From contig NZ_JNIO01000008.1 of NCBI RefSeq assembly GCF_000702545.1, positions 868,001 through 932,000 on the forward strand: a stretch of DNA of 64,000 nt, written 5' to 3'. The stretch's first letter is position 1. Each line of letters starts with the position of its first letter. The notes under the pieces are model-generated. The model ran no database searches. It saw only the letters and a program-made list of their open reading frames with translations, and was not told the origin of the DNA. Source of the stretch: Selenomonas sp. AB3002. Its GTDB lineage: Bacteria > Bacillota > Negativicutes > Selenomonadales > Selenomonadaceae. The translations under genes were made by a program, and so were the position numbers. Of this stretch, positions 1 through 64,000 are shown one piece after another.

Positions 1-71
1 CGTAACGGCTTCGATTCCCCCTTCCACCGGCTTCGCCGGTCCCCCTCCCCCGCAAGCGGTGGAGGTAATAT
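1..71. repeat. REP-like GC-rich hairpin element (partial)
   Basis: This stretch contains two short GC-rich hairpins, one with arms CCGGC/GCCGG and one with arms CCACCGC/GCGGTGG, separated by a C-rich linker. The C-rich, hairpin-rich pattern resembles the inverted repeat at about 60651-60775, so the two may belong to one dispersed intergenic family. It lies just downstream of the NRPS-like gene and could act as its transcription end. The left side is cut by the window edge. Confidence 0.4.
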
Positions 72-105
72 CTGCTAGTAACGTAGCTCTCCTAAATGTA
101 ATAAT

Positions 106-3018
106 TCACTGCTCGAAAGCTATTCCCAACTCTACAAAAGTCTTTTCAATCGCCCTAAAGTAATCTTCACCAGCAAATCCCTGTGCATACTGGACGCTTA
201 TCTTCTCTCCCATTTCCCAGAAATAAAGCATCACAGGGAAAGGCGGCTGGTCCTTGTAGGCTGGCTCCATCTTCACCACAGCCTTGCTCATATCCTCCCC
301 TGCTGCACCGCCGATGTAACTGACGCAGAGATTGCTTCTTCCTACATAGTCAAGGATTACCTTCGTGAATTCTGCCGCATCACCCTTGGCCGCTCCGGCC
401 AGAAGATTGGTCTCATGGGCGATATGCTCATAGGACAGTTGGCGATAGAAAGACGCGCTGATTCTCTCAGCTTCTTCCCGGGGCAGGCCGGGCAGCAGCT
501 TATCGGGATAAAAGTCCAGATACATGTGGGGCACGCTGGCATTCTGGAAGGTTTCCTTCACCCCCAGGATATCTCTGGTGTCAATGGGACAGCGAATCCT
601 GATGGTCTTGTCATTGTCCGGCGATACCATCTGCAAAGCTCTGGCCAAAATATAAGCTGACAAGCTCTGGGGCGACAAACCCATTTTCCCCCGGCAGGCC
701 TCGAAGGACTGGCGGTCTATCAGGAAGTCCCGGCAAAGACTGCCCCCGTTTTCCTGCGGTTCTGAAACCATGAAGATGTCCCCTGCTCCTGTATCTTCTA
801 GCTTGAATCCTTCCGGCAGAGGCCATTCGTACTTCATCACATCAGCCGACGCGCCTTCCTGAGCGTCCCCGAAGCTGATTTCCCTGCCTTTGAAAGCTTC
901 CAAAAGGGCCTGGGCGAACTTCATAAAGCCATGTCCATCGGTGATGGCATGACATACGCAGAGAGTCAGTTCACCTCCCCGATAGCTGGCAAAGGCGAAG
1001 TGTCCCTGCAGCTCTGGTTCATCAAAGCGCTGAGGCAGATAACCATGGAAAAGAGGAATCATGTCATCCAGCCTTTTGAACGTCAGACGGGGCACATTTT
1101 CGTGGAACTCCAGTCCAAAGGCAATGTATGGGCAGGCCTGCACAGCCTTCCGCACAGCCTGCTCCAGCCTTTCTCCGTCCACTTCTTCCCGCAGGGTAAA
1201 CTTGAAATTGATTCCTGCGGCAGCAGACATGACCTCGTCCTTGTTCCGGGTGAAGAAGCTGCCTGTATAGGAATCCAATTTCCCGGTGGCCAGATACTGC
1301 TGATAGTCCCCGGCAAAATGCTGCCGGATTTCCGCCAGCCTCCGCAGTGTTTCCGGACTTGTACCGCTGCCCTTTTCCAACAGCCGGGCAAGTTTCCTGG
1401 GGGTGCGGGCTGCATAGATATCCCCCGCCTTCAGGGCATAGCCCCGCTCCCCTGCCAGGGCCACCAGACGGATAGTGCGCAAAGAGTCCCCACCCATCAG
1501 GTAAAAGTCGTGAGTTGCGCCTATACAATCCAGTCCCAGCACCTCTGACATAAGCTGGCAGATAATGCTTTCCATTTCGCTGGCCGGGGCTGCATAGGCC
1601 TGCTGTTCCGCTTCCACCTTGGGCGGCTCCAGCAGGCGGCGCACAATCTTGCCGTGGTCATTCACTGGCATCTTTTCCAAAGGCAGATAGTAAGTGGGCA
1701 GCATATAGCGTGGCAGTATATCCGCAAGCTGCGACAGGCTCACCGTCAGCTCGCCTGCATGGAAGATTCCCGCCGTCTCCGCTTCGCCACGGAGATAATA
1801 CATACAGATATAGGAGCGGCCTTTTTCCTCAAAGCATTTGGCCATCACGGTGGACAGGCCTGTGACCTTGCGGAAAGCTGACTCGATTTCTCCCGGCTCC
1901 ACCCGGTTGCCGTTGATCTTGAACATATCGTCAGAGCGGCCAATGTAATAGTACATCCCATCCGCATCCCGCCTGGCCAGGTCCCCCGTATGGAAATATC
2001 CCCCCCGGAAAGCTTCGGCGGTTTTCTCCGGCAGATGCATATACTCGCGCATATATATGTTTTTGAAGCAGATTTCTCCCTCGCCAGGTCCTTCTATGCG
2101 GTTGCCCTCCTCGTCCTCCAGATGCACGTCCAGACTGGCAATCACAGGCTTGCCCAGAGGTGCGTTGTCGTAGCTCCTGTCCAAATCCTTCTGCAGCACA
2201 TAGAACCCTGCTTCGCTAAGGGAGTAAAGGACCCGCACCCTTGGCTTGCCGCCTTCATAATAGATACCGCTGGCATTTTCTCCGCCGATGACAATGTAAT
2301 CCAGATAGGGGCTGGGGTCTTTGTACATGCGCAGATATGACGGGGTGACAAAGAGATTGTAAACCTTCTTTTCCCTGAAGAAGGCCTGCAGACCGGCAAA
2401 ATCACGCAACAGTTCTGCAGAAACAATCAACAGTGGCCGCAGATGGTTGAAGCAGTTGACAGTATAAATAATGGTGATCATAAAGGAAAAAGGTGCCACC
2501 AGAGCCACCGGCTCCTGGTGGTACTCCTGCTGCCGCTCATCGTACAGGGCGATGAGGTCCAGATTGCCATACTCATGCAAGATGCCCTTGGGATTCCCCG
2601 TAGAACCAGAGGTGTAAATGGCCAAGGCCGCATCATGGGAGTCAGTCTCCTGGAAACCGTCAAGCATGGCTTCTTCCGCCATAATCCGCTGGTAGGCCTT
2701 TTCGTCAATAACCACCTTCGCCCCCATATCCTTACGGATAAACTCAATGCGGTGGGCAGGATAATCCTGCTCCGAAATCACGAAGGCCGCCCCTGCTTTC
2801 CACACGCCCAGCATGGCCGCAAGGCCCGTCACCCCCCGGGGCATGACCAGCTGCACGAAGTCCTCCCGGCCTATGCCCTGTTTTTTCAGCCAGCCATAAA
2901 TCTTGCCGGAAGCCTCGTCCAGCTCCCCATAGGTCATTGCCCTGTTTTCATCAAGCAGGGCAATTTTATCCGCGTATTTTTTCATCACGCCTGCGGCGTG
3001 CTGCATGAAATCCCCCAT
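106..3018 (-). CDS. Single-module NRPS-like protein: adenylation, carrier and condensation-like domains
   Basis: A 970-residue protein that should activate an amino or aryl acid as an adenylate and load it on its own carrier domain. The adenylation domain fills about residues 1-460: it has the P-loop TSGSTGNPKG, YFHTGDLARRD, the hinge GRSDDMFKINGNRVEPGEIE and the catalytic-lysine motif NDHGKIVRR. A carrier domain follows, with the phosphopantetheine serine in MGGDSLRTIRL (about 510-525). The last 400 residues resemble a condensation or alcohol-acetyltransferase fold with HAITDG in place of HHxxxDG. No thioesterase, second module or phosphopantetheinyl transferase is visible nearby. A strong Shine-Dalgarno (GGAGGAGG) precedes the ATG. 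Substrate and product cannot be told from sequence by eye. Confidence 0.85.
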   Translation of the reverse strand: MGDFMQHAAGVMKKYADKIALLDENRAMTYGELDEASGKIYGWLKKQGIGREDFVQLVMPRGVTGLAAMLGVWKAGAAFVISEQDYPAHRIEFIRKDMGAKVVIDEKAYQRIMAEEAMLDGFQETDSHDAALAIYTSGSTGNPKGILHEYGNLDLIALYDERQQEYHQEPVALVAPFSFMITIIYTVNCFNHLRPLLIVSAELLRDFAGLQAFFREKKVYNLFVTPSYLRMYKDPSPYLDYIVIGGENASGIYYEGGKPRVRVLYSLSEAGFYVLQKDLDRSYDNAPLGKPVIASLDVHLEDEEGNRIEGPGEGEICFKNIYMREYMHLPEKTAEAFRGGYFHTGDLARRDADGMYYYIGRSDDMFKINGNRVEPGEIESAFRKVTGLSTVMAKCFEEKGRSYICMYYLRGEAETAGIFHAGELTVSLSQLADILPRYMLPTYYLPLEKMPVNDHGKIVRRLLEPPKVEAEQQAYAAPASEMESIICQLMSEVLGLDCIGATHDFYLMGGDSLRTIRLVALAGERGYALKAGDIYAARTPRKLARLLEKGSGTSPETLRRLAEIRQHFAGDYQQYLATGKLDSYTGSFFTRNKDEVMSAAAGINFKFTLREEVDGERLEQAVRKAVQACPYIAFGLEFHENVPRLTFKRLDDMIPLFHGYLPQRFDEPELQGHFAFASYRGGELTLCVCHAITDGHGFMKFAQALLEAFKGREISFGDAQEGASADVMKYEWPLPEGFKLEDTGAGDIFMVSEPQENGGSLCRDFLIDRQSFEACRGKMGLSPQSLSAYILARALQMVSPDNDKTIRIRCPIDTRDILGVKETFQNASVPHMYLDFYPDKLLPGLPREEAERISASFYRQLSYEHIAHETNLLAGAAKGDAAEFTKVILDYVGRSNLCVSYIGGAAGEDMSKAVVKMEPAYKDQPPFPVMLYFWEMGEKISVQYAQGFAGEDYFRAIEKTFVELGIAFEQ

Positions 3019-3031
3019 GCTGCCTCCTCCT

Positions 3032-3472
3032 TCAGGAATGCCTGGTATCTAGCACTATATGAGTGCTGTTCATGCCCATGATATAGTCATAAGTGATCTG
3101 GCTGGCCAGCTTCTGCAGCAGGCAGAGATTCACCAGATTATCCTTTTCGCTGTACTCCGTAGGATTGCCGGACTCACCCAGGCTGCGGTAATCTATCTCC
3201 ACCCTGTCTTCATAGAGCCGCAAAAGCACATCCAGCGGCTGGCCCTGCTTTTGATACTGGCTGGTATAGACAGCCATTTCCTCCACGGCCAGACCCGCAA
3301 TATTCGCTTTGTTCTCCGGCAAGCCAGCCCTTTTCAGCCTCCTGGAAACCTCCTCCGAAACCTGGGAAATGACCTCTGGCTCACTGGATGAGCGTATCTC
3401 TTTGTCCTTACTTCGACAACAATATCTTTTTTCCTTTTCCTGGCTGGCACTACAAAACTTCGTGCGAAACAA
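3032..3472 (-). CDS. GHKL-type ATP-binding protein, possibly 5'-truncated
   Basis: From about residue 28 onward the protein matches a HATPase_c_2 (RsbW-like anti-sigma/GHKL) fold: the N-box appears as LAVEEMAVYTSQ, with further strands around YEDRVEIDYRSLGESGNP and a typical C-terminal IMGMNSTHIVL. The first 25 residues (Cys, Lys and Arg rich) do not look like this family and come from a hairpin-rich stretch at about 3420-3540, and no good ribosome binding site precedes the start. The real start is therefore doubtful. The gene may be the surviving C-terminal part of a longer protein, such as a MATE or phosphatase fusion. It ends 13 bases before the NRPS-like gene, so the two are probably cotranscribed. 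Confidence 0.55.
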   Translation of the reverse strand: MFRTKFCSASQEKEKRYCCRSKDKEIRSSSEPEVISQVSEEVSRRLKRAGLPENKANIAGLAVEEMAVYTSQYQKQGQPLDVLLRLYEDRVEIDYRSLGESGNPTEYSEKDNLVNLCLLQKLASQITYDYIMGMNSTHIVLDTRHS

Positions 3473-3574
3473 CGTTTCGCATCCCTAAAGGGACTAACTT
3501 CGTGTCGCTGCGCCCTTACACGAAATCTAAGTTCATCTGCGCCCTGTCGGGCTTGATTCACTAAGATTTCATAG

Positions 3575-3608
3575 TAAAAAAGCCCCGGCAACATAAGCTG
3601 CCGGAGCT
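3575..3608 (-). terminator. Rho-independent terminator after folB
   Basis: Read on the minus strand, the arms AGCTCCGGCA and TGCCGGGGCT form a GC-rich stem with a short loop, followed by a run of T. It lies directly downstream of folB. Confidence 0.8.
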
Positions 3609-3621
3609 TCACAAAACTTAT

Positions 3622-3984
3622 TTATTTGGCATGACGGGTAATCTCTGCCTCTACATAATCGATAGGTCCGGAAATAGGCACAGAAGGTTTCCTGATGGTG
3701 GTCCTCACCGATGCAAAATGAGCATACTTAGCCAAGATCCTGTCACCAATATGAGCAGCCAGGGTGAGGAGCATCTGGAAGCGCTTGTTCTCAGTGACAT
3801 CCTTTACAATATCATAGATGGCGGCTGTATCCACACCATCGCTCAGGGCATCAGTCTCAGCCACCTTGTCATCCTTGGTCTCAACCTCTACATCAATGTA
3901 GAATTTCTGCCCCTGCTCACGCTCATACTCGTAAACACCATGGAAACCATAGAACATCATGTTGTGAATCCTGATCTTTGCCAT
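3622..3984 (-). CDS. folB: Dihydroneopterin aldolase
   Basis: FolB converts 7,8-dihydroneopterin to 6-hydroxymethyl-dihydropterin and glycolaldehyde in folate synthesis. The 120-residue protein has the usual family length and opening (KIRIHNMMFYGFHGVYEYE), with the catalytic-site glutamate region in ALSDGVDTAAIYD and the closing VRTTIRKPSVPISGPIDYVEAEI. An upstream in-frame GTG exists, but the AAGGAG site overlaps it and is correctly spaced (8 bases) for the ATG at 3984. No other folate genes are adjacent in this window. Confidence 0.93.
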   Translation of the reverse strand: MAKIRIHNMMFYGFHGVYEYEREQGQKFYIDVEVETKDDKVAETDALSDGVDTAAIYDIVKDVTENKRFQMLLTLAAHIGDRILAKYAHFASVRTTIRKPSVPISGPIDYVEAEITRHAK

Positions 3985-4075
3985 TACGGTCACTCCTTAT
4001 ACAAGCAATTATTTTGGAAGCTGAGAATCCTGCTTAACTACCTGCATATTTCGCTACATTGGGCAAAAATCCTGC

Positions 4076-4153
4076 TTAGTTCGTAAAAAGTTTATCCCAA
4101 AAAGCATAGGCGGCCATAAGACCAACCAGTGCCAAAAGAAAGAGGTCTCCCAT
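4076..4153 (-). CDS. 25-residue single-span membrane peptide
   Basis: A short open frame codes for a peptide beginning MGDLFLLALVGLMAAYAF and ending in a charged tail (WDKLFTN). One hydrophobic segment covers most of it. An AGGAAGGA Shine-Dalgarno sits about 8 bases upstream of the ATG. It lies alone between the terminator of the NlpC/P60 gene and folB. The function is unknown; it could be a small membrane regulator or a type I toxin-like peptide, but nothing specific supports either. Confidence 0.45.
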   Translation of the reverse strand: MGDLFLLALVGLMAAYAFWDKLFTN

Positions 4154-4180
4154 AAGCTTATTCCTTCCTCAGATTAAAAG

Positions 4181-4210
4181 AAAATAAGGAGAGGCTTACC
4201 GCCTCTCCTA
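4181..4210 (-). terminator. Rho-independent terminator after the NlpC/P60 gene
   Basis: On the minus strand AGGAGAGGC and GCCTCTCCT form a nine-base-pair stem with a four-base loop, followed by TATTTTCTTTT. Confidence 0.85.
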
Positions 4211-4220
4211 AAACGCAATA

Positions 4221-4886
4221 TCACATTACACGGCGTGCCCCAATGTAGCAGGAACCCCAATAGGAGCTGTACAAAGAGTCAATGGCAACGCCACGGCTGG
4301 AAGAGGCATTGATGAAGCTGCCATCCCCCAGATAGATGCCCACATGGGAAGCACCATAGTCATACGTAGAGAAGAATACCAGGTCACCTGCTACCAGTTC
4401 ATCGGTAGAGACAGGATAGCCGCATTCATACTGCTCGTCCGCCATGCGGGGCAGATAAATGCCTGCCTGGGCAAATACATAGCGCACATAGCCGGAGCAG
4501 TCAAAACCGCTGGGCGTCGTACCGCCAAAGACATAAGGTACGCCGATATACTGCATGGAGTCCGCCACTACACGGCGGGAAATATAGTTAGAACCACGGC
4601 TTACCTCAGGCATTGCCTTGCCCAAAAGTGCGGTATAAGTGGTAGGACCAACCAGTCCGTCAGCCTCCAGCCCCTGTGAAGCCTGGAATGCCTTGACGGC
4701 CTCGGCCGTCGCCGGCCCGAAATCACCATCCGCAGCAACATCATACCCTAAACTAGCCAACTGTCCCTGGATTTCTGCTACATCGCTGCCCTGATCTCCC
4801 ACGCGGAATGCGGAAGCCGCTGCCACCATTGTAAACCAGCACATGAGGACAACCGATAAAGTCATAATGCGAAACGCCTTACTCAA
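4221..4886 (-). CDS. Secreted peptidoglycan-binding NlpC/P60 endopeptidase
   Basis: A cell-wall hydrolase that should cut peptidoglycan stem peptides. It has an N-terminal signal peptide (hydrophobic stretch ending near AAASA, about residue 26), a PG_binding_1 repeat (VGDQGSDVAEIQGQLASLGY through LVGPTTYTALL, about 28-88), and an NlpC/P60 domain from about 105. The catalytic cysteine is in FDCSGYV, the histidine in SHVGIYLG, and a third polar residue is near FINASSS. The start is a TTG four bases after GGGAGAGG; the next in-frame ATG lies inside the signal peptide, too far from that site. The gene is monocistronic between two terminators. Confidence 0.92.
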   Translation of the reverse strand: MSKAFRIMTLSVVLMCWFTMVAAASAFRVGDQGSDVAEIQGQLASLGYDVAADGDFGPATAEAVKAFQASQGLEADGLVGPTTYTALLGKAMPEVSRGSNYISRRVVADSMQYIGVPYVFGGTTPSGFDCSGYVRYVFAQAGIYLPRMADEQYECGYPVSTDELVAGDLVFFSTYDYGASHVGIYLGDGSFINASSSRGVAIDSLYSSYWGSCYIGARRVM

Positions 4887-4947
4887 AAAACCTCTCCCTT
4901 CCTCACACTACATTCATTTGTTTCAGACAATTTTCAGATTTGCTTCA

Positions 4948-4983
4948 AACATAGAAACAGGCTGCCTCAAAAGGAGCAGCCAG
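4948..4983 (-). terminator. Rho-independent terminator after rnpB
   Basis: On the minus strand GGCTGC and GCAGCC form a stem around a short loop, followed by TGTTTCTATGTTT, about 35 bases past the conserved 3' end of the RNase P RNA. Confidence 0.75.
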
Positions 4984-5015
4984 TCCATATTTCAAGCAAA
5001 TATAAGTCAGCGTAA

Positions 5016-5374
5016 GCAATCAATAAGCCGAGTTCTGTGCCGCCGGATGGCGGTGATGATCATTTATCTAGGCAGGGGGATTGCTCCCTCGCTCAAGCGA
5101 CTTAACCCGGAAGGTCCGCGGGCCGCATCAACCCTTCCCTATTCAGTCTTGCTCCGTGTGGGGTTTACCAAAGCCAGCCAGTCACCTGACTGCTGGTGCG
5201 CTCTTACCGCACCTTTCCACCCTTACCGGAATCCTCCGGCGGTCTAAATCTCTATGGCACTTTCCCTAAGGTCACCCTCGCTGGACGTTATCCAGCACAC
5301 TGCCCTGTGGAGCCCGGACTTTCCTCATCTGTGCACAAGGCACAGCCGCGATCATCCTGACAACTTACACCAAC
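5016..5374 (-). ncRNA. rnpB: RNase P RNA, bacterial type A
   Basis: This is the catalytic RNA that trims the 5' leader of pre-tRNAs. The conserved 5' core GAGGAAAGTCCGGGCTCC lies near 5309-5330 on the minus strand, GGGTAAGGGTGGAAAGGTGC-like sequence lies in the middle, and the 3' end carries the conserved AACTCGGCTTAT. Flanking hairpins pair the ends. The length of about 355 nt is normal. Exact ends are estimated from the promoter and the 3' motif. Confidence 0.93.
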
Positions 5375-5381
5375 GTTGACG

Positions 5382-5410
5382 ATTATAACACATTTAGTAT
5401 GTCATGTCAA
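5382..5410 (-). promoter_or_regulatory. Consensus sigma-A promoter of rnpB
   Basis: On the minus strand a perfect TTGACA (5405-5410) is followed after exactly 17 bases by a perfect TATAAT (5382-5387). Transcription should start near 5375, just upstream of the RNase P RNA. Confidence 0.9.
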
Positions 5411-5533
5411 ATCAGGTACTAAATATGCTTATAACGTCGTTGTTCCAGTTTTGCCAAAGGCAAAACTACCTCTTAACGTTTCAACGAGGAAGGTATTCCT
5501 CGTTATAAACATTTTTATGCGCGCGCACACACA

Positions 5534-5562
5534 GCAAAAATGCCCCCGCCGAGGCGGGAGCA
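5534..5562 (-). terminator. Rho-independent terminator after the secreted protein gene
   Basis: On the minus strand TGCTCCCGCC and GGCGGGGGCA form a strong stem with a two-base loop and a following TTTTTGC. Confidence 0.85.
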
Positions 5563-5576
5563 CCTGATTTTGCTTG

Positions 5577-6254
5577 TTATTTCTTTGCAGTATTAAAAGT
5601 AGTTATACCCTTCTGGTACAGATCCACAGCTTCATCCCTCAGCTCAGGGTTATCAATGAGCTCTATCCTGTAGCGCTCCCCATTGTCCCCGCGGAAGAAG
5701 GTCACTGCACTCTGGCTGTTGGCCTCAGCAGTGGTGTCCGGCTGGCCGTCCCCATCGGTATCGATTTCCAATACCTTGGCAGTGATGGCGTAAATGCCCT
5801 TGTTGTGGTCATTTACCGGCACCAGCTCAATAGCCTCATAGCCGTTGCTGCGTATGATGCTCTGCAAAAGCTTGCCTGCCTCCTCATCGCTGATCTTGTT
5901 GAGGTCTGGCACACTCTGATCTGCGAAGGCATCCTTCACAATCACCCAGGCGTTCTTGATATCATAGCCTTCATTGTCAAAAATCAGCACCTCTCCCTGC
6001 CTGTCCTCATAGAGAGCGCTGGCGGGAATCACCTGAGGCTTCTTGGGGCACTGGATGGTGTAGCCATACTCCTGGCTCTTATAAGTATAGGGAAGTTCTG
6101 CCGGAGCCTGCACATTCTTGGCAGACTTCTCTGACTGGGTTTCAACCTGGGGCTGCTTTGCCTTCTTGGCGGCATCTGCAGGCTGTACTGCGCCAAAAAT
6201 CAGGCCGGCTGCCACCGAAGCTGCTACGAAGGTCTGGAAAGATTTCTTTAACAT
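5577..6254 (-). CDS. Secreted protein of unknown function
   Basis: A 225-residue protein with a clear signal peptide (MLKKSFQTFVAASVAAGLIF, cleavage likely after ADA), a Lys/Gln-rich linker (about 30-55) and a compact domain starting near YTYKSQEYGYTIQCPKKP. An acidic segment, IDTDGDGQPDTTAE, resembles a calcium-binding loop. The domain pattern recalls small secreted proteins that follow the motif 'YGYSI.CP', but I cannot assign a function. The ATG at 6254 is preferred because AGGAG sits 9 bases before it; an upstream TTG overlaps the binding site. It is flanked by its own terminator and by the helicase gene. Confidence 0.75.
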   Translation of the reverse strand: MLKKSFQTFVAASVAAGLIFGAVQPADAAKKAKQPQVETQSEKSAKNVQAPAELPYTYKSQEYGYTIQCPKKPQVIPASALYEDRQGEVLIFDNEGYDIKNAWVIVKDAFADQSVPDLNKISDEEAGKLLQSIIRSNGYEAIELVPVNDHNKGIYAITAKVLEIDTDGDGQPDTTAEANSQSAVTFFRGDNGERYRIELIDNPELRDEAVDLYQKGITTFNTAKK

Positions 6255-6303
6255 AATCTTCAACTCCTATTACATAGTATGCAATCACCAAATAAGAAAA
6301 AAC

Positions 6304-7887
6304 TTATCTCTTGCGGGCAGGCTCCACATTCACCTTGAAGCCGTTCACCGTATTGCGGTGCATGGTGCTCAGCACCCTTTCTGCCACCTTTTCCGGCACC
6401 TCTACAAAAGAGAACTTCTCATAGATATTGATAACCCCGATGGTATCACCGGGAATGTCAGCTTCGCTGGCAATGGCTCTCACAATATCAGCCGGACGGA
6501 TTTTCTGTGCCCTGCCGATATTGAAGAAGAAGCGCACCATGCCCGGAGCCCCGCCGGTATTCTCAAAGGACGCCTGTTCCTCTTCCCGGCTCCCCGCCTC
6601 ACCTTCCAGGGAAAGCTGCAGGGCAGCAGCAGCCACATCTACCGGATCATAGCCCTCTTCCAGCACATCGGAGATAATGGTGTGGTAATCATCATAGCGG
6701 TCCTGCTTCAAGACCTTCAGCAGGCGCTCCGTCACCAGTTCCTTCTGCCGCTCCAGCACATCTGAAGCCGTGGGAAGCTCCCTGCGCTGGATCTTGGTAT
6801 GGGCCAGCTTCATGATCAGACGCAGCTGGCGGTATTCCCTGGGGGAAATGAAGGTCATAGCCACCCCCTTGCGGCCTGCCCGGCCAGTGCGGCCGATGCG
6901 GTGCACATAGGATTCATGGTCCTGGGGAATATCGTAATTGATGACATGGGTGATGTCGTCGATATCGATGCCCCTTGCAGCCACATCCGTAGCCACCAGG
7001 GTGTCGATGCGACCGTCACGGAACTTTTTCATGACCCGGTCGCGCTGCACCTGGGACAGGTCACCGTGGAGGCCGCCGGCCAGATAGCCGCGGGCTTCCA
7101 GCGAAGCCGTCAGGTCATCCACTGCCCGCTTGGTGCGGCAGAAGATGATGAGCTTGCCCGTCTCCTCAATGTCCAGCACCCGGCACAGGCCCTCGAACTT
7201 CTCCCTGGTCTCATAGTAGACCTGGTCAATCAGGGGCACCGTGAGATTTTCTTTGGTAATGCTCACCCGCTGGGGGTGATTCATGTACCGCTGGGAAAGC
7301 TTTTCAATGGGCGCGGGCATGGTGGCGGAGAAAAGCAGGGTCTGCCTTTCTTCGTTGGAGATAGCCCCAATGATTTCCTCGATATCCGAGATAAAGCCCA
7401 TATCCAGCATTTCGTCTGCTTCGTCAAGGATCAGGGTACGGACACCGTCAAGGCTGATGGTGCCCCGGTGGAGATGATCGATCAGTCGGCCCGGCGTGCC
7501 CACAATCAGATGGACGCCGCGCTTCAGGCCGCGAATCTGGCGGTCAATGGACTGGCCTCCATAGATGGGCAGCGTGCGCACCCGCTTGTAGTGGCCAATC
7601 TTGTTGAGCTCCTCTGCCGTCTGGATAGCCAGCTCCCGGGTGGGAGTCAGCACCAGCGCCTGCACTTCATGGACGCCCTCCACGATCTTTTCCACCGTGG
7701 GGATACCGAAAGCAGCCGTCTTGCCAGTGCCCGTCTGAGCCTGCCCCACCACATCATGGCCTTCCAACACCAGGGGTATAGTCCCTGCCTGGATGGGAGA
7801 GGGCTCCTCAAAGCCCATGTCGGCAATGGCGTGGAGCACCTTGCGGCTGAGTTCGATATCTCCGAATGACTTTAATTCCTGTTTCAA
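6304..7887 (-). CDS. DEAD-box ATP-dependent RNA helicase
   Basis: A 527-residue RNA helicase of the CshA/DeaD type, acting in ribosome assembly or mRNA turnover. All motifs are present: Q motif (FEEPSPIQ), AQTGTGKT, PTRELAIQ, GTPGRL, DEADEML, SAT, VATDVAARGIDI and HRIGRTGRAGRKG. The C-terminal 80 residues (from about VRFFFNIGRAQKIRPADIV) form a DbpA-type RNA-binding domain, which favours the CsdA/DeaD/DbpA branch over the shorter CshB type. The start is a TTG six bases after AGGAGG. Candidate names are cshA or deaD; the sequence alone does not decide. Confidence 0.93.
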   Translation of the reverse strand: MKQELKSFGDIELSRKVLHAIADMGFEEPSPIQAGTIPLVLEGHDVVGQAQTGTGKTAAFGIPTVEKIVEGVHEVQALVLTPTRELAIQTAEELNKIGHYKRVRTLPIYGGQSIDRQIRGLKRGVHLIVGTPGRLIDHLHRGTISLDGVRTLILDEADEMLDMGFISDIEEIIGAISNEERQTLLFSATMPAPIEKLSQRYMNHPQRVSITKENLTVPLIDQVYYETREKFEGLCRVLDIEETGKLIIFCRTKRAVDDLTASLEARGYLAGGLHGDLSQVQRDRVMKKFRDGRIDTLVATDVAARGIDIDDITHVINYDIPQDHESYVHRIGRTGRAGRKGVAMTFISPREYRQLRLIMKLAHTKIQRRELPTASDVLERQKELVTERLLKVLKQDRYDDYHTIISDVLEEGYDPVDVAAAALQLSLEGEAGSREEEQASFENTGGAPGMVRFFFNIGRAQKIRPADIVRAIASEADIPGDTIGVINIYEKFSFVEVPEKVAERVLSTMHRNTVNGFKVNVEPARKR

Positions 7888-7968
7888 ATAAATCCTCCTG
7901 AATAAGTTGACGATGTTAAGTATATCTTGCTTTTATCTAAAAAAGCTGAAAAACAAATTAGAATTCCA

Positions 7969-8481
7969 TTAAAGTGTGTAGTAATCCACCAGCATGCGCA
8001 GGGCCGTGGAAACAGCCTGCAGTTTCACTTCGTCCCGGTCACCGCAGAAATCATTCGCCCGCACCTGCTCTCCCTGGGGACCTGCCACGGCAATGTAAAC
8101 CCGTCCCACAGGCTTTTCCTCCGTGCCGCCCCCCGGGCCTGCAATGCCCGTGATACCCACGCCGATATCGGTGCCCATGAGCTTTGCCGCCCCCCGGGCC
8201 ATTTCCCGGGCTGTCTCCTCGGACACAGCACCGTACTTCTCCAGAGTATCATGCTTCACGCCCAGGAGCTTTTCCTTCACTTCGTTGGCATAGGCCACCA
8301 CTGCTCCCTGCATGTAGGCAGAACTGCCCTCCACATCCGTCAGCAGGCTGGAAAGGAGCCCTCCTGTGCAGGACTCGGCACAGGAGATAGTAGCCTCCCG
8401 CTCAAGGAGAGCCTTGCCCGCAGCTGTGGACAAATCCCTCATGGTCTGCAGGTTCTTGATGACAAGATAGTAATCACTCAT
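7969..8481 (-). CDS. pncC: CinA C-terminal domain protein (nicotinamide-nucleotide amidohydrolase)
   Basis: A 170-residue stand-alone CinA/PncC domain, predicted to deamidate NMN to nicotinic acid mononucleotide. The family signatures are ISCAESCTGGLLSSLLTD (catalytic Ser and Thr region), VVAYANEVKEKLLGV, and GITGIAGPGGGTEEKPVG. It lacks the N-terminal MoCF-like half of full CinA. The ATG overlaps the stop of rimO by a few bases, so translation is probably coupled. Confidence 0.9.
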   Translation of the reverse strand: MSDYYLVIKNLQTMRDLSTAAGKALLEREATISCAESCTGGLLSSLLTDVEGSSAYMQGAVVAYANEVKEKLLGVKHDTLEKYGAVSEETAREMARGAAKLMGTDIGVGITGIAGPGGGTEEKPVGRVYIAVAGPQGEQVRANDFCGDRDEVKLQAVSTALRMLVDYYTL

Positions 8482-9805
8482 TGATTTTCTCCCCTACCAC
8501 ATCATAAGTGAATCCCTGGAGGACACGCACCTTGATGATGTCCCCGGGCTGGCTGTCAGTATCGCCTTCAATGTAGACCTGACCGTCTACATCCGGAGCC
8601 TCACGGTAAGAACGGCCAACGGCAATGATATTCTGTTCCTCATCACGCCCCTCAACCAAGACCTCGATGACCTGCCCCTCCAGTTCCTGGTTGATCTCCT
8701 CAGAAATCTTGCTCTGAAGGCTCATGAGGTCATGATATCTTTCCTGCATGACGTCTTCCGGCACCTGGTTGGGCATATCGTAGGCAGGTGTCCCCTCTTC
8801 CCGGGAGTAGGTAAACACCCCTACCTTGTCAAAGCGCATCTCCTCCAGGAAATTGCGCAGAGACTGATACTGGGCATCGGTCTCTCCGGGGCAGCCCACA
8901 ATGAAAGTGGAGCGGATGGTAACCCCTGGAATGCGCTCCCTTATCTTCTTCACCAGTGCCACAATCTGCGCCCTGGTGTCCGGGCGGCGCATGGACTTCA
9001 GCATGGCGTCATGGGCATGCTGCAGGGGCATGTCGATGTACTTGCAGATTTTCGGCTCTTTGGCATAAAGGTCAATGAGCTCATCAGTGAAGAACTTGGG
9101 GTAGCAGTAAAGGGTACGCACCCACTGGAGCTTCTCCACCTTCACCAGCTCGCGCAAAAGCTCAGCCAGTGCCGGAGCGCCGTAGATGTCTTTGCCGTAC
9201 AGGGTGCTGTCCTCGGCAATGAGGATGATTTCCTTCACCCCGTTCTCGCAAAGCTGCTCCACCTCTGCCTTGATATCCTCGATGCGGCGGCTGCGGAATC
9301 TGCCGCGGATAAGCGGAATGGCACAGAAAGCGCAGTGATTATCGCACCCTTCGGCAATCTTCACATAAGCCGTGTAACTGGGAGTGGTGAGGATGCGGGG
9401 ATTCTTGGCATCATAGAGGAGCTTGTCCTCCCCGGCAATCACCAGGCGGCGCCCCTTCAGGGACTCCTCCACCGCCGTCATTATTTCCTTGCAGGCACCG
9501 GTGCCGATGATGGCATCTGCCTCAGGCATATCATCCAGCAGTTCCTGCCCATAGCGCTGGCCCAGGCATCCTGCCACAATCAGGCTGCGGCAGCGGCCGC
9601 TTTCCTTGTACTCCGCCATATTGAGGATGGTGGTGATGGACTCCTCCTTGGCAGACTGGATAAAGGCGCAGGTATTGACAATGAGAATATCTGCCTCCGA
9701 AGGATCTGCCGTAATCTCAATGCCGTGCTCCTTGAGGATGCCCAGCATCATCTCTGTATCTACCAGGTTCTTGGAACAGCCAAGACTGATGAAACCTGCT
9801 TTCAC
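8474..9805 (-). CDS. rimO: Ribosomal protein uS12 methylthiotransferase
   Basis: RimO is a radical SAM enzyme that beta-methylthiolates an aspartate of ribosomal protein uS12. The 443-residue protein has the UPF0004 domain with three cysteines (SLGCSKNLVDTEMMLG, NTCAF, AGCLGQRY), the radical SAM cluster motif CDNHCAFC followed by IPLIRGRFRSR, and a C-terminal TRAM domain. The IPxxRGxxRSR context fits RimO rather than MiaB. The GTG start lies 11 bases after AGGAGG. It overlaps the pncC start downstream. Confidence 0.95.
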   Translation of the reverse strand: MKAGFISLGCSKNLVDTEMMLGILKEHGIEITADPSEADILIVNTCAFIQSAKEESITTILNMAEYKESGRCRSLIVAGCLGQRYGQELLDDMPEADAIIGTGACKEIMTAVEESLKGRRLVIAGEDKLLYDAKNPRILTTPSYTAYVKIAEGCDNHCAFCAIPLIRGRFRSRRIEDIKAEVEQLCENGVKEIILIAEDSTLYGKDIYGAPALAELLRELVKVEKLQWVRTLYCYPKFFTDELIDLYAKEPKICKYIDMPLQHAHDAMLKSMRRPDTRAQIVALVKKIRERIPGVTIRSTFIVGCPGETDAQYQSLRNFLEEMRFDKVGVFTYSREEGTPAYDMPNQVPEDVMQERYHDLMSLQSKISEEINQELEGQVIEVLVEGRDEEQNIIAVGRSYREAPDVDGQVYIEGDTDSQPGDIIKVRVLQGFTYDVVGEKINE

Positions 9806-9850
9806 TTTCTGATAAACCTCCTAAAAACTATCGATAAAACTATCATGCAA

Positions 9851-9874
9851 ATAAAAGGCCGCCCGCAAGCAGCC
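9851..9874 (-). terminator. Rho-independent terminator after the solute-binding protein gene
   Basis: On the minus strand GGCTGC and GCGGCC form a short stem followed by TTTTATTT, immediately past the stop codon and ahead of rimO. Confidence 0.7.
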
Positions 9875-9880
9875 CTCTTG

Positions 9881-10924
9881 TCAATTGAACCGAACTTCCT
9901 TCACCCAACGGTCCAGCAAATCATGCCTCTGCTGGGCATTGAACTGGGGACGAACGCTGAACAGCAGGAGATTCTTTCCCGCAAAGGTCTTGTAAGCCAT
10001 AGTGCCCGGATTGGTGGGCAGGAAATAGAAGCCCTGGCTCTGCAAGGCCAGCTGGGCCTCATCGGACAGCAGCCAGTCAGCAAAGGCCTTGGCAGCCTGC
10101 TCATCCTGAGCCGAAGTCTTGAAAGCAATGCCCGTGCCCGTCACCATGGCAGACGTGCCATCGGCAGGATAGATGACTTTCAAGGGGTAGCCATCATGGA
10201 TATAGCGCAAAGTCTCGCTCTCCACTGCCACCGCCACGTCAACCTCGCCCATGCCTGCCTGGCGCACAGGATTGGAAAGGTAATGGGCATACTGCACCAC
10301 CTTGGGATGAATCTGCCGCCAGATATCATAGGCTGCCGTATCGCCAAACTGGGCAATCATGCTGAGGAGAAGATTGGCTGAGGCATCTGCCGCCAGGAAA
10401 TCCGTCACCCCCACCCGCACATTGGGCGCCGCAGCCAGAGCTTGCCAGGTATCAGGCACCTGCTGCCTGGCCTTCAGGTAATCCTGATTGACGCAGAAGA
10501 CTATGGGGTCATACCAGACACCAATCCAGTATCCTTCCGTCTGGCGGAACTTTTCCGGCACCTGATCCCCGTGCTCCGACATGTAGGGCAAAAGGTAGCC
10601 CATAGCAGCCGCCCTGTAAAGGAGCTCGCTGTCCCCCAGCACCAAAGCAGCCTGTCCAGCCCCTTCTCCCTCTGCCTGAGCCTTGAGCCTGTCCAGTATC
10701 TCCTCCCGGCCCAGAGGCACGAAATTCACCCTGACGCCGCTGGCAGACTCATAGGCATTGGTCAGCACAACCGCCGTCTCCGTAGGCAGATTGGTATAGG
10801 CAGTGATTTCCCTGAGGGGCTTCTTCCCCCCGTCATGGTCAGCCACCGCCAGATAGCCGGAGCCCAGCACCACCACTATCAAAAGCAGGAAGGCTGTCAC
10901 CAGCAGTGATGTATAGCGTCTCAT
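9881..10924 (-). CDS. Extracellular solute-binding protein, family 1 (iron/polyamine type)
   Basis: A periplasmic-type binding protein of an ABC importer. It has an N-terminal hydrophobic signal or anchor (RYTSLLVTAFLLLIVVV), then the family-1 fold beginning ITAYTNLPTETAVVLTNAYE, with YWIGVWYDPIVFCVNQDYL typical of the Fe(3+)/2-aminoethylphosphonate-binding group. It starts at the ATG at 10924, with GAGAGG ten bases upstream; two upstream ATGs in frame are badly spaced. No permease or ATPase gene is adjacent, so the partner transporter must be elsewhere or the protein has another role. The ligand is not determined. Confidence 0.85.
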   Translation of the reverse strand: MRRYTSLLVTAFLLLIVVVLGSGYLAVADHDGGKKPLREITAYTNLPTETAVVLTNAYESASGVRVNFVPLGREEILDRLKAQAEGEGAGQAALVLGDSELLYRAAAMGYLLPYMSEHGDQVPEKFRQTEGYWIGVWYDPIVFCVNQDYLKARQQVPDTWQALAAAPNVRVGVTDFLAADASANLLLSMIAQFGDTAAYDIWRQIHPKVVQYAHYLSNPVRQAGMGEVDVAVAVESETLRYIHDGYPLKVIYPADGTSAMVTGTGIAFKTSAQDEQAAKAFADWLLSDEAQLALQSQGFYFLPTNPGTMAYKTFAGKNLLLFSVRPQFNAQQRHDLLDRWVKEVRFN

Positions 10925-11010
10925 GCTAAACATACCTCTCAATAAAACGAACACTTACATAACTAGTACATTTCATTGTACCATTGCCAGAAGCGACAGG
11001 CAAGGAAAAG

Positions 11011-12108
11011 TCATAAATCATCAGCCCGCACGGCCCAGCGCAGCTTGGTGGAGTGGGCCCGGGGATTGGCTCTGCATTCTTCCCTGCCAGGCCGTACCAC
11101 CTCATCTGCCACCTCGCTGTACAGGCCCTGCTGCCTGAAGGCCTTGAAAGCTTTCTTCACAATGCGGTCTTCTCCGGAATGGAAAGTAAGGATAGCCACC
11201 CTTCCTCCCGGAGCCAGGGCATAAGGCAGTTTCTCCATGAACTCATAGAGCACCTCATACTCATGGTTGATATCTATGCGCAGAGCCTGGAATACGCGGG
11301 TGGCACTCTTCTTTACCATATCCCTGCGAGCAGCTTCCTGTTTCTTGCTGCTGTAGCCTGTGCGCTCGAACACCTCTTTAGGCAGGTCAATCTTTGCCAA
11401 AGCAATTGCTACTTCATCGTAGAGTTCTTTCGTTGTCCGGGGGCATTTTCCCTTTTTCCTGCTGTTTATGATCTGACGGGCAATTTCCTCAGCATAGGGT
11501 TCATCAGCATTCTCATAGAGCATGCCCACCAGTTCCTCCCTGCCCACTTCAGCCAGCCGCTGGGCAGCGGTAAGCCCTGCCTCAGGATTCAGCCGCAGGT
11601 CCAAGGGCCCGTCGGCCTTATAGCTGAAGCCCCGCTCCGGATTGTCTATCTGCATGGAGGACACGCCAAGATCTGCCAGAATGAAATCAAAAGCCCCTGC
11701 TTCTTCTGCCAATTCATCAATCTGGCAAAAGTTCATATTCCGAAGCTCCCAAAGCTCAGGTCCAAAGCCCGCCTCGCGAAGGCGCCTCTCAGTCTTGGCC
11801 GACTCAAGGGGGTCAATATCCCCACTGATAAGATGTCCCTGCCCCCGCAAGGCCTCCAGCATAGCCCTGGTATGGCCGCCATAGCCCAAGGTTGCATCAA
11901 AGCCCTTCTCCCCGGGCTTGATGGCCAGCACCTCCAATATCTCCTTCACCATGATGGGAATATGCATCCCTGCAGGAGTATTGCCCTTGGCTATCACATG
12001 CTCTATCTCCCCGCCGTACTTCTCCGGCTGCAGTTCCTTGTACTTCTCCTCGAAGCGACGGGGATACTTGCCGCTGTAGTGAGGACGGCGCTTATGGGTC
12101 TCGGACAT
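11011..12108 (-). CDS. RsmH-like 16S rRNA (cytosine-N4) methyltransferase
   Basis: The protein is of the MraW/RsmH family, which methylates C1402 of 16S rRNA with SAM. Core motifs are GFDATLGYGGHTRAMLEAL (SAM site), ISGDIDPLESAKTERR, DFILADLGVSSMQID, ERGFSYKADGPLDLRLNP, and AILTFHSGEDRIVKKAFK. It carries an unusual basic N-terminal extension of about 50 residues before HIPIMVKEIL, and it is not in a division/cell-wall cluster, where rsmH usually sits. It may be a second RsmH-type enzyme rather than the canonical one. The start at 12108 follows GGAGGT by six bases. Confidence 0.85.
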   Translation of the reverse strand: MSETHKRRPHYSGKYPRRFEEKYKELQPEKYGGEIEHVIAKGNTPAGMHIPIMVKEILEVLAIKPGEKGFDATLGYGGHTRAMLEALRGQGHLISGDIDPLESAKTERRLREAGFGPELWELRNMNFCQIDELAEEAGAFDFILADLGVSSMQIDNPERGFSYKADGPLDLRLNPEAGLTAAQRLAEVGREELVGMLYENADEPYAEEIARQIINSRKKGKCPRTTKELYDEVAIALAKIDLPKEVFERTGYSSKKQEAARRDMVKKSATRVFQALRIDINHEYEVLYEFMEKLPYALAPGGRVAILTFHSGEDRIVKKAFKAFRQQGLYSEVADEVVRPGREECRANPRAHSTKLRWAVRADDL

Positions 12109-12344
12109 TTGCTTACCTCCAGATTCTTTCATATGTATTGGTAGATATTACTACATGATGCAGGAAAATACAAGGACACCTTGCAATATAAAAGGCAGGC
12201 CATAGCTATCGGGCATCTCATTAAGCACTATACCCTTACTTTATTTGCTTCATAAGTTATTATCCAGCTTCATAGTGCACCATTTCGTTGTCTGAACCTT
12301 CTTCTTATGGTAGAATATCCCTATAGGAAAGAAAGGAGCCTCCA

Positions 12345-12957
12345 ATGGCAGAACCTACATCCAAAGACCCAAAAGGTGCCCTATACGAAACGTGGTATCT
12401 ATTACTGCAGTCGTATGATTTCCAGCCAGTACGGCACGGTATTCGTCAAGTCCGACTACGGCAAGATCAAGAAGGTCTACTCCATCTGGATTTGCACCAA
12501 TCCCAGCCAGTAGATGGAATACACCATCACCCGCTACAAGATGACGGAGGAGAACATCGAAGGCAAGGTCAAAGCAAAGAAGGCAAACTACGACCTTCTG
12601 GATGTTGTCATGGTCTGCCTGGGGCCGAAGAAGTACAGCGAGCTGACCGGACTGCTTGGCATGCTAAATCTTGTGTTTAAGGATAACGATCTCACTGCTG
12701 CAGAAAAGCGAGAGAAATTAGCTAATGAGTTCCATATTGAGATTACTCCGGAACTTGAGAAAGGAGTGGCTGATATGTGCAATCTTAGTGCTGGTATAGA
12801 GAGACGAGGGATTGAGAAAGGCCGGGTCGAGGGTGAGAACCGCCTCGCCAGGCTTATATCTCACCTACTTTCGATAGGTAAAAGCGATGAAATCAAGGCA
12901 GCTACCGAAAGCGAAAAGCTACGCAATGAACTATACAAGAAATACGGTATCGCCTGA
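12345..12957 (+). pseudogene. Decayed Rpn-type PD-(D/E)XK nuclease/transposase
   Basis: The reading frame retains the middle and C-terminal parts of a recombination-promoting nuclease/putative transposase: KRGIYYCSRMISSQYGTVF, KIKKVYSIWIC, then an in-frame TAG at 12511, then TITRYKMTEENIEG and the coiled C-terminal tail. The 5' end keeps a good ribosome binding site and ATG at 12345, but it is frameshifted into the body, and most of the catalytic N-terminal region is missing. The region from 12514 could still be translated from its ATG as a 147-residue fragment. It is one of only two plus-strand gene types in the window. Confidence 0.75.
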
Positions 12958-12995
12958 CAATGTAGATTCTTCCTGCTAAAACTGCCATCGCTTAG

Positions 12996-13225
12996 TTCCA
13001 CATTGAAATTACCCCAGAACTTGAGAAAGTAATGGCTGATATGTGCAATTTTAGCGCTGGTATAGAAAAATGCACGCGAAGAAGATAGCCTTAAAGCCTT
13101 GGCAGAGACTAAAGAACATGCCACGAACATGATTCTCGACCATATGGACCTGTCTCTAGTGGAGAGCCTCCCATCTGTCGTTGCCGCGCATCAAGGAACT
13201 GGCGCACAACTTGGGCATGCTTTAA
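12996..13225 (+). pseudogene. Second Rpn-type transposase C-terminal remnant
   Basis: This stretch repeats the end of the neighbouring remnant: FHIEITPELEKVMADMCN almost matches FHIEITPELEKGVADMCN at about 12730-12780. It continues across two frameshifts through ALAETKEHATNMILDHMDL to a plausible natural end (RIKELAHNLGML). It is a broken, non-functional copy of a related element lying directly behind the first one. Confidence 0.7.
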
Positions 13226-13330
13226 GTAGCTATCTCCCCCTCCGCCCTATCAAGCGGCTGAGTGGGGAATTTTTTCACTTAATTATAAGCGTCTTCTTAC
13301 GCTATTGTAATCGTATTCTAACTTTACTAT

Positions 13331-13367
13331 AAATAAAAACCAGCAAAAAATTGTCCTTTTCGCTGGT
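13331..13367 (-). terminator. Rho-independent terminator at the end of the glycan island
   Basis: On the minus strand ACCAGCGAAAA and TTTTTTGCTGGT form a stem with a short loop, followed by TTTTATTT. It marks the likely 3' end of the minus-strand glycan transcription unit. Confidence 0.75.
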
Positions 13368-13416
13368 CATTATCTTCTGGTGGGGCATATCATCCAACCA
13401 TTACCACAAGAATCGC

Positions 13417-13638
13417 TTAAAGCTCCACTCCATATAAAAATGTCCTAGATGTGTGGGCTAATGCCAATGCAACTGCCCCATGATATGCCCACACAAAAAC
13501 ATATTTAGCAAAGTGTAACATGATAACCACTCCTACCAAAGAACTCACTGTTATATCAGAGAGAGAACATCCCCATATAAATTTTAGTAACTCAACGGTA
13601 AAAGAAGCCAATAACGATATAATGTAAGTAATGCCCAT
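13417..13638 (-). CDS. Small hypothetical membrane protein
   Basis: An open frame of about 73 residues from an ATG at 13638 (a longer frame extends to 13785 but overlaps the dehydrogenase gene). It contains two hydrophobic stretches (YIISLLASFTVELLKFIWG and SSLVGVVIMLHFAKYVFVWA) and no recognisable motif. The ribosome binding site is weak. It lies between the dehydrogenase gene and the terminator at 13331-13367, so it could be the last gene of the unit. It may also be chance coding in otherwise empty DNA; the stretch 13226-13416 shows only the terminator. Confidence 0.3.
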   Translation of the reverse strand: MGITYIISLLASFTVELLKFIWGCSLSDITVSSLVGVVIMLHFAKYVFVWAYHGAVALALAHTSRTFLYGVEL

Positions 13639-13711
13639 AGGCTTAACTATGCTCCGTATTATAACGTAAATAGATGCAATTTTCAATAGTTGATAGTCAA
13701 TCTCCAGCCAT

Positions 13712-14740
13712 TCACATAACAAACATAACCTTGCAGTACATATCCCTGCGCTCGTGCATGAGGGCAAATGCCTCCTTGTACTCATCCAAAGAAAACTTAT
13801 GGGTAATGAGACTCTCCAAATCCAGCCGCTTGTCCTGCATGGCCTGTACAGCCTCTCGCCAGTCGTTTTCCCGGCTGCCGAAGCTGCTGTTCCAAGTACC
13901 GACCAATGTTAGTTCCTTCCTAAGGATTTTCCAATAAGTATCCTGGGGAAGACTCATGCCGCCAAGGGGATTGCCCATGCAAACTACCCTGCCGCCAGGC
14001 TTGGCAAGGCAGATGCACTCTGCCCAAGACTCCGACGCACCTGTGCCCTCGATGCAAGTGTCTGCCCCCCGACCTTCGGTGACTTTCTCTACAAGTTTGC
14101 CAAGGTCTTCTTTTTTTGCATTGATTGCCAAAGAAAAGCCGAGTTTCTTAGCAAACTCCACCTTGTCATCTGTCCTGGCTACCAGGATGATATTCTTCAC
14201 CCCTGCCGCCTTCGCCCACTGTGCCACTATCAAGCCAATGGCGCCAATGCCGTAAATCAGCAGAGTGTCCCCCTGCCCCACGCCACTCTTGCGAAAAGCA
14301 TGGAGAGCTACTGCCGCAGGTTCGCTCATGGCAGCTTCTTCATAGCTTACACCTTCCGGCAGCAGGCAAAGGTTCTCCTGCTTCACCGCCAGATACTCTG
14401 CCATAGCCCCATCCCGGCGAGAGCCGTAGTAATCATAGTTAGCGCAACGGGCATACTGCTCCTGATTACATGCTTCACAATGTCCACAGGGCAGCAAAGG
14501 GAACACGGAAGCGCCACGCCCAACTAAGGCACTGTCCTCCGCCTCCACAATCTCCCCAGCGAACTCATGCCCTATAATGGTAGGAAAATGATAAGTTCCC
14601 TTGGAAAACACTCTTGGTATATCGCTACCACAGATGCCCACAGCCTTGACTTTCAGCAGCACCTCTCCCGGCTTGCGCTCCGGACGGGGAACCTCCTCAT
14701 AGCGCAAATCCCCCACACCGTGCAGATTCAATGCCATCAT
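13712..14740 (-). CDS. Zinc-dependent polyol-phosphate dehydrogenase (GatD/TarJ-like)
   Basis: A medium-chain zinc dehydrogenase, probably reducing a ketose phosphate to a polyol phosphate before CDP activation. The catalytic zinc ligands are in GICGSDIP and GHEFAGE, the structural zinc site is CGHCEACNQEQYARC, and the nucleotide fold has IYGIGAIGLIVAQWAK. The C-terminal half (KILRKELTLVGTWNSSFG) resembles galactitol-1-phosphate dehydrogenases. Context suggests a TarJ-like role: the ATG at 14740 overlaps the stop of the cytidylyltransferase gene (ATGA), so the two are translationally coupled. Ribulose-5-P or xylulose-5-P is the likely substrate, by inference. Confidence 0.8.
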   Translation of the reverse strand: MMALNLHGVGDLRYEEVPRPERKPGEVLLKVKAVGICGSDIPRVFSKGTYHFPTIIGHEFAGEIVEAEDSALVGRGASVFPLLPCGHCEACNQEQYARCANYDYYGSRRDGAMAEYLAVKQENLCLLPEGVSYEEAAMSEPAAVALHAFRKSGVGQGDTLLIYGIGAIGLIVAQWAKAAGVKNIILVARTDDKVEFAKKLGFSLAINAKKEDLGKLVEKVTEGRGADTCIEGTGASESWAECICLAKPGGRVVCMGNPLGGMSLPQDTYWKILRKELTLVGTWNSSFGSRENDWREAVQAMQDKRLDLESLITHKFSLDEYKEAFALMHERRDMYCKVMFVM

Positions 14741-15441
14741 TTCAGCCACTCATCCCTTTCCGTAGCCAGCATGGCCTTAAACATATCTATATCCTCCGTG
14801 CGGGTCAGCTTGATATTCCTCTCGCTGCCTTTGGCAAAGTAAATCTGCCAGCCCAGGGCCACCTGCAGGGCAGAGATGGAATCTATTTCCACCCCCTGCT
14901 CAGCTGCCAGGGCATACATCTCCTTCATACGCCTGCCTGACACGCATTCCGGAGTCTGCCCCCGCACCAGCCCTGCCCTTTCCACCACCTGGCTCGTAGA
15001 ATCAGGTGACTGGCGCAGGTACATAGTATCCGCGCAGTCCAGCACCGTCATGGCATTTTCATGCTCATGGCATACACGAATCATATCTGAGATAGAATCC
15101 GCCGCCACCAGAGGTCGCACTGCATCGTGGACGATAAGCACATCATCATCCGCCACTTCTCCCAGTGCCATCATGCCTGCCTTGGTAGAAAGAAACCTGG
15201 TAGCGCCCCCGGGCACAATGCCTCTTAATTTCGAGATATTGAACTGCTTCACATAGCCGGACAGCACCTGCTCCCAACCCTCGATGCACACCGCCTGGAC
15301 AGCATCAATCTCGGCATGATGCTCCAAAGCCAGCAAGGTATAGATAATGATAGGTATATTATTCACATGGATGAACTGCTTTGGTATATCCTGCCCCATG
15401 CGGCTCCCCATGCCTCCTGCCAATAAGACTACAATATTCAT
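14737..15441 (-). CDS. IspD/TarI-like pentitol-phosphate cytidylyltransferase
   Basis: A 234-residue CTP:alcohol-phosphate cytidylyltransferase. The nucleotide-binding loop is VVLLAGGMGSRMGQDIPKQF; VLIVHDAVRPLV and KGSERNIKLTRTEDIDMFKAM complete the fold. The family contains IspD (MEP pathway) and TarI (ribitol-5-P). The insertion GGATRFLSTKAGMMAL and the coupling to a polyol-phosphate dehydrogenase favour a TarI-like role, giving CDP-ribitol or another CDP-pentitol. The stop overlaps the next start, and the start overlaps the epimerase stop. Confidence 0.83.
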   Translation of the reverse strand: MNIVVLLAGGMGSRMGQDIPKQFIHVNNIPIIIYTLLALEHHAEIDAVQAVCIEGWEQVLSGYVKQFNISKLRGIVPGGATRFLSTKAGMMALGEVADDDVLIVHDAVRPLVAADSISDMIRVCHEHENAMTVLDCADTMYLRQSPDSTSQVVERAGLVRGQTPECVSGRRMKEMYALAAEQGVEIDSISALQVALGWQIYFAKGSERNIKLTRTEDIDMFKAMLATERDEWLK

Positions 15442-16103
15442 GAAAAGTTCATCTCCCTGATAGCCTTCAATGTTTCTCCATAAGACCTTGACTGCCCAAA
15501 AAGCAAGGTCGTACCAAGCACGAATCCTTTCACTCCCATGGGCGCAAACTTTTTGATCTTATCAGCCCCGCAAGCGCCATCCCAATACAAATCAAACTTC
15601 ATATCATCTTTCACACACAAAAGTGTCTCTATCTTATCCCCCACATAAGGTAGGAACATCTGCCCCGCGTTTCCTGGGTTCACAGCCATCACCAGGACGC
15701 TGTTCACAATCCGCAGCATCTCATGCACAGTCTCAAAACTGGTGCCAGGATTAATGGCTATGCCAGGTATCAGACCCGCATTGATAATTTTTTGCAATGC
15801 TGTAGATGGATGATACTCTGCCTCGGGATGTATATAAATAGTGTCCCCAGGACGAAGACTGTTGATAAAGATATCAATGGTATTGCTTGGGTGCTCTACC
15901 ATGAGATGCACATCCAAAGGCTTATCCGTAAGCGAACGTATGCACCGCAGGTCATTCAGCGACATGGCATAATTCGGCACATATCTTCCGTCCATGATAT
16001 CTATATGGAAGGAATCTATCCCTCCCTCATCAAGCGCCTCTACCTCCCGCTGCAGATTACGATAATCTGCGCACATCATAGAGGCCATCAGCTGAAAACT
16101 CAT
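15438..16103 (-). CDS. Ribulose-phosphate 3-epimerase family protein
   Basis: A TIM-barrel epimerase that interconverts ribulose-5-P and xylulose-5-P, or a related sugar phosphate. The metal and acid/base residues are visible: FHIDIMDGRYVPNYAM, PLDVHLMVEHP, IAINPGTSFE, VMAVNPGNAGQMF, and YWDGACG, which holds the second catalytic aspartate. The start is taken at MSFQLMASMM; a longer frame reaches 16163 but has a hydrophobic, family-unlike front. It overlaps the TarI-like gene by four bases. Its place in the cluster suggests it feeds the pentitol branch rather than central metabolism. Confidence 0.8.
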   Translation of the reverse strand: MSFQLMASMMCADYRNLQREVEALDEGGIDSFHIDIMDGRYVPNYAMSLNDLRCIRSLTDKPLDVHLMVEHPSNTIDIFINSLRPGDTIYIHPEAEYHPSTALQKIINAGLIPGIAINPGTSFETVHEMLRIVNSVLVMAVNPGNAGQMFLPYVGDKIETLLCVKDDMKFDLYWDGACGADKIKKFAPMGVKGFVLGTTLLFGQSRSYGETLKAIREMNFS

Positions 16104-16163
16104 ATACCTCAGTCCCTTCTTGCCCCTAAGAGGCCGCAATAATAAAATCAAAAACAATAACAA

Positions 16164-17324
16164 TTAAGGAAGAAACTCCATCAAGGCTACATTATAAAAA
16201 ATGTCATCAGCCAAATCCCACATTATTTTTTCTTCATCATCTGCAAAATCAGTTGGAGAATCTATACATACCTCTCTTCCTTCATATTTTGAATTGCTAC
16301 TATCTTCACCTCGGAAGCGAATAATATAGTCAGCACTGTTTATTGTTTCATCAGCAATTATTGCCTCATCAGCCAAAGCCAATTTTTTAAGTGCACCCAA
16401 AAGATAATGATTATGCGATGGAACTATAAACTTTGCATTCATTATCTTCTTTAGTTCCGGAAAGCATCCACACACAACTTCAACCGTACGATTCTTTATA
16501 GCCTTGCCTTCGTTTTCAAATGAGAAAGAACCATCTATCTTATGGAAAATAAAAGCTAGCTGCCCCCAAAACAAATGCCTAAGGTGATTATAATTCTTGT
16601 CCAGAGTCCTGTCTAATTCAAATCTTTTATATAGTGCCATCAAAGCATCTGGAAAAAAAGACAAAGCCTTAAAATTGTTTATTGTACTGTCTGTTCTATT
16701 CCTTAGATAATAATACAACCCTTGAGGTACATAATAAATTGATTTTGCTTTTGAAACAACATAAGGAATTGTTGCAAGATCTTCATATGGATAGTCCGGT
16801 TGCTCCACGCCATATGATGTAAGCAAGCTTCTGCGATAAACTTTTCCGCACATAAATGTGCGAATCCTGCCCAAAACATTTCTTTCATTTGCAATATCTA
16901 CAATCCCAGCTGGCAACCTTATCCTCGATATTTTTTGACTAATCATTGAGTTATCTGCGTATGCAAATACCATATCGCACAATATTATATCATGCTTGCC
17001 ATATTCTGTCCCTTTGAGCATGAGTTCAATATACTTAGGATGCCACCAGTCATCCGCATCTAAAAAGGTAATATATTCTGATGCAGCCATCCTGACACCA
17101 AGATTACGCGCAGCTCCTTGTCCCATATTTTTTTGGCTTACCACGGTGATACGCTCGTCCCGCCGCTTCCATTTCATGCATTTTTCCATAGAATTATCAG
17201 TAGAGCCATCATCTATCATAATGATTTTATAATCCTTATATGTTTGGTTCATCAATGATTCAAGGCATTTATCCAGATATTTACTCATATTATATACAGG
17301 AATAATAACTGTAATTATATCCAT
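16164..17324 (-). CDS. Family 2 glycosyltransferase
   Basis: A GT-A glycosyltransferase: IITVIIPVYNMSKYLDKCLE, IMIDDGSTDNS, GQGAARNLGV and the metal site FLDADDWW define the catalytic domain (about residues 1-220). The C-terminal 160 residues are unassigned and acidic near the end. The ATG at 17324 follows GGAGG by five bases. Unlike its upstream neighbour it lacks the Rossmann-like extra domain. Donor and acceptor are unknown. Confidence 0.88.
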   Translation of the reverse strand: MDIITVIIPVYNMSKYLDKCLESLMNQTYKDYKIIMIDDGSTDNSMEKCMKWKRRDERITVVSQKNMGQGAARNLGVRMAASEYITFLDADDWWHPKYIELMLKGTEYGKHDIILCDMVFAYADNSMISQKISRIRLPAGIVDIANERNVLGRIRTFMCGKVYRRSLLTSYGVEQPDYPYEDLATIPYVVSKAKSIYYVPQGLYYYLRNRTDSTINNFKALSFFPDALMALYKRFELDRTLDKNYNHLRHLFWGQLAFIFHKIDGSFSFENEGKAIKNRTVEVVCGCFPELKKIMNAKFIVPSHNHYLLGALKKLALADEAIIADETINSADYIIRFRGEDSSNSKYEGREVCIDSPTDFADDEEKIMWDLADDIFYNVALMEFLP

Positions 17325-17343
17325 AAATACCTCCATATGTATC

Positions 17344-18645
17344 CTACATATTCATACAAGCAATAACATCTTCATCCATCAGTATTACATCTTTAAACCC
17401 TTCATTTATTAACATATCTGCAATTTCATATTTATATCTGTCGCTCACAGCCACAAGCATAGTTTCATCTTTCTGGATTCCAGCATCACTTATGGCGACA
17501 ATTTCCACCCCATAGATACTTTCATGCCGTTCCGTATGCGTAACAACCACCTTATCTGGAACAAGCCCCTCCTTCTTTAACATTCTCATAGCTTTTTGTG
17601 CAACCAATCCTGCGCCGTATATACAAAAACCTCTATGAGCCAAGTAATCTATAATTTTATCAGCAATGAAAATATTACTTCTATGCTTGATGAAAGTGTC
17701 TACACTGAATTGCTTTGAAAAGTGTTTTGCTTTAATTACCTCCATCAAAGCCTCAGCATTTTTCCACGAGGAAAAGTCAGCCAGGACTGAATCGTCCACA
17801 CTGCTGAAATCTTTTATGAATCGCTGATAAAATTCATCCTTATAATCAGATGAAATTCTCCTCAGATTCCAGCAATAAATAGAATGCTTCACTTCACATA
17901 GTTTCGCAAGAATCGAAACAGGGAAATCCCTATCTTTTAAATATGCATTTAAATTGTCAAATTCATCACACACGCAGAAAATTTTATTATTACTGTTCAC
18001 AGATGAATCTGCATTATCCACACGGTAATGCAGGAATGCTTCAGGTGTCAGACAAATTGATTTTGCCATCATAATGCACTTGAAATAAAACGCTGTATCC
18101 TGGTATGATGCCCCAGAAGTTTCGTTGAAGAGTATGCCATTCTTGATCAAGAAATCTCTTCTATATATTCCCGACCAAATACTCGGTGAGCAATAGAGCA
18201 GCTCACTATTATCCAACAGACTAAGAGGTCGCCTCATTTTGCAGCCATGCAGATTGTTGATGTACACGTCAGTATCATTGAGATTCTCAAAATAGTTGGA
18301 TTTCACAACATCACAACCATGCTGGCTTGCAAGCGAGTAAAGATGCTCAAACATGCCAGCATCAACATAGTCATCACTTTCCACTATACCTATGTAGTCA
18401 CCTGTTGCCAGAGAAATCCCCCTGTTCAGTGAGTTGCCATAGCCAGTATTTTTTTTGTCTATAATATGCATATTGGCAAATCTTACTTCGTACTCTCGCA
18501 ATATTTCCAAAGACATATCTGTGGAGCCATCATTTATGCATATGATTTCAATATCAGACAAGGTTTGAGACAGGACACTATCCAGACATTGCCTGAGAAA
18601 TCTTGATGTGTTATAAACTGGCATCAAGATTGAAATTTTAGGCAT
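17344..18645 (-). CDS. GT2 glycosyltransferase with C-terminal Rossmann-like domain
   Basis: The N-terminal GT-A domain has ISILMPVYNTSRFLRQCLDS, ICINDGSTDMS, GYGNSLNRGI and GIVESDDYVDAGMF. After a helical linker, residues 340-433 form a separate Rossmann-like domain opening FCIYGAGLVAQKAMRML, followed by a strand VVVTHT and MLVAVSDRYKYEI. The same kind of domain is attached to nine other proteins of this island. It recalls the N-terminal sugar-nucleotide-binding fold of PglD/NeuD. The gene is AT-rich compared with the housekeeping genes and has a G-rich Shine-Dalgarno. Confidence 0.87.
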   Translation of the reverse strand: MPKISILMPVYNTSRFLRQCLDSVLSQTLSDIEIICINDGSTDMSLEILREYEVRFANMHIIDKKNTGYGNSLNRGISLATGDYIGIVESDDYVDAGMFEHLYSLASQHGCDVVKSNYFENLNDTDVYINNLHGCKMRRPLSLLDNSELLYCSPSIWSGIYRRDFLIKNGILFNETSGASYQDTAFYFKCIMMAKSICLTPEAFLHYRVDNADSSVNSNNKIFCVCDEFDNLNAYLKDRDFPVSILAKLCEVKHSIYCWNLRRISSDYKDEFYQRFIKDFSSVDDSVLADFSSWKNAEALMEVIKAKHFSKQFSVDTFIKHRSNIFIADKIIDYLAHRGFCIYGAGLVAQKAMRMLKKEGLVPDKVVVTHTERHESIYGVEIVAISDAGIQKDETMLVAVSDRYKYEIADMLINEGFKDVILMDEDVIACMNM

Positions 18646-18658
18646 AGCGCCCCCCTCC

Positions 18659-20134
18659 TTATCCTTTGCCGTATTTAGCTGGATTCTTCATGACATCTAA
18701 TATTCTGCCTGCAACACGCTCCGAAGCATGGCCATCATCATAGGTCCCATATTTTCCAAACCATTCATCAAGTCTTTTTTGATAAACATCACCATCAAAA
18801 GCCAATATTTCATTACAGAGTTCCTCTGTAGTATGGCCTTTAGGATATGGATAATTATCTGGAAACACATAAAAACCCTGATACTTCTCTTCATATTCTT
18901 CCGCATCGTGATAGTATAAAAATACTGGCTTACGTTTTAATGAGAAATCCCACATAGATGAAGAATAGTCTGTAACCAATATATCAATCGCCGACAGCAA
19001 TTCCTGCATATCGGGATAATAAGTTACATCAATTCCATTTTGCTGATATGAAGATATATCGACATATCTATAAACATAATTATGAAATCTATACATAACA
19101 ACAAATTCTGAAGCAAATCGTTTTTCAGCTGCTTCACGGATCAGTGAAAGATCTATATCATAAATCTCTTGCAACCTGTCAGTGTCTCTGCTTTCCATAA
19201 GCTCATTCCTGAATGTAGGTGCATAAAGAATGATTTTCTTTTCTTTTCCTATATTATATCTATCCTTAATTGCATCCTCAAATGATACTCCTTTGAAAAA
19301 AATATCATTTCTCGGGTATCCCCAATCTTCTATCACACCATCATATAAAAAGGAGTTTCGATACACCTCATGACAAAAATTTGAGCCTGCTATCATTACA
19401 TCAGCACCACTCCACCGTCGTTTTACAACCTCCTTGTCATTTCCAGCTTTCGCTCTGTGCAGAGGGCTATCCCACTCAAGTCGTTTTGAAGGCCCCATGC
19501 CATGCCAAGTATATATATAATATTGATTTTTTTGCTTAAATTTGCAACTGCTCGGCGAATTTACATTTGTTACCAAGAGTCTCGACCTGCTCATCACCAT
19601 ATAATATTCATAAGAACCAATTATTATCGGCTCAATCCATTCTGGCAACGCTGTGTTTTCTTCTTTTAGCACCCAATAAACCTTTATATCCTTATCCCTC
19701 TTATGCACCTCCTCTATGATATATTTGCACTGATCATAATATCCCATACCCCAAAAATTCCACACAACAATTTGATTATACAATTTTCCTTCTTCAGAAA
19801 AAAAAGCAAATAAATCAGCTTCCATATCTTCAAAATCCAAATCTGTCAATTGAATATTCTCTGCCCCAAGCATATCCAATTCATTTATAATGCCATGCGA
19901 AATGTCCTGCGATACAGCAATGTACACCATTTCCCTATTCAAATAAGTTTTTATATCCTGAAGCCCATATACACGACATCCACAAAATACCGTTTCCCCT
20001 TCTGCTTTATCAGTTACAACAATCCCTTTGACTCGATTCTCCATTTTGTTCATTTGAAGCCAGCTCATAAAGATTCTGGCGTAATGTCCTGCTCCATATA
20101 CATAAAATCTATCTGGAAGAATTTCAACTGTCAT
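18659..20134 (-). CDS. CDP-glycerol/ribitol-type phosphotransferase with N-terminal Rossmann-like domain
   Basis: Residues 9-110 form the island's Rossmann-like domain (FYVYGAGHYARIFMSWL, VYIAVSQDISHGII). The rest is a TagF/TarF-type glycerophosphotransferase: YYIYTWHGMGPSKRLEWD, SNFCHEVYRNSF, YGYPRND-like GYPRNDIFF, ILYAPTFRNEL, VMYRFH, LVTDYSSSMWDFSLKRKPV and the closing FPDNYPYPKGHT. Such enzymes transfer polyol phosphate from CDP-glycerol or CDP-ribitol to a glycan. The CDP-pentitol genes downstream are the natural partner. AGGAG precedes the ATG. Confidence 0.88.
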   Translation of the reverse strand: MTVEILPDRFYVYGAGHYARIFMSWLQMNKMENRVKGIVVTDKAEGETVFCGCRVYGLQDIKTYLNREMVYIAVSQDISHGIINELDMLGAENIQLTDLDFEDMEADLFAFFSEEGKLYNQIVVWNFWGMGYYDQCKYIIEEVHKRDKDIKVYWVLKEENTALPEWIEPIIIGSYEYYMVMSRSRLLVTNVNSPSSCKFKQKNQYYIYTWHGMGPSKRLEWDSPLHRAKAGNDKEVVKRRWSGADVMIAGSNFCHEVYRNSFLYDGVIEDWGYPRNDIFFKGVSFEDAIKDRYNIGKEKKIILYAPTFRNELMESRDTDRLQEIYDIDLSLIREAAEKRFASEFVVMYRFHNYVYRYVDISSYQQNGIDVTYYPDMQELLSAIDILVTDYSSSMWDFSLKRKPVFLYYHDAEEYEEKYQGFYVFPDNYPYPKGHTTEELCNEILAFDGDVYQKRLDEWFGKYGTYDDGHASERVAGRILDVMKNPAKYGKG

Positions 20135-20158
20135 GGTTTCTCCTTTGCAAAACGAAAA

Positions 20159-21226
20159 TCAAAGCTTTTTCAAACTGGTTTCCCTAATGATTTTAACCGT
20201 ATGATCAAAACCTCTATAAGCATCAAAACAGCCACTCCAGCCCAGGGCAATCAAGGCAGAGGCATCCAGGGAAGAATTCAGCATGGGATTGAACCCCCGT
20301 TTCTCCTTCTCACTTGGCAGTTCAGTACGAACCTCGCACCCCCCGGCTTTGGCCAAAATCTCCGCCATCTGCCTGATGGTGATGACAGACTCAATGTTTG
20401 AGATATTGTAGGCCTGCAAAGCCTTGCCTCTGAGCAGCACTTTGAGGATAGCCGTCACACAGTCCAGCACATAGCAATAGCTCCTGATCTGCGAGCCGTC
20501 GCTCTTCATGACGATATTCTCCCCCCTGGCTGCCGCATAAGCCCAGGCAGAAGAAACCCTGTTATCCGATTCCCGAGCCGTAGGTCCGTAAATATGCCCC
20601 GGTCTTACTATCACCGAATCCACGCCCCACTCAGCCCCGTAAGACACACACAGCGTCTCTGCAGCTCTTTTCCCCACGGCATAAGAACTGCGCGGCTGCA
20701 AAAGGTCTACATATCCATAGTCTGTGGTCTTGAAAGGCTCATTGCTCTCCGAGCGGCCATAAACCTCAGAACTGGAAATATACAGAAGCCTTTTGATGTG
20801 ATTTGCCCTGGCATATTCCAGCAGGCTATATGTGCCCATGAAATTCCCCAGCATGGTTTCCACCGGTTCGCTGACAATCTTATTGGGCGAAGCATTCCCC
20901 GCGCCGTGGATGATATAGTCGCAGGTGATATCACCCTTCAGTTCCCCTGATACCGCATCGAAGACCACCACATCAAACCAAGACCTGTCAAGCAATGGCG
21001 CGAATCTCGCCCTCACTCCCGCTTCCATCCGGCCTGTGGCAATGATGGCTATCTTCGTCTCATGGGTATCATTCCACCTGGCCAGCAATTCTATCAGTGC
21101 CGAACAGATAAGACCGGTGCTGCCTGTCACCAATACCCTGCTGCCTGCCAGTTCCACCAGTTCCGGCAAAGTCTGCAGCACTTCATCGATATCTGCTATC
21201 CATTGCTTATTATTATAAAGTTCCAT
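20159..21226 (-). CDS. NAD-dependent epimerase/dehydratase (extended SDR)
   Basis: An extended short-chain dehydrogenase acting on a nucleotide-activated sugar. The cofactor loop is VLVTGSTGLICSALIELL, followed by YIIHGAGNASP, LLYISSSEVYG and the catalytic YAVGKRAAE; the substrate domain has IVRPGHIYGP and SYCYVLDCVTAILKVL. The start at 21226 (MELYNN) is chosen because the upstream TTG-led front overlaps the previous gene. It sits directly behind the second IspD-like gene, so the substrate may be a CDP-linked sugar or polyol; this is an inference. Confidence 0.83.
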   Translation of the reverse strand: MELYNNKQWIADIDEVLQTLPELVELAGSRVLVTGSTGLICSALIELLARWNDTHETKIAIIATGRMEAGVRARFAPLLDRSWFDVVVFDAVSGELKGDITCDYIIHGAGNASPNKIVSEPVETMLGNFMGTYSLLEYARANHIKRLLYISSSEVYGRSESNEPFKTTDYGYVDLLQPRSSYAVGKRAAETLCVSYGAEWGVDSVIVRPGHIYGPTARESDNRVSSAWAYAAARGENIVMKSDGSQIRSYCYVLDCVTAILKVLLRGKALQAYNISNIESVITIRQMAEILAKAGGCEVRTELPSEKEKRGFNPMLNSSLDASALIALGWSGCFDAYRGFDHTVKIIRETSLKKL

Positions 21227-21237
21227 ATTATCCCTTA

Positions 21238-21954
21238 TTATCCCTTCAACCAATCAGAACGCTTCGCCATCAGGAGGGCCTTGAAGATATCTATATCCTC
21301 CACGGTAGTCAACTTGATATTTTTCTCGGAGCCTCTGGAGAAGTACACTTTCTCTCCCATCTCTACCTTCAGCGTGCATGAAGCCACAGAATTGGTAATC
21401 CCCGCCTCCAAGGCCCTCCTGTGAAGATCACAGATCTCACCAAGCCTGAAGGCTTGCGGCGTCTGTGTCCGCTTCAGATTATCACGCGGATATAGAGCCG
21501 AGGACTCTATCCCATCTTCAGTCCGAAGCATAGCCTCTGCACAAGGAATGACTGTGATGGCATTACCATACTCCCTGCACACACGGATATTATCTGAAAT
21601 AATTTCCGCCGAGACCATTGGCCTGATGGCATCATGGATCAGGACGATATCATCTGCCGCATGATGCTTCTCCAACTCGAACACGCCGTTGCGTATAGAG
21701 TCCTGACCGTTTTTCCCACCTTTCATAACATATTTTAGCTTATTGATATTGAACTGCTTCGCATAAGCCCACAGGACATTCTCCCAACTCTCAACGCAAA
21801 CTACTGCAATCTCGTCTATCTCAGGATGCTTCTCAAAAGCTTCCAGCGTATAGACGATGACAGGTCGTTCATTGACAGTAAGGAACTGTTTGGGTATATC
21901 CTGCTTCATGCGGCTACCAGAGCCGCCGGCTATCAAAAGTGCTATATTAGCCAT
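21238..21954 (-). CDS. Second IspD/TarI-like cytidylyltransferase
   Basis: The loop ALLIAGGSGSRMKQDIPKQF, IVLIHDAIRPMV, the KRTQTPQAF segment and SRGSEKNIKLTTVEDIDIFKAL mark the IspD family. It is clearly related to the copy at 14737-15441 but differs in the substrate-side loop (KGGKNGQDSIRNG here, GGATRFLSTKAG there). The true IspD has a similar NGQDS-like segment, so this copy could be the housekeeping enzyme. Its coupling to glycan genes on both sides argues for CDP-polyol or CDP-sugar synthesis. GAGGT lies six bases before the ATG at 21954. Confidence 0.78.
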   Translation of the reverse strand: MANIALLIAGGSGSRMKQDIPKQFLTVNERPVIVYTLEAFEKHPEIDEIAVVCVESWENVLWAYAKQFNINKLKYVMKGGKNGQDSIRNGVFELEKHHAADDIVLIHDAIRPMVSAEIISDNIRVCREYGNAITVIPCAEAMLRTEDGIESSALYPRDNLKRTQTPQAFRLGEICDLHRRALEAGITNSVASCTLKVEMGEKVYFSRGSEKNIKLTTVEDIDIFKALLMAKRSDWLKG

Positions 21955-21956
21955 TC

Positions 21957-23213
21957 TCACACCTCTAATTTTTCAAGTAGATCAACGTTCATATCAATCA
22001 CATTCAAATTCTCACTCATCAATCTGCTCTTGATTTTTTCTCTTTGTATATCATCATAAATACTTATAACAAATGATTTTTCATGAATATCACTATCTCT
22101 AAGCCATATATCAATGCTCTTTACAGGTACATCGTATGAGTACTCTACATTCTTCTCCATACAAGTTACACTAAATCCATCCACTTTTATCTCATACTTT
22201 TTTAACAATCCAAAAAGTCTATTTCCATAATCTCCAGCACCGTATATTACTATTTTTCTCTTAACACATTTATCTATAAATTTTTTTTCACAACTATTAA
22301 AATCCTCCATTTTACGCCTGTAATAACCCTCCTTCAAAAAAACACTTTTTTCACTATCACTAACCGAACAAAGAACCCACTTCTGCATCCGATCTAATTT
22401 TTCTTGTAAAATAGATGGATTATATTTATATATTTGCAAAAGTTTCAATTCATTCATATGTAAAACATCTAATGTATTTTCTTGCAGAGCATCGTTATTA
22501 TTTTCATATCCGATTCTCATCAAATCAACCGAAGCACTTAAATAATCAACAATATCCTTCACACGATAATCCTTTTTATGGATTCCTTTTCTATAACAAT
22601 ATACATATTGTTTAATCACATAAAACCTTTCCGCATTTGACAAAGCGATTGCCAAAAATACAGGATCTTCCCAATTATCATAATAAGGAAACCGCACATT
22701 ATTCCTTAATAAAAATAACCTATTGTAAATAAAGCGCGTAAAACCATACGGATTTCCGTATGTATCAAACGACTTCTCCTCATTCCTAATAAATATAGGA
22801 ACCTTGTTAAAAGGATACTTCACCCCCTTTACCCATTCCTTTTCAAACTGTATTATATTCCCACCACAGATGGAGACTTTATTAACTTCCGCATTCACAT
22901 ATAATGTTTCTAAAACAGACGAATCGCATAATATATCATCTCCATCCACAAACATTATATATTTGCCACAAGCAATTTCTATACCGGCATTTCTTGCAAA
23001 AGATACGCCTTCATGCGAATGTTTCAACAGTTTTATCCTATAATCCTTTTTTATAACTTCTTCAACAATACTGATAGTTTTGTCAAAAGAACCATCATCG
23101 ATGCACAAAATTTCAATATCATACAGCGTCTGATTTATAATACTGCCTAAGCATTCTTCTATATACATTTCCACATTATACATAGGTATAATTATGCTAA
23201 TGCAAATGTTCAT
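21957..23213 (-). CDS. GT2 glycosyltransferase with C-terminal Rossmann-like domain
   Basis: The catalytic domain opens SIIIPMYNVEMYIEECLGSI and has LCIDDGSFDKT, GVSFARNAGIE and FVDGDDILCD. From residue 320 to the end is the recurrent Rossmann-like domain (KIVIYGAGDYGNRLFGLL, SFVISIYDDIQREKI). The gene is strongly AT-rich, unlike the cytidylyltransferase that follows it, which suggests separate origins. Its stop overlaps the next start. Confidence 0.87.
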   Translation of the reverse strand: MNICISIIIPMYNVEMYIEECLGSIINQTLYDIEILCIDDGSFDKTISIVEEVIKKDYRIKLLKHSHEGVSFARNAGIEIACGKYIMFVDGDDILCDSSVLETLYVNAEVNKVSICGGNIIQFEKEWVKGVKYPFNKVPIFIRNEEKSFDTYGNPYGFTRFIYNRLFLLRNNVRFPYYDNWEDPVFLAIALSNAERFYVIKQYVYCYRKGIHKKDYRVKDIVDYLSASVDLMRIGYENNNDALQENTLDVLHMNELKLLQIYKYNPSILQEKLDRMQKWVLCSVSDSEKSVFLKEGYYRRKMEDFNSCEKKFIDKCVKRKIVIYGAGDYGNRLFGLLKKYEIKVDGFSVTCMEKNVEYSYDVPVKSIDIWLRDSDIHEKSFVISIYDDIQREKIKSRLMSENLNVIDMNVDLLEKLEV

Positions 23214-23270
23214 TTAGCATCACCTAACCTCTTGAAATATCCACCATGTTTTCATAAAACATAACACCTT

Positions 23271-24431
23271 TCAATTTTTCCTCATCCAAAAACTACTCCC
23301 AACATCAGAAACCCCACCGCGTTCTTTCTCATATTCATCTTTGTGATATTTACCAATGTAATCCTCCCAAAAAAGCAACTCATAGTTCGGATTATCCATT
23401 AGCAGTGCATGTAGCAAAAATGCCTCTGTATATGGACGGCCACTTTTTATCCATGCTGATGGATACTCAAACGGATAGAAGATGTCATGAACGTGTATAA
23501 TTACACCTTTCTTCAAACGAGGAAGAATTTGCAAAAACTCCATCACAACATCCCCACCACTTCTCAAAACGTGTGAGGAATCTATAAATAGCACATCGTC
23601 TTTCTCGAGTTCATCAAACACACTCAAATCGATGTTCTGTACAAAGTCATCGACTATCTTTAATTTCTGCTCATCTCCCTTCTTCATAATTGAATATAAT
23701 CTATTTGGATAAGGTTCTATACAGGTCATATCAGCACTGCAATCCCAAAACTCAATAGTATCAAGCGCTACAGCAGTAGAATAACCACTACCAATCTCAA
23801 TTATCCTTTTAGGATTGTAATGCCTTATCATAGAGTGATATACAATGGCATCTCCATATTCGAACATATCATTATGTCTATACCTAAAAAATTTATCACT
23901 ATAATGTTTATAAAATTCTTTAGCAAAAGCACCTATCACTTTCATGAACGCAAGTTGGCCTTCTATATTCATTGCAACATTCTTTATTGAATTACCTCTC
24001 CACTTTTTAGATAGTTCGCACTCCATTTTATTTGCATAAGGCGATTCATAAAAGTTAAACGGTTTTGCCGCTTTATAATCCATATCATCAGTAAACTCTG
24101 GATGAAAATGATACATCCACTCTATTTCATTCATATATAAAACATTTTTAAAAACCTCTGACACCTCATTTCTAATAGCATCAAGTTCCTGCTTAGAAAG
24201 ATTCGGACTTATAATACACACGTAATCATTGCCTTTTTCCAAACTTCCTAAACCAATTGTCATTAAACCTTTGAACTTCTTTCCTACCACTCTATCAACA
24301 ACACACTTAACTACATATCCATTTTCACTTAATATATCAAACAAGAGTTCACCACGATCCCCCGCACCATAAATTGCTACCCCGTTTTGTCTCATCTTAT
24401 GTATTAGATTTCCATAAAACACTTCGTCCAT
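23271..24431 (-). CDS. Rossmann-like domain fused to a class I SAM methyltransferase
   Basis: The first 110 residues are the island's Rossmann-like domain (GVAIYGAGDRGELLFDIL). The C-terminal half is a Methyltransf_24-type SAM enzyme: RIIEIGSGYSTAVALDTI, MTCIEPYPNRLY, VLFIDSSHVLRSGGDV and IIHVHDIFYPFEYPSAW. It should methylate a sugar of the glycan. The start at 24431 follows GAGGAG by six bases; an upstream ATG at 24449 overlaps that site and is rejected. It lies between a GT2 and a GT4 gene. Confidence 0.83.
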   Translation of the reverse strand: MDEVFYGNLIHKMRQNGVAIYGAGDRGELLFDILSENGYVVKCVVDRVVGKKFKGLMTIGLGSLEKGNDYVCIISPNLSKQELDAIRNEVSEVFKNVLYMNEIEWMYHFHPEFTDDMDYKAAKPFNFYESPYANKMECELSKKWRGNSIKNVAMNIEGQLAFMKVIGAFAKEFYKHYSDKFFRYRHNDMFEYGDAIVYHSMIRHYNPKRIIEIGSGYSTAVALDTIEFWDCSADMTCIEPYPNRLYSIMKKGDEQKLKIVDDFVQNIDLSVFDELEKDDVLFIDSSHVLRSGGDVVMEFLQILPRLKKGVIIHVHDIFYPFEYPSAWIKSGRPYTEAFLLHALLMDNPNYELLFWEDYIGKYHKDEYEKERGGVSDVGSSFWMRKN

Positions 24432-24456
24432 AATACTCTCCTCATCCATGCTTCTA

Positions 24457-26316
24457 TTAAGTTAATCGTTCAGATTTAACCCTCTTTGCAAGCTGCATAA
24501 GCAAGCGTTCAATCTCACTGAAAGTCCTTTCTTCTTCTGATAATAACCCTGGCTGATTTAAACGAATAGCTACTGAAAAAACATTCTCCCACACTTTCAT
24601 AAGGTTGACCTTTGAAAACACTTCCAAACTTGATTTTGCTTCACTAGAAAGTTGCTTTCGAAGCTCACTGTCACTAAGTATTCTCACCAAAGCATCCGCA
24701 GCCCCTTTCTGGTCATTCTGTGGTACAGCAATATATCCACGCCCATCTCTTAAAAGCTCTAGGTAGGGCAATTCATACATGACCAAAGGTGTGCCGTATC
24801 TTTTGCTTTCTGCCACACTCATGGGGAATCCCTCGAACTTAGAGGTCATCAACATGACTGAAGCTTGTCGATAGTATCTCTCTACATCAGTGTGAAATCC
24901 TAAGAAGTCAACATTGCCCAATAGGCCACGTTCCTCGAACATTTTGCGCAGGCGTGCTTCAATTTCTGGATTGTCAGCCTTTCCTACTATCTGTAACCTG
25001 GCTTCCGGCAATACCTGAACAACATTTTCCAAAATTGCAGGTAACTCAAGCACTTGTTTCTGCGTCTGATCTATCCTTTGCAAGCATAGGATAGTATAAG
25101 GCATAGGTTCTGTATCTACTTCTACTGGAGGATCTATAGGATTAGGTACATACACGCTGTTACAGCCCAACAAACGCCAAAACATTTCATCTACCTTGGA
25201 AAGAGTAACCAAAACATCCACCCTTCGCCCTATAGATAAAATATTTTCATTCGGCATATTTTCAATAAAGCTGAAATTATTATGCAGTTCCAGCACCACA
25301 GGTACACCAGCCTGTTGTACACACAATAAATCATAGAGTGCATTTGTCCCTCTTGCATGACTACAAAAGATATCCACATGATAATCCTGTAGTGCCTTAA
25401 GCAATTGCTCGCAACGCCCCTGCCGTCCACACTCATGCGCCAGCAATACGCGCTTTACTTCATCCGGCAACGAATATTCCATATCCTCCTTGATTTCATC
25501 AGTGAACAGCACTAATTGATAATCATGTACATGAAATAATTGCAAAAGTTTTGATATTACCCTCTCAATGCCACCGTTGTAATAACGCATATAATATATT
25601 CCAATTGTTCTAGGCAATTTATCTTCCATAGTTCTTTTGTTAGCAAGAGGCATCCACTCAGTAGCAGTGGCCACATTCTCTCTAAAGACAAGTTCCAAAA
25701 AATCAACGTATTTAGAAATACCTACCATATCTAGCAGTTGACTGCCAACAACTTGACTGTTAGTCCATGCATTATCTGCAAAAAGTACACACATCGCCAG
25801 CATATCTTGTATAGGTTCAATCCAATCAGCATGCCCCCGCAACTCACACGCAGCACGCAAATCCTGCCTAAAACTATGGAATCTAGCAGAAATTTCCTCA
25901 GGTACTCTACAATCCCACCAATCACCAACGCTACCTTCAGACCGCAAACCTAAGGCTTCTGCCAACTGCCAAAACAAGCCTGATTCTCGCCAAAGCCAAG
26001 CATAAAAATCTACTAAGGTTAAGTAATCAGACAACTTGCAATAGCTATGCTGCTCCAGTTCAGCCACTATAGCAGCATTTTGTGCAACAGCTATCACAAT
26101 AGGATATCTATTTTCATGCCAGATATCTTTTGGCAATTTTATTTCCCTGCCGTAAAACTTCTTTCCTTTTTTTTCTACGTTACTATCTAAGAACCAAGGA
26201 ACTTCACAGGCTTTCTCACCTAAAATTTCCTCAACTAAAAAGTTAGCCTCAGATATCCATTTTATGAGTCTTGATGCCTCTCTCCCAGTCCCCCATATGA
26301 TAAACTCCCTTTGCAT
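24457..26316 (-). CDS. Rossmann-like domain fused to a GT4-type glycosyltransferase
   Basis: A large protein of about 619 residues. The N-terminus is a divergent copy of the recurrent domain (FIIWGTGREASRLIKWI, IVIAVAQNAAIV). A helical middle of about 130 residues follows. The rest is a GT-B glycosyltransferase of family 4: IGIYYMRYYNGGIERVISKL, CSHARGTN, VVLELHNNFS, ILCLQRIDQTQKQ, LQIVGKADNP, FLGFHTDVERYYRQASVMLM and FEGFPMSVAESKRYGTPLVM. The start at 26316 has AGGGGGGG four bases upstream. Confidence 0.85.
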   Translation of the reverse strand: MQREFIIWGTGREASRLIKWISEANFLVEEILGEKACEVPWFLDSNVEKKGKKFYGREIKLPKDIWHENRYPIVIAVAQNAAIVAELEQHSYCKLSDYLTLVDFYAWLWRESGLFWQLAEALGLRSEGSVGDWWDCRVPEEISARFHSFRQDLRAACELRGHADWIEPIQDMLAMCVLFADNAWTNSQVVGSQLLDMVGISKYVDFLELVFRENVATATEWMPLANKRTMEDKLPRTIGIYYMRYYNGGIERVISKLLQLFHVHDYQLVLFTDEIKEDMEYSLPDEVKRVLLAHECGRQGRCEQLLKALQDYHVDIFCSHARGTNALYDLLCVQQAGVPVVLELHNNFSFIENMPNENILSIGRRVDVLVTLSKVDEMFWRLLGCNSVYVPNPIDPPVEVDTEPMPYTILCLQRIDQTQKQVLELPAILENVVQVLPEARLQIVGKADNPEIEARLRKMFEERGLLGNVDFLGFHTDVERYYRQASVMLMTSKFEGFPMSVAESKRYGTPLVMYELPYLELLRDGRGYIAVPQNDQKGAADALVRILSDSELRKQLSSEAKSSLEVFSKVNLMKVWENVFSVAIRLNQPGLLSEEERTFSEIERLLMQLAKRVKSERLT

Positions 26317-26397
26317 GCAACCCCCCCTAAGAATCAACATTACCTTTCATATGATTTCATGAAAAATCTCCATTCACACATCCCACTTAATTCCAAT

Positions 26398-28044
26398 CTA
26401 TAGCTTGGAATTTATAATTCCAGGATGTTCACATTTTATTGTACTTAACACATCATCAGCCTTTATTAGATTTATACAATGTGGCGTCTCTGAATAGCAG
26501 GTAGCTCCGCATCCTGGCAAAGCGTGATCAGGACGCACTATAGAGTATTTTGTTTCCCAAGCATGATATCTAATTGGTGATGAATACTCTAATGGATCTC
26601 CACCTACAGGATGACAAATAATCTCAATCACCGGAACCTTCCATGCAGCGGCTATATGTGTCAATCCAGTATTACTCCCTATATATAAAGAACACCTTTT
26701 TATAACAGCCGATACTATTCCCAAAGATGTCTTGCCAGCCAAATTTATTATATTATTAATATTAGACTCTTTAATCAGGTAATCCCCTATTCTAACCGTT
26801 TCAACACCTCCTAAAATCAAATAATAATTTTTCTGATTTATTCCATGAAGAGCAAGCAACAGCTCAAGATAATTATGTTTATCCCAAACCCGTCTCGGAT
26901 CATTGGCATAGGGAACTATGGCAATCATTTTACCTTCATCACCCAGTTTTACACCGCTTAAAATTTTACTTGCCAGCCTTTCGTCTTCAGCAGTATGCCA
27001 AAAATCTAATCCACTAGAATATACTTTTCCCCTTAAAAATTTTACAATATATAAATTACGTTCTACCTCATGCATAGGAGCAGTTGATTTGATAGCTACA
27101 GATAAGAATTTATCAAAATTCCTATTTAATATAGCCTTCGCTGGCATATTTGTCTCAGAAAAACCAACTCTCACGGTTGCACTACTAAAGACCGCAAGTA
27201 ATAGAGATTCTATATGTATATTATACCATCCTTGTATAAAAACAACATCATATTGCACTTGACATAAATGTGCTTCAGAAAACATTTTGCTTATTTCAAT
27301 AGCTCCATGTATATCTGAAGCAAAATATTTCCTATAATCATAAACAATAACCGTATCAATATAAGGACATAGTTCCATAAATATTTTCACCTGCGGTTGC
27401 ACAACCACAGTAATATTTACATCAAGAGCGCAATTCTTTCTGAGTTCTCTTATAAACGGTAAATACATTATCACATCGCCTATATTTTCAATACAAATTA
27501 TCAGTATTTCCCTCCAATCCCGTAAAGAAATATTCTCTAATTTAATTTTATATGGAAATAACTTTTCTAATGCTGAAACTCTGTAGTCTGATATAATACG
27601 CTGAGAAGCCCCCATAATTTCATACATTTCTTGACTAGGAATAAACATATGACTTAAATCAAGGTTACTATTTGACAACACTTCTTCATGGTATTGATTC
27701 CCCAAAGATAAAACTATTCCTATTCCTCCATATATACTCATCTCATCATATTGCATTATAGGTAAATCTAAATAAAACCTTTCATTACTCACTTTAGACA
27801 CTATGAATCCCTTAGGATGAATATTTATTTCTTCTAGAAAATCTTTTACATATTTGCCAAGTTTTCCCGCCCCCCAAAGATAAACCTCCTCATGACTGCC
27901 AGCGAATGTTGTCAATGAATTAATCAACTCTTCTTTTTTTTCTATAAATCTTCTCGGGTTAACTATCATCATAAGCCTCCCGCTATGGACAAACACCACA
28001 TCATCACTGGCATAATTATCATAAATCACTTTAACAGAACTCAT
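26398..28044 (-). CDS. Rossmann-like domain fused to a GT9 (heptosyltransferase-like) glycosyltransferase
   Basis: Residues 50-150 carry the recurrent domain (EVYLWGAGKLGKYVKDFLE, IGIVLSLGNQYHEEVL). From about residue 180 the protein is GT9-like: EILIICIENIGDVIMYLPFIRELRK, VVVQPQVKIFMELCPYIDTVI, MIAIVPYANDPRRVWDKHNY, IINLAGKTSLGIVSAVIKRC and YIGSNTGLTHIAAAWKVPVIEI. The last is the donor-binding motif of heptosyltransferases. The C-terminus has several cysteines (GCGATCYSETPHC). The start overlaps the end of the upstream WbsX-like gene. Confidence 0.87.
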   Translation of the reverse strand: MSSVKVIYDNYASDDVVFVHSGRLMMIVNPRRFIEKKEELINSLTTFAGSHEEVYLWGAGKLGKYVKDFLEEINIHPKGFIVSKVSNERFYLDLPIMQYDEMSIYGGIGIVLSLGNQYHEEVLSNSNLDLSHMFIPSQEMYEIMGASQRIISDYRVSALEKLFPYKIKLENISLRDWREILIICIENIGDVIMYLPFIRELRKNCALDVNITVVVQPQVKIFMELCPYIDTVIVYDYRKYFASDIHGAIEISKMFSEAHLCQVQYDVVFIQGWYNIHIESLLLAVFSSATVRVGFSETNMPAKAILNRNFDKFLSVAIKSTAPMHEVERNLYIVKFLRGKVYSSGLDFWHTAEDERLASKILSGVKLGDEGKMIAIVPYANDPRRVWDKHNYLELLLALHGINQKNYYLILGGVETVRIGDYLIKESNINNIINLAGKTSLGIVSAVIKRCSLYIGSNTGLTHIAAAWKVPVIEIICHPVGGDPLEYSSPIRYHAWETKYSIVRPDHALPGCGATCYSETPHCINLIKADDVLSTIKCEHPGIINSKL

Positions 28045-29593
28045 AAAGAATATACTCTAACGAAACAGTATCATAATCTACATATTTCCGCAATTCACTC
28101 CTTAATGCTTCATACATTCCAATCGGAGTAATAACAACAGCGTCTACTGGAGGCAACTTATCTTCAAGTGTAAATGTAGGGTAAGAACATATTTTTAAAG
28201 ATTTATTTTTATCAATAATATATTTTATCTCAACATCACTGCCAACCAAATTTGCAATTAGATGCTTACCTAGCCTTCCACCTCCATAAATAGCTATTCT
28301 CCTATATTTATTCCTATAAAAAAAACTCCTTACCTCCTCTCCCTTCTCGTTTATTCTCAACCATTGACTCAACGCATTAATTACAAGACCTTGTTTTTTC
28401 ATATCAAGATAATATCTTCCATCAGTTCCACTATTTTCAGATATTCTACCATTATTTATGCCGGGATTATCTTCTATTTCATCATTGTATACAGTTCTCC
28501 TTACAGCTTCTAAAAGGCCGAATCCATTTTGTTCATCTGGTTCTAAGTACATTCCCTCCCCCCATTCATTCCATGCATTAAGGAAAATAAAATCTAACTT
28601 CTTATACTTACAGTATCCATATAATTTACGAAAATATCTGTAGAACTTTTCATCATTAAAATTTATACATACAGTTCCTAAATCCCCATGACGAGGAGTA
28701 TCATCGTAATTAACACAAGCACAACAATAGCAAGGCTTATTCATACCTTGAATATCATCATATGATAGTATAGAATCCCACATTTCATCATAATCCAACG
28801 TAGCAACATCTTCAACATGCTTTTTGATTTTATGTTTAGCTGCTATAGGGTAACGTATCATCCATGAATTTATATCATTAATATCTATTACTGGCATAGA
28901 CTCCTTTATATCACCTATTAAATAAACCCCATCAAATCCTTCTCGTTTCAAAACCTCATTCCAAACCTCCATCATATCTACTAAGCAATGAATATTGTGC
29001 GGATAATACAGCACAAACACAGGTTTATTATTTATTTTAATATAACGTGAATCTTTAAAGAACGGAATTAAATATTCAATATGTTTTTCCCACACACCTC
29101 TCGTTCCATAATTTTGCATCAAAAGAATTTCATTATCAAAAATTTTGTTATTTTTTGATGTCCACGAATTCACCTCTACATTCATAACCTCCCATGTTCT
29201 AGCCCACGTCTCATTCGCCCAGCAAAAACAGAACGGCATATCTATATCTTTCCATTTTAACAGATTTTCTGCCGGTCTTTCTAAAATGCGTCTCCCATCT
29301 TTAAACCAATAATGATAAAAACAAAATGCATTTACCCCATACTTCCTCGCCAAATAAGCTTGCCAAACCATTACATCTTTTTCCATTAAGTCATAGTAAT
29401 TACTATTTAGTGGAATTTTGGGTTGTGAATGCCCATTAAACATAGGACATGCTTTTTTCACCGCAGTCCATTCGGTATATCCCTCTCCCCACCAATCATC
29501 ATTCTCCCTCACACGATGAAATTGAGGCAAGTACATCGCTATAACACGTGGTGATGATTGGTTAATATTCTTAATTTCATCATTCTTGTCCAT
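28031..29593 (-). CDS. WbsX-like glycosyltransferase with C-terminal Rossmann-like domain
   Basis: Residues 12-370 match the Glyco_tran_WbsX family: RVIAMYLPQFHRVRENDDWW, GYTEWTAVKKACPMF, FCFYHYWFKDGRRILERP, FCFCWANETWARTWE, VFVLYYPHNI and LNAWNEWGEGMYLEPD. This family acts on O-antigen and other surface glycans. Residues 432-520 are the recurrent Rossmann-like domain (RIAIYGGGRLGKHLIANL, AVVITPIGMYEALR). A good AGGAG site precedes the ATG. Confidence 0.87.
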   Translation of the reverse strand: MDKNDEIKNINQSSPRVIAMYLPQFHRVRENDDWWGEGYTEWTAVKKACPMFNGHSQPKIPLNSNYYDLMEKDVMVWQAYLARKYGVNAFCFYHYWFKDGRRILERPAENLLKWKDIDMPFCFCWANETWARTWEVMNVEVNSWTSKNNKIFDNEILLMQNYGTRGVWEKHIEYLIPFFKDSRYIKINNKPVFVLYYPHNIHCLVDMMEVWNEVLKREGFDGVYLIGDIKESMPVIDINDINSWMIRYPIAAKHKIKKHVEDVATLDYDEMWDSILSYDDIQGMNKPCYCCACVNYDDTPRHGDLGTVCINFNDEKFYRYFRKLYGYCKYKKLDFIFLNAWNEWGEGMYLEPDEQNGFGLLEAVRRTVYNDEIEDNPGINNGRISENSGTDGRYYLDMKKQGLVINALSQWLRINEKGEEVRSFFYRNKYRRIAIYGGGRLGKHLIANLVGSDVEIKYIIDKNKSLKICSYPTFTLEDKLPPVDAVVITPIGMYEALRSELRKYVDYDTVSLEYILYEFC

Positions 29594-29674
29594 TCTCTAT
29601 TTCTCCTATGATTTTTAACATTTGTCACTTAACGAACCAACATAATTTAATATCATACTTTCTATCTCAATATA

Positions 29675-31222
29675 TTATTTATTATTTATAGCATTAGCGA
29701 TAACATCGTATACTGACATTGCCGTTCTTTGAGGATCAAATCTTTTTAATGCCTCTCCCTGTGCCTGCCTGGCCATTTTTTGCATTTTTGAACGATGTTT
29801 TTCACACCATATCAAGCATTCGGCAAGTTTTTTGGGATTTCCAAACTCATACAACAATCCATACTTACCATTTTCTAGCAATTCAGGATTTGCTCCAGTA
29901 TTAGATGCTATCGTCAACAACCCTGATAGCATATACTCAACAGTTACTCGGCCAAAAGCTTCCATGCGCGACGCCATCACACCAATTTGACAGTTGCATA
30001 AATGACTTGCTACATCAGTCGTATACCCCAAAAATTTAACTCTATCTTTTAATAAATTCGAATTAGCATATTCATTTAGTACTTCTTGATATATAGGATC
30101 CTGCGGACCATAGAATTCAACTTCATAATGTTTCAACACTTCTTTGGGTAATAAACTCAATGCTTCTAGAACCTCTTTTTGGTTTTTACACTCTTTAACA
30201 AAGCCACACATACCGATCCGTAAAACATCTTGATAGAATTCATCTTTCTTATGTGTTCCTGCATAGTCAAGACTAACTCCATTCGGTATTAGGCAAAATA
30301 CATTTTTCTGTTCTACAACATCTTCACATTTAGACATTAACGCTTTTGATATACAGATAGCCTTATTACTATTATTCAAAATATATTCTAAAGCTTCCTT
30401 TCGGCCTAGAAAAAAATGCCAGCCAAAATCCTCCTCAACGAATTCCCGAATATGCCAGATATGTGGCCGGTCTAATTTCCGAGCCATATTGGCACCGATA
30501 TTAATCACACTGCTATTAGAGTAGACGAGATTAAAGCAGCAATTCTTCAGCAACGAATCAAGTTTATCCACTACTAGAGTATTATCAGGAATCTTACCCC
30601 CATCACAATCTCCTACCCACCATAAAAAATGTGCTACCAAACTAGGAATATTATGTTTATTAAGAACCTTATTTAAATCACCTGCATTAGGAGATACAAT
30701 CAAAGATTCCATTCCCATAGCTTGCCAATATAGCAAATTTTGTAACAAACTCCTATTAGCTCCCAAAAGTTCTGAACCATGAGTAAAAAACAACACTCTC
30801 ATAGATTCATAAGATATCCCCTCCCGCCAAAATCTTAACTTTTGTGCTGTCAGCGCAAAGGAATCATCCATAATTCTATATCTATACATTAAATCGTCAA
30901 AAAAAGCACTAGATAAAATTACTATCTTTAGTCCAGTTTCAGATAAAGATGATAATATTGCAGATTTATTTTTCTCATTTACAGCTAAAATAATAGAAAC
31001 ATCGCTTAAATCTCCTGCTTCTGATACTTGCATGACAGGGTAATCAGATATTTCATCTGGATGCTTTTCTCCGTTCGATACTAGAAATCCAGTTAAATTC
31101 CATTCCATTTGTCTTGACATCCATGCCAAAGCATGTCCATAATGGCCAGCGCCATAACCAAACACACGAACAGATGAATTCAAGCATTCTTCTATTTTAT
31201 TTATTCCAACTTGAATTTCCAT
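29675..31222 (-). CDS. Rossmann-like domain fused to a GT4 glycosyltransferase
   Basis: Residues 15-115 form the recurrent domain (VRVFGYGAGHYGHALAWM, VSIILAVNEKNKSAI). From residue 140 a GT-B family 4 transferase follows: VLFFTHGSELLGANRSLLQN, RPHIWHIREFVEEDFGW, CLIPNGVSLDY, RIGMCGFVKECKNQKEVLEAL, VKFLGYTTDVASHLCNCQIGVMAS and MEAFGRVTVEYMLSGLLTIAS (ExFGRxxxE motif). The order with its Rossmann partner at the front mirrors the other GT4 gene at 24457-26316. Confidence 0.87.
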   Translation of the reverse strand: MEIQVGINKIEECLNSSVRVFGYGAGHYGHALAWMSRQMEWNLTGFLVSNGEKHPDEISDYPVMQVSEAGDLSDVSIILAVNEKNKSAILSSLSETGLKIVILSSAFFDDLMYRYRIMDDSFALTAQKLRFWREGISYESMRVLFFTHGSELLGANRSLLQNLLYWQAMGMESLIVSPNAGDLNKVLNKHNIPSLVAHFLWWVGDCDGGKIPDNTLVVDKLDSLLKNCCFNLVYSNSSVINIGANMARKLDRPHIWHIREFVEEDFGWHFFLGRKEALEYILNNSNKAICISKALMSKCEDVVEQKNVFCLIPNGVSLDYAGTHKKDEFYQDVLRIGMCGFVKECKNQKEVLEALSLLPKEVLKHYEVEFYGPQDPIYQEVLNEYANSNLLKDRVKFLGYTTDVASHLCNCQIGVMASRMEAFGRVTVEYMLSGLLTIASNTGANPELLENGKYGLLYEFGNPKKLAECLIWCEKHRSKMQKMARQAQGEALKRFDPQRTAMSVYDVIANAINNK

Positions 31223-31242
31223 CTAGATCTTCTCCATTCATC

Positions 31243-32409
31243 TCAATCTCGACCAAACACATCGCAAGTATAAACTTTATCCCTCTCATCTTCCAAGTCC
31301 TTATGCCAACGATTGGCAATAAGGATATCGCTCAATCTCTTAAATAGAACTAAATCATTCACAATACTGCAACCTCTAAATTTAGGTTCTCCAATCGTAG
31401 GTTCATATATAAGGCACTCAACTCCATACTCCTGCAGTTTTTCTATTACATCTAGCACAGCACTAGAACGAAAATTATCCGAGTTCTTTTTCATAGTCAA
31501 GCGATAAACTCCTACAGTCTTTGGTTTCCATTTTATGATTTCTCCGACTATAAAATCCTTACGAGTCCTGTTAGCCTGCACTATGGCAGTAATTAGATTT
31601 TGTGGTACATCTTCATAGTTAGCCAATAGCTGCTTGGAATCTTTGGGCAAACAATAGCCACCATAACCAAAGGATGGATTGTTATAGTGGTCACCTATTC
31701 TAGGATCCATACACACTCCCCGAATGATTTCCTCCGTAGACAAATTCCTGATGGCAGCGTAGGAATCAAGCTCATTGAAATACGCCACACGTAGGGCCAG
31801 ATAAGTGTTGGCAAAAAGCTTCACTGCCTCGGCCTCCGTTGGCCCCATCAGCAACACAGGCACTTCATCACTCTCTGCTGCCTCCAGGAAAAGTCCTGAG
31901 AGCCGCCTGCCCGCCTCGCCCTTGTCGCCAAGTATGATGCGTGACGGATGCAGACTGTCATGTAGAGCATGCCCCTCCCGCAGGAACTCTGGGGCGAAGT
32001 AGATATTTTCCCTGCCATACCGTTCCCGCAGTCGCAAAGTGTAGCCCACGGGGACAGTGGAGCGTATCAGGATATCCACCCCAGGCGCAAACTCCAGCAC
32101 CTCATCAATGACGCACTCAATTGATGAAGTATCAAAGAAATTTTTCTCCGCATCGTAGTCGGTAGGTGTAGCAATGAGCACCAATTCGGCTCCACACAGA
32201 GCCGTACTCGCCTCCGAAAAAGCAGAAATCTTCACCAGGCCTTCCGATAGCCACCTCTCCATGCCCTCATCCCGCACTGGAGACTTCCCCTGCCTAATCA
32301 TAGCTACCCGCTCAGCAGAGATATCCAGAACTGATACTTCGTGATGCTGTGCCAGCACTAATGCATTGGCCATACCTACATATCCAGCACCTGCTACCGT
32401 TATCTTCAA
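31243..32409 (-). CDS. ugd: UDP-glucose 6-dehydrogenase
   Basis: Ugd oxidises UDP-glucose to UDP-glucuronate using two NAD. The NAD domain opens KITVAGAGYVGMANALVLAQ, then LIATPTDYD, RSTVPVGYT, FAPEFLREG, the hinge helix ANTYLALRVAYFNELD and the catalytic cysteine in GGYCLPKDSKQL. About 388 residues is the usual length. The TTG start at 32409 is supported by AGGGAG and by the same arrangement in the truncated copy at 36639-37016. The 5' two thirds are visibly more GC-rich than the 3' third (switch near 31740), suggesting a recombinant gene. Confidence 0.93.
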   Translation of the reverse strand: MKITVAGAGYVGMANALVLAQHHEVSVLDISAERVAMIRQGKSPVRDEGMERWLSEGLVKISAFSEASTALCGAELVLIATPTDYDAEKNFFDTSSIECVIDEVLEFAPGVDILIRSTVPVGYTLRLRERYGRENIYFAPEFLREGHALHDSLHPSRIILGDKGEAGRRLSGLFLEAAESDEVPVLLMGPTEAEAVKLFANTYLALRVAYFNELDSYAAIRNLSTEEIIRGVCMDPRIGDHYNNPSFGYGGYCLPKDSKQLLANYEDVPQNLITAIVQANRTRKDFIVGEIIKWKPKTVGVYRLTMKKNSDNFRSSAVLDVIEKLQEYGVECLIYEPTIGEPKFRGCSIVNDLVLFKRLSDILIANRWHKDLEDERDKVYTCDVFGRD

Positions 32410-32536
32410 CCCCAACACTCCCTAGAACATAACATCTAATCACAGTCATTCCTTGATTATTTTTTATCTGTTGCGTTATTATGTAATATAATTCGCAGTG
32501 CCTTATCATAGTCTCATTAAAGACAATCAACAATTC

Positions 32537-35500
32537 TCATTTTGGATTATGTTTTTTATGCGCATATTTAAAGGAAAACGTTGACAAGTATCTGTTATCC
32601 TCCAATATATCTCTAACATTATAAATATAGCCATCTACATCAGGATTAATATACTTACGTACATAAAACTTGTTTAACTCTATATATTCTTCCGAGCTAA
32701 GCAATCTCAAAATTTTCTCTACAAGGTTTTTATAGGCTTTTTCCACTTTATTTTTTTCATTATTGTGACACACTAAAATATACTTAAGATTATGCTTAAA
32801 CCCATCTGAATCTATTATCTTCTGATAATATTCATCCATTGCATTATTAATGAAATAATTTTTGTTGATTATATCACAAAAAACATCAACATAATCAACA
32901 AATGGAGATTCAATCAAATAAGATATTTCCGATATATAAGAGTTAAATGACGGGCTTTCTCTATCAACCGGCGTAGCTAGAATCTCATACCCATTAAATA
33001 CAGGCAACCCTCTCATTTCCCTAAGTAACATACGTAAAGTTTGTTTGAGCAGCACTAAATCATCTATTTTCGGTGCATTTTTCAAAACATCCGCATAGGA
33101 AAAAGGCTCAGTTTGCACTAGTTCCACAAATTCTTCGTCCACTTTAGCAACAATTATTTTTTCAGCACGATGATTTAAAATATGATTTTTTAATGCTCCA
33201 TTTAAGTTAAATACACGCATACTATTACTGCTATATTTTTCTATTTTGCTAACTAGTTTATTTGGTAAATTTATTTCATCCAATTTTTCTGATACAAAAA
33301 AGACTTTTTGATTACGAAGATCACAACATTTTACATATATTTCTTCCTCTGATTCAAACGAATAATAATTTCCTATTGAAATATCTTTTAGCAAATCCTT
33401 ATACTCATGCCATAATTCATCAGATTTATACGAATATTGCTTAGCAAATTGATATACTAATAAAATTGTATCTTTAATTTGAGGACGTTCATTTCTACCA
33501 ATTTTATCATCCAATAAATAATCTATAAGTAATTTTGCAGTTTCCTCTAGAGATGTCAGTAGTATTCTCCAAATATAACCACAATATTCCTCTCTTATCG
33601 TATTACGATTAATATTAACAACTTTGTCAGCATTCTCCCCCATCAAATCAATGCACCAAGTCACATAAGGCAAAAATGGGATATTATTTTGTTGTCCAAA
33701 CATCCAATCACACACGTGAGAATGCCTATAAAAAATTACATTATAAGGCAGTTCTATCGAATCGTTAATGGTTCCATATTGATGTTTCCTATCAACTTCA
33801 TTCTGCAATAATATTTTACACATTAAGTGACAATTTAAAGCAGGAAAAAAAACGCTTGTTTTCACGCAACCATTTTTTATATCTACTTCTTTTAAACCAT
33901 TCGAAAAAAAAGGCGGAATATTTAACAAAGGTATATCTTCGCCATTTCTATGATCAGTAATACTTATATCTATAGGGACAACATCCCATTTCTTCTTTTT
34001 CATTTCCAGACCACGCATATGTTGTGACGGATGCAAATCACCATATTCAGCCCTCAATTTTCTAAGAAACCACGGACTCAATATCTTATGGCAATAATAA
34101 TAATTAGGACATCCCAATTCATCTGCATTTAGTTTTGTCAAATCCACTATTAACTTAACTTCCGTCCCTTGCGCAAAACGTTCCTTATACTCTTCTACGA
34201 TTATATAGCCAGCATCACGCGTAGCATTTTGAAATGTGAGTTTCTTGGGGGCTTCATTTATTGTTTTAGTTACAATAACAAATTGGTCAACTAGCAAGAA
34301 TATAGATTGCATCCCCATACCAAAAGCGCCTGATGGACGCATCCAATCCGGCATTTTGCGTAAAAGGTTCCTAGAATATGCCGATCTTTTATTAGAGACC
34401 TCTGCAATTCTATGAATATCTTCTACAGAAATACCAATTCCATTATCGCGTATACATATTTCCACATGTGTATTATCGATTTCTTTTACATACCCCTTTA
34501 TTTGATATGCTTTCCAATCAATATAATTATCTTTTAATTTTTTAATTATATCTTCCGGTGTTCCATCAAGTATCTTCTCATCATATAATCGAAAAATTGT
34601 AGCATCTACAGCATTTTGTATAATCTCACGTATACATACCAACTTATTTCGATAAATACCGCCACCAGCAAATAGCTGAAACATTCTTTTACTAGATATA
34701 TGATAATTAAGATTGGCTAACTCAGCCCACTTATTACTTCCCTTAAACATAATTTCACGCTGAACCAACCGAGGAGAGTTTCCAAAATTTTCCGGTGCAA
34801 TCTCACTCCAATGTAGTGCAATGTATTCACAAGTATTCTGTATCCAATCCATCCATTGCCGCATTATCCTATATACTTCATCATTTTCAACATTAGATTT
34901 TATATAGATTTCATTATAATCTATCAGAAATCTCTCAACTGATTCATGTTTTTTTAAATGCAATTTTGATAAATGAGGCATAGGCGTTGATGATTCCAAA
35001 GAGTATTCATTAAATCGATCCGTGTCTAAATCTAATAAATCCCCCAAGCAAAGCATAGCAACTATGAAACGTGGATGCATATAATCATCAAATATTCCGT
35101 TTTCCTTATGAGGGATATCCATAATATGTTTAATTGATTTTTGATGCTGCTTACAAATTGATGCTAACAGTTTCTGGTTACGAATCCCGAAGCAATGCTT
35201 TATTGCTTCATTACTTATTATATATCCGGCGCTACGCTCAGCGTGACCCGATCTATATACATGTTCTATTACTTCTATCACATCATTATATACTTCAATC
35301 GAATGTTCGTAATCATTATCATTAATTGTAAAATTACATAGCCTCCTAGCAATATGTTGTAATTCAGACTCAGAATCATTAGCTAAATCATTTAGATATC
35401 TTTGAAATTCTTCAGATATTAATTTAAAATAAATTTCCTCATATTTTAAAGCCATTCCTATGTCATGTAAATAAAAACTTGATAACATCATCATAAGATC

Positions 35501-35725
35501 AGAACATGATAGTTTTTCTATTCTCTCTACCCCCAACAGTTTACTTATATGCTCTCCTATTTTTCTTGAATGAGATATATCATGTTTACTAAAATGTGGA
35601 AAATGAACACAAACAGTCTCCAATTTCTTCGCAGTCACCATTTTAATAACATTCCACTGATTCACTTTATCTTGGACGTCAGGGTTAGTTTGACTAAGAA
35701 ATTCTAATCTATCTTCTAAGTACAT
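32537..35725 (-). CDS. HD-domain and Hsp90-like GHKL ATPase protein, candidate defence gene
   Basis: A protein of 1062 residues. The N-terminal third is an HD-type phosphohydrolase-like domain: HFPHFSKHDISHS (41-53), the HD pair in SSFYLHDIGMA (87-88) and CLGDLLDLDTDR (227-237). From about 350 comes a Bergerat ATPase as in Hsp90/HtpG: REIIQNAVDA (366-375), DNGIGIS (427-433) and GAFGMGMQS (466-474). The C-terminal 550 residues are unassigned. HD domains joined to Hsp90-like ATPases have been described among predicted bacterial conflict systems (HD-CE group), so an antiphage role is plausible but inferred. AAGGTG lies six bases before the ATG at 35725. It has no link to glycan synthesis and is very AT-rich. 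Confidence 0.7.
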   Translation of the reverse strand: MYLEDRLEFLSQTNPDVQDKVNQWNVIKMVTAKKLETVCVHFPHFSKHDISHSRKIGEHISKLLGVERIEKLSCSDLMMMLSSFYLHDIGMALKYEEIYFKLISEEFQRYLNDLANDSESELQHIARRLCNFTINDNDYEHSIEVYNDVIEVIEHVYRSGHAERSAGYIISNEAIKHCFGIRNQKLLASICKQHQKSIKHIMDIPHKENGIFDDYMHPRFIVAMLCLGDLLDLDTDRFNEYSLESSTPMPHLSKLHLKKHESVERFLIDYNEIYIKSNVENDEVYRIMRQWMDWIQNTCEYIALHWSEIAPENFGNSPRLVQREIMFKGSNKWAELANLNYHISSKRMFQLFAGGGIYRNKLVCIREIIQNAVDATIFRLYDEKILDGTPEDIIKKLKDNYIDWKAYQIKGYVKEIDNTHVEICIRDNGIGISVEDIHRIAEVSNKRSAYSRNLLRKMPDWMRPSGAFGMGMQSIFLLVDQFVIVTKTINEAPKKLTFQNATRDAGYIIVEEYKERFAQGTEVKLIVDLTKLNADELGCPNYYYCHKILSPWFLRKLRAEYGDLHPSQHMRGLEMKKKKWDVVPIDISITDHRNGEDIPLLNIPPFFSNGLKEVDIKNGCVKTSVFFPALNCHLMCKILLQNEVDRKHQYGTINDSIELPYNVIFYRHSHVCDWMFGQQNNIPFLPYVTWCIDLMGENADKVVNINRNTIREEYCGYIWRILLTSLEETAKLLIDYLLDDKIGRNERPQIKDTILLVYQFAKQYSYKSDELWHEYKDLLKDISIGNYYSFESEEEIYVKCCDLRNQKVFFVSEKLDEINLPNKLVSKIEKYSSNSMRVFNLNGALKNHILNHRAEKIIVAKVDEEFVELVQTEPFSYADVLKNAPKIDDLVLLKQTLRMLLREMRGLPVFNGYEILATPVDRESPSFNSYISEISYLIESPFVDYVDVFCDIINKNYFINNAMDEYYQKIIDSDGFKHNLKYILVCHNNEKNKVEKAYKNLVEKILRLLSSEEYIELNKFYVRKYINPDVDGYIYNVRDILEDNRYLSTFSFKYAHKKHNPK

Positions 35726-35761
35726 AATATACACCTTCACATTCAGCATTCTACATCATAA

Positions 35762-36481
35762 GCATTTAATCAACCCGTAACGTCCAGAAATTTCTTCTAC
35801 TACGGCTATAACCTCTATCTCTTCACAGATACCAACTCTGGACTGCCTGTCTTCCCTGTCCTGGAGCGTGCTTCCCGCCACGACCTTCCTGCCATGCTGC
35901 ACGGACTTGCCTGCATCAAGACATTCTTCACGGACTGGAATATTTCCGCTTTGATCCTTGATTCTGCACACAATGCAGCAGCTGTGTACGAGATGTGCAG
36001 CAAAAACAGCATAACACCCTTCATAGACTTGAACCCTCGCGGTACGAAATCTGCTGAGGACAAGAGATATACCATTGGAGATGACGGTGTGCCAATCTGC
36101 CCTCTGGGACTTCCCATGAAGCCCAATGGCACTGACAAGAAGCGGCACAGAGCCAAATATATTTGCCCGAAGACAAAATACGCTGAAAGGCTGTGCCTGT
36201 GCGACAATCGCTGCACAAAATCCACTTATGGACGTGTTGTAAATATAAACCTCAAGGATGACCCACGGCTTTTCTGCGACCCTCCACGAGGTTCGCCTCA
36301 ATGGAAGCAAGCCTACAACAAGCGCACATCTGCTGAACGGGCCAACAAACGCATAAAGATTGACGGACTGCTGGAAGAAGGGCGCCATCGCTCATCCATG
36401 ATGTGGTATATTCGATTATTCGCCATACTGTCCGTCATTCACATAGATGCTTGGCATGAGCGCAAATGTGAGAGTGCATGA
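35762..36481 (+). mobile_element. Transposase C-terminal fragment (DDE type)
   Basis: An open frame with no proper start (in-frame stop at 35759) codes for the last ~240 residues of a DDE transposase: LYLFTDTNSGLPVFPVLERA (an Asp), ALILDSAHNAAAVYEM (second Asp), a cysteine-rich insert (KYICPKTKYAERLCLCDNRC), and WKQAYNKRTSAERANKRIK with the likely glutamate. The N-terminal part is missing. It points away from the HD/Hsp90-like gene, whose upstream region it replaces. The IS family is not certain. Confidence 0.7.
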
Positions 36482-36482
36482 A

Positions 36483-36509
36483 CCCTGAAAAAAATTCAAT
36501 TTTTCAGGG
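36483..36509. other. Short perfect hairpin after the transposase fragment
   Basis: CCCTGAAAAA and TTTTTCAGGG form a ten-base-pair stem with a short A/T loop directly past the transposase stop. No T run follows on either strand, so it is not a standard terminator. It may be an end structure of the element. The remaining bases to 36638 show no gene. Confidence 0.45.
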
Positions 36510-36638
36510 CTGGGTATCCTGCGCCAATTTTTCCATACACTTTCAAGCTACGGTATTCCAACCTTGTATAAGGGCATTTCACATCACCTCAATACCGATG
36601 ATTGCCAATTCTCATTTAGATTGCCGAGGTTTTCTAAT

Positions 36639-37016
36639 TCACATAGTATAGCCCACTGGCACAGTGGATCGAATAAGTATGTCTGCCGCAGGAGCAAACT
36701 CTAGCACTTCTTCAATAACACACTCTATAGAAGACGTATCAAAAAAATTTCTCTCCGCATCATAGTCAGTAGGCGTAGCAATGAGCACCAAATCTGCGCC
36801 CTGCATACACTTATCAACCTCCGTAAAAGCAGAAAGCTTCACACGTCCTCTTGCTAACCAATCCTCCATTCCATCATCGCATACTGGAGATACACCCTTC
36901 TCTATCTTGGCAACTCTTTCAATTGAAATATCCAGTACAGACACTTCATTTCTCTGGGCTAAAACTAAAGCATTTGCAAGCCCTACATAACCAGCACCTG
37001 CTACTGTAATCTTCAA
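36639..37016 (-). pseudogene. Truncated 5' copy of ugd
   Basis: About 125 residues of a second UDP-glucose dehydrogenase, from KITVAGAGYVGLANALVLAQ to RSTVPVGYTM, where a stop follows. It is closely similar to the first third of the intact ugd at 31243-32409 and keeps the same TTG start and GGGGAG site. The catalytic cysteine and UDP-binding domain are absent, so it cannot be an active enzyme. It faces the transposase fragment on the broken side. Confidence 0.88.
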
Positions 37017-37079
37017 TGTGAACACTCCCCATAATTACAAACATTCTTTCTCAGAGGGCTTTCCAAAACCATACATTTT

Positions 37080-38501
37080 CTACGAACGATTATATATATC
37101 AGTTAACTCGTCATATAAATCCTCATCAAACATTTTTATATATTCAAATTGCATATCAACTTTCTCCTTAGGATATAGTCCCATAGCTGCGCTCGATTGT
37201 ATTGTTATAATCTTTTCTAGCGGAACATCTAAAAAATAGAAAAATTCAAACGGAAAATCACTACGAATAACTTCACACTCTGGAAATGCGTTTTTATAAT
37301 CAAAATCATCTCTTGGATGAGGTTTTATCAACACTCGAGAACAATCATATTTATTTAATATTTTTTTATACATTGTCAACTGTTCATCATTAGTAAAAGA
37401 ATATACAAATGTTTTCATCGGTTGTGTAAGCAAAATATAATCAAAACCATCTTTTACATATTTTCTGATATCTTCAATAGGAACATCAAAAAGTTCCAAG
37501 ATTTTTTCCTTGACGCCTTCATTTTTTGCATACCACAAAGATTTTAAGTTTTTTACTTCTACTTTGTCCTTTATCACTTCAGGAATACTCAATCTTCCAG
37601 TAAGGATTATTTTTTTTGCATACTGATTATATCCATAAACTGTAGCATTCTGCCAATCACCTAGCACAGGCAACATAAATCTAAATCTATTTACATACTT
37701 AGGCAAATAATTTGTAGTGCCATCTTCCAATACAGTAAATTTATCCCGACTAAAATAAACATCTTCTGGCATCCCATCTGGTGCGTAAACTTCTAAGCGA
37801 CGCACCGATGCATACAAAGCCAACAATCTAATACAATCAAACAGACGAGCTTTTTCCTCTTTATCATACGATGCTGTTTTACAACAATTAATTCCTATTG
37901 CTTGCATCCGATGATACAGTTTATTGGGAAAGACATCACTAAGGAAGAAATAGGTATTCTCCCAGTCATCTTTCAAAAGCAAGTATTGAAGAAACATATA
38001 AGCAGAACTAGCACACATAATCTCCTTAATTGTTACATGACTATGAAGCATAGTTCGCAATGCTTCATCATAAATACTACCAAATCTATACTTGCTAAAA
38101 TCAATGCCCATTTCAAGTGCTGTAAACAGCAGATTAACGGGTAATATTTCATTCTTATCTGAAATTGACATTAAATAATTATATATATTTGAAAAATCCC
38201 ATACAGGCGTCACAATGACTATAAGATGTTCAGAATTAATTAACACCTCTCTTAAATCCAAGGAAAATGAAGAATATATTGGAATATTATGATACATTTC
38301 TGCTTTTGAAGCATTATCTATAAAACAAAGTATATCATAGATTTCAAAAATGTCATCACACAGATATTTCCCTAAGTCTCCGCAACCATATATAACAATC
38401 TGTTGCTTCTTATTGAACAATGTACCTATATCCAGTTTATGAACTTTCGTCCGCAAGTAATGATGGATATTTTTTCTTTGAATATCTTGTCTTATTCCCA
38501 T
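37080..38501 (-). CDS. Rossmann-like domain fused to a GT52-like (sialyltransferase-type) transferase
   Basis: Residues 30-135 form the recurrent domain (QQIVIYGCGDLGKYLCDDI, LIVIVTPVWDFSNI). The C-terminal two thirds resemble family 52 transferases, which include bacterial sialyltransferases: TVYGYNQYAKKIILTGRLS, YILLTQPMKTFVYSF, VLIKPHPRDDFDYKNAF (HP motif) and ITIQSSAAMGLYP. A CMP-nonulosonic acid donor would fit the neighbouring legionaminic-acid genes. Similarity is judged by motif only. Confidence 0.72.
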   Translation of the reverse strand: MGIRQDIQRKNIHHYLRTKVHKLDIGTLFNKKQQIVIYGCGDLGKYLCDDIFEIYDILCFIDNASKAEMYHNIPIYSSFSLDLREVLINSEHLIVIVTPVWDFSNIYNYLMSISDKNEILPVNLLFTALEMGIDFSKYRFGSIYDEALRTMLHSHVTIKEIMCASSAYMFLQYLLLKDDWENTYFFLSDVFPNKLYHRMQAIGINCCKTASYDKEEKARLFDCIRLLALYASVRRLEVYAPDGMPEDVYFSRDKFTVLEDGTTNYLPKYVNRFRFMLPVLGDWQNATVYGYNQYAKKIILTGRLSIPEVIKDKVEVKNLKSLWYAKNEGVKEKILELFDVPIEDIRKYVKDGFDYILLTQPMKTFVYSFTNDEQLTMYKKILNKYDCSRVLIKPHPRDDFDYKNAFPECEVIRSDFPFEFFYFLDVPLEKIITIQSSAAMGLYPKEKVDMQFEYIKMFDEDLYDELTDIYNRS

Positions 38502-38505
38502 ATTG

Positions 38506-39750
38506 TTATTTGACTCCTTCCAATACCATACTGTATATATTTTCTCCTATATTCTCACTATGCTCTCTATCTATTTTATCCAAAGCAAATTCTAAATTTA
38601 TTATACACTTAATAAAAACAGGCAAACTTCGTTGCGACATCTCTGGTAAAATTTCATTTTGTCTCATGCCTGACTTGATATATAATTCGACTTCATTATC
38701 CTCCATTGTATTTTTCTTATGCTGCTTAACTCGTCCATTTACGCAATCCACTTCGTATAGTATTCCTTGCCTGCTATGAAGTACAAAGCAACGGTTATTC
38801 AATATATCATGAGTAATAACAGGAAACCTAAAATATTTTGATGGCATCTCTATGCCCGTTTCATCATTCTCTGATAAAAAATCCATGATATCCACAGAAG
38901 AAATTCCATTCCGGGGATTAATTGTCAAAATTTTATTTCCATAACACGGAAACAAAACTTGATTATCACCGTAGGTGACCCCCCCAAAAAAACGAGGATA
39001 TAAACTGTTATCTGTAGGTAATTCTATTTTTTTAAATTCATTAATTGCTGGGTTCCAAAATACTATATCATCACCATCAGCACTAAGCACGATAACATTA
39101 TCATTCATAGCCACTAAAGATAATGATTTAAATTCGAATGGCATCTCTACTACATCGCTACGCATTATATCTAGGTCAATAATAACAATTTTATTTGTTT
39201 CGTACGGAGTCAAATATAAATAATGATCTTTTACAACAAACGAATCACGATTGAAGAACAATTTTCTCTTAGGAATTATGTCTTCTACATCATCACTCCA
39301 CCGTGTATGAATTTTATACGATTTTGAATTACCATTATACTCAACAATATACCCATTAAATGAACAAATAAAGAATGCTTTGTCATGGTAGTTAACCACT
39401 AAATCATATGCTTGCTTTGAATCAACAAATGGAGAATCTATATATGGCACATCCAATGAAATCTCATCAAAAGTTCCATTGTTCGTATCAAATTCCAAAA
39501 AATCACTATGTTTTTTTATAAATCTAGGAGCAATTATTACTTTATCACCGACTTTTGCCAACACCCCATACTGTGGACGACCTTTTTTTAAACCTTCTTC
39601 ATCACAAGGCAATTGAGCCAAGCATACAACTTTATCATCAGACAAACTCATCTTATAAAGTCCATAAAAATAATTTTTTTGTGGAACAAACCATAAGTCA
39701 TCATTATCTACCGCAAAACATGTAGCATCTATTTGTAAAGCTTTCTCCAT
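38506..39750 (-). CDS. Cytoplasmic beta-propeller-like protein of unknown function
   Basis: A protein of about 414 residues without a signal peptide or membrane span. It has repeated blades of the pattern 'strand-turn-strand' (DLWFVPQKNYFYGLYKMSL, KAFFICSFNGYIVEYN, HYLYLTPYETNKIVIIDLD, NVIVLSADGDDIVFWNP, QVLFPCYGNKILTINP, RCFVLHSRQGILYEVD), which suggests a six- or seven-bladed propeller. The last 60 residues are helical. The ATG at 39750 has GGAGG nine bases before it. It lies four bases upstream of the GT52-like gene, so it may assist that enzyme; function is unknown. Confidence 0.7.
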   Translation of the reverse strand: MEKALQIDATCFAVDNDDLWFVPQKNYFYGLYKMSLSDDKVVCLAQLPCDEEGLKKGRPQYGVLAKVGDKVIIAPRFIKKHSDFLEFDTNNGTFDEISLDVPYIDSPFVDSKQAYDLVVNYHDKAFFICSFNGYIVEYNGNSKSYKIHTRWSDDVEDIIPKRKLFFNRDSFVVKDHYLYLTPYETNKIVIIDLDIMRSDVVEMPFEFKSLSLVAMNDNVIVLSADGDDIVFWNPAINEFKKIELPTDNSLYPRFFGGVTYGDNQVLFPCYGNKILTINPRNGISSVDIMDFLSENDETGIEMPSKYFRFPVITHDILNNRCFVLHSRQGILYEVDCVNGRVKQHKKNTMEDNEVELYIKSGMRQNEILPEMSQRSLPVFIKCIINLEFALDKIDREHSENIGENIYSMVLEGVK

Positions 39751-39784
39751 TTGCAACTTCCTCCGATTGATACCACATGAATAC

Positions 39785-41809
39785 TCATATCATACTCGTT
39801 TCTACTTTTTTAAACCTATTAATTAAATACTTAAATGTCAAATCCGTTACAAACCCTTCCAGCACTTCGAATTTCTGTTTATGCACCAACTCTCTAACTT
39901 TTGATGCACTAATTACACCAACATCATTGTTCAATCTAGGTATCTCTATAAACTGTATACCATACTGTGGTAGAATTTTACGCATATCATCATTATACTG
40001 ACGTGTTACATTATCCAAAGGCTCTTCTCCAGCAAAACGAACTGTAATATCAAGACAAGGTGCAATTTCTTTTGCAAAAACAATTATATCTTTCGATGCA
40101 TCAATTATTTTGTTCTGCAATTTTTCTTTATTAAAGTATTCGGAAAAAGTCTTAGTAGAAATAACAAATTCGCCACTTGGCATTATTAGTACACGATCTA
40201 AATCAGCAAGATTATCCTCAACCATCTTGAATCTGTCTACAAATGAAAACTCTGACTTATCCTCCTCAACAACAAATACAATTAAGTAATCACATTGTTT
40301 CAATGCTGTTTCAACCAAATAACGATGGCCTTTAGTGAACGGATTACAATTCATGACTACTGATCCTATTTTAGGCCGAAGATACTCATCATATATTATT
40401 TTAAGTTTTTTCTTATAGAAATATATTAAATCATCGGATTCAACACCTAATAGGCCACAATGTTTATTCTTATCATTAACGATAGGTACTTCTTCACCAA
40501 TATTTTTTCCAAAAAAATTATTTCTATCCAAAAAATCGAATATTCCATCTGAAACCATGCGATTTCCATTCTTTGAGAAGTGACCATCTGTATATATTTC
40601 TCCATAATCATGTGGACGAATAGATTTCAGATACAAGTCGCAATAAGGAATCCCCCACACACCGTAGTTTGGCAATCCCCAGCATGGGTGTGCAACAAAA
40701 AAAACGATATCTCCTTGTTTGCAAGGCAGTGATTTCAAATTAGCCACGTCCCTAACATAATCAGGTCCTGGAAATCCATAATTCCACACAGCAAATTGTT
40801 TATCTGGCACTAGTTCATTTAATTTCCTTTGAAGAAAGGACTCAAACGTGTTAAAATCCGACACATATTGACCAAAAACCGTAGAAGGGCCTACAAAAAA
40901 TATAGATCTTTGTATTTCCTTTGGTTGATTTGTGGTAACCCTTATACCATTTCTAGTATTCACAGAAGCACTTTCACACTCTTCAAATCTTCTTGACCCA
41001 TCCAAATTCAAATACGAATTAGGCACTATAAACGAATCCTTAAACTCATCAAATGAGTCGAAATCACCACAAAAATGAAATGCTTTTTCCTTCCACACCT
41101 CTTTTAATAACTGAGTATCCGCCCCCAGCGCATCCAGCCACTTTGGATTTTCCCTCTCTTGTAAACGTATGAATTTCTCGTGAAGACTCAAATCAATATT
41201 ATGCTTAGATATAAATCGACGAGGCATACGCAATACACACAGCGTCACCCCCCCAATTTCTGAATATTGCCTTAGTGCATTATCAACCGGATTCAATTCA
41301 CTATGGCAGATACAGTTATCGAAAGTATCGAAAGTTTTTGTATCAATCAAGTAATCTCCTTCTAAATCAAAAACCAGAAAATTAAAGCCTCTACCTCCAT
41401 GCAAATAATTTGCACCATCAATTTGCAAATAAGCGCCCATACCGAATCCAGTATTACATCCAAATCCTGCACTATAAACTTCAAATGTATGTCTGCCGAT
41501 ATTTCCTCTTAAAACAATTGGTTTATCCAGTTCTTCAGAACAAATTTCCTGCAATACCGTTCCCTTATCCAAAACAACCACATATGGTCTGCGAAATTTG
41601 TCAGCCATATTCACTGAAGTACCAAGGCATCTCATGAAATGGTGGGATAGATCAGGCGTGAACGATACTCCAGCTCCAGTATCCCCCACTGCAATAAAAA
41701 CAACAAATGTCTCTTTTGCTACTTTTAACAGATTCAAATATCTTTCAAAATCTTTTTCTTTTTTCAGTTTTCTAATGAATAAATCATATGAGTTCACAGC
41801 CCCATCCAT
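39785..41809 (-). CDS. ILEI-like, SGNH-like and CitC-like nucleotidyltransferase fusion
   Basis: A protein of about 674 residues with three parts. The first 200 residues resemble ILEI/FAM3 domains, with the two halves in unusual order: TFVVFIAVGDTGAGVSF through RRPYVVVLDKGT, then FEVYSAGFGCNTGFGMGAYL and RGFNFLVFDLEGDYL with FDTFDN. The middle looks like an SGNH hydrolase (FVGPSTVFGQYVSDFNTFE, closing DGHFSKNGNRM). The last 200 residues match the nucleotidyltransferase of citrate lyase ligase: VVMNCNPFTKGHRYLVETAL and ISASKVRELV. The start at 41809 follows GAGGAG; the earlier ATG at 41836 has no binding site. The substrate is unknown; it may activate a glycan substituent. Confidence 0.75.
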   Translation of the reverse strand: MDGAVNSYDLFIRKLKKEKDFERYLNLLKVAKETFVVFIAVGDTGAGVSFTPDLSHHFMRCLGTSVNMADKFRRPYVVVLDKGTVLQEICSEELDKPIVLRGNIGRHTFEVYSAGFGCNTGFGMGAYLQIDGANYLHGGRGFNFLVFDLEGDYLIDTKTFDTFDNCICHSELNPVDNALRQYSEIGGVTLCVLRMPRRFISKHNIDLSLHEKFIRLQERENPKWLDALGADTQLLKEVWKEKAFHFCGDFDSFDEFKDSFIVPNSYLNLDGSRRFEECESASVNTRNGIRVTTNQPKEIQRSIFFVGPSTVFGQYVSDFNTFESFLQRKLNELVPDKQFAVWNYGFPGPDYVRDVANLKSLPCKQGDIVFFVAHPCWGLPNYGVWGIPYCDLYLKSIRPHDYGEIYTDGHFSKNGNRMVSDGIFDFLDRNNFFGKNIGEEVPIVNDKNKHCGLLGVESDDLIYFYKKKLKIIYDEYLRPKIGSVVMNCNPFTKGHRYLVETALKQCDYLIVFVVEEDKSEFSFVDRFKMVEDNLADLDRVLIMPSGEFVISTKTFSEYFNKEKLQNKIIDASKDIIVFAKEIAPCLDITVRFAGEEPLDNVTRQYNDDMRKILPQYGIQFIEIPRLNNDVGVISASKVRELVHKQKFEVLEGFVTDLTFKYLINRFKKVETSMI

Positions 41810-41861
41810 GCCGTACTCACTCCTCAGATAATGCATTTGATTACGCGTAAAAATTTCTTAA

Positions 41862-42635
41862 TTAGTCTGAATTTAATTCTGCGGTCTTATTTATAACTTC
41901 GATTAAACCAGCATCCTGCTTCTCATAAATCAAATATTTAGCTATAACCTGCATATACTCGAAATCCATTTCATGATCCAAATCCAATACAGCAGTATCC
42001 TTTCTCTTTATAATCCCACACTTACCTGCCAGCAACATAGCATCATCTCTAAGAAACTCAGGCTTATAAGCATAGATAGAAGCATCCATATCATAAACTG
42101 GGGGACATTGCTGTCGAGCTGTGCATTCACTGGGGTACACCAATGACACTGTACCATCCTCATTTTCCTTGACCATATTAAAATAAGGATTACGTCTAGC
42201 ATCGACCACAGAGAAAACAACATCATATTCAAGCGTCTTTGCCTTGTCAACTAAGGCTTCAATATCTTCTACTGTCCGAATCGGAGATGTGATATCAAAA
42301 TCCACTACTAAGTCATATTCTACTCTTGTAATTTTTTCAATTTCGTTCAGAGTATCCCATATGACCAGTTTCTTGGCCACTCTGTCTCCTGCCAAATCCT
42401 CCTTACGGGGCACAATCAGCGCATTTATTTGCGTATTGCCCTCAATCATATCTTTCATTTCCGAACTATCGGTATTGAGTGCTATGTCTATATGATGCTC
42501 AGGATGTTTATCACGATAAAGGACAATCGCTGCAAAGGTATAGAATAGCAAGGGATGCCCCAAGAATTCTCTAAAGTTCTTCCCCTTTATGCCCTTAGAG
42601 CCTGCCCTGCCGCAGACGGTAAACAAAAGATTCAC
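41862..42635 (-). CDS. legF: CMP-nonulosonate cytidylyltransferase (LegF/NeuA type)
   Basis: Couples CTP to a nonulosonic acid, giving the CMP donor. Motifs are FTVCGRAGSKGIKGKNFREF (nucleotide loop), IALNTDSSEMKDMI, LVVDFDITSPIRTVEDIEAL, and a late NPYFNMVKENEDGTV block. The upstream genes for legionaminic-acid synthesis indicate LegF rather than NeuA. The GTG start overlaps the preceding stop. Confidence 0.87.
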   Translation of the reverse strand: MNLLFTVCGRAGSKGIKGKNFREFLGHPLLFYTFAAIVLYRDKHPEHHIDIALNTDSSEMKDMIEGNTQINALIVPRKEDLAGDRVAKKLVIWDTLNEIEKITRVEYDLVVDFDITSPIRTVEDIEALVDKAKTLEYDVVFSVVDARRNPYFNMVKENEDGTVSLVYPSECTARQQCPPVYDMDASIYAYKPEFLRDDAMLLAGKCGIIKRKDTAVLDLDHEMDFEYMQVIAKYLIYEKQDAGLIEVINKTAELNSD

Positions 42636-43567
42636 TGCTTCATCCCCCTTGCCAGTCGCAAAACACGCATGGCGTGTTCTATACTATTGGTATTCTCCTG
42701 ATTGCTTGTTAGTGAAAGGAAGTACCTGAGTTCTGCTTTCTGCATCTCGTCCCGCTCCTGTGGAAGATCAATGCATGTTCCGCTTTTAAAGAAAGATATC
42801 CTTCCCTTAATAAAATCGGCCTTCAAGACATCATCTTCCATAAATATTTCCATTTCACGGCAAGCCGAGCGCCCGAAGTAATCCAGGTGAAGGCTCACGG
42901 ACATATTTGGATACACTCCTATGTAGAGAGCGTTATCACAGCTATCAACAGTAACATCACTGTATCTGCCATGAAGAGAATATACCTCCTCCGGCAGACC
43001 AAAGAGATAAGAAATATAGTCCCACTCATGGATGAGGTCTATGTCCACTCCACCTCCCATGGATTCATTAGCACTGTAGCATTTCTTCCAATCCATGCCT
43101 GGTCTCCACTCCGGCAGATAGCTGGAACAGATAGCACGTAGGCTGTAAACTCTTTTGCCAGGCAGATAATCCTTCAGATACTGCACAATCCTTGTATAAC
43201 GCAAGGGAGCCGCCACATAACAGATGTGCTCCGGGGTTAGCCCCAGTTTTGACATATCTTCCTGCCCGCTTAAAAATACCGGTTTTTCAATAAAAATTCT
43301 CTTGGTGTGCGTAACTGCCTGTTGCAACGTTTTGTAGTGGAAGGCTGTGGGATTAGTGATAAAAATGCAGTCATAACAGGCATCTACCTCGCCCCAGGAG
43401 GATATCTCCTTGCTCAAGGCCTTCTGCTCGGTCTCACCCAAGACTCTTTTAGTGCTGCGCAGAGCATGACACACCAGTCCCACTTGCCTCTCAGCCATAA
43501 CCTGACTCATATTCCGCAAATGACGAGAACCCATGGATCCCAGACCACAAAACAGCACCTTCATCAT
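42632..43567 (-). CDS. Gfo/Idh/MocA oxidoreductase
   Basis: An NAD(P)-dependent sugar oxidoreductase of 311 residues. The cofactor loop is KVLFCGLGSMGSRHLRNM, then CIFITNPTAFHYKTLQ and FIEKPVFLSG (the usual EKP motif). The substrate domain contains MGGGVDIDLIHEWDYISYLFG. It overlaps both neighbours and is paired with a second oxidoreductase of the same family. The pair may introduce a keto or amino modification on the nonulosonic acid or its precursor; this is an inference. Confidence 0.85.
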   Translation of the reverse strand: MMKVLFCGLGSMGSRHLRNMSQVMAERQVGLVCHALRSTKRVLGETEQKALSKEISSWGEVDACYDCIFITNPTAFHYKTLQQAVTHTKRIFIEKPVFLSGQEDMSKLGLTPEHICYVAAPLRYTRIVQYLKDYLPGKRVYSLRAICSSYLPEWRPGMDWKKCYSANESMGGGVDIDLIHEWDYISYLFGLPEEVYSLHGRYSDVTVDSCDNALYIGVYPNMSVSLHLDYFGRSACREMEIFMEDDVLKADFIKGRISFFKSGTCIDLPQERDEMQKAELRYFLSLTSNQENTNSIEHAMRVLRLARGMKQ

Positions 43568-44562
43568 TTTATCCCCTCTATTTCATCAATCCAGGACAAA
43601 ATTTTTAAATCTTCTTTGTAACCATAGACAGGCTTTTCATCTCTGGTAATACAAGCAACATAGGCCTCTATTTCATTTTCATAAGCATTCTCGATGACGT
43701 TACGGCTATAATTGTCATCATGGCGGACTGCCTCGCTTCCATATAGTTCCACCGATACCAAATCCTTCGTATCGAGATTCTTCTCTTTAAGGCCAGCAGG
43801 AGTGCCATCCCATTGTATAAACAAGTTTTCACCATAGACGCACAAATCACGTACTGCCTCCCGTGACACTACGTCCACTGTCAGCACACCCTTGCATCCT
43901 CCCTGATGATGAATTGTCACCATATAATTATCATGGTATGGCAGTTCCAACTGCGTCATCTTACTTGATACCACATGAACCTCCTCTATGGCACCAAATG
44001 CCGAAGTGAGCCATGGGAGTTCTATGGCAAACAATTCCCGACAAGCATTGGACTCCCGTTTGGCTACAAAGTAATTACGGTAGTCCTCCCAAGGATGCCA
44101 ATCCGGCAAATACTGTCCCACATGATACAGATAAGAGAGTGGATATTCAGTCATGACGGCCTTGCGAATTGTGTATTGTATCTCTTTACGATATAAAAAG
44201 GTTGAAGAAAGGAACAGCCTCAGATTTTTGCTTTGCGCCAATTGCATATTTTCTTCATACCTATAAGGCTGCAGATTAAGTTCTGTAAAGACATGAAGTC
44301 CGGCAGACAGACACTCATGCGCTATATCCCCATGGGATAGCGGAGAGGTAGAGATTATGGATGCATCCAGAGGTATTTTCGCCAATGCATCTGCCAGACT
44401 GGCAAATACAGGCACAGAAAATTCTTCTGCAAAAGTTTTCCGCCGCTCTTCCTGGATGTCGATGCCTGCTACATGAAACCCAGGATACAACCTACGCACA
44501 ATCCTGGCTCGCCTTTTCCCCATTGATCCCAAGCCAATGATAACCACATTCAGTTCTTCCAC
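43564..44562 (-). CDS. Gfo/Idh/MocA oxidoreductase
   Basis: Second family member, 332 residues: NVVIIGLGSMGKRRARIVRR, ASIISTSPLSHGDIAHEC, and a variant of the EKP motif, VFTELNLQPYRYEEN, in which the usual lysine and proline are replaced. That change could alter or remove catalysis. The downstream part resembles the first copy (YLPDWHPWEDYRNYFVAKRE). The GTG start follows GGAGG. The two paralogues are adjacent and overlap by four bases. Confidence 0.82.
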   Translation of the reverse strand: MEELNVVIIGLGSMGKRRARIVRRLYPGFHVAGIDIQEERRKTFAEEFSVPVFASLADALAKIPLDASIISTSPLSHGDIAHECLSAGLHVFTELNLQPYRYEENMQLAQSKNLRLFLSSTFLYRKEIQYTIRKAVMTEYPLSYLYHVGQYLPDWHPWEDYRNYFVAKRESNACRELFAIELPWLTSAFGAIEEVHVVSSKMTQLELPYHDNYMVTIHHQGGCKGVLTVDVVSREAVRDLCVYGENLFIQWDGTPAGLKEKNLDTKDLVSVELYGSEAVRHDDNYSRNVIENAYENEIEAYVACITRDEKPVYGYKEDLKILSWIDEIEGIK

Positions 44563-44652
44563 TGTTTAGCCTCCCTCAAAGTGGTTACCCACCATTCAAC
44601 GAGATATACTCCAGTTTCAGCATAGACTCTGCCACCAAGAAATCTCAAATTA

Positions 44653-45726
44653 TCAATTCGCCTCCTCATAAGTGGAAAAGACATCTTCATAGTCCCTCTG
44701 TGCTTGTTCGAAATCATCTATCCTGCCTATATCCATCCAATATTCACGAATAGGATACACAGTGGTCTTTTCCTTGCCCTCAATCAGCTGATTGAATAAA
44801 TCTGGCATATCAAGATACTTTTCCTCTCGAATATAGTCCAGCACCTCAGGCGAAAGAACATACATACCAGCATTTACAAGATACTGCTGCGACGGTTTTT
44901 CACGAATTTGCACTATTTCAGTTCCATTGTAGTCAATAACACCATACGGTACCTGATAGCTGTACTCACGTACCCCCATTGTAGCCAAAGCCTGCTTTTC
45001 CTTGTGAAAGTCTACAAACTCACCAAAATCAACTTTCGTAAGCAAATCTCCATTCATCACAATGGCAGGTTCCAACAGCTTTTCAGGCAGAAAATATAAA
45101 GCACCAGCCGTCCCCATGCGTTTTCTTTCGTGAATATAATTAATTTCCACACCATATCTGCTGCCATCGCCGAAATGTTTCTCAATCATTTCCGATTTAT
45201 AATTTACACATAGGTAAAAACGATGGAAACCGCTCTCAATAAAGTTCTCTATGATTGTTTCCAAAATGGGCTTATTCCCAACTTTTAGCAGCGGTTTGGG
45301 AACTTTATTTGTCAGTGGTCGAAGCCTGGTGCCCAGGCCACCTGCCATAAGTATGACAACATTGTCCCGCACCTTTTTATAAAGCACATCTTCTAGTGTG
45401 TAAAGGTTAATCAGCACATTGTTCTCATCTACCACAGGAATATGGTGCAGCGTAGATTTGCGCATGATGTTGGCTACATAGCTCTTTTCTTGGTTTATAG
45501 TTGCTACTAGGGGTTTTGTATTCATGACATCAACCACAGGAGCAGAAAGCTCTAAACCACGCAATAACCCACGCCTTATATCGCCATCAGTTACTACTCC
45601 CAGCAGATGATTACCTTCCGAAACTACTAGAGCAAACTGCAGGGCCGCCCTATCTATAACCCGTAATGTATCTATGATTGACATATCTCTGGATATGCAG
45701 CAATTTTTCCATGTATTCATAGTCAT
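44653..45726 (-). CDS. ptmE: CBS-domain sugar-1-phosphate guanylyltransferase (PtmE type)
   Basis: Residues 1-115 hold a CBS pair (GVVTDGDIRRGLLRG, HHIPVVDENNVLINLYTLED). The rest is a nucleotidyltransferase: VVILMAGGLGTRLRPLTNKVPKPLLKVG-type loop, LETIIENFIESGF, MGTAGALYFL and the metal site VMNGDLLTKVDF. PtmE makes GDP-glucosamine, the first step of the Campylobacter legionaminic-acid route, and it has the same CBS-plus-transferase layout. It lies nine bases behind legI. Confidence 0.88.
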   Translation of the reverse strand: MTMNTWKNCCISRDMSIIDTLRVIDRAALQFALVVSEGNHLLGVVTDGDIRRGLLRGLELSAPVVDVMNTKPLVATINQEKSYVANIMRKSTLHHIPVVDENNVLINLYTLEDVLYKKVRDNVVILMAGGLGTRLRPLTNKVPKPLLKVGNKPILETIIENFIESGFHRFYLCVNYKSEMIEKHFGDGSRYGVEINYIHERKRMGTAGALYFLPEKLLEPAIVMNGDLLTKVDFGEFVDFHKEKQALATMGVREYSYQVPYGVIDYNGTEIVQIREKPSQQYLVNAGMYVLSPEVLDYIREEKYLDMPDLFNQLIEGKEKTTVYPIREYWMDIGRIDDFEQAQRDYEDVFSTYEEAN

Positions 45727-45735
45727 TACTTCCCT

Positions 45736-46818
45736 CTACCACTCAATCTTCTCATCTATTCCATAAGCACGACCAGCTTTCTTACCCAGTATGTGCCATA
45801 CATTCATAGGGCTGATACCTGCTCCTGCTCTCTTAGCTGTCAATTTTTCCAGAGTAATATTTTCTCCTTCTGAAATTTCCGAAGCTGCCACCATGCTTTT
45901 TCGCACTATATTGATGTTTGCAACCTCATCAGCAGCTGGAATCTTCACGCCACACCCTATGGCCTGCTCCACCGTGCGAATGGCTTGCACCATGGCCTGC
46001 AGCTCCTCTGGTTCCAGGGAAGCCTTATGGTCAGGGCCAGGCATATCTTTGTCCAGAGTGAAATGCTTCTCTATAATGACAGCCCCCAGCGCTGTTGCCG
46101 CCACAGGAATAGTTATTCCTTTAGTATGATCGGAATACCCTACCGGCAGGCCGAAAGCTCTTTTCATAGTTTCCATAGCCTTCAAATTAGCCTGGGATGC
46201 AGGTGCGGGGTACTGGGTAGTGCAATGAAGAAGCTGCACTTTTTCCCTAAGGATGTTCTGGCCTTCCTCTGATACATACACATCCTGAGCAGCCTGGTAG
46301 TTGGCCGGAAAATCTGACTTTATATATCCGTAGGCCAGCATCGCCAAGGCCTTTTCGATCTCTCCCAAAGTCGCCATGCCCGTGGACAGCACTACGGGCT
46401 TTTGGGAATGTGCAATCTCTATCAAGAAGGGCGCGTTAGTTACCTCGCCCGAAGGAATCTTGATGAATGGCATATTCAGCGCTGTAGTCAGAAAATGCAG
46501 GCTATCACTATCAAAAGGTGTGGATATAAAATCCACGCCGCACTCTCTGCATAGTTTTTCCAGCTCTATGTAATCCTCATCCTTCAATGTCAGTTTCTGC
46601 AACATCTCCAGCTGACTTTCCTGCATTCCCGTAGTCACCTTCTGATAGGCCGCTTTTTCTGCTGTCTTGGTTACTAAATTCTCCGGGTGAAAAGTCTGGA
46701 ACTTCACTGCGTCTGCTCCAGCCTCTGCCCCAGCCCTAACCAGCTTTCTGGCCAGTTCCATGTCACCATTATGGTTCACGCCAGCTTCGGCTATGATATA
46801 TACATGCTTCTTACTCAA
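45736..46818 (-). CDS. legI: Legionaminate/sialate-type synthase
   Basis: Condenses a six-carbon amino sugar with phosphoenolpyruvate to form a nine-carbon acid. Motifs are YIIAEAGVNHNGDMELARKL, AVKFQTFHPENLVT, FISTPFDSDSLHFL, KIPSGEVTNAPFL, VVLSTGMATLGEI, VGYSDHT and IEKHFTLDKDMPGPDHKASL, with a C-terminal SAF antifreeze-like domain (RKSMVAASEISEGENITLEK). The start TTG overlaps the legG stop. The family also includes NeuB and PseI; the neighbours indicate legionaminate. Confidence 0.9.
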   Translation of the reverse strand: MSKKHVYIIAEAGVNHNGDMELARKLVRAGAEAGADAVKFQTFHPENLVTKTAEKAAYQKVTTGMQESQLEMLQKLTLKDEDYIELEKLCRECGVDFISTPFDSDSLHFLTTALNMPFIKIPSGEVTNAPFLIEIAHSQKPVVLSTGMATLGEIEKALAMLAYGYIKSDFPANYQAAQDVYVSEEGQNILREKVQLLHCTTQYPAPASQANLKAMETMKRAFGLPVGYSDHTKGITIPVAATALGAVIIEKHFTLDKDMPGPDHKASLEPEELQAMVQAIRTVEQAIGCGVKIPAADEVANINIVRKSMVAASEISEGENITLEKLTAKRAGAGISPMNVWHILGKKAGRAYGIDEKIEW

Positions 46819-47990
46819 GTCCTCGCGCCTCCCGGCAAATCGTAGAATCTCTTTTTCAAATCTATGTGGCCTTGCAATGCTTCCATAATCTTTTGGGCAA
46901 TTCTTTCACCCGCATGGCCAGTTCCGTACGGACTGATAACCTCTCGACAAATCGCCTGATGCGCGGGGCTCATAGCTTTTTTTATACCATGCACAATCTC
47001 TGCTGCTGACGAGCCACAGTTTACAATACTTGCATACTGAAGCCTCCCTCTTTGGCGGTCACCAATATTTACTGTAGCAACATGCAAAGCCGGAGCTTCG
47101 ATAATACCACTGGAAGAATTCCCTAACACTAGCTTGGCATGTTTCATAAGTGATAGGTAACGCCGTACGCCTAAGGAAGTATAGACATGCAGATTAGACA
47201 AGCCTGCCTTATCCAGTAAGGCATTGATTTTCGCTCCACCTTGGTCAGCATTTGACTTAGTGACGATGAATTGCATATGTGGAAATGCTTTTATGGCCTC
47301 CAAGAAATCATCTATATTCTGCTCGACCTGCTCCTCTTCCATTGTCACAGGGTGATAGGTACAAAGCGCGTATTCGCAGTCATCCAGCCCAATGCTTTTC
47401 AGCGCTTCAGCCTTTTCCATATCTGCCACTGACAATATATTGTCTATGCTGGTGGAGCCATAGTTGAAAACCCTGTCTGGGCTTTCTCCCAGTTGCACAA
47501 CCCTTCTGCGGCTTTCCTCATTGGTCGTGAAATGAAGATAGCTCATCTTGGATATGGAATGCCTGATCCACTCATCCATGGCTCCTTCGGTGGTGTCGCC
47601 TCCGCAAATATGAAATATTGGCATTTGCGTATTCCCTGCGGCCATAGCCACTGCCAGTATTTCATAGCGATCTCCCAATAACACCACGCCGCTGTATCTC
47701 TCTGTGGCAAACAATCTTGTGAATTTAACTAATGCATCTGCCTGATTGAAAGATATATCCAAAGCAGTATCAGATTTGACCGAAATTTCAATTCTCTTAT
47801 CTATCCGTTGCCCTGCCGCTTCTATCTCTTGTACAGTCATACCATATTGCTCACTCAGATGGGTGCCGGTAACTATCAGTTCCACCCTAAATGTGTCGCT
47901 TTCTCCCTTACGCAGTGCCCTGACTACCGGAGAGAGCAAGCCATATTCCGCTCTGGTGGCTGTCACCACGCATATCTTTCGCATATCCAC
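46815..47990 (-). CDS. legG: Hydrolysing UDP/GDP-GlcNAc 2-epimerase (LegG/NeuC type)
   Basis: Epimerises and hydrolyses a nucleotide sugar to a free ManNAc-like sugar for the synthase. Motifs are ICVVTATRAEYGLLSPVVRA, VTGTHLSEQYGMTV, VLLGDRYEILAVAMAA, FHICGGDTTEGAMDEWIRHS, and the late NSSSGIIEAPALHVATVNIG. In a PtmE/LegB setting the substrate would be a 2,4-diacetamido GDP-sugar. It couples downstream to legI by overlap. Confidence 0.9.
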   Translation of the reverse strand: MDMRKICVVTATRAEYGLLSPVVRALRKGESDTFRVELIVTGTHLSEQYGMTVQEIEAAGQRIDKRIEISVKSDTALDISFNQADALVKFTRLFATERYSGVVLLGDRYEILAVAMAAGNTQMPIFHICGGDTTEGAMDEWIRHSISKMSYLHFTTNEESRRRVVQLGESPDRVFNYGSTSIDNILSVADMEKAEALKSIGLDDCEYALCTYHPVTMEEEQVEQNIDDFLEAIKAFPHMQFIVTKSNADQGGAKINALLDKAGLSNLHVYTSLGVRRYLSLMKHAKLVLGNSSSGIIEAPALHVATVNIGDRQRGRLQYASIVNCGSSAAEIVHGIKKAMSPAHQAICREVISPYGTGHAGERIAQKIMEALQGHIDLKKRFYDLPGGART

Positions 47991-47999
47991 CCAGTCCCT

Positions 48000-48899
48000 T
48001 CAAACCTGCTTCCTTTTGCCCAGCCGGTCGCCTACTCGTACGCGCCCAGCAAAATCATAGTCTACTACTTCCACCATGGTATCCTGCGTTTTCACTAAGA
48101 ACCCCTGCTCCGTTTTCCCAAGCACCTGTCCAGGAATATTCTTGTAAACATGCGCACCTTTTATTTCACGAACCTTGTTGATGCGCATTTCCGCCCCATC
48201 CAAAAAGGTTCTCGCTGCAGGACCAGGAGGACAGATAGCCCTGACAAAATTGAACACATCCCGGCTTCTCTGGTTCCAGTCCAAGATTTCGTCTCCTATC
48301 TGCCTCATACCACAGTAAAAACCCACTGGGTCGATATCCTTTTGCTGAGTAACCTCAGCCGTTCCCTCCTGGAGGCTCTTAATGGCCTCATAGAGAATGT
48401 CCGCGCACCCAGCATAAGCTCTTTCCAACAAGGTTGCATAAGTGTCATCATCTGTGATGGGATATGTATTTTGCAGGATAATATCCCCTGTATCTATGCC
48501 CTCGTCCACATAGTGGACGGTAATTCCGAATTCCTTCTCATCATTGATGAGAGCCCAGTTCAGAATATTCCTCCCCCGATAGAAGGGTAACTTACCTGCA
48601 TGGCAGTTGATGGTTTTCATAGGCGGGATATTAATAAAGTCCTTCTTGAAAATCTGATTGAAGGACATGGAGACAAAAATATCCGCTCCATAGCCAGCAT
48701 ATTCTTTCCGTGCTTCTGGTGTATTGATATTCTCGTGAAGAACAACAGGTATGCCCTGTTCCTCAGCCATCTTTATCAACACAGGATCTTTTTTGTCGTA
48801 ACGCACAGTCACGAAAACAATTTCCAAGCTTTTGTCAGCAACTATCTTCTCGAACGACCTATGGCCCCAAGGGCCATCTGCAAAGTAACCAATCTTCAC
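48000..48899 (-). CDS. Sugar N-formyltransferase
   Basis: A 10-formyl-tetrahydrofolate-dependent transferase of about 299 residues, related to methionyl-tRNA formyltransferase but placed among sugar genes. The catalytic residues appear in TINCHAGKLPFYRGRNILNW (Asn and His) and VHYVDEGIDTGDIIL (Asp). The C-terminal part has an OB-like end (MRINKVREIKG, VRVGDRLG). It probably formylates an amino group of the nonulosonic acid or its precursor. The GTG at 48899 follows GAGGTG by six bases; a TTG 18 bases earlier overlaps that site. Confidence 0.83.
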   Translation of the reverse strand: MKIGYFADGPWGHRSFEKIVADKSLEIVFVTVRYDKKDPVLIKMAEEQGIPVVLHENINTPEARKEYAGYGADIFVSMSFNQIFKKDFINIPPMKTINCHAGKLPFYRGRNILNWALINDEKEFGITVHYVDEGIDTGDIILQNTYPITDDDTYATLLERAYAGCADILYEAIKSLQEGTAEVTQQKDIDPVGFYCGMRQIGDEILDWNQRSRDVFNFVRAICPPGPAARTFLDGAEMRINKVREIKGAHVYKNIPGQVLGKTEQGFLVKTQDTMVEVVDYDFAGRVRVGDRLGKRKQV

Positions 48900-48943
48900 G
48901 TAAACCACCTCACACAATTTGTGATGCGGTATTTTATGCCTGG

Positions 48944-49572
48944 TTACATAGCTTTCGCCGGAACGCCCACTACCTTAGCACCTGGTGGCACATCCTTCAG
49001 GACAACAGCTCCAGCTCCCACAAGCGCATTCCTGCCAATGGATATCCCTTGAATTACCGTTGCCCCAGTGCCAATATGGCTTCCATCACCTACCTGCACA
49101 CCACCAGACAAGATAGCTCCCGATGCAATATGCACATGACTGCCAATGACACAGTCATGGTCTACCACAGCCCCGGTGTTGATGATAGAATCCTCGGCAA
49201 TCCTAGTGCCTGTGTTCACCACAGCCCCCGCCATGACTTGTACACCTTCCCCAAGGATGCAATCCGATGCAATTATCGCAGCTGGATGTATCACCTGACG
49301 AAAGCCGTAGCCAAGCTTTTTGAACTTGTAATAGATGCTTGCACGAAGGGCTGTATCTCCTACAGATCCCAGCCCATTGACCAACTCCACCGCATCATTG
49401 GAGTAGGCAGAAATCGCACTGTCATCTCCTATGATGGGCAAATCACCGTTCTGTCTACTGGGGGGGGGCACTTGTCAAGCATACCCAGCATCTCTACCCC
49501 CAGCAGTCTCAAGCTATCGTATAGCACCTTGGCATGGCCTCCAGCACCGATGATTATTACAGGTTTATCCAT
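48944..49572 (-). pseudogene. legH: LegH/PglD-like sugar acetyltransferase, out of frame at a poly-C tract
   Basis: The full gene runs from the ATG at 49572 (MDKPVIIIGAGGHAKVLYDS) through a PglD-type N-terminal fold and a left-handed beta-helix acetyltransferase (IHPAAIIASDCILGEGV, VVDHDCVIGSHVHIASGAIL, catalytic His in VDHDC, closing GVPAKAM). At 49461-49469 a run of nine C on the coding strand shifts the frame, giving a 47-residue product ending at 49429. Seven or ten C would restore a single frame. It is either phase-variable and now off, or a base was miscalled. The enzyme would acetylate the 4-amino group. Confidence 0.8.
49461..49469. repeat. Nine-base G/C homopolymer tract inside the acetyltransferase gene
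   Basis: Nine consecutive G on the plus strand (C on the coding strand) at a point where the two halves of the acetyltransferase lie in different frames. Homopolymer C/G tracts of this length are the classic slippage sites of contingency genes. Confidence 0.85.
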
Positions 49573-49577
49573 TGAAC

Positions 49578-50750
49578 TTATTCTCCCAATACTACACTAG
49601 ACGGGATATTGACCAACCTTCGTCCAACATCTTCTGCAGTGCTGCATTCCATACGCGGACAGTCTTTGTACATCTCCAATGTGTACATAAGATTCCAGAT
49701 AGGGCGACTCATAATGTTGCTGTCATTCAAAAGTGCCAGCAGCCTGTCTCGCATGTGCGCCAGCTCCGGTTTTAAAAGCAAGGCGTTAAACCAATAGTTG
49801 CTCTTGGCAAAATCCGGTTCTATGAAAAAGTCAACGGATTCATTTCCTTCAAAGACCTTTCTGTATTTTTCTGCCAAAGCGCGCTTCTTTGCGAGGAACT
49901 CTGGCAATTCTTCCAGCTGGGCACATCCCAATGCCGCATTGATATTTGGCATACGATAGTTATATCCTACCATATCATGACGGAATTCCCACTTATGCGG
50001 AATCTTAGCTTGAGTAGTCAAGTGCTTGGCCAGTTTGCCCATGTCATCATCATTAGTAAGCACAGCACCACCACCACCGGTGGTGATTGTTTTGTTGCCA
50101 TTAAAGCTCATGGCACTCACAAGGCCGAAATTTCCCGTATGTTTGCCCTTGTAGAAAGAACCAATAGACTCAGCACAATCCTCTACTACCACCAGATGGT
50201 ACTCTTCGGCAAGGGCATTTACCTTATCCATATCCACAGGATGACCAAAGGTATGCATTGGTACCACAGCAGATATCCGCCTGCCTGTCTTTCTATTGTA
50301 GCATGCTCCGTTCTTTATTTCAGCAATCTCTCGCAAATAGTCTCTTAGCTTATCTGGATCCAACCCTAATGTTTCATAGCAGCTATCAACAAAATGAGGC
50401 ACCGCTTGGCAATAAACCACGGCATTGGCTGTAGCTATAAATGTCAGCGCTGGAACTAAGACCTCATCTTCAGGCTTTACCCCCGCCAAGATTAAGCATA
50501 TATGCAAGGCAGAAGTGCCATTCGCCACCGCCACTGCTCTTTTTACACCAGTATAGGCAGCCAGGTCTTCTTCAAAGCGGTCAACAAATTTCCCTACTGA
50601 GGAAACCCATCCCGTATCAATACATTCTTTGACATATTTGTTTTCATTGCCCCTAAACAACGGCTCGTGCAAAGGCAGAAAATGCTCTGTAGGAAGGACG
50701 GCCTGCAACGTATCCAGCACATTGCTTAGTTTATTCACTTCATCCATCAT
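49578..50750 (-). CDS. legC: PLP-dependent sugar aminotransferase (LegC type)
   Basis: A DegT/DnrJ/EryC1 aminotransferase that adds the 4-amino group to the 4-keto sugar made by LegB. Motifs are LFRGNENKYVKECIDTGWVS, AVANGTSALHICLILAGV, VVEDCAESIGSFYKGKHTG and the PLP lysine in MSFNGNKTITTGGGGAVL; the substrate side has YNYRMPNINAALGCAQLEEL. The start overlaps the legB stop. Its product would pass to the acetyltransferase encoded next. Confidence 0.9.
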   Translation of the reverse strand: MMDEVNKLSNVLDTLQAVLPTEHFLPLHEPLFRGNENKYVKECIDTGWVSSVGKFVDRFEEDLAAYTGVKRAVAVANGTSALHICLILAGVKPEDEVLVPALTFIATANAVVYCQAVPHFVDSCYETLGLDPDKLRDYLREIAEIKNGACYNRKTGRRISAVVPMHTFGHPVDMDKVNALAEEYHLVVVEDCAESIGSFYKGKHTGNFGLVSAMSFNGNKTITTGGGGAVLTNDDDMGKLAKHLTTQAKIPHKWEFRHDMVGYNYRMPNINAALGCAQLEELPEFLAKKRALAEKYRKVFEGNESVDFFIEPDFAKSNYWFNALLLKPELAHMRDRLLALLNDSNIMSRPIWNLMYTLEMYKDCPRMECSTAEDVGRRLVNIPSSVVLGE

Positions 50751-51745
50751 ATGTTATACACATCCGCTTTATACTTTTTGAGATTATCTTTATCAGCAAA
50801 CCAGTCTATGGTTTCTTTCAAGCCTCGCTTGAAGCCTTCGCGTCCCCCATACTGTGGTTCCCATCCAAGAAGTCTTTTAGCCTTGCTATTGTCTGCCCAC
50901 AAGCGGTTAACTTCACTTTTTTCTGGACGCAGGCGAATCTCATCAGTCTCAATTTCAATATCCACATTCATAGCCTCAGCGATAATTTTTGCTGTGTCCC
51001 CAATGGATACTTCAAAGTTGCTGCCTATATTGATAACCTCGCCGATAGAATTATGCGAATTCATAACTGAAATAAAGCCTTGTACTGTGTCCTTCACATA
51101 ATTGAAATCGCGTGTTGGAGTAAGTGCGCCTAACTTAATCTTCCTTTTCCCATTCAATAACTGAGTGATAATCGTCGGTATCACTGCACGTGCTGACTGA
51201 CGAGGGCCATAAGTATTAAATGGGCGAATCAGCGCTACCGGCGTGCCAAAGGAGCGATAAAATGACATGGCAATCTGATCGGCTCCAATTTTGCTGGCTG
51301 AATAAGGTGACTGTCCCTGCAGAGGATGCTCCTCTGTAATGGGTACAAACCGTGCTGTGCCATACACCTCCGATGTAGAAGTCTGCACAACCTTTTCAAT
51401 GCCTAACTCCCTAGCAGCCTGCACAACATTAAGAGCACCCTTCACATTGGTATCAACATAAGTATCAGGAGAGTGATATGAGTATGGAATAGCAATCAAT
51501 GCAGCCAGATTTAGCACTGCATCGCAACCCTCCATGGCCGTCTTTACCCCATGAGCATCACGGATATCTCCAGCAAAGACCTCCAGTTCGTTTTTTACAT
51601 CTAATGGTGACTCATCTAGCCAGCCCCATGAGTTGAAAGAGTTATAAAGAACAAATGCTTTCACTGCATATCCATCACAAACTAGCTTCTCCACTAAGTG
51701 TGAACCAATGAAGCCATCTGCTCCAGTTACTAAAATCTTCTTCAT
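50747..51745 (-). CDS. legB: Nucleotide-sugar 4,6-dehydratase (LegB type)
   Basis: First committed sugar step: removes water from GDP/UDP-GlcNAc to form the 4-keto-6-deoxy sugar. Motifs are KILVTGADGFIGSHLVEKL, the LegB-like FNSWGWLDE, LNLAALIAIPYSYHSPDTYV, TSTSEVYGTA and catalytic YSASKIGADQ, plus RPFNTYGPRQSARAVIPTI. The LegB family hallmark SWGWLD supports the assignment. AGGAG lies about 12 bases upstream of the ATG. Confidence 0.92.
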   Translation of the reverse strand: MKKILVTGADGFIGSHLVEKLVCDGYAVKAFVLYNSFNSWGWLDESPLDVKNELEVFAGDIRDAHGVKTAMEGCDAVLNLAALIAIPYSYHSPDTYVDTNVKGALNVVQAARELGIEKVVQTSTSEVYGTARFVPITEEHPLQGQSPYSASKIGADQIAMSFYRSFGTPVALIRPFNTYGPRQSARAVIPTIITQLLNGKRKIKLGALTPTRDFNYVKDTVQGFISVMNSHNSIGEVINIGSNFEVSIGDTAKIIAEAMNVDIEIETDEIRLRPEKSEVNRLWADNSKAKRLLGWEPQYGGREGFKRGLKETIDWFADKDNLKKYKADVYNI

Positions 51746-51782
51746 ATCACATACTAGCTCCTGTACAATATATTCTCACAAT

Positions 51783-52934
51783 TTACTTTTCTACACTATT
51801 TACATCTCTTTTATTGGTCCTTTCATCCCAAATAGGTTTTTTTAAAGCCCATTCACCAAATTCATTTTTTTCAAAAATATCTCGATTATAAAGCTTGTCA
51901 ATTATTTCATAAAACTCCGATTCGCGATATCCGCAAAAACTACAAAAGTCTCTTACGCAACGTGAATCTAAAGCCGAATCTTTCCTGCGAACAATATCAA
52001 TCGCTTCTTCTCTTGACATCATGCCATATCTAACAAATCTTGCTGTATAATCAGTTGCAGATGTATGACCATATTTAGGATACTTCAACCATGCATGAAC
52101 CAAATATGCCATAGAATCCACTTGATCAAAATTCTCAGCACAATGTGTTCTATCCCACTCACCTATAAGGTCATGAAATCCTCGTTTTTTAGCAAATATA
52201 TAATTTGCATATGAGTTCCATGGAACATAATAGCTCAAATAAAAAGGGTCAAGCATATCTAAATCTTTCTGCGGCGGTGCTTTTATTAGTGAAAGATCTT
52301 CCTCTGTCACTCCTTCAATATGGAGTTCTTCATCACTATAACTGACAGCCACACCATTTTCTATTTGTTTCCTTGCACTATATGTTTCCTCTGCATCTAC
52401 ACCGCCATACTCAAAACTTACGTTTTCACCATAGCAAAGCATTGGTGTATGGAATTTTATAGACATATACAGTGGAAATGTATAAATCAATCTATCTATA
52501 TACCATGTCGGAGAGCCATACTTTTCAAAAAACATTCTCGTTAATGCTTTTTGTGCCTTAATATTCGGCTTACAAGAAATCAATGTACATCCAAATTCCT
52601 CGCTTAAATTTCTAAGATTATGCTTTCCCGCCTCAGTCATTGTAAAATTATCTTCAACAGTAAAAAGTATAGGGTGCATATTCATAACCTCTTTCAGCAT
52701 ATGCACCTGAAAATGACTATCCTTGCCACCAGAAACAGCTACTGCACAATCATACTGCCCTTTCCCATTGCAATTCCGATATTTATCACAGAATTCCTCA
52801 AATTCCTTAAAGCGCTTATCCCAGTCAATTTCTTTTCTCTTTGCATAATTATTGCATGCACTACACACACCATTCTCATCAAAAACAATCCCCGGCCGTG
52901 TATCTGGCATCGTACATTTCTTACAATAACGCAT
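51783..52934 (-). CDS. N-acetyl sugar amidotransferase (PseA/WbpG type)
   Basis: An ATP-pyrophosphatase-type amidotransferase that can convert an N-acetyl to an acetamidino group. It has a zinc-like front CKKCTMPDTRPGIVFDENGVCSAC, the PP-loop VAVSGGKDSHFQVHMLK, and a late CSFCGYRESEFYE. The family (WbpG, PseA, PtmG) normally uses ammonia from a HisH/HisF-like pair; none is in this window. Next to a complete legionaminic-acid set it suggests a 5-acetamidino derivative. It is more AT-rich than legB. Confidence 0.87.
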   Translation of the reverse strand: MRYCKKCTMPDTRPGIVFDENGVCSACNNYAKRKEIDWDKRFKEFEEFCDKYRNCNGKGQYDCAVAVSGGKDSHFQVHMLKEVMNMHPILFTVEDNFTMTEAGKHNLRNLSEEFGCTLISCKPNIKAQKALTRMFFEKYGSPTWYIDRLIYTFPLYMSIKFHTPMLCYGENVSFEYGGVDAEETYSARKQIENGVAVSYSDEELHIEGVTEEDLSLIKAPPQKDLDMLDPFYLSYYVPWNSYANYIFAKKRGFHDLIGEWDRTHCAENFDQVDSMAYLVHAWLKYPKYGHTSATDYTARFVRYGMMSREEAIDIVRRKDSALDSRCVRDFCSFCGYRESEFYEIIDKLYNRDIFEKNEFGEWALKKPIWDERTNKRDVNSVEK

Positions 52935-53006
52935 ATTTTCCCCCTCTATCTAAACTTAATTATGCCAACTTTTTAATAAAACGCATATTATACATGTAGG
53001 TTTATA

Positions 53007-53984
53007 TTACTTTATCAACGTTGCATATCGACAATCTATAGGATAAATTGGTGTATTTTTATCATATGCACAGTTATAACAAATTGTTCCTTCAACATTT
53101 CCGTTTAAATGACGTTCCCTTAGTTCAGCGAATGTCTTTGACTCCCACGCTTCCTTGAGGGTCATCTCATGAAGATCAGCTACAGCAAGATAATTTTGAA
53201 AATCAGCGCAACACGCCGTAAGGTATCCCTCGCACGATATTGTTGCTGCGTTAAATAATTGCGCACATGGTATTTGTATAGCCGATTTAATACCCTCAAA
53301 TTTTTTTAGTTGTTCATTAGAGAGTTTCATTCTTTGTGTCTCTTCATACATAAGTCCTGTTTGATTAACCATGTTAATAAACACAACATCATCAGCAAAC
53401 GTACCGACTTTATCACGAAGACTCCCAATTTCCGATACGTTCGATTTATTTACGATATATGAAACAAAGAGATTAACCTTTATTCTCTTTTGCTTTCTAT
53501 ATTCATCAAAGAAACGAAGATTATCAATAACCTTTTTAAAATCATCACGACCATGAATCTTTTTGTACGTCTCCGCAGTTCCAGCATTGATTGAAAATTT
53601 AATACTATCAATACCTGCTGCTGTCAGTTCAATAGTTTTTTCTTTAGATAACAACGCGCCATTTGTAGTAATGTATACATACTCAAATCCTAGGGATTTT
53701 GTATAACTAACAAATTCAGCAATATTTTTATTCATCAACGGTTCGCCAGTTGCGTAAAATCCTACTTCTCTAGTCCCCAAATCATATGCTTGTCTTAATA
53801 CATCATACGCTAACTTCTTCTCTATAAAGCGCTTAATTCTTGTCATTTTAGAATTATAACAAAAGACGCATGCATGATTACAATAATTTGTTACTTCAAC
53901 AAGTAAATTCTTTTTAGGAAATAAAGGGGTTGCTAATTGTTCAAAATTAGCATTTGCATTTATTCTTTGCTTTAACAGTTCCAT
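53007..53984 (-). CDS. Radical SAM/SPASM protein
   Basis: A 325-residue radical SAM protein: the cluster motif is CNHACVFC (about residues 36-43), then GFYATGEPLMNKNIAEFV and SIKFSINAGTAETYKKIHG; a SPASM-like C-terminal cysteine set is present (CAQLFNAATISCEGYLTACC, CYNCAYD). Such proteins modify sugars or peptides or act as dehydrogenases. It lies between the amidotransferase and a DUF2971 relic and shares their AT-rich composition. The substrate is unknown. Confidence 0.85.
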   Translation of the reverse strand: MELLKQRINANANFEQLATPLFPKKNLLVEVTNYCNHACVFCYNSKMTRIKRFIEKKLAYDVLRQAYDLGTREVGFYATGEPLMNKNIAEFVSYTKSLGFEYVYITTNGALLSKEKTIELTAAGIDSIKFSINAGTAETYKKIHGRDDFKKVIDNLRFFDEYRKQKRIKVNLFVSYIVNKSNVSEIGSLRDKVGTFADDVVFINMVNQTGLMYEETQRMKLSNEQLKKFEGIKSAIQIPCAQLFNAATISCEGYLTACCADFQNYLAVADLHEMTLKEAWESKTFAELRERHLNGNVEGTICYNCAYDKNTPIYPIDCRYATLIK

Positions 53985-53987
53985 TTA

Positions 53988-54200
53988 TCACACCTCAAGA
54001 AGTGTATAAATTCCATTTGACTGATTGCACCTCATTAATGCTAACCAATGTGTGTCTGTGCCTCTATAGAACGGCACAATAACCCCCTCGAACGGATCAT
54101 TCAAGGTTGACGATTTTGCAAAAAATACATCTTATTTCTTCAACTCTTTATATTTTCCTAGTATATTTTCTGTCGAACGATATCGGTATACATAATCCAT
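53988..54200 (-). pseudogene. DUF2971-like gene remnant
   Basis: The minus strand reads MDYVYRYRSTENILGKYKEL, then one TAA, then DVFFAKSSTLNDPFEG in the same frame, and ends after 70 codons. DVFFAKSSTLNDPFEG is the signature start of DUF2971 proteins, which are normally about 250 residues or more. The gene is thus both interrupted and truncated. AGGAG precedes the ATG at 54200. Confidence 0.6.
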
Positions 54201-54257
54201 TTGTTATTCTCCTATTCTAAAGCAGCTAATCAATCATCACTCTGTTTATATCCCCCA

Positions 54258-55166
54258 CTATTCCAACGCACTCATCCTAGAAGTTTTTTTGTAACTTAAC
54301 AATAAATCCCACATATCATATGCCGACAATCTACCATCAGCCCATCTATTAACTGAATGTCCCAAGTGCAAATCCTTTGGATAATTAAGAATAGATATAA
54401 TGTTATCCGGAAGATACCAAGCCGAACTTATATTTGATTTAAATGGCACAAAACAAACTTTCTTTAAAAATGGCAAACTATCGAATTCACTCAAAACCTC
54501 TTCATTACTCGTATAATTCATTACTAAAAGATTGTCATAGTTAATTCTTTTTACTCTCTTATCCCATTTGTTTTTTGCTTCGATTGAATCTGATGTATGG
54601 TTCATATGCACTAAAACGGCATCATCCAATGAGAATATTGGATAAACCCTTCCTTGCCTATCGTCGTAATTTATGCCATAGAAATTTAAATCAGATGTTA
54701 TAATCCTCTTGAAATTCTTGAGAAGTCTTATATAATCACTTTCAGAAAACCATAAATTAATAGTCGGAGACAAAAATGGCAATCTAAAACGATGATAAAT
54801 ATACCCTCCCAAACAACAAGGTGCTATAATAGTGATTTTAGATTTCCTCAACTTGTTATATTTTTCTATGGTGAACCCTGGTAAAAACAGAACATCTATT
54901 GAAAGCAACTTGTCCATATCGATTCCCAATAAGTTTGCTTCCTTGCACACTTTAGAGTATGGGAAGTTATCTGTCATTACCACAATATAGTCAAAAGTCA
55001 TATTCTTTATTTCTTCTTTAGGAATGACTGGAATCCCATCAATGCTTCCATGAATGCAATCATTTGTTGTTATTCCGACAATCTCAGCACCGCCCAACAA
55101 CTGGCTAACAATTTTATTCGAGATATTATTATATTGTCTTCCAGATCCCCACAGCAAAATTTTCAT
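54258..55166 (-). CDS. DUF1919-like protein with N-terminal Rossmann-like domain
   Basis: Residues 1-105 resemble the island's recurrent domain (KILLWGSGRQYNNISNKIV, YIVVMTDNFPYSKVC). The rest fits DUF1919, found in exopolysaccharide clusters: APCCLGGYIYHRFRLPFLSP, TINLWFSESDYIRLLKNF, VLVHMNHTSDSIEAKNKW and RINYDNLLVMNYTS. DUF1919 proteins are thought to act in glycan assembly; activity is not known. AGGAGGTG lies ten bases before the ATG. Confidence 0.72.
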   Translation of the reverse strand: MKILLWGSGRQYNNISNKIVSQLLGGAEIVGITTNDCIHGSIDGIPVIPKEEIKNMTFDYIVVMTDNFPYSKVCKEANLLGIDMDKLLSIDVLFLPGFTIEKYNKLRKSKITIIAPCCLGGYIYHRFRLPFLSPTINLWFSESDYIRLLKNFKRIITSDLNFYGINYDDRQGRVYPIFSLDDAVLVHMNHTSDSIEAKNKWDKRVKRINYDNLLVMNYTSNEEVLSEFDSLPFLKKVCFVPFKSNISSAWYLPDNIISILNYPKDLHLGHSVNRWADGRLSAYDMWDLLLSYKKTSRMSALE

Positions 55167-55273
55167 CAATTGGTTACACCTCCTAATTATTCACGCAAGC
55201 ACAATCATACTTGCATATAACATATCCGAAAAAACATTAGCCCCAATACTGCCGATACAATGCTTGTAATATT

Positions 55274-56701
55274 TCAAAGAAGTTGTGCATCTTGTATCAA
55301 CATCGCCTTCTTACTCTTTTCGTAAAGTTTTACCACACTACTCCGATCCCCATAATACCCATCAGTGCAAGCAACAGATCTGTTCATATCTGCGGTATCA
55401 TCAAAAATCCCCCAGCCTTCGCTACGATACTTACTGACAATATCGTCATATTCAGCAAGCAGCTCCGGGTGCATTGACTCGAGCGTGGACCGTAAAAGAG
55501 GATGGGGACGCCACCAAAGCACCACCTCATTCTGATTCTTGAACGCTTTCAACACTGAACGAATTTTATCCATGTACATGTCCGTATACTTCAGCATAGC
55601 ACTGAGACTTGTATTATAAAGGACAGCCTTCCTGCCATTTATCAGCCTTGCCCATGCCTCTGGCAACTCAAAATCCTCTCTTTTGCTACAAGTCACCTTG
55701 TCAAACTTCGGACTCCCCAGCCCGAGAATATGCTCCTCCCAATACTCCCGAGGTGCATTGGTATACTTGGTCAGCACATCCACATAAAGCTTCTTCATAG
55801 CCTCAGACTGGACAATCGAAAGATCAGCATTGAATATCCCTGGCTCCAATATGTAATGTGCCCTTTTATTCTCATATTCCAGAACTTCCTCTTCCTTCTC
55901 CGGGGCATCATAATCCAACTCTGGCTCTTCCAGCACAAAATAAGGAATATAAACCAGCTTATCCGTACATGGTTTTATATTCCTACTATAAAAAATCTCA
56001 TCAACCGATGTTACAGAATTACAGTCATCATAAGGGTTATGGATAAATATCACATCCGGATGCATGGTCTTCAAATCCACTTCCTGCCAGTCCAGAGTGG
56101 GAATATCTGCCGGAAAAAACTCCCTCTCGCAATGCCACTCTTTGGCAGTGCCATCCGGGTTCCTGTCAGCGTATGGAATCGGAATCACATAGGCTATGCA
56201 GTTGTCCTTATCCTCATACGCTGCCCGCCACACACTTTCCAGGCTGTCCCACATGGAATATTTGTAGGGCAGGAACACCATTTCTTTCTTGAACTTCTCT
56301 TCCTTGCTGGTCTCCTGCACGATGTGCTGAAGCAGATCCTTACAAAGAGCTATTATCTCTTTTGCATCATCCCCAGCCTTCCCTGAGAGAATCTGCTTCA
56401 TAGCCATGATAAGGCCATCATACACTTCCCCATACCTGGCATAGTTGCTCTCCGTCAGCCCCTGCTGGCAGAGGTCTCTGGCCTCCGTCAATTGGTGAAG
56501 GATAGGATTCATTTTCTGAGGGTGCGCATTCCCAGCCATGTTCAGAAATGCATATGCGGATCTCAACTTGGATAAGAGTCTGCTTTTTATAGCCATAGTC
56601 TCACCCCTCTCAAATGGTATGAAATCACTGCACACCAACTGTGTCGCAGGAATTATCTCAAAAGATACAGCTTTTGAAATAATATTCCACAACAAGAGCA
56701 T
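55274..56701 (-). CDS. TagF-like CDP-glycerol phosphotransferase family protein
   Basis: A protein of 475 residues with a helical front (about 35-160) and a GT-B-like core: VFLPYKYSMWDSLESVWRAA, CIAYVIPIPYADRNPDGTA, VDLKTMHPDVIFIHNPYDD, YIPYFVLEEPE, GSPKFDKV, VLWWRPHPLLRSTLESM and the closing YGDRSSVVKLY. These fit distant CDP-glycerol transferases. Two starts are possible: 56701, with GGGAGG five bases upstream, and 56596 (MAIKSRLL), also with a G-rich site. The first has the better site; the second gives the more usual protein front. It is the first gene of the glycan island. Confidence 0.75.
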   Translation of the reverse strand: MLLLWNIISKAVSFEIIPATQLVCSDFIPFERGETMAIKSRLLSKLRSAYAFLNMAGNAHPQKMNPILHQLTEARDLCQQGLTESNYARYGEVYDGLIMAMKQILSGKAGDDAKEIIALCKDLLQHIVQETSKEEKFKKEMVFLPYKYSMWDSLESVWRAAYEDKDNCIAYVIPIPYADRNPDGTAKEWHCEREFFPADIPTLDWQEVDLKTMHPDVIFIHNPYDDCNSVTSVDEIFYSRNIKPCTDKLVYIPYFVLEEPELDYDAPEKEEEVLEYENKRAHYILEPGIFNADLSIVQSEAMKKLYVDVLTKYTNAPREYWEEHILGLGSPKFDKVTCSKREDFELPEAWARLINGRKAVLYNTSLSAMLKYTDMYMDKIRSVLKAFKNQNEVVLWWRPHPLLRSTLESMHPELLAEYDDIVSKYRSEGWGIFDDTADMNRSVACTDGYYGDRSSVVKLYEKSKKAMLIQDAQLL

Positions 56702-56745
56702 TATTTCCTCCCTAAAAATAGAAAAGTTTCAAGTGGGGCAAAACA

Positions 56746-56787
56746 AAGGCTCAGAAACCGGATTCCTTCCCAGCTTCTGAGCTTTGC
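56746..56787 (-). terminator. Rho-independent terminator after proS
   Basis: On the minus strand AAAGCTCAGAA and TTCTGAGCCTTT form a long stem, followed by GTTTTGCC. It separates the housekeeping operon from the glycan island. Confidence 0.75.
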
Positions 56788-56799
56788 TTTTATTTGTTT

Positions 56800-58515
56800 T
56801 TAGAGGGTCTTGAGGATCTCCCTGACCTTCTCCAGATACTCCTCCCTGCTGCAGGTGATGACCTCGCCGGTCTTGCGTACCTTCAGCTCGATGACGCCCT
56901 CTTCCACGGCCTTGGGGCCGATGGTGACGCGCAGGGGGTAGCCGATGAGGTCGCAGTCCTTGAACTTCACACCAGCCCGCTCCTTGCGGTCATCCAGCAG
57001 GACGTCGATACCCTCTTTCTTCAGCTCGGCGTAGATTTCCTCGCCGTACTGAAGCTGGTCATCCTTCTTGGCATTGACCACGGCCACCACTGCCTCGAAG
57101 GGAGCAATGGCACGGGGCCAGATGATGCCGTCCTCATCGTTGTGCTGCTCGATGGCGGCAGCCATGGTGCGGCCTACGCCGATGCCGTAGCAACCCATGA
57201 CCAGGGGCTGCTCCTTGCCTGCTTCGTCAAGGAAGGTGGCCCCCATGGCCTCGCTGTACTTGGTGCCCAGAGTGAAGACCTGGCCTGCCTCGATGCCGCG
57301 GCTCATGGTGAGAGGCGCGCCACACTTGGGGCAGGCATCGCCTTCAGCCACCATGCGGATATCTGCCACGGTGATGGCTTCCATGTTGAAGTCACGCTCC
57401 GGGGTCACATTCTTGTAGTGGGCATCCACCTCGTTGGCACCGGTGACGGCGTTGTACATGTGCATGACCGTGTGGTCAACAATGACCTTGATGCCCTCCT
57501 TGATGCCGATGGGGCTCATGAAGCCCGGGCAGCCGCCTGCAGCGCTGATGGCCTCATCCTCGGCCATGTTGAGCTCCTGTGCATCCTCGATAAGGTTGAT
57601 GAGCTTCACCTCATTGACCTCATGATCGCCACGCACAAAGGCCAGCACCAGCTCGCCCTTGTCAGTCTGGTAGGCAATGGCCTTGATGGTCTTGGCCGTG
57701 GGCACCTTCAGGAACTCAGCCAGCTTCTCGATGGTGTTGGTGCCAGGGGTGGCCACCTTCTCCAAAGGCAGCATCTCTTCCTGCTCAGCCACGATGGCCT
57801 TCAGCTCTGCCTTCTCGTCGCTGGCAGCGTATTCGCACTTGGTGCAGCAGGCAATGCTGGACTCACCGGCCTCAGCCAGCACGGTGAACTCGTGGGAATG
57901 GCCGCCGCCTATGGCGCCATTGTCCGCCTCTACGGGACGGAACTCCAGGCCGCAGCGGGTGAAGATGCGGCTGTAGGCATCGTACATCTTCTGATAAGAC
58001 TCGTTCATGCCCTCCACATCCTTGTCAAAGGAATAGAGGTCCTTCATGATGAACTCACGGCTGCGCATGAGGCCGAAACGAGGACGACGCTCGTCCCGGA
58101 ACTTGTCCTGAATCTGGTAGAGCATGACCGGCAGCTGCTTGTAGGAGCGCACCTCATCCCTCACCAGAGCGGTGATCATCTCCTCATGGGTGGGGCCCAT
58201 GCAGAACTCACGGCCATGACGGTCCTTCATGCGCATCATCTCAGCGCCGTAAGCTGCCCAGCGGCCGCTCTCCTCCCACAGCTCAGAGGGCTGCAGGATG
58301 GGCATCATGATTTCCTGGCCGCCGGCAGCGTCCATTTCCTCACGGATGATCTCCTCGATCTTGCGGATGGTGCGCCAGCCCAGGGGCAGGAAGTTGTACA
58401 TGCCGCCGGCAGACTTTCTCATCAGGCCTGCGCGGTACATGAGCTGATGGCTGACAATCTCAGCCTCGGCAGGAGTGTTGCGCAGGGTGGGTGCGTATAA
58501 ATTGCTTGCTCTCAT
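56800..58515 (-). CDS. proS: Prolyl-tRNA synthetase, bacterial type
   Basis: Class II aminoacyl-tRNA synthetase of 571 residues. Motif 1 region is FLPLGWRTIRKIEEIIREEM, motif 2 is KFRDERRPRFGLMRSREFIM, the INS editing domain covers about residues 235-390, and motif 3 is YGIGVGRTMAAAIEQ; an anticodon-binding domain ends the protein. The length and the INS domain show the bacterial form. The start overlaps the ispG stop (ATGA). Confidence 0.97.
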   Translation of the reverse strand: MRASNLYAPTLRNTPAEAEIVSHQLMYRAGLMRKSAGGMYNFLPLGWRTIRKIEEIIREEMDAAGGQEIMMPILQPSELWEESGRWAAYGAEMMRMKDRHGREFCMGPTHEEMITALVRDEVRSYKQLPVMLYQIQDKFRDERRPRFGLMRSREFIMKDLYSFDKDVEGMNESYQKMYDAYSRIFTRCGLEFRPVEADNGAIGGGHSHEFTVLAEAGESSIACCTKCEYAASDEKAELKAIVAEQEEMLPLEKVATPGTNTIEKLAEFLKVPTAKTIKAIAYQTDKGELVLAFVRGDHEVNEVKLINLIEDAQELNMAEDEAISAAGGCPGFMSPIGIKEGIKVIVDHTVMHMYNAVTGANEVDAHYKNVTPERDFNMEAITVADIRMVAEGDACPKCGAPLTMSRGIEAGQVFTLGTKYSEAMGATFLDEAGKEQPLVMGCYGIGVGRTMAAAIEQHNDEDGIIWPRAIAPFEAVVAVVNAKKDDQLQYGEEIYAELKKEGIDVLLDDRKERAGVKFKDCDLIGYPLRVTIGPKAVEEGVIELKVRKTGEVITCSREEYLEKVREILKTL

Positions 58516-59591
58516 TTCTTTTTCCGTTCCTCCAGTATTGCATCTATTTCCTTGAAAAGCTCAGTGACTAATTGTTCTTCGGGGACCTTCCTGACGATTT
58601 CCCCCTTGCGGAAGACCAGGCCTTCGCCCTTGCCCCCCGCAATGCCAACATCGGCACCACGGGCCTCCCCGGGGCCGTTCACCACGCAGCCCATGACAGC
58701 TACCTCGATGGGTTCTGCCATGCCCTCCAGCTTCTTTTCCACCTGCTCTGCAATGGCGGGCAGATCGATGCTGGTGCGGCCGCAGGTGGGGCAGGCCACC
58801 AAAGTAGGCCCGTATTCCTTCAGCCCCAGTGCCTTCAGTATCTCATTGGCCACCTTCACTTCCACCACCGGGTCCCCGGTGAGGGAAATGCGGAAGGTGT
58901 CGCCGATCCCCTCAGCCAAAAGGGCCCCAATGCCCACAGCTGACTTGATGATGCCCGTATTGGGGGTGCCAGCCTCGGTGATGCCCAGATGCAGGGGATA
59001 ATCCACCTTCTCGCTCATGAGCCGGTAGGCCGCCAGGGTCATGGGCACATCATGGGCCTTCAGGGAGATCTTCATATCGTAGAAGCCCTGCTCCTCCAGG
59101 ATGCGCACATGCTGCAGGGCGGACTCCACCAAGCCTTCAGGCGTGACCTTGTCTCCGTATTTGGCCAGGATCTTCTTGTCCAGGGAACCGGCATTGACCC
59201 CGATGCGGATGGGGATGCCGTGGGCCTTGGCCTCCTGCACCACGGCCCTGACCTTTTCCTCCCCGCCGATGTTGCCGGGGTTCAGGCGCAGGCCGGAAAT
59301 TCCCTGCCTGATGGCCTCCAAGGCCAGCTTGTAGTCAAAGTGGATATCCGCCACCAGGGGCACCTGCACCTCTTTGATGATATTGCCCAGATTAGCGGCG
59401 GCTTCCATATCAGGCACCGCCAGGCGCACGATATCGCAGCCTGCAGCCGTCAGGGCCTTGATTTGCTGCACAGTGCTTTCCGTGTCCGCCGTCTTGGTAT
59501 TGGTCATGGACTGGACAGAGATGGGAGCGCCGCCGCCGATGGCCACGCTGCCTATATGTATCTGTCTGGTTTTCTTTCTTTCAAACACCAT
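58512..59591 (-). CDS. ispG: 4-hydroxy-3-methylbut-2-enyl diphosphate synthase
   Basis: IspG (GcpE) makes HMBPP in the MEP isoprenoid pathway using a [4Fe-4S] cluster. Motifs are IGSVAIGGGAPISVQSMTNT, RLNPGNIGG, SLKAHDVPMTLAAYRLM, LHLGITEAGT, and the cluster cysteines in CPTCGRTSIDLP and MGCVVNGPGEARGADVGIAGG. The ATG at 59591 follows GGGAGG; a longer upstream front overlaps rseP and is rejected. It lies between rseP and proS. Confidence 0.96.
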   Translation of the reverse strand: MVFERKKTRQIHIGSVAIGGGAPISVQSMTNTKTADTESTVQQIKALTAAGCDIVRLAVPDMEAAANLGNIIKEVQVPLVADIHFDYKLALEAIRQGISGLRLNPGNIGGEEKVRAVVQEAKAHGIPIRIGVNAGSLDKKILAKYGDKVTPEGLVESALQHVRILEEQGFYDMKISLKAHDVPMTLAAYRLMSEKVDYPLHLGITEAGTPNTGIIKSAVGIGALLAEGIGDTFRISLTGDPVVEVKVANEILKALGLKEYGPTLVACPTCGRTSIDLPAIAEQVEKKLEGMAEPIEVAVMGCVVNGPGEARGADVGIAGGKGEGLVFRKGEIVRKVPEEQLVTELFKEIDAILEERKKK

Positions 59592-59592
59592 C

Positions 59593-60633
59593 TTAGCCTC
59601 CCACGAATACCCGCATGATGTCATTGGCCGTAGCAAAGAGCATCAGGAGAATCAAGAGCCCCACGCCCACGCTCTGCATATAGTAGAGCGCCTTGGGAGA
59701 AAGGGGCTTGCCTCTCACTGCCTCGATGCAAAGTGTGATGAAGTGGCCGCCATCCAGAGCCGGAATGGGGAAAAGGTTCACCAATCCCAGGTTGATGCTC
59801 AAAAAGGCCGTGAAATTAAGCAGGGGCACAATGCCCATCTGGGCCACTTCTCCAGCCATCTGAGCCACGCCGATGGGACCTGCCAGGTCTTTGCCGGAAA
59901 GCTCCAGCAGGAGCCTGTAGAGGGCATCCACCATCATGTACATGAGGTAGCCCGTCTTCTGCACTGCCATGGTCACGGAATCAACGAAACCTACGTCCTT
60001 GTGCTCAAGGGCGCTCATAACCCCCACTACATTCCGCTTGGAACTGGCATCATAGGTGGGTGCAACGGAAACCTGCAGTTCCTCGCCTCCCCGCTGCACA
60101 GTCAGGTAGAGAGGCCTTCCCTCCTCACTGGCCTGAACAGCCTCGGTGAATTCAGTCCAGGTAGCAATGGCCTCGCCGTTTATGGAGAGCACCCTGTCCC
60201 CGTCCTTCAGTCCCGCCTCATAAGCAGGCTTGTCCGCCAGCACCGTGCCCAGGATGGGCTCCGGGTTCGGCGTGGAAACGCCGGAGAAGAAGAAAATGCC
60301 GAAGAAAAGGAAGATAGGCAGCAGGAAGTTCATGAAGACACCTGCCAGGATGACTACCATCCTGTGGCCCACGGGGCGCTCACAATAGCCCCGCTCCCCC
60401 GCATCATTCTCCTCTGGGTTCATGCCAGCGATGTCGTTGAAGCCTCCCAAAGGCACAACGCGGATAGAATATACCGTTTCTCCCCTCTTGAAAGAGCAGA
60501 GCTTAGGCCCAAAGCCGATGGCAAATTCGTCCACCCGCATGCCCGCCAGCTTGGCCGTAATGAAATGGCCCAGCTCATGCACCAGCACCAGCAGGCCTAA
60601 AACGAAGATAGTGGCCGCTATAGTAATTAACAT
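59593..60633 (-). CDS. rseP: Site-2 intramembrane metalloprotease RseP
   Basis: Cleaves membrane-bound anti-sigma factors or other substrates in the bilayer. The zinc motif HELGHFITAK lies in the first membrane span, the second site is NLFPIPALDGGHF, and a PDZ domain (about 110-190, KPAYEAGLKDGDRVLSINGE) lies between. Four hydrophobic segments are visible. The stop overlaps the ribosome binding site of ispG. The 346-residue length is usual. Confidence 0.94.
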   Translation of the reverse strand: MLITIAATIFVLGLLVLVHELGHFITAKLAGMRVDEFAIGFGPKLCSFKRGETVYSIRVVPLGGFNDIAGMNPEENDAGERGYCERPVGHRMVVILAGVFMNFLLPIFLFFGIFFFSGVSTPNPEPILGTVLADKPAYEAGLKDGDRVLSINGEAIATWTEFTEAVQASEEGRPLYLTVQRGGEELQVSVAPTYDASSKRNVVGVMSALEHKDVGFVDSVTMAVQKTGYLMYMMVDALYRLLLELSGKDLAGPIGVAQMAGEVAQMGIVPLLNFTAFLSINLGLVNLFPIPALDGGHFITLCIEAVRGKPLSPKALYYMQSVGVGLLILLMLFATANDIMRVFVGG

Positions 60634-60650
60634 TGTTTCACCGTCCTTTG

Positions 60651-60775
60651 CCTTCCCCTTGAGGGGAAGGTGTCAGCCGCAAGGCTGACGGATGAGGTGG
60701 CCTCCTATGGAAACTCAACCCCAGCGAGACACCTCATCCACCGCTTCGCGGTCCCCCTTCCCCTCAAGGGGAAGG
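60651..60775. repeat. REP-like inverted repeat between dxr and rseP
   Basis: Two arms of about 46 bases face each other: each holds the hairpin CCTTCCCCTTGAGGGGAAGG and the word CACCTCATCC, with different internal hairpins (TCAGCC/GGCTGA on the left, CCGC/GCGG on the right). This is the pattern of a bacterial interspersed repeat or MITE. It fills most of the gap between two cotranscribed genes, so it may affect mRNA stability. Related sequence lies at the left edge of the window. Confidence 0.75.
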
Positions 60776-60787
60776 CAGGAATTAGTA

Positions 60788-61939
60788 TTACTGCTTTTTC
60801 AAAAGCCCCTTTGCAAACTCCCTGGCCCAGCGGTCTTCCTCGAAGAGCTCTTCCAGCTCCGGCTCCAGGATGGTTTCCCGCTTCAGCATGGTTTCCTCAA
60901 TGATGTCGTAGATATCCAGGAAGTAAATATCCCCGGCCAGGAAAGCCGCTACCGCCACTTCATTGGCAGCGTTGAAGACGCAGGGCATGGTGCCGCCGAT
61001 CTTGCCGGCTTCGTAGGCAAATTTCAGCCCCTTGAAGGTCTCCATATCAGGCTCACTGAAGGTCAGGTCCTTCATCTGCCAGAAGTCCAAGCGGGGCCAG
61101 GAGGCGGGCTGCCTCTCGGGATAAGTCAGGGCGTACTGGATGGGCAGCCGCATATCCGTGCTGCCCAGCTGAGCCATCACCGCACCATCCACGAACTGCA
61201 CCATGGAGTGGATGATACTCTGGGGATGCACCACTACCTGAATCTTATCGTAGTCCACATCGTAAAGCCATTTGGCCTCGATGACTTCCAGCCCCTTGTT
61301 CACCAGGCTGGCGGAATCCACCGTGATCTTCCTGCCCATATTCCAGGTGGGATGGGCCAGCACCTGATCTACCGTCGCATTGCCTATTTCCTCCCGCTTC
61401 TTGCCGCGGAAGGGACCGCCGGAGCAGGTGAGCAGGAGCTTCTCAATCTTGGAGCTCTGCTCCCCCTGCAGGCACTGGAAGAAAGCACAGTGCTCGCTGT
61501 CTACGGGCAGGAGGCGTACCCCCTGCTCCTTCACCTTGCGGGTCACCAGCTCGCCGGCTACTACCAGAGTTTCCTTGTTGGCCAGAGCAATGTCCTTTTT
61601 CGCTTCCAAAGCCTTCATGGTGGGTTCCAGGCCGGCAAAGCCCATCATAGAAGTGACCACCGTCTGCACATCATCGTAGGCAGCTGCGTCAACAAAGGCC
61701 TGACGACCGCCTGCCAGCTGGGTCCTGCCCTTGTATCTCTCCTTCAGCCTCTGATAGGCAGCTTCATCGGAAAGCACCGCCAGCTCAGGCTGGAATTCTT
61801 CTATCTGTTTTTCCAGCAATTCATCGCTGGCATTGGCTGCCAGCACGGACACATGGAAAAGCTCCGGATGCTCCCGCACCACATCCAGAGTCTGGGTGCC
61901 GATGGAACCGGTGGAGCCTAGTATGGCTATATTCTTCAT
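60788..61939 (-). CDS. dxr: 1-deoxy-D-xylulose-5-phosphate reductoisomerase
   Basis: Dxr (IspC) reduces and rearranges DXP to MEP with NADPH. The cofactor loop is IAILGSTGSIGTQTLDVV; ALANKETLVVAGELV, LPVDSEHCAFFQCLQG (metal and substrate residues), MGRKITVDSASLVNKGLEVI and a C-terminal GTMPCVFNAANEVAVAAFL are all present. Length 383 is normal. A good AGGAGG precedes the ATG. Confidence 0.97.
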   Translation of the reverse strand: MKNIAILGSTGSIGTQTLDVVREHPELFHVSVLAANASDELLEKQIEEFQPELAVLSDEAAYQRLKERYKGRTQLAGGRQAFVDAAAYDDVQTVVTSMMGFAGLEPTMKALEAKKDIALANKETLVVAGELVTRKVKEQGVRLLPVDSEHCAFFQCLQGEQSSKIEKLLLTCSGGPFRGKKREEIGNATVDQVLAHPTWNMGRKITVDSASLVNKGLEVIEAKWLYDVDYDKIQVVVHPQSIIHSMVQFVDGAVMAQLGSTDMRLPIQYALTYPERQPASWPRLDFWQMKDLTFSEPDMETFKGLKFAYEAGKIGGTMPCVFNAANEVAVAAFLAGDIYFLDIYDIIEETMLKRETILEPELEELFEEDRWAREFAKGLLKKQ

Positions 61940-61953
61940 GAAAGAATTCCTCC

Positions 61954-62787
61954 TTAGCGGCCGAGCAACTCGAAAAATTGGGCAAAGAAATACACCAGCG
62001 GCGCAGTGAAGAGCACGCTGTCAAAGCGGTCCCAAATGCCGCCGTGTCCCGGGATGATATTGCCGGAATCCTTGATGCCCGTATGGCGCTTGGCCACGGA
62101 TTCCACCAAGTCCCCCAAAGTGCCGAAAATGGCAATCAGCACACCCAGTAGAGCCATGAGAGGCAGCGGCAGGCCGAAGAAGGCTCCCAAGGCCACAGTC
62201 ATGGCGGTGGTACCAACTACTGCCCCCACAGCCCCCTCAATGGTCTTGTTGGGGCTGATGGCAGGGCAGAGCTTGTGTTTTCCGATGGCAGAGCCCACGA
62301 AATAGGCAAAGCTGTCGCTGGACCAGGTGCCAATAAACATGACCCAGACCAGAGCGCAGCCGGGCTCAAAGGCTCCCAGTGATGTCTCTATAGGCGGCAG
62401 ACCTGCTCCCAGCCCCCGCAGGGAAACAAGATGAGCAAAGGGCAGCCCCAGGTACATGATGCCCGCCGCCGACAGGCCCGCCGCCGGGAAGCTGACCTTG
62501 CCGTGCAGGAGAACAGTTTCCAAAAAGATAGCCAGCACAGCCAGTGTTATGACGGCGCCCATAACCTCTGCCTTGCCAAGCCAGGCACAGCCCCAAAGAC
62601 CTACCAGGCCCAGGGTGCCCACCAGGAAGGAAAGGTGCTCCCCCTTCTGCCTGAAGGCTCTCACATACTCCACCCAGGCCAGGATGGCCAGCAGCAGCGC
62701 AAACAGGGCAAAGAGCTGCCCTCCCGTCTGTATGACCAAAGCCGCCAAGGCAATGCCGATGACGCCGGTGATGATTCTAACTAACAA
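61954..62787 (-). CDS. cdsA: Phosphatidate cytidylyltransferase
   Basis: Membrane enzyme forming CDP-diacylglycerol. Seven or eight hydrophobic segments cover the 277 residues, and the CDP-alcohol signature is present near the end: GTWSSDSFAYFVGSAIGKH, then SPNKTIEGAVGAVVG and GDLVESVAKRHTGIKDSG, with HGGIWDRFDS closing. The TTG start lies eight bases after AGGAG. Confidence 0.95.
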   Translation of the reverse strand: MLVRIITGVIGIALAALVIQTGGQLFALFALLLAILAWVEYVRAFRQKGEHLSFLVGTLGLVGLWGCAWLGKAEVMGAVITLAVLAIFLETVLLHGKVSFPAAGLSAAGIMYLGLPFAHLVSLRGLGAGLPPIETSLGAFEPGCALVWVMFIGTWSSDSFAYFVGSAIGKHKLCPAISPNKTIEGAVGAVVGTTAMTVALGAFFGLPLPLMALLGVLIAIFGTLGDLVESVAKRHTGIKDSGNIIPGHGGIWDRFDSVLFTAPLVYFFAQFFELLGR

Positions 62788-62799
62788 ATGAACAGCTCC

Positions 62800-63591
62800 T
62801 TATTTCTTATTAAGTCCCCCGAAGCGGCGGTCCCGATGGGCAAAATCCGTCATGGCCGCCACAAAATCCGCCGGGGTGAACTCAGGCCAGTTCTTGTCCG
62901 TAAAATAAAACTCCGCATAGGCAGACTGCCACAGCAGGAAATTGCTGAGGCGCTGGTCGCCGCTGGTGCGGATCATGAGATCCACTGGCGGGTCCCCTGC
63001 CGTGTCCAGCAGGCTCTCCACCAGCTCAGCATCCACTTCCTCCTGCTTCAGGCTGCCGGCGGCTGCCTGGGCAGCCACCCTCTGCATGACCCGGAGCAGT
63101 TCGTCCTGGCCGCCGTAGTTGGCCGCCACATTGAAGTGGATGCCTGTATTGTTTGCCATGAGCCTTTCGGCATCGCTCATCTGACGCTGCAGGCTCTTGG
63201 GCATGCCTTCCTTTTTTCCCAGGAAACGGATGCGCACATTGTCATCATGCATTTCCTGCAGCTCTTTTTCCAGATACTCGGCAAAGAGCTTCATGAGGAA
63301 GTCCACTTCCGTTGTGGGGCGCTTCCAGTTCTCTGTAGAGAAAGCATACACCGTCAAAGCATCCAGCCCCAGGCCGATGGCGGTGCTGAGAATGCCCTTG
63401 AGGGTCTTGACCCCGGCCTTGTGGCCGGCAGTGCGGATAAGCCCCTGGCCCTTGGCCCAGCGGCCGTTGCCGTCCATGATCACCGCCACATGGCGGGGCA
63501 GCTTCTCCCATTCAATGGGAGCAAAAAGTGGGTCATCCCGCTTGGGGATTTCCTTGTAGGCATCTGCGCTGCCAAATATTTTTTTCCACAT
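62800..63591 (-). CDS. uppS: Undecaprenyl diphosphate synthase
   Basis: Cis-prenyltransferase supplying the C55 lipid carrier for cell-wall and surface glycans. Motifs are VAVIMDGNGRWAKGQGL, AGHKAGVKTLKG, TVYAFSTENWKRP, FNVAANYGGQDEL and DLMIRTSGDQRLSNFLLWQS with YAEFYFTDKNWPEF. 263 residues is usual. It is the first gene of the uppS-cdsA-dxr-rseP-ispG-proS series. Confidence 0.97.
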   Translation of the reverse strand: MWKKIFGSADAYKEIPKRDDPLFAPIEWEKLPRHVAVIMDGNGRWAKGQGLIRTAGHKAGVKTLKGILSTAIGLGLDALTVYAFSTENWKRPTTEVDFLMKLFAEYLEKELQEMHDDNVRIRFLGKKEGMPKSLQRQMSDAERLMANNTGIHFNVAANYGGQDELLRVMQRVAAQAAAGSLKQEEVDAELVESLLDTAGDPPVDLMIRTSGDQRLSNFLLWQSAYAEFYFTDKNWPEFTPADFVAAMTDFAHRDRRFGGLNKK

Positions 63592-63622
63592 ATATGTGAA
63601 CCTCTTGGATTTAATCTCTAAA

Positions 63623-63664
63623 TAGCATAAAGGCAGGCCCCTCTGAATGAGAAGGGCCTGCCCT
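63623..63664 (-). terminator. Rho-independent terminator after the ferredoxin gene
   Basis: On the minus strand GGCAGGCCC and GGGGCCTGCC form a GC-rich stem with a loop, followed by TTTATGC. It separates the ferredoxin gene from uppS. Confidence 0.8.
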
Positions 63665-63700
63665 GCAGGATTTCGTCCAGCTTCTCCTTAATCTTGACGA

Positions 63701-63874
63701 TTATTCCGGAGCAGAGATGGCCGATACAGGGCAGCCTGCTGCGCAGGCGCCGCACTCGACGCACTTATCTGGATCGATCTCGTAATGAGCGCTGCCTTCG
63801 CTGATAGCCTCCACGGGGCAAGTAGCCGCGCAAGCGCCGCAGGAAATGCAGTCATCACCGATCTTGTATGCCAT
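63701..63874 (-). CDS. 2[4Fe-4S] ferredoxin
   Basis: A 57-residue clostridial-type ferredoxin carrying electrons in anaerobic metabolism. Two CxxCxxCxxxCP sites are present: CISCGACAATCP and CVECGACAAGCP. The ATG at 63874 follows GGAGG by nine bases; an upstream in-frame start at 63910 has no binding site. It is followed by a terminator. Confidence 0.94.
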   Translation of the reverse strand: MAYKIGDDCISCGACAATCPVEAISEGSAHYEIDPDKCVECGACAAGCPVSAISAPE

Positions 63875-63878
63875 TATC

Positions 63879-64000
63879 TTACACCTCCTTATCTTGGTGA
63901 CCCTGGACACTAGGTATTACCTTGGCCCCCAGTGTCACTTTGATGCCCTGCCCATGCTCTTGCACACGCAGGACGTACAGACGCTGCTCGTCTGTCTTGA
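63879..64000 (-). CDS. C-terminal tail of an unidentified gene (cut by window edge)
   Basis: On the minus strand an open frame enters from the right edge and ends at a TAA at 63879-63881, inside the ribosome binding region of the ferredoxin gene. The visible 39 residues include RLYVLRVQEHGQGIKVTLGA. Its steady coding look and position suggest a real gene coupled to the ferredoxin, but too little is visible to name it. Confidence 0.4.
   Translation of the reverse strand, partial: KTDEQRLYVLRVQEHGQGIKVTLGAKVIPSVQGHQDKEV

Follow-up and report, generated by a model that had tools for sequence, protein, structure and literature searches.

Sugar O- or N-acylation is usually thought to require acetyl-CoA or a membrane acyl donor. 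Stand-alone CitC, the citrate lyase ligase, acylates a pantetheine-type thiol. FkbH-type acyl-loading enzymes contain a HAD domain and use a glyceryl substrate where the protein analyzed here has a CitC domain; both join an acyl activator to an SGNH-like region, and the two are set apart by description. The tRNA acetate ligase TmcAL (PF05636) converts acetate and ATP to acetyl-AMP, which serves as the acetyl donor (PMC7408541). Within the ILEI/FAM3 family (PF15711), the stem of POMGNT1 binds beta-linked sugars via Arg129 and Asp179 (PMC9437275).

An open reading frame of Selenomonas sp. AB3002 (family Selenomonadaceae; genome of 3.67 Mb, here G000, contig C8) combines a permuted ILEI, an SGNH and a CitC module. 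It was found in a stretch of 64,000 nucleotides, referred to as the window, and occupies 39785..41836 of the minus strand (683 uninterrupted codons); all parts of the protein are likewise given on that strand. Reading by eye, a start at 41809 (Met10), giving 674 amino acids, is probably better than 41836, having an AGGAG about 10 nt upstream while 41836 lacks a similar site. This favors the boundary at 41809 chosen in an earlier note on this DNA. That note had also proposed a triple fusion of ILEI-like, SGNH-like and CitC-like domains, which Pfam and profile searches confirmed: the three-module protein is real, with the CitC module certain and the ILEI and SGNH modules well supported. An AlphaFold2 model of the whole ORF from a 35-row alignment had a mean pLDDT of 87.2 and a pTM of 0.68; in it residues ~186-284 (40985..41281), which match no family, form a mostly helical connector. 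No signal peptide or membrane segment was seen, and the protein is therefore probably cytoplasmic. No paper linking CitC with SGNH or with legionaminic acid, or dealing with a permuted ILEI domain, turned up in literature searches, nor was any earlier description of the ILEI-SGNH-CitC architecture found.

The permuted ILEI domain

Sequence comparisons give good support for residues ~22-173 being a circularly permuted ILEI/FAM3 domain. The C-terminal half is placed first (residues ~22-99, 41540..41773), as identified with PF15711, a restored-order profile and a PDB profile, and the N-terminal half follows (residues ~107-173, 41318..41518), carrying Arg149 in an RGxN motif. In native order the window protein scores 19.8-20.9 bits against PF15711, below the cut-off of 27, and residues 15-92 align with profile positions 19-89, a partial match from which it follows that the C-terminal half comes first. 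With the halves exchanged back, a single match of 28.9 bits covers positions 1-89 of the 90 in the profile and exceeds the cut-off, bearing out the swapped order that had been suggested from the letters alone. The exchanged sequences were used as search queries only. Scores rose in 5 of 5 proteins tested, the others being those of loci L066 (19.7 to 27.8), L092 (30.6 to 38.0), L074 (24.7 to 31.7) and L073 (27.1 to 33.7). The canonical strand order is absent, with the halves swapped in the family.

In a search of the PDB with a native-order profile of the domain, the seven top-ranking sequences were those of FAM3C (3.2e-6), FAM3A, FAM3B, TMEM2 and POMGNT1; FAM3C stretches 79-105 and 106-167 aligned to query positions 123-149 and then 9-71. 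With the order restored, FAM3C matched in one stretch (4.3e-8), and the top eight hits all belonged to the ILEI family, the ninth being at 0.095. When the model of the domain, in which the order is permuted, was used for fold searches, POMGNT1 entries were the top five in VIA-align at a modest Z of 5.0 over 85 residues, and Foldseek gave no match below E 0.1.

By alignment only, Arg129 and Asp179 of POMGNT1 correspond to Arg149 and Asp52 in the window protein. Among 21 permuted ILEI domains the Arg is kept in 17 and the Asp in 16. The domain thus has in common with ILEI/FAM3 proteins, including the POMGNT1 stem, both halves, the RGxN motif and the Asp of the sugar-binding pair, whereas it is circularly permuted, falls below the cut-off in native order and is part of a probably cytoplasmic enzyme. 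We infer that it would bind the sugar of an acceptor. Permuted ILEI domains are rare: they were found in 12 of 189 Selenomonadaceae genomes and in 4 of 398 genomes sampled across the phylum. Their other fusion partners are polysaccharide pyruvyl transferase, DUF6311 and GT2 proteins, and at locus L043 (159-2519) a single ORF contains a permuted ILEI domain together with a pyruvate-formate-lyase-like domain.

The SGNH and CitC domains

Residues ~285-445 (40502..40984) are well supported as a divergent SGNH domain by a profile match to PDB SGNH esterases and by invariant positions. The segment of the window protein has no Pfam SGNH-family match on its own, and PF00657 matched weakly in 4 of 29 relatives (best 9.2e-5). 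A profile of 29 sequences identified 9otv (lysophospholipase L1-like, 2.3e-5), 7c23 and TesA in the PDB and, weakly, the O-acetyltransferase PatB; in this alignment the GDS serine of the esterases falls on the Cys/Ser of the family, and the DxxH-type His is aligned too. The family profile therefore supports the probable SGNH hydrolase assigned to this third in the earlier note. Fold searches with the full model were filled by hits to the CitC domain and were thus little informative on SGNH.

The presumed nucleophile is Ser318 (40883..40885), a position held in 70 relatives, near-identical ones among them, by Cys in 54, Ser in 14, Ala in one and Pro in one (Cys or Ser in 68/70). In the same 70 rows Arg299, Asn352 and Asp376 are nearly invariant. 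As both Ser and Cys are found inside the ILEI-containing group, the two residues have interchanged. His419 of the DGH motif (40580..40582), the presumed catalytic base, is His in 69/69; the Asp of that motif, whose conservation the earlier note had put up for checking, is present in 45/69, and the spacing varies. In the window protein the Asn of SGNH block III cannot be recognized, and hydrolase-type chemistry may be altered as a result. In common with SGNH acyltransferases and esterases (PatB, TesA-like) are the nucleophile elbow and the C-terminal His; in contrast to them, the family has Cys in most relatives, a degenerate block III and its own fused acyl activator. Judging from the alignment, the mostly-Cys nucleophile suits an acyl-enzyme. 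It also bears on a reading in which the SGNH domain strips acetate and CitC re-activates it, editing the O-acetyl groups of glycans. The SGNH profile matches are mainly esterases and the window protein itself has Ser, but Cys in so many relatives would be unusual for an esterase, and the two activities would form a futile cycle within one chain. This reading appears highly doubtful.

The CitC-type adenylyltransferase domain comprises residues 488-677 (39806..40375) and matches PF08218, the CitC C-terminal domain, with an E-value of 8.3e-60 (202 bits against a cut-off of 20.9). Its HIGH-type nucleotide-binding motif, PFTKGH, lies at residues 499-504 (40325..40342), and the GH of the FTKGH singled out earlier proved invariant. 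The full-length equivalog TIGR00124 gives 196.3 bits, short of its cut-off of 262.1, and is matched at model positions 139-331 only. The protein thus shares with citrate lyase ligase the C-terminal domain, yet it lacks the N-terminal region of CitC and has SGNH and ILEI modules instead. Of the positions at least 85% conserved in both 9 stand-alone and 51 SGNH-linked CitC domains, all but one have the identical residue, the sole group-specific change being Tyr to Phe at 557; by this comparison the CitC active site is intact in the SGNH-linked domains. In a tree of CitC domains the stand-alone group corresponds to one label change with weak support (52/89), too little to prove that the SGNH-linked group arose only once.

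For residues 487-677 of the AlphaFold2 model the closest fold is PPAT (Z 19.5 over 154 residues), and near folds also include TmcAL (1.1e-5) and pantothenate synthetase. The domain has in common with TmcAL the acetate-activating HIGH-type fold and the acetyl group coming from acetyl-AMP, whereas the acceptor of TmcAL is tRNA and PF05636 remains sub-threshold in the window protein (12.2 of 27 bits). The nucleotidyltransferase previously read in this third therefore stands as a CitC-type domain, refined to carboxylate adenylation of the CitC/TmcAL kind and not sugar-nucleotide synthesis. If the domain were nonetheless a true nucleotidyltransferase, it would act like TagD or CoaD and couple a nucleotide with a substituent that carries a phosphate, leaving the product to be trimmed or transferred by the SGNH domain. 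The superfamily is common to the cytidylyltransferases, PPAT is the closest fold, and some loci of SGNH-CitC relatives (L073, L083) hold a nucleotidyltransferase, an APH-type kinase and a HAD phosphatase. However, those loci thereby already have a nucleotidyltransferase of their own, and the sequence family is CitC, with the shared conserved positions kept bar one, which makes this alternative improbable.

True CitF is present in 21 of 189 Selenomonadaceae genomes and SGNH-linked CitC in about 53 (counted by hand), with no genome containing both, while 16 of the 18 genomes with stand-alone CitC only (also counted by hand) have CitF; these counts are non-independent owing to shared ancestry. 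The window genome has no true CitF, only one partial match of 28.8 bits at model positions 312-403, against the more than 600 bits that are typical. On these genomic comparisons the SGNH-linked CitC domain has left citrate lyase. Two PF08218 domains and one weak partial match were found in the window genome. Besides the triple ORF, the second domain belongs to a 900-aa paralogue (L032, 8379-11081) composed of a CBS-type N-terminus, a Cys-type SGNH domain and CitC, with a further region at its C-terminal end.

Linkage of the modules and gene neighborhoods

An alignment-based scan of genome contigs found relatives of the triple protein, including some in Selenomonadaceae metagenome genomes; a scan of genome contigs with the single protein gave no relative, nor did a scan of viral contigs. 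Among the matches listed for phage and plasmid records only the CitC domain was matched, except in Vibrio sp. THAF190c (CP045339), where the match spans query residues 295-677, that is SGNH and CitC. About nine triple fusions occur in Selenomonadaceae, with others in MAGs binned, perhaps wrongly, as Paenibacillaceae and Gracilibacteraceae. ILEI-SGNH and CitC are neighboring genes in Treponema (L074) and in a Clostridia MAG (L073), SGNH and CitC are split into adjacent genes at four loci (L072, L076, L081 and L086), and ILEI adjoins SGNH-CitC at L035. Because the modules are also adjacent separate genes in other phyla, we consider that they work together. At L090 (8435-12076) a 1213-aa ORF holds SGNH-CitC between sugar-nucleotide-epimerase/SDR-like regions at both ends.

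Within the window, a CMP-nonulosonate synthase gene of the NeuA/PseF type (41862..42635, minus strand; PF02348 2.7e-8; best NCBIfam PseF 8.8e-13, below cut-off) lies upstream, 25 nt from the triple ORF or 52 nt when counted from the start at 41809. Two Gfo/Idh oxidoreductase genes are also upstream. Further on, 44653..50750 of the minus strand encodes a PtmE-like CBS-nucleotidyltransferase, NeuB, NeuC, a formyltransferase-like protein, NeuD and LegC, a nonulosonic acid pathway with legionaminic acid as its probable product; we take the upstream genes to be a GDP-route legionaminic acid operon. The formyltransferase-like gene (48000-48917, minus strand; PF00551, PF02911) suggests an N-formylated nonulosonic acid. 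Directly downstream of the triple gene is that of a 416-aa protein without a family match, by eye probably a beta-propeller (38506..39756, minus strand), followed by a GT52/polysialyltransferase-like glycosyltransferase (37080..38501, minus strand; PF07922 5.4e-30, PF07388 4e-7). Beyond it are a 128-aa piece like the N-terminus of a UDP-sugar dehydrogenase (36639-37025, minus strand; a complete one is at 31243-32418), a weakly matched DDE transposase remnant beside it (35894-36481, plus strand; PF13751) and, between glycan genes, a 1070-aa protein with HD-CE (PF24391, 1e-39) and HSP90-like ATPase domains (32537-35749, minus strand) that had no PADLOC match. A role in defense was dropped, there being no PADLOC match.

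The link to the adjoining CMP-sugar synthase drawn in the earlier note finds no support as a general feature. The triple genes of relatives often stand by themselves, surrounded by genes that, named by eye, look like housekeeping genes (L033, L034, L036, L052 and L054, the last between UbiD and UbiA). Any partner and acceptor can therefore be named only tentatively, legionaminic acid being the local guess. SGNH-CitC relatives are found in glycan loci of Lachnospiraceae, Ruminiclostridium and Eggerthellales, and the SGNH-CitC family is tied to glycans in part. In one Selenomonadaceae genus (L014, L018, L028, L038, L057 and L084) SGNH-CitC is recurrently preceded by an SPFH-like gene and followed by zinc-ribbon and TPM-like genes, all named by eye.

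A radical SAM/SPASM protein is encoded in the window at 53007-53984 (minus strand), and in genome G122 a homologue with 38% identity (L053, 8771-9724) immediately precedes the triple gene, downstream of which is a row of short peptides with double-glycine-like leaders. A RiPP role was dropped, as no other triple locus examined has both.

A proposed acyl transfer to sugars

The best explanation, to which we give an even chance, is that the triple protein is a soluble, one-chain, CoA-independent acyltransferase acting on a sugar. The CitC domain would use ATP and a carboxylate, probably acetate, to form an acyl-AMP, probably acetyl-AMP. Ser318 of the SGNH domain (Cys in most relatives) would capture the acyl group with His419 as base, and would hand it on to an acceptor, at a hydroxyl or an amine, while the permuted ILEI domain holds the sugar of that acceptor. 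In this genome the acceptor would most likely be legionaminic acid, CMP-activated or already in a glycan. The domain homologies, the conservation of the CitC active site and of the Ser/Cys-His pair, the repeated association of the modules and the lack of citrate lyase are observed; acetate as substrate, the acyl-enzyme and a sugar acceptor, legionaminate in particular, are what we infer. The earlier suggestion that a substituent is activated and attached is likewise supported. Against the acyltransferase reading count the unrecognizable block III Asn and the Ser of the window protein where the family usually has Cys, and against the link to legionaminic acid that triple-fusion homologues are mostly orphans.

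Given the pantetheine-type thiol on which stand-alone CitC acts, the real acceptor might be a carrier protein. The acetyl group of acetyl-AMP made by CitC would then be relayed through the SGNH Ser/Cys to the pantetheine thiol of an ACP, much as CitC serves citrate lyase, with ILEI serving localization. The unchanged active site of CitC is in keeping with this, and so is L053, where genes for an acyl carrier protein and, by eye, for an FkbH-like protein precede the triple gene by about 6 kb. However, L053 had the one carrier protein that a motif scan found in 18 neighborhoods, a set outside which the window locus lies, and the window genome is without citrate lyase; we regard carrier loading as unlikely. 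Returning to acyl transfer to a sugar, we tentatively raise the possibility, which we hold at somewhat longer odds than the reaction itself, of a new class of CoA-independent glycan acyltransferases in which free acetate and ATP supply a covalent Ser/Cys acyl-enzyme on the SGNH domain and a circularly permuted FAM3-type lectin picks the acceptor, SGNH-CitC being spread in Bacillota, Spirochaetota, Actinomycetota and Thermodesulfobacteriota.

PF15711 exceeded its cut-off in none of the 189 family genomes, against the 12 found by the permuted profile. The permuted domain is thus mostly invisible to the Pfam model, and bacterial ILEI-like sugar-binding modules are therefore currently overlooked by Pfam-based searches. 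The gene, from a gut bacterium, combines a rearranged form of a sugar-binding fold found in animal proteins with presumed modules for activating acetate and for carrying an acyl group, and its product is therefore probably an unusual enzyme for the CoA-free decoration of surface sugars. If true, an acyl-enzyme fed by acetate would be a further route of sugar acylation, one suited to the acetate-rich rumen and to the guts of termites.
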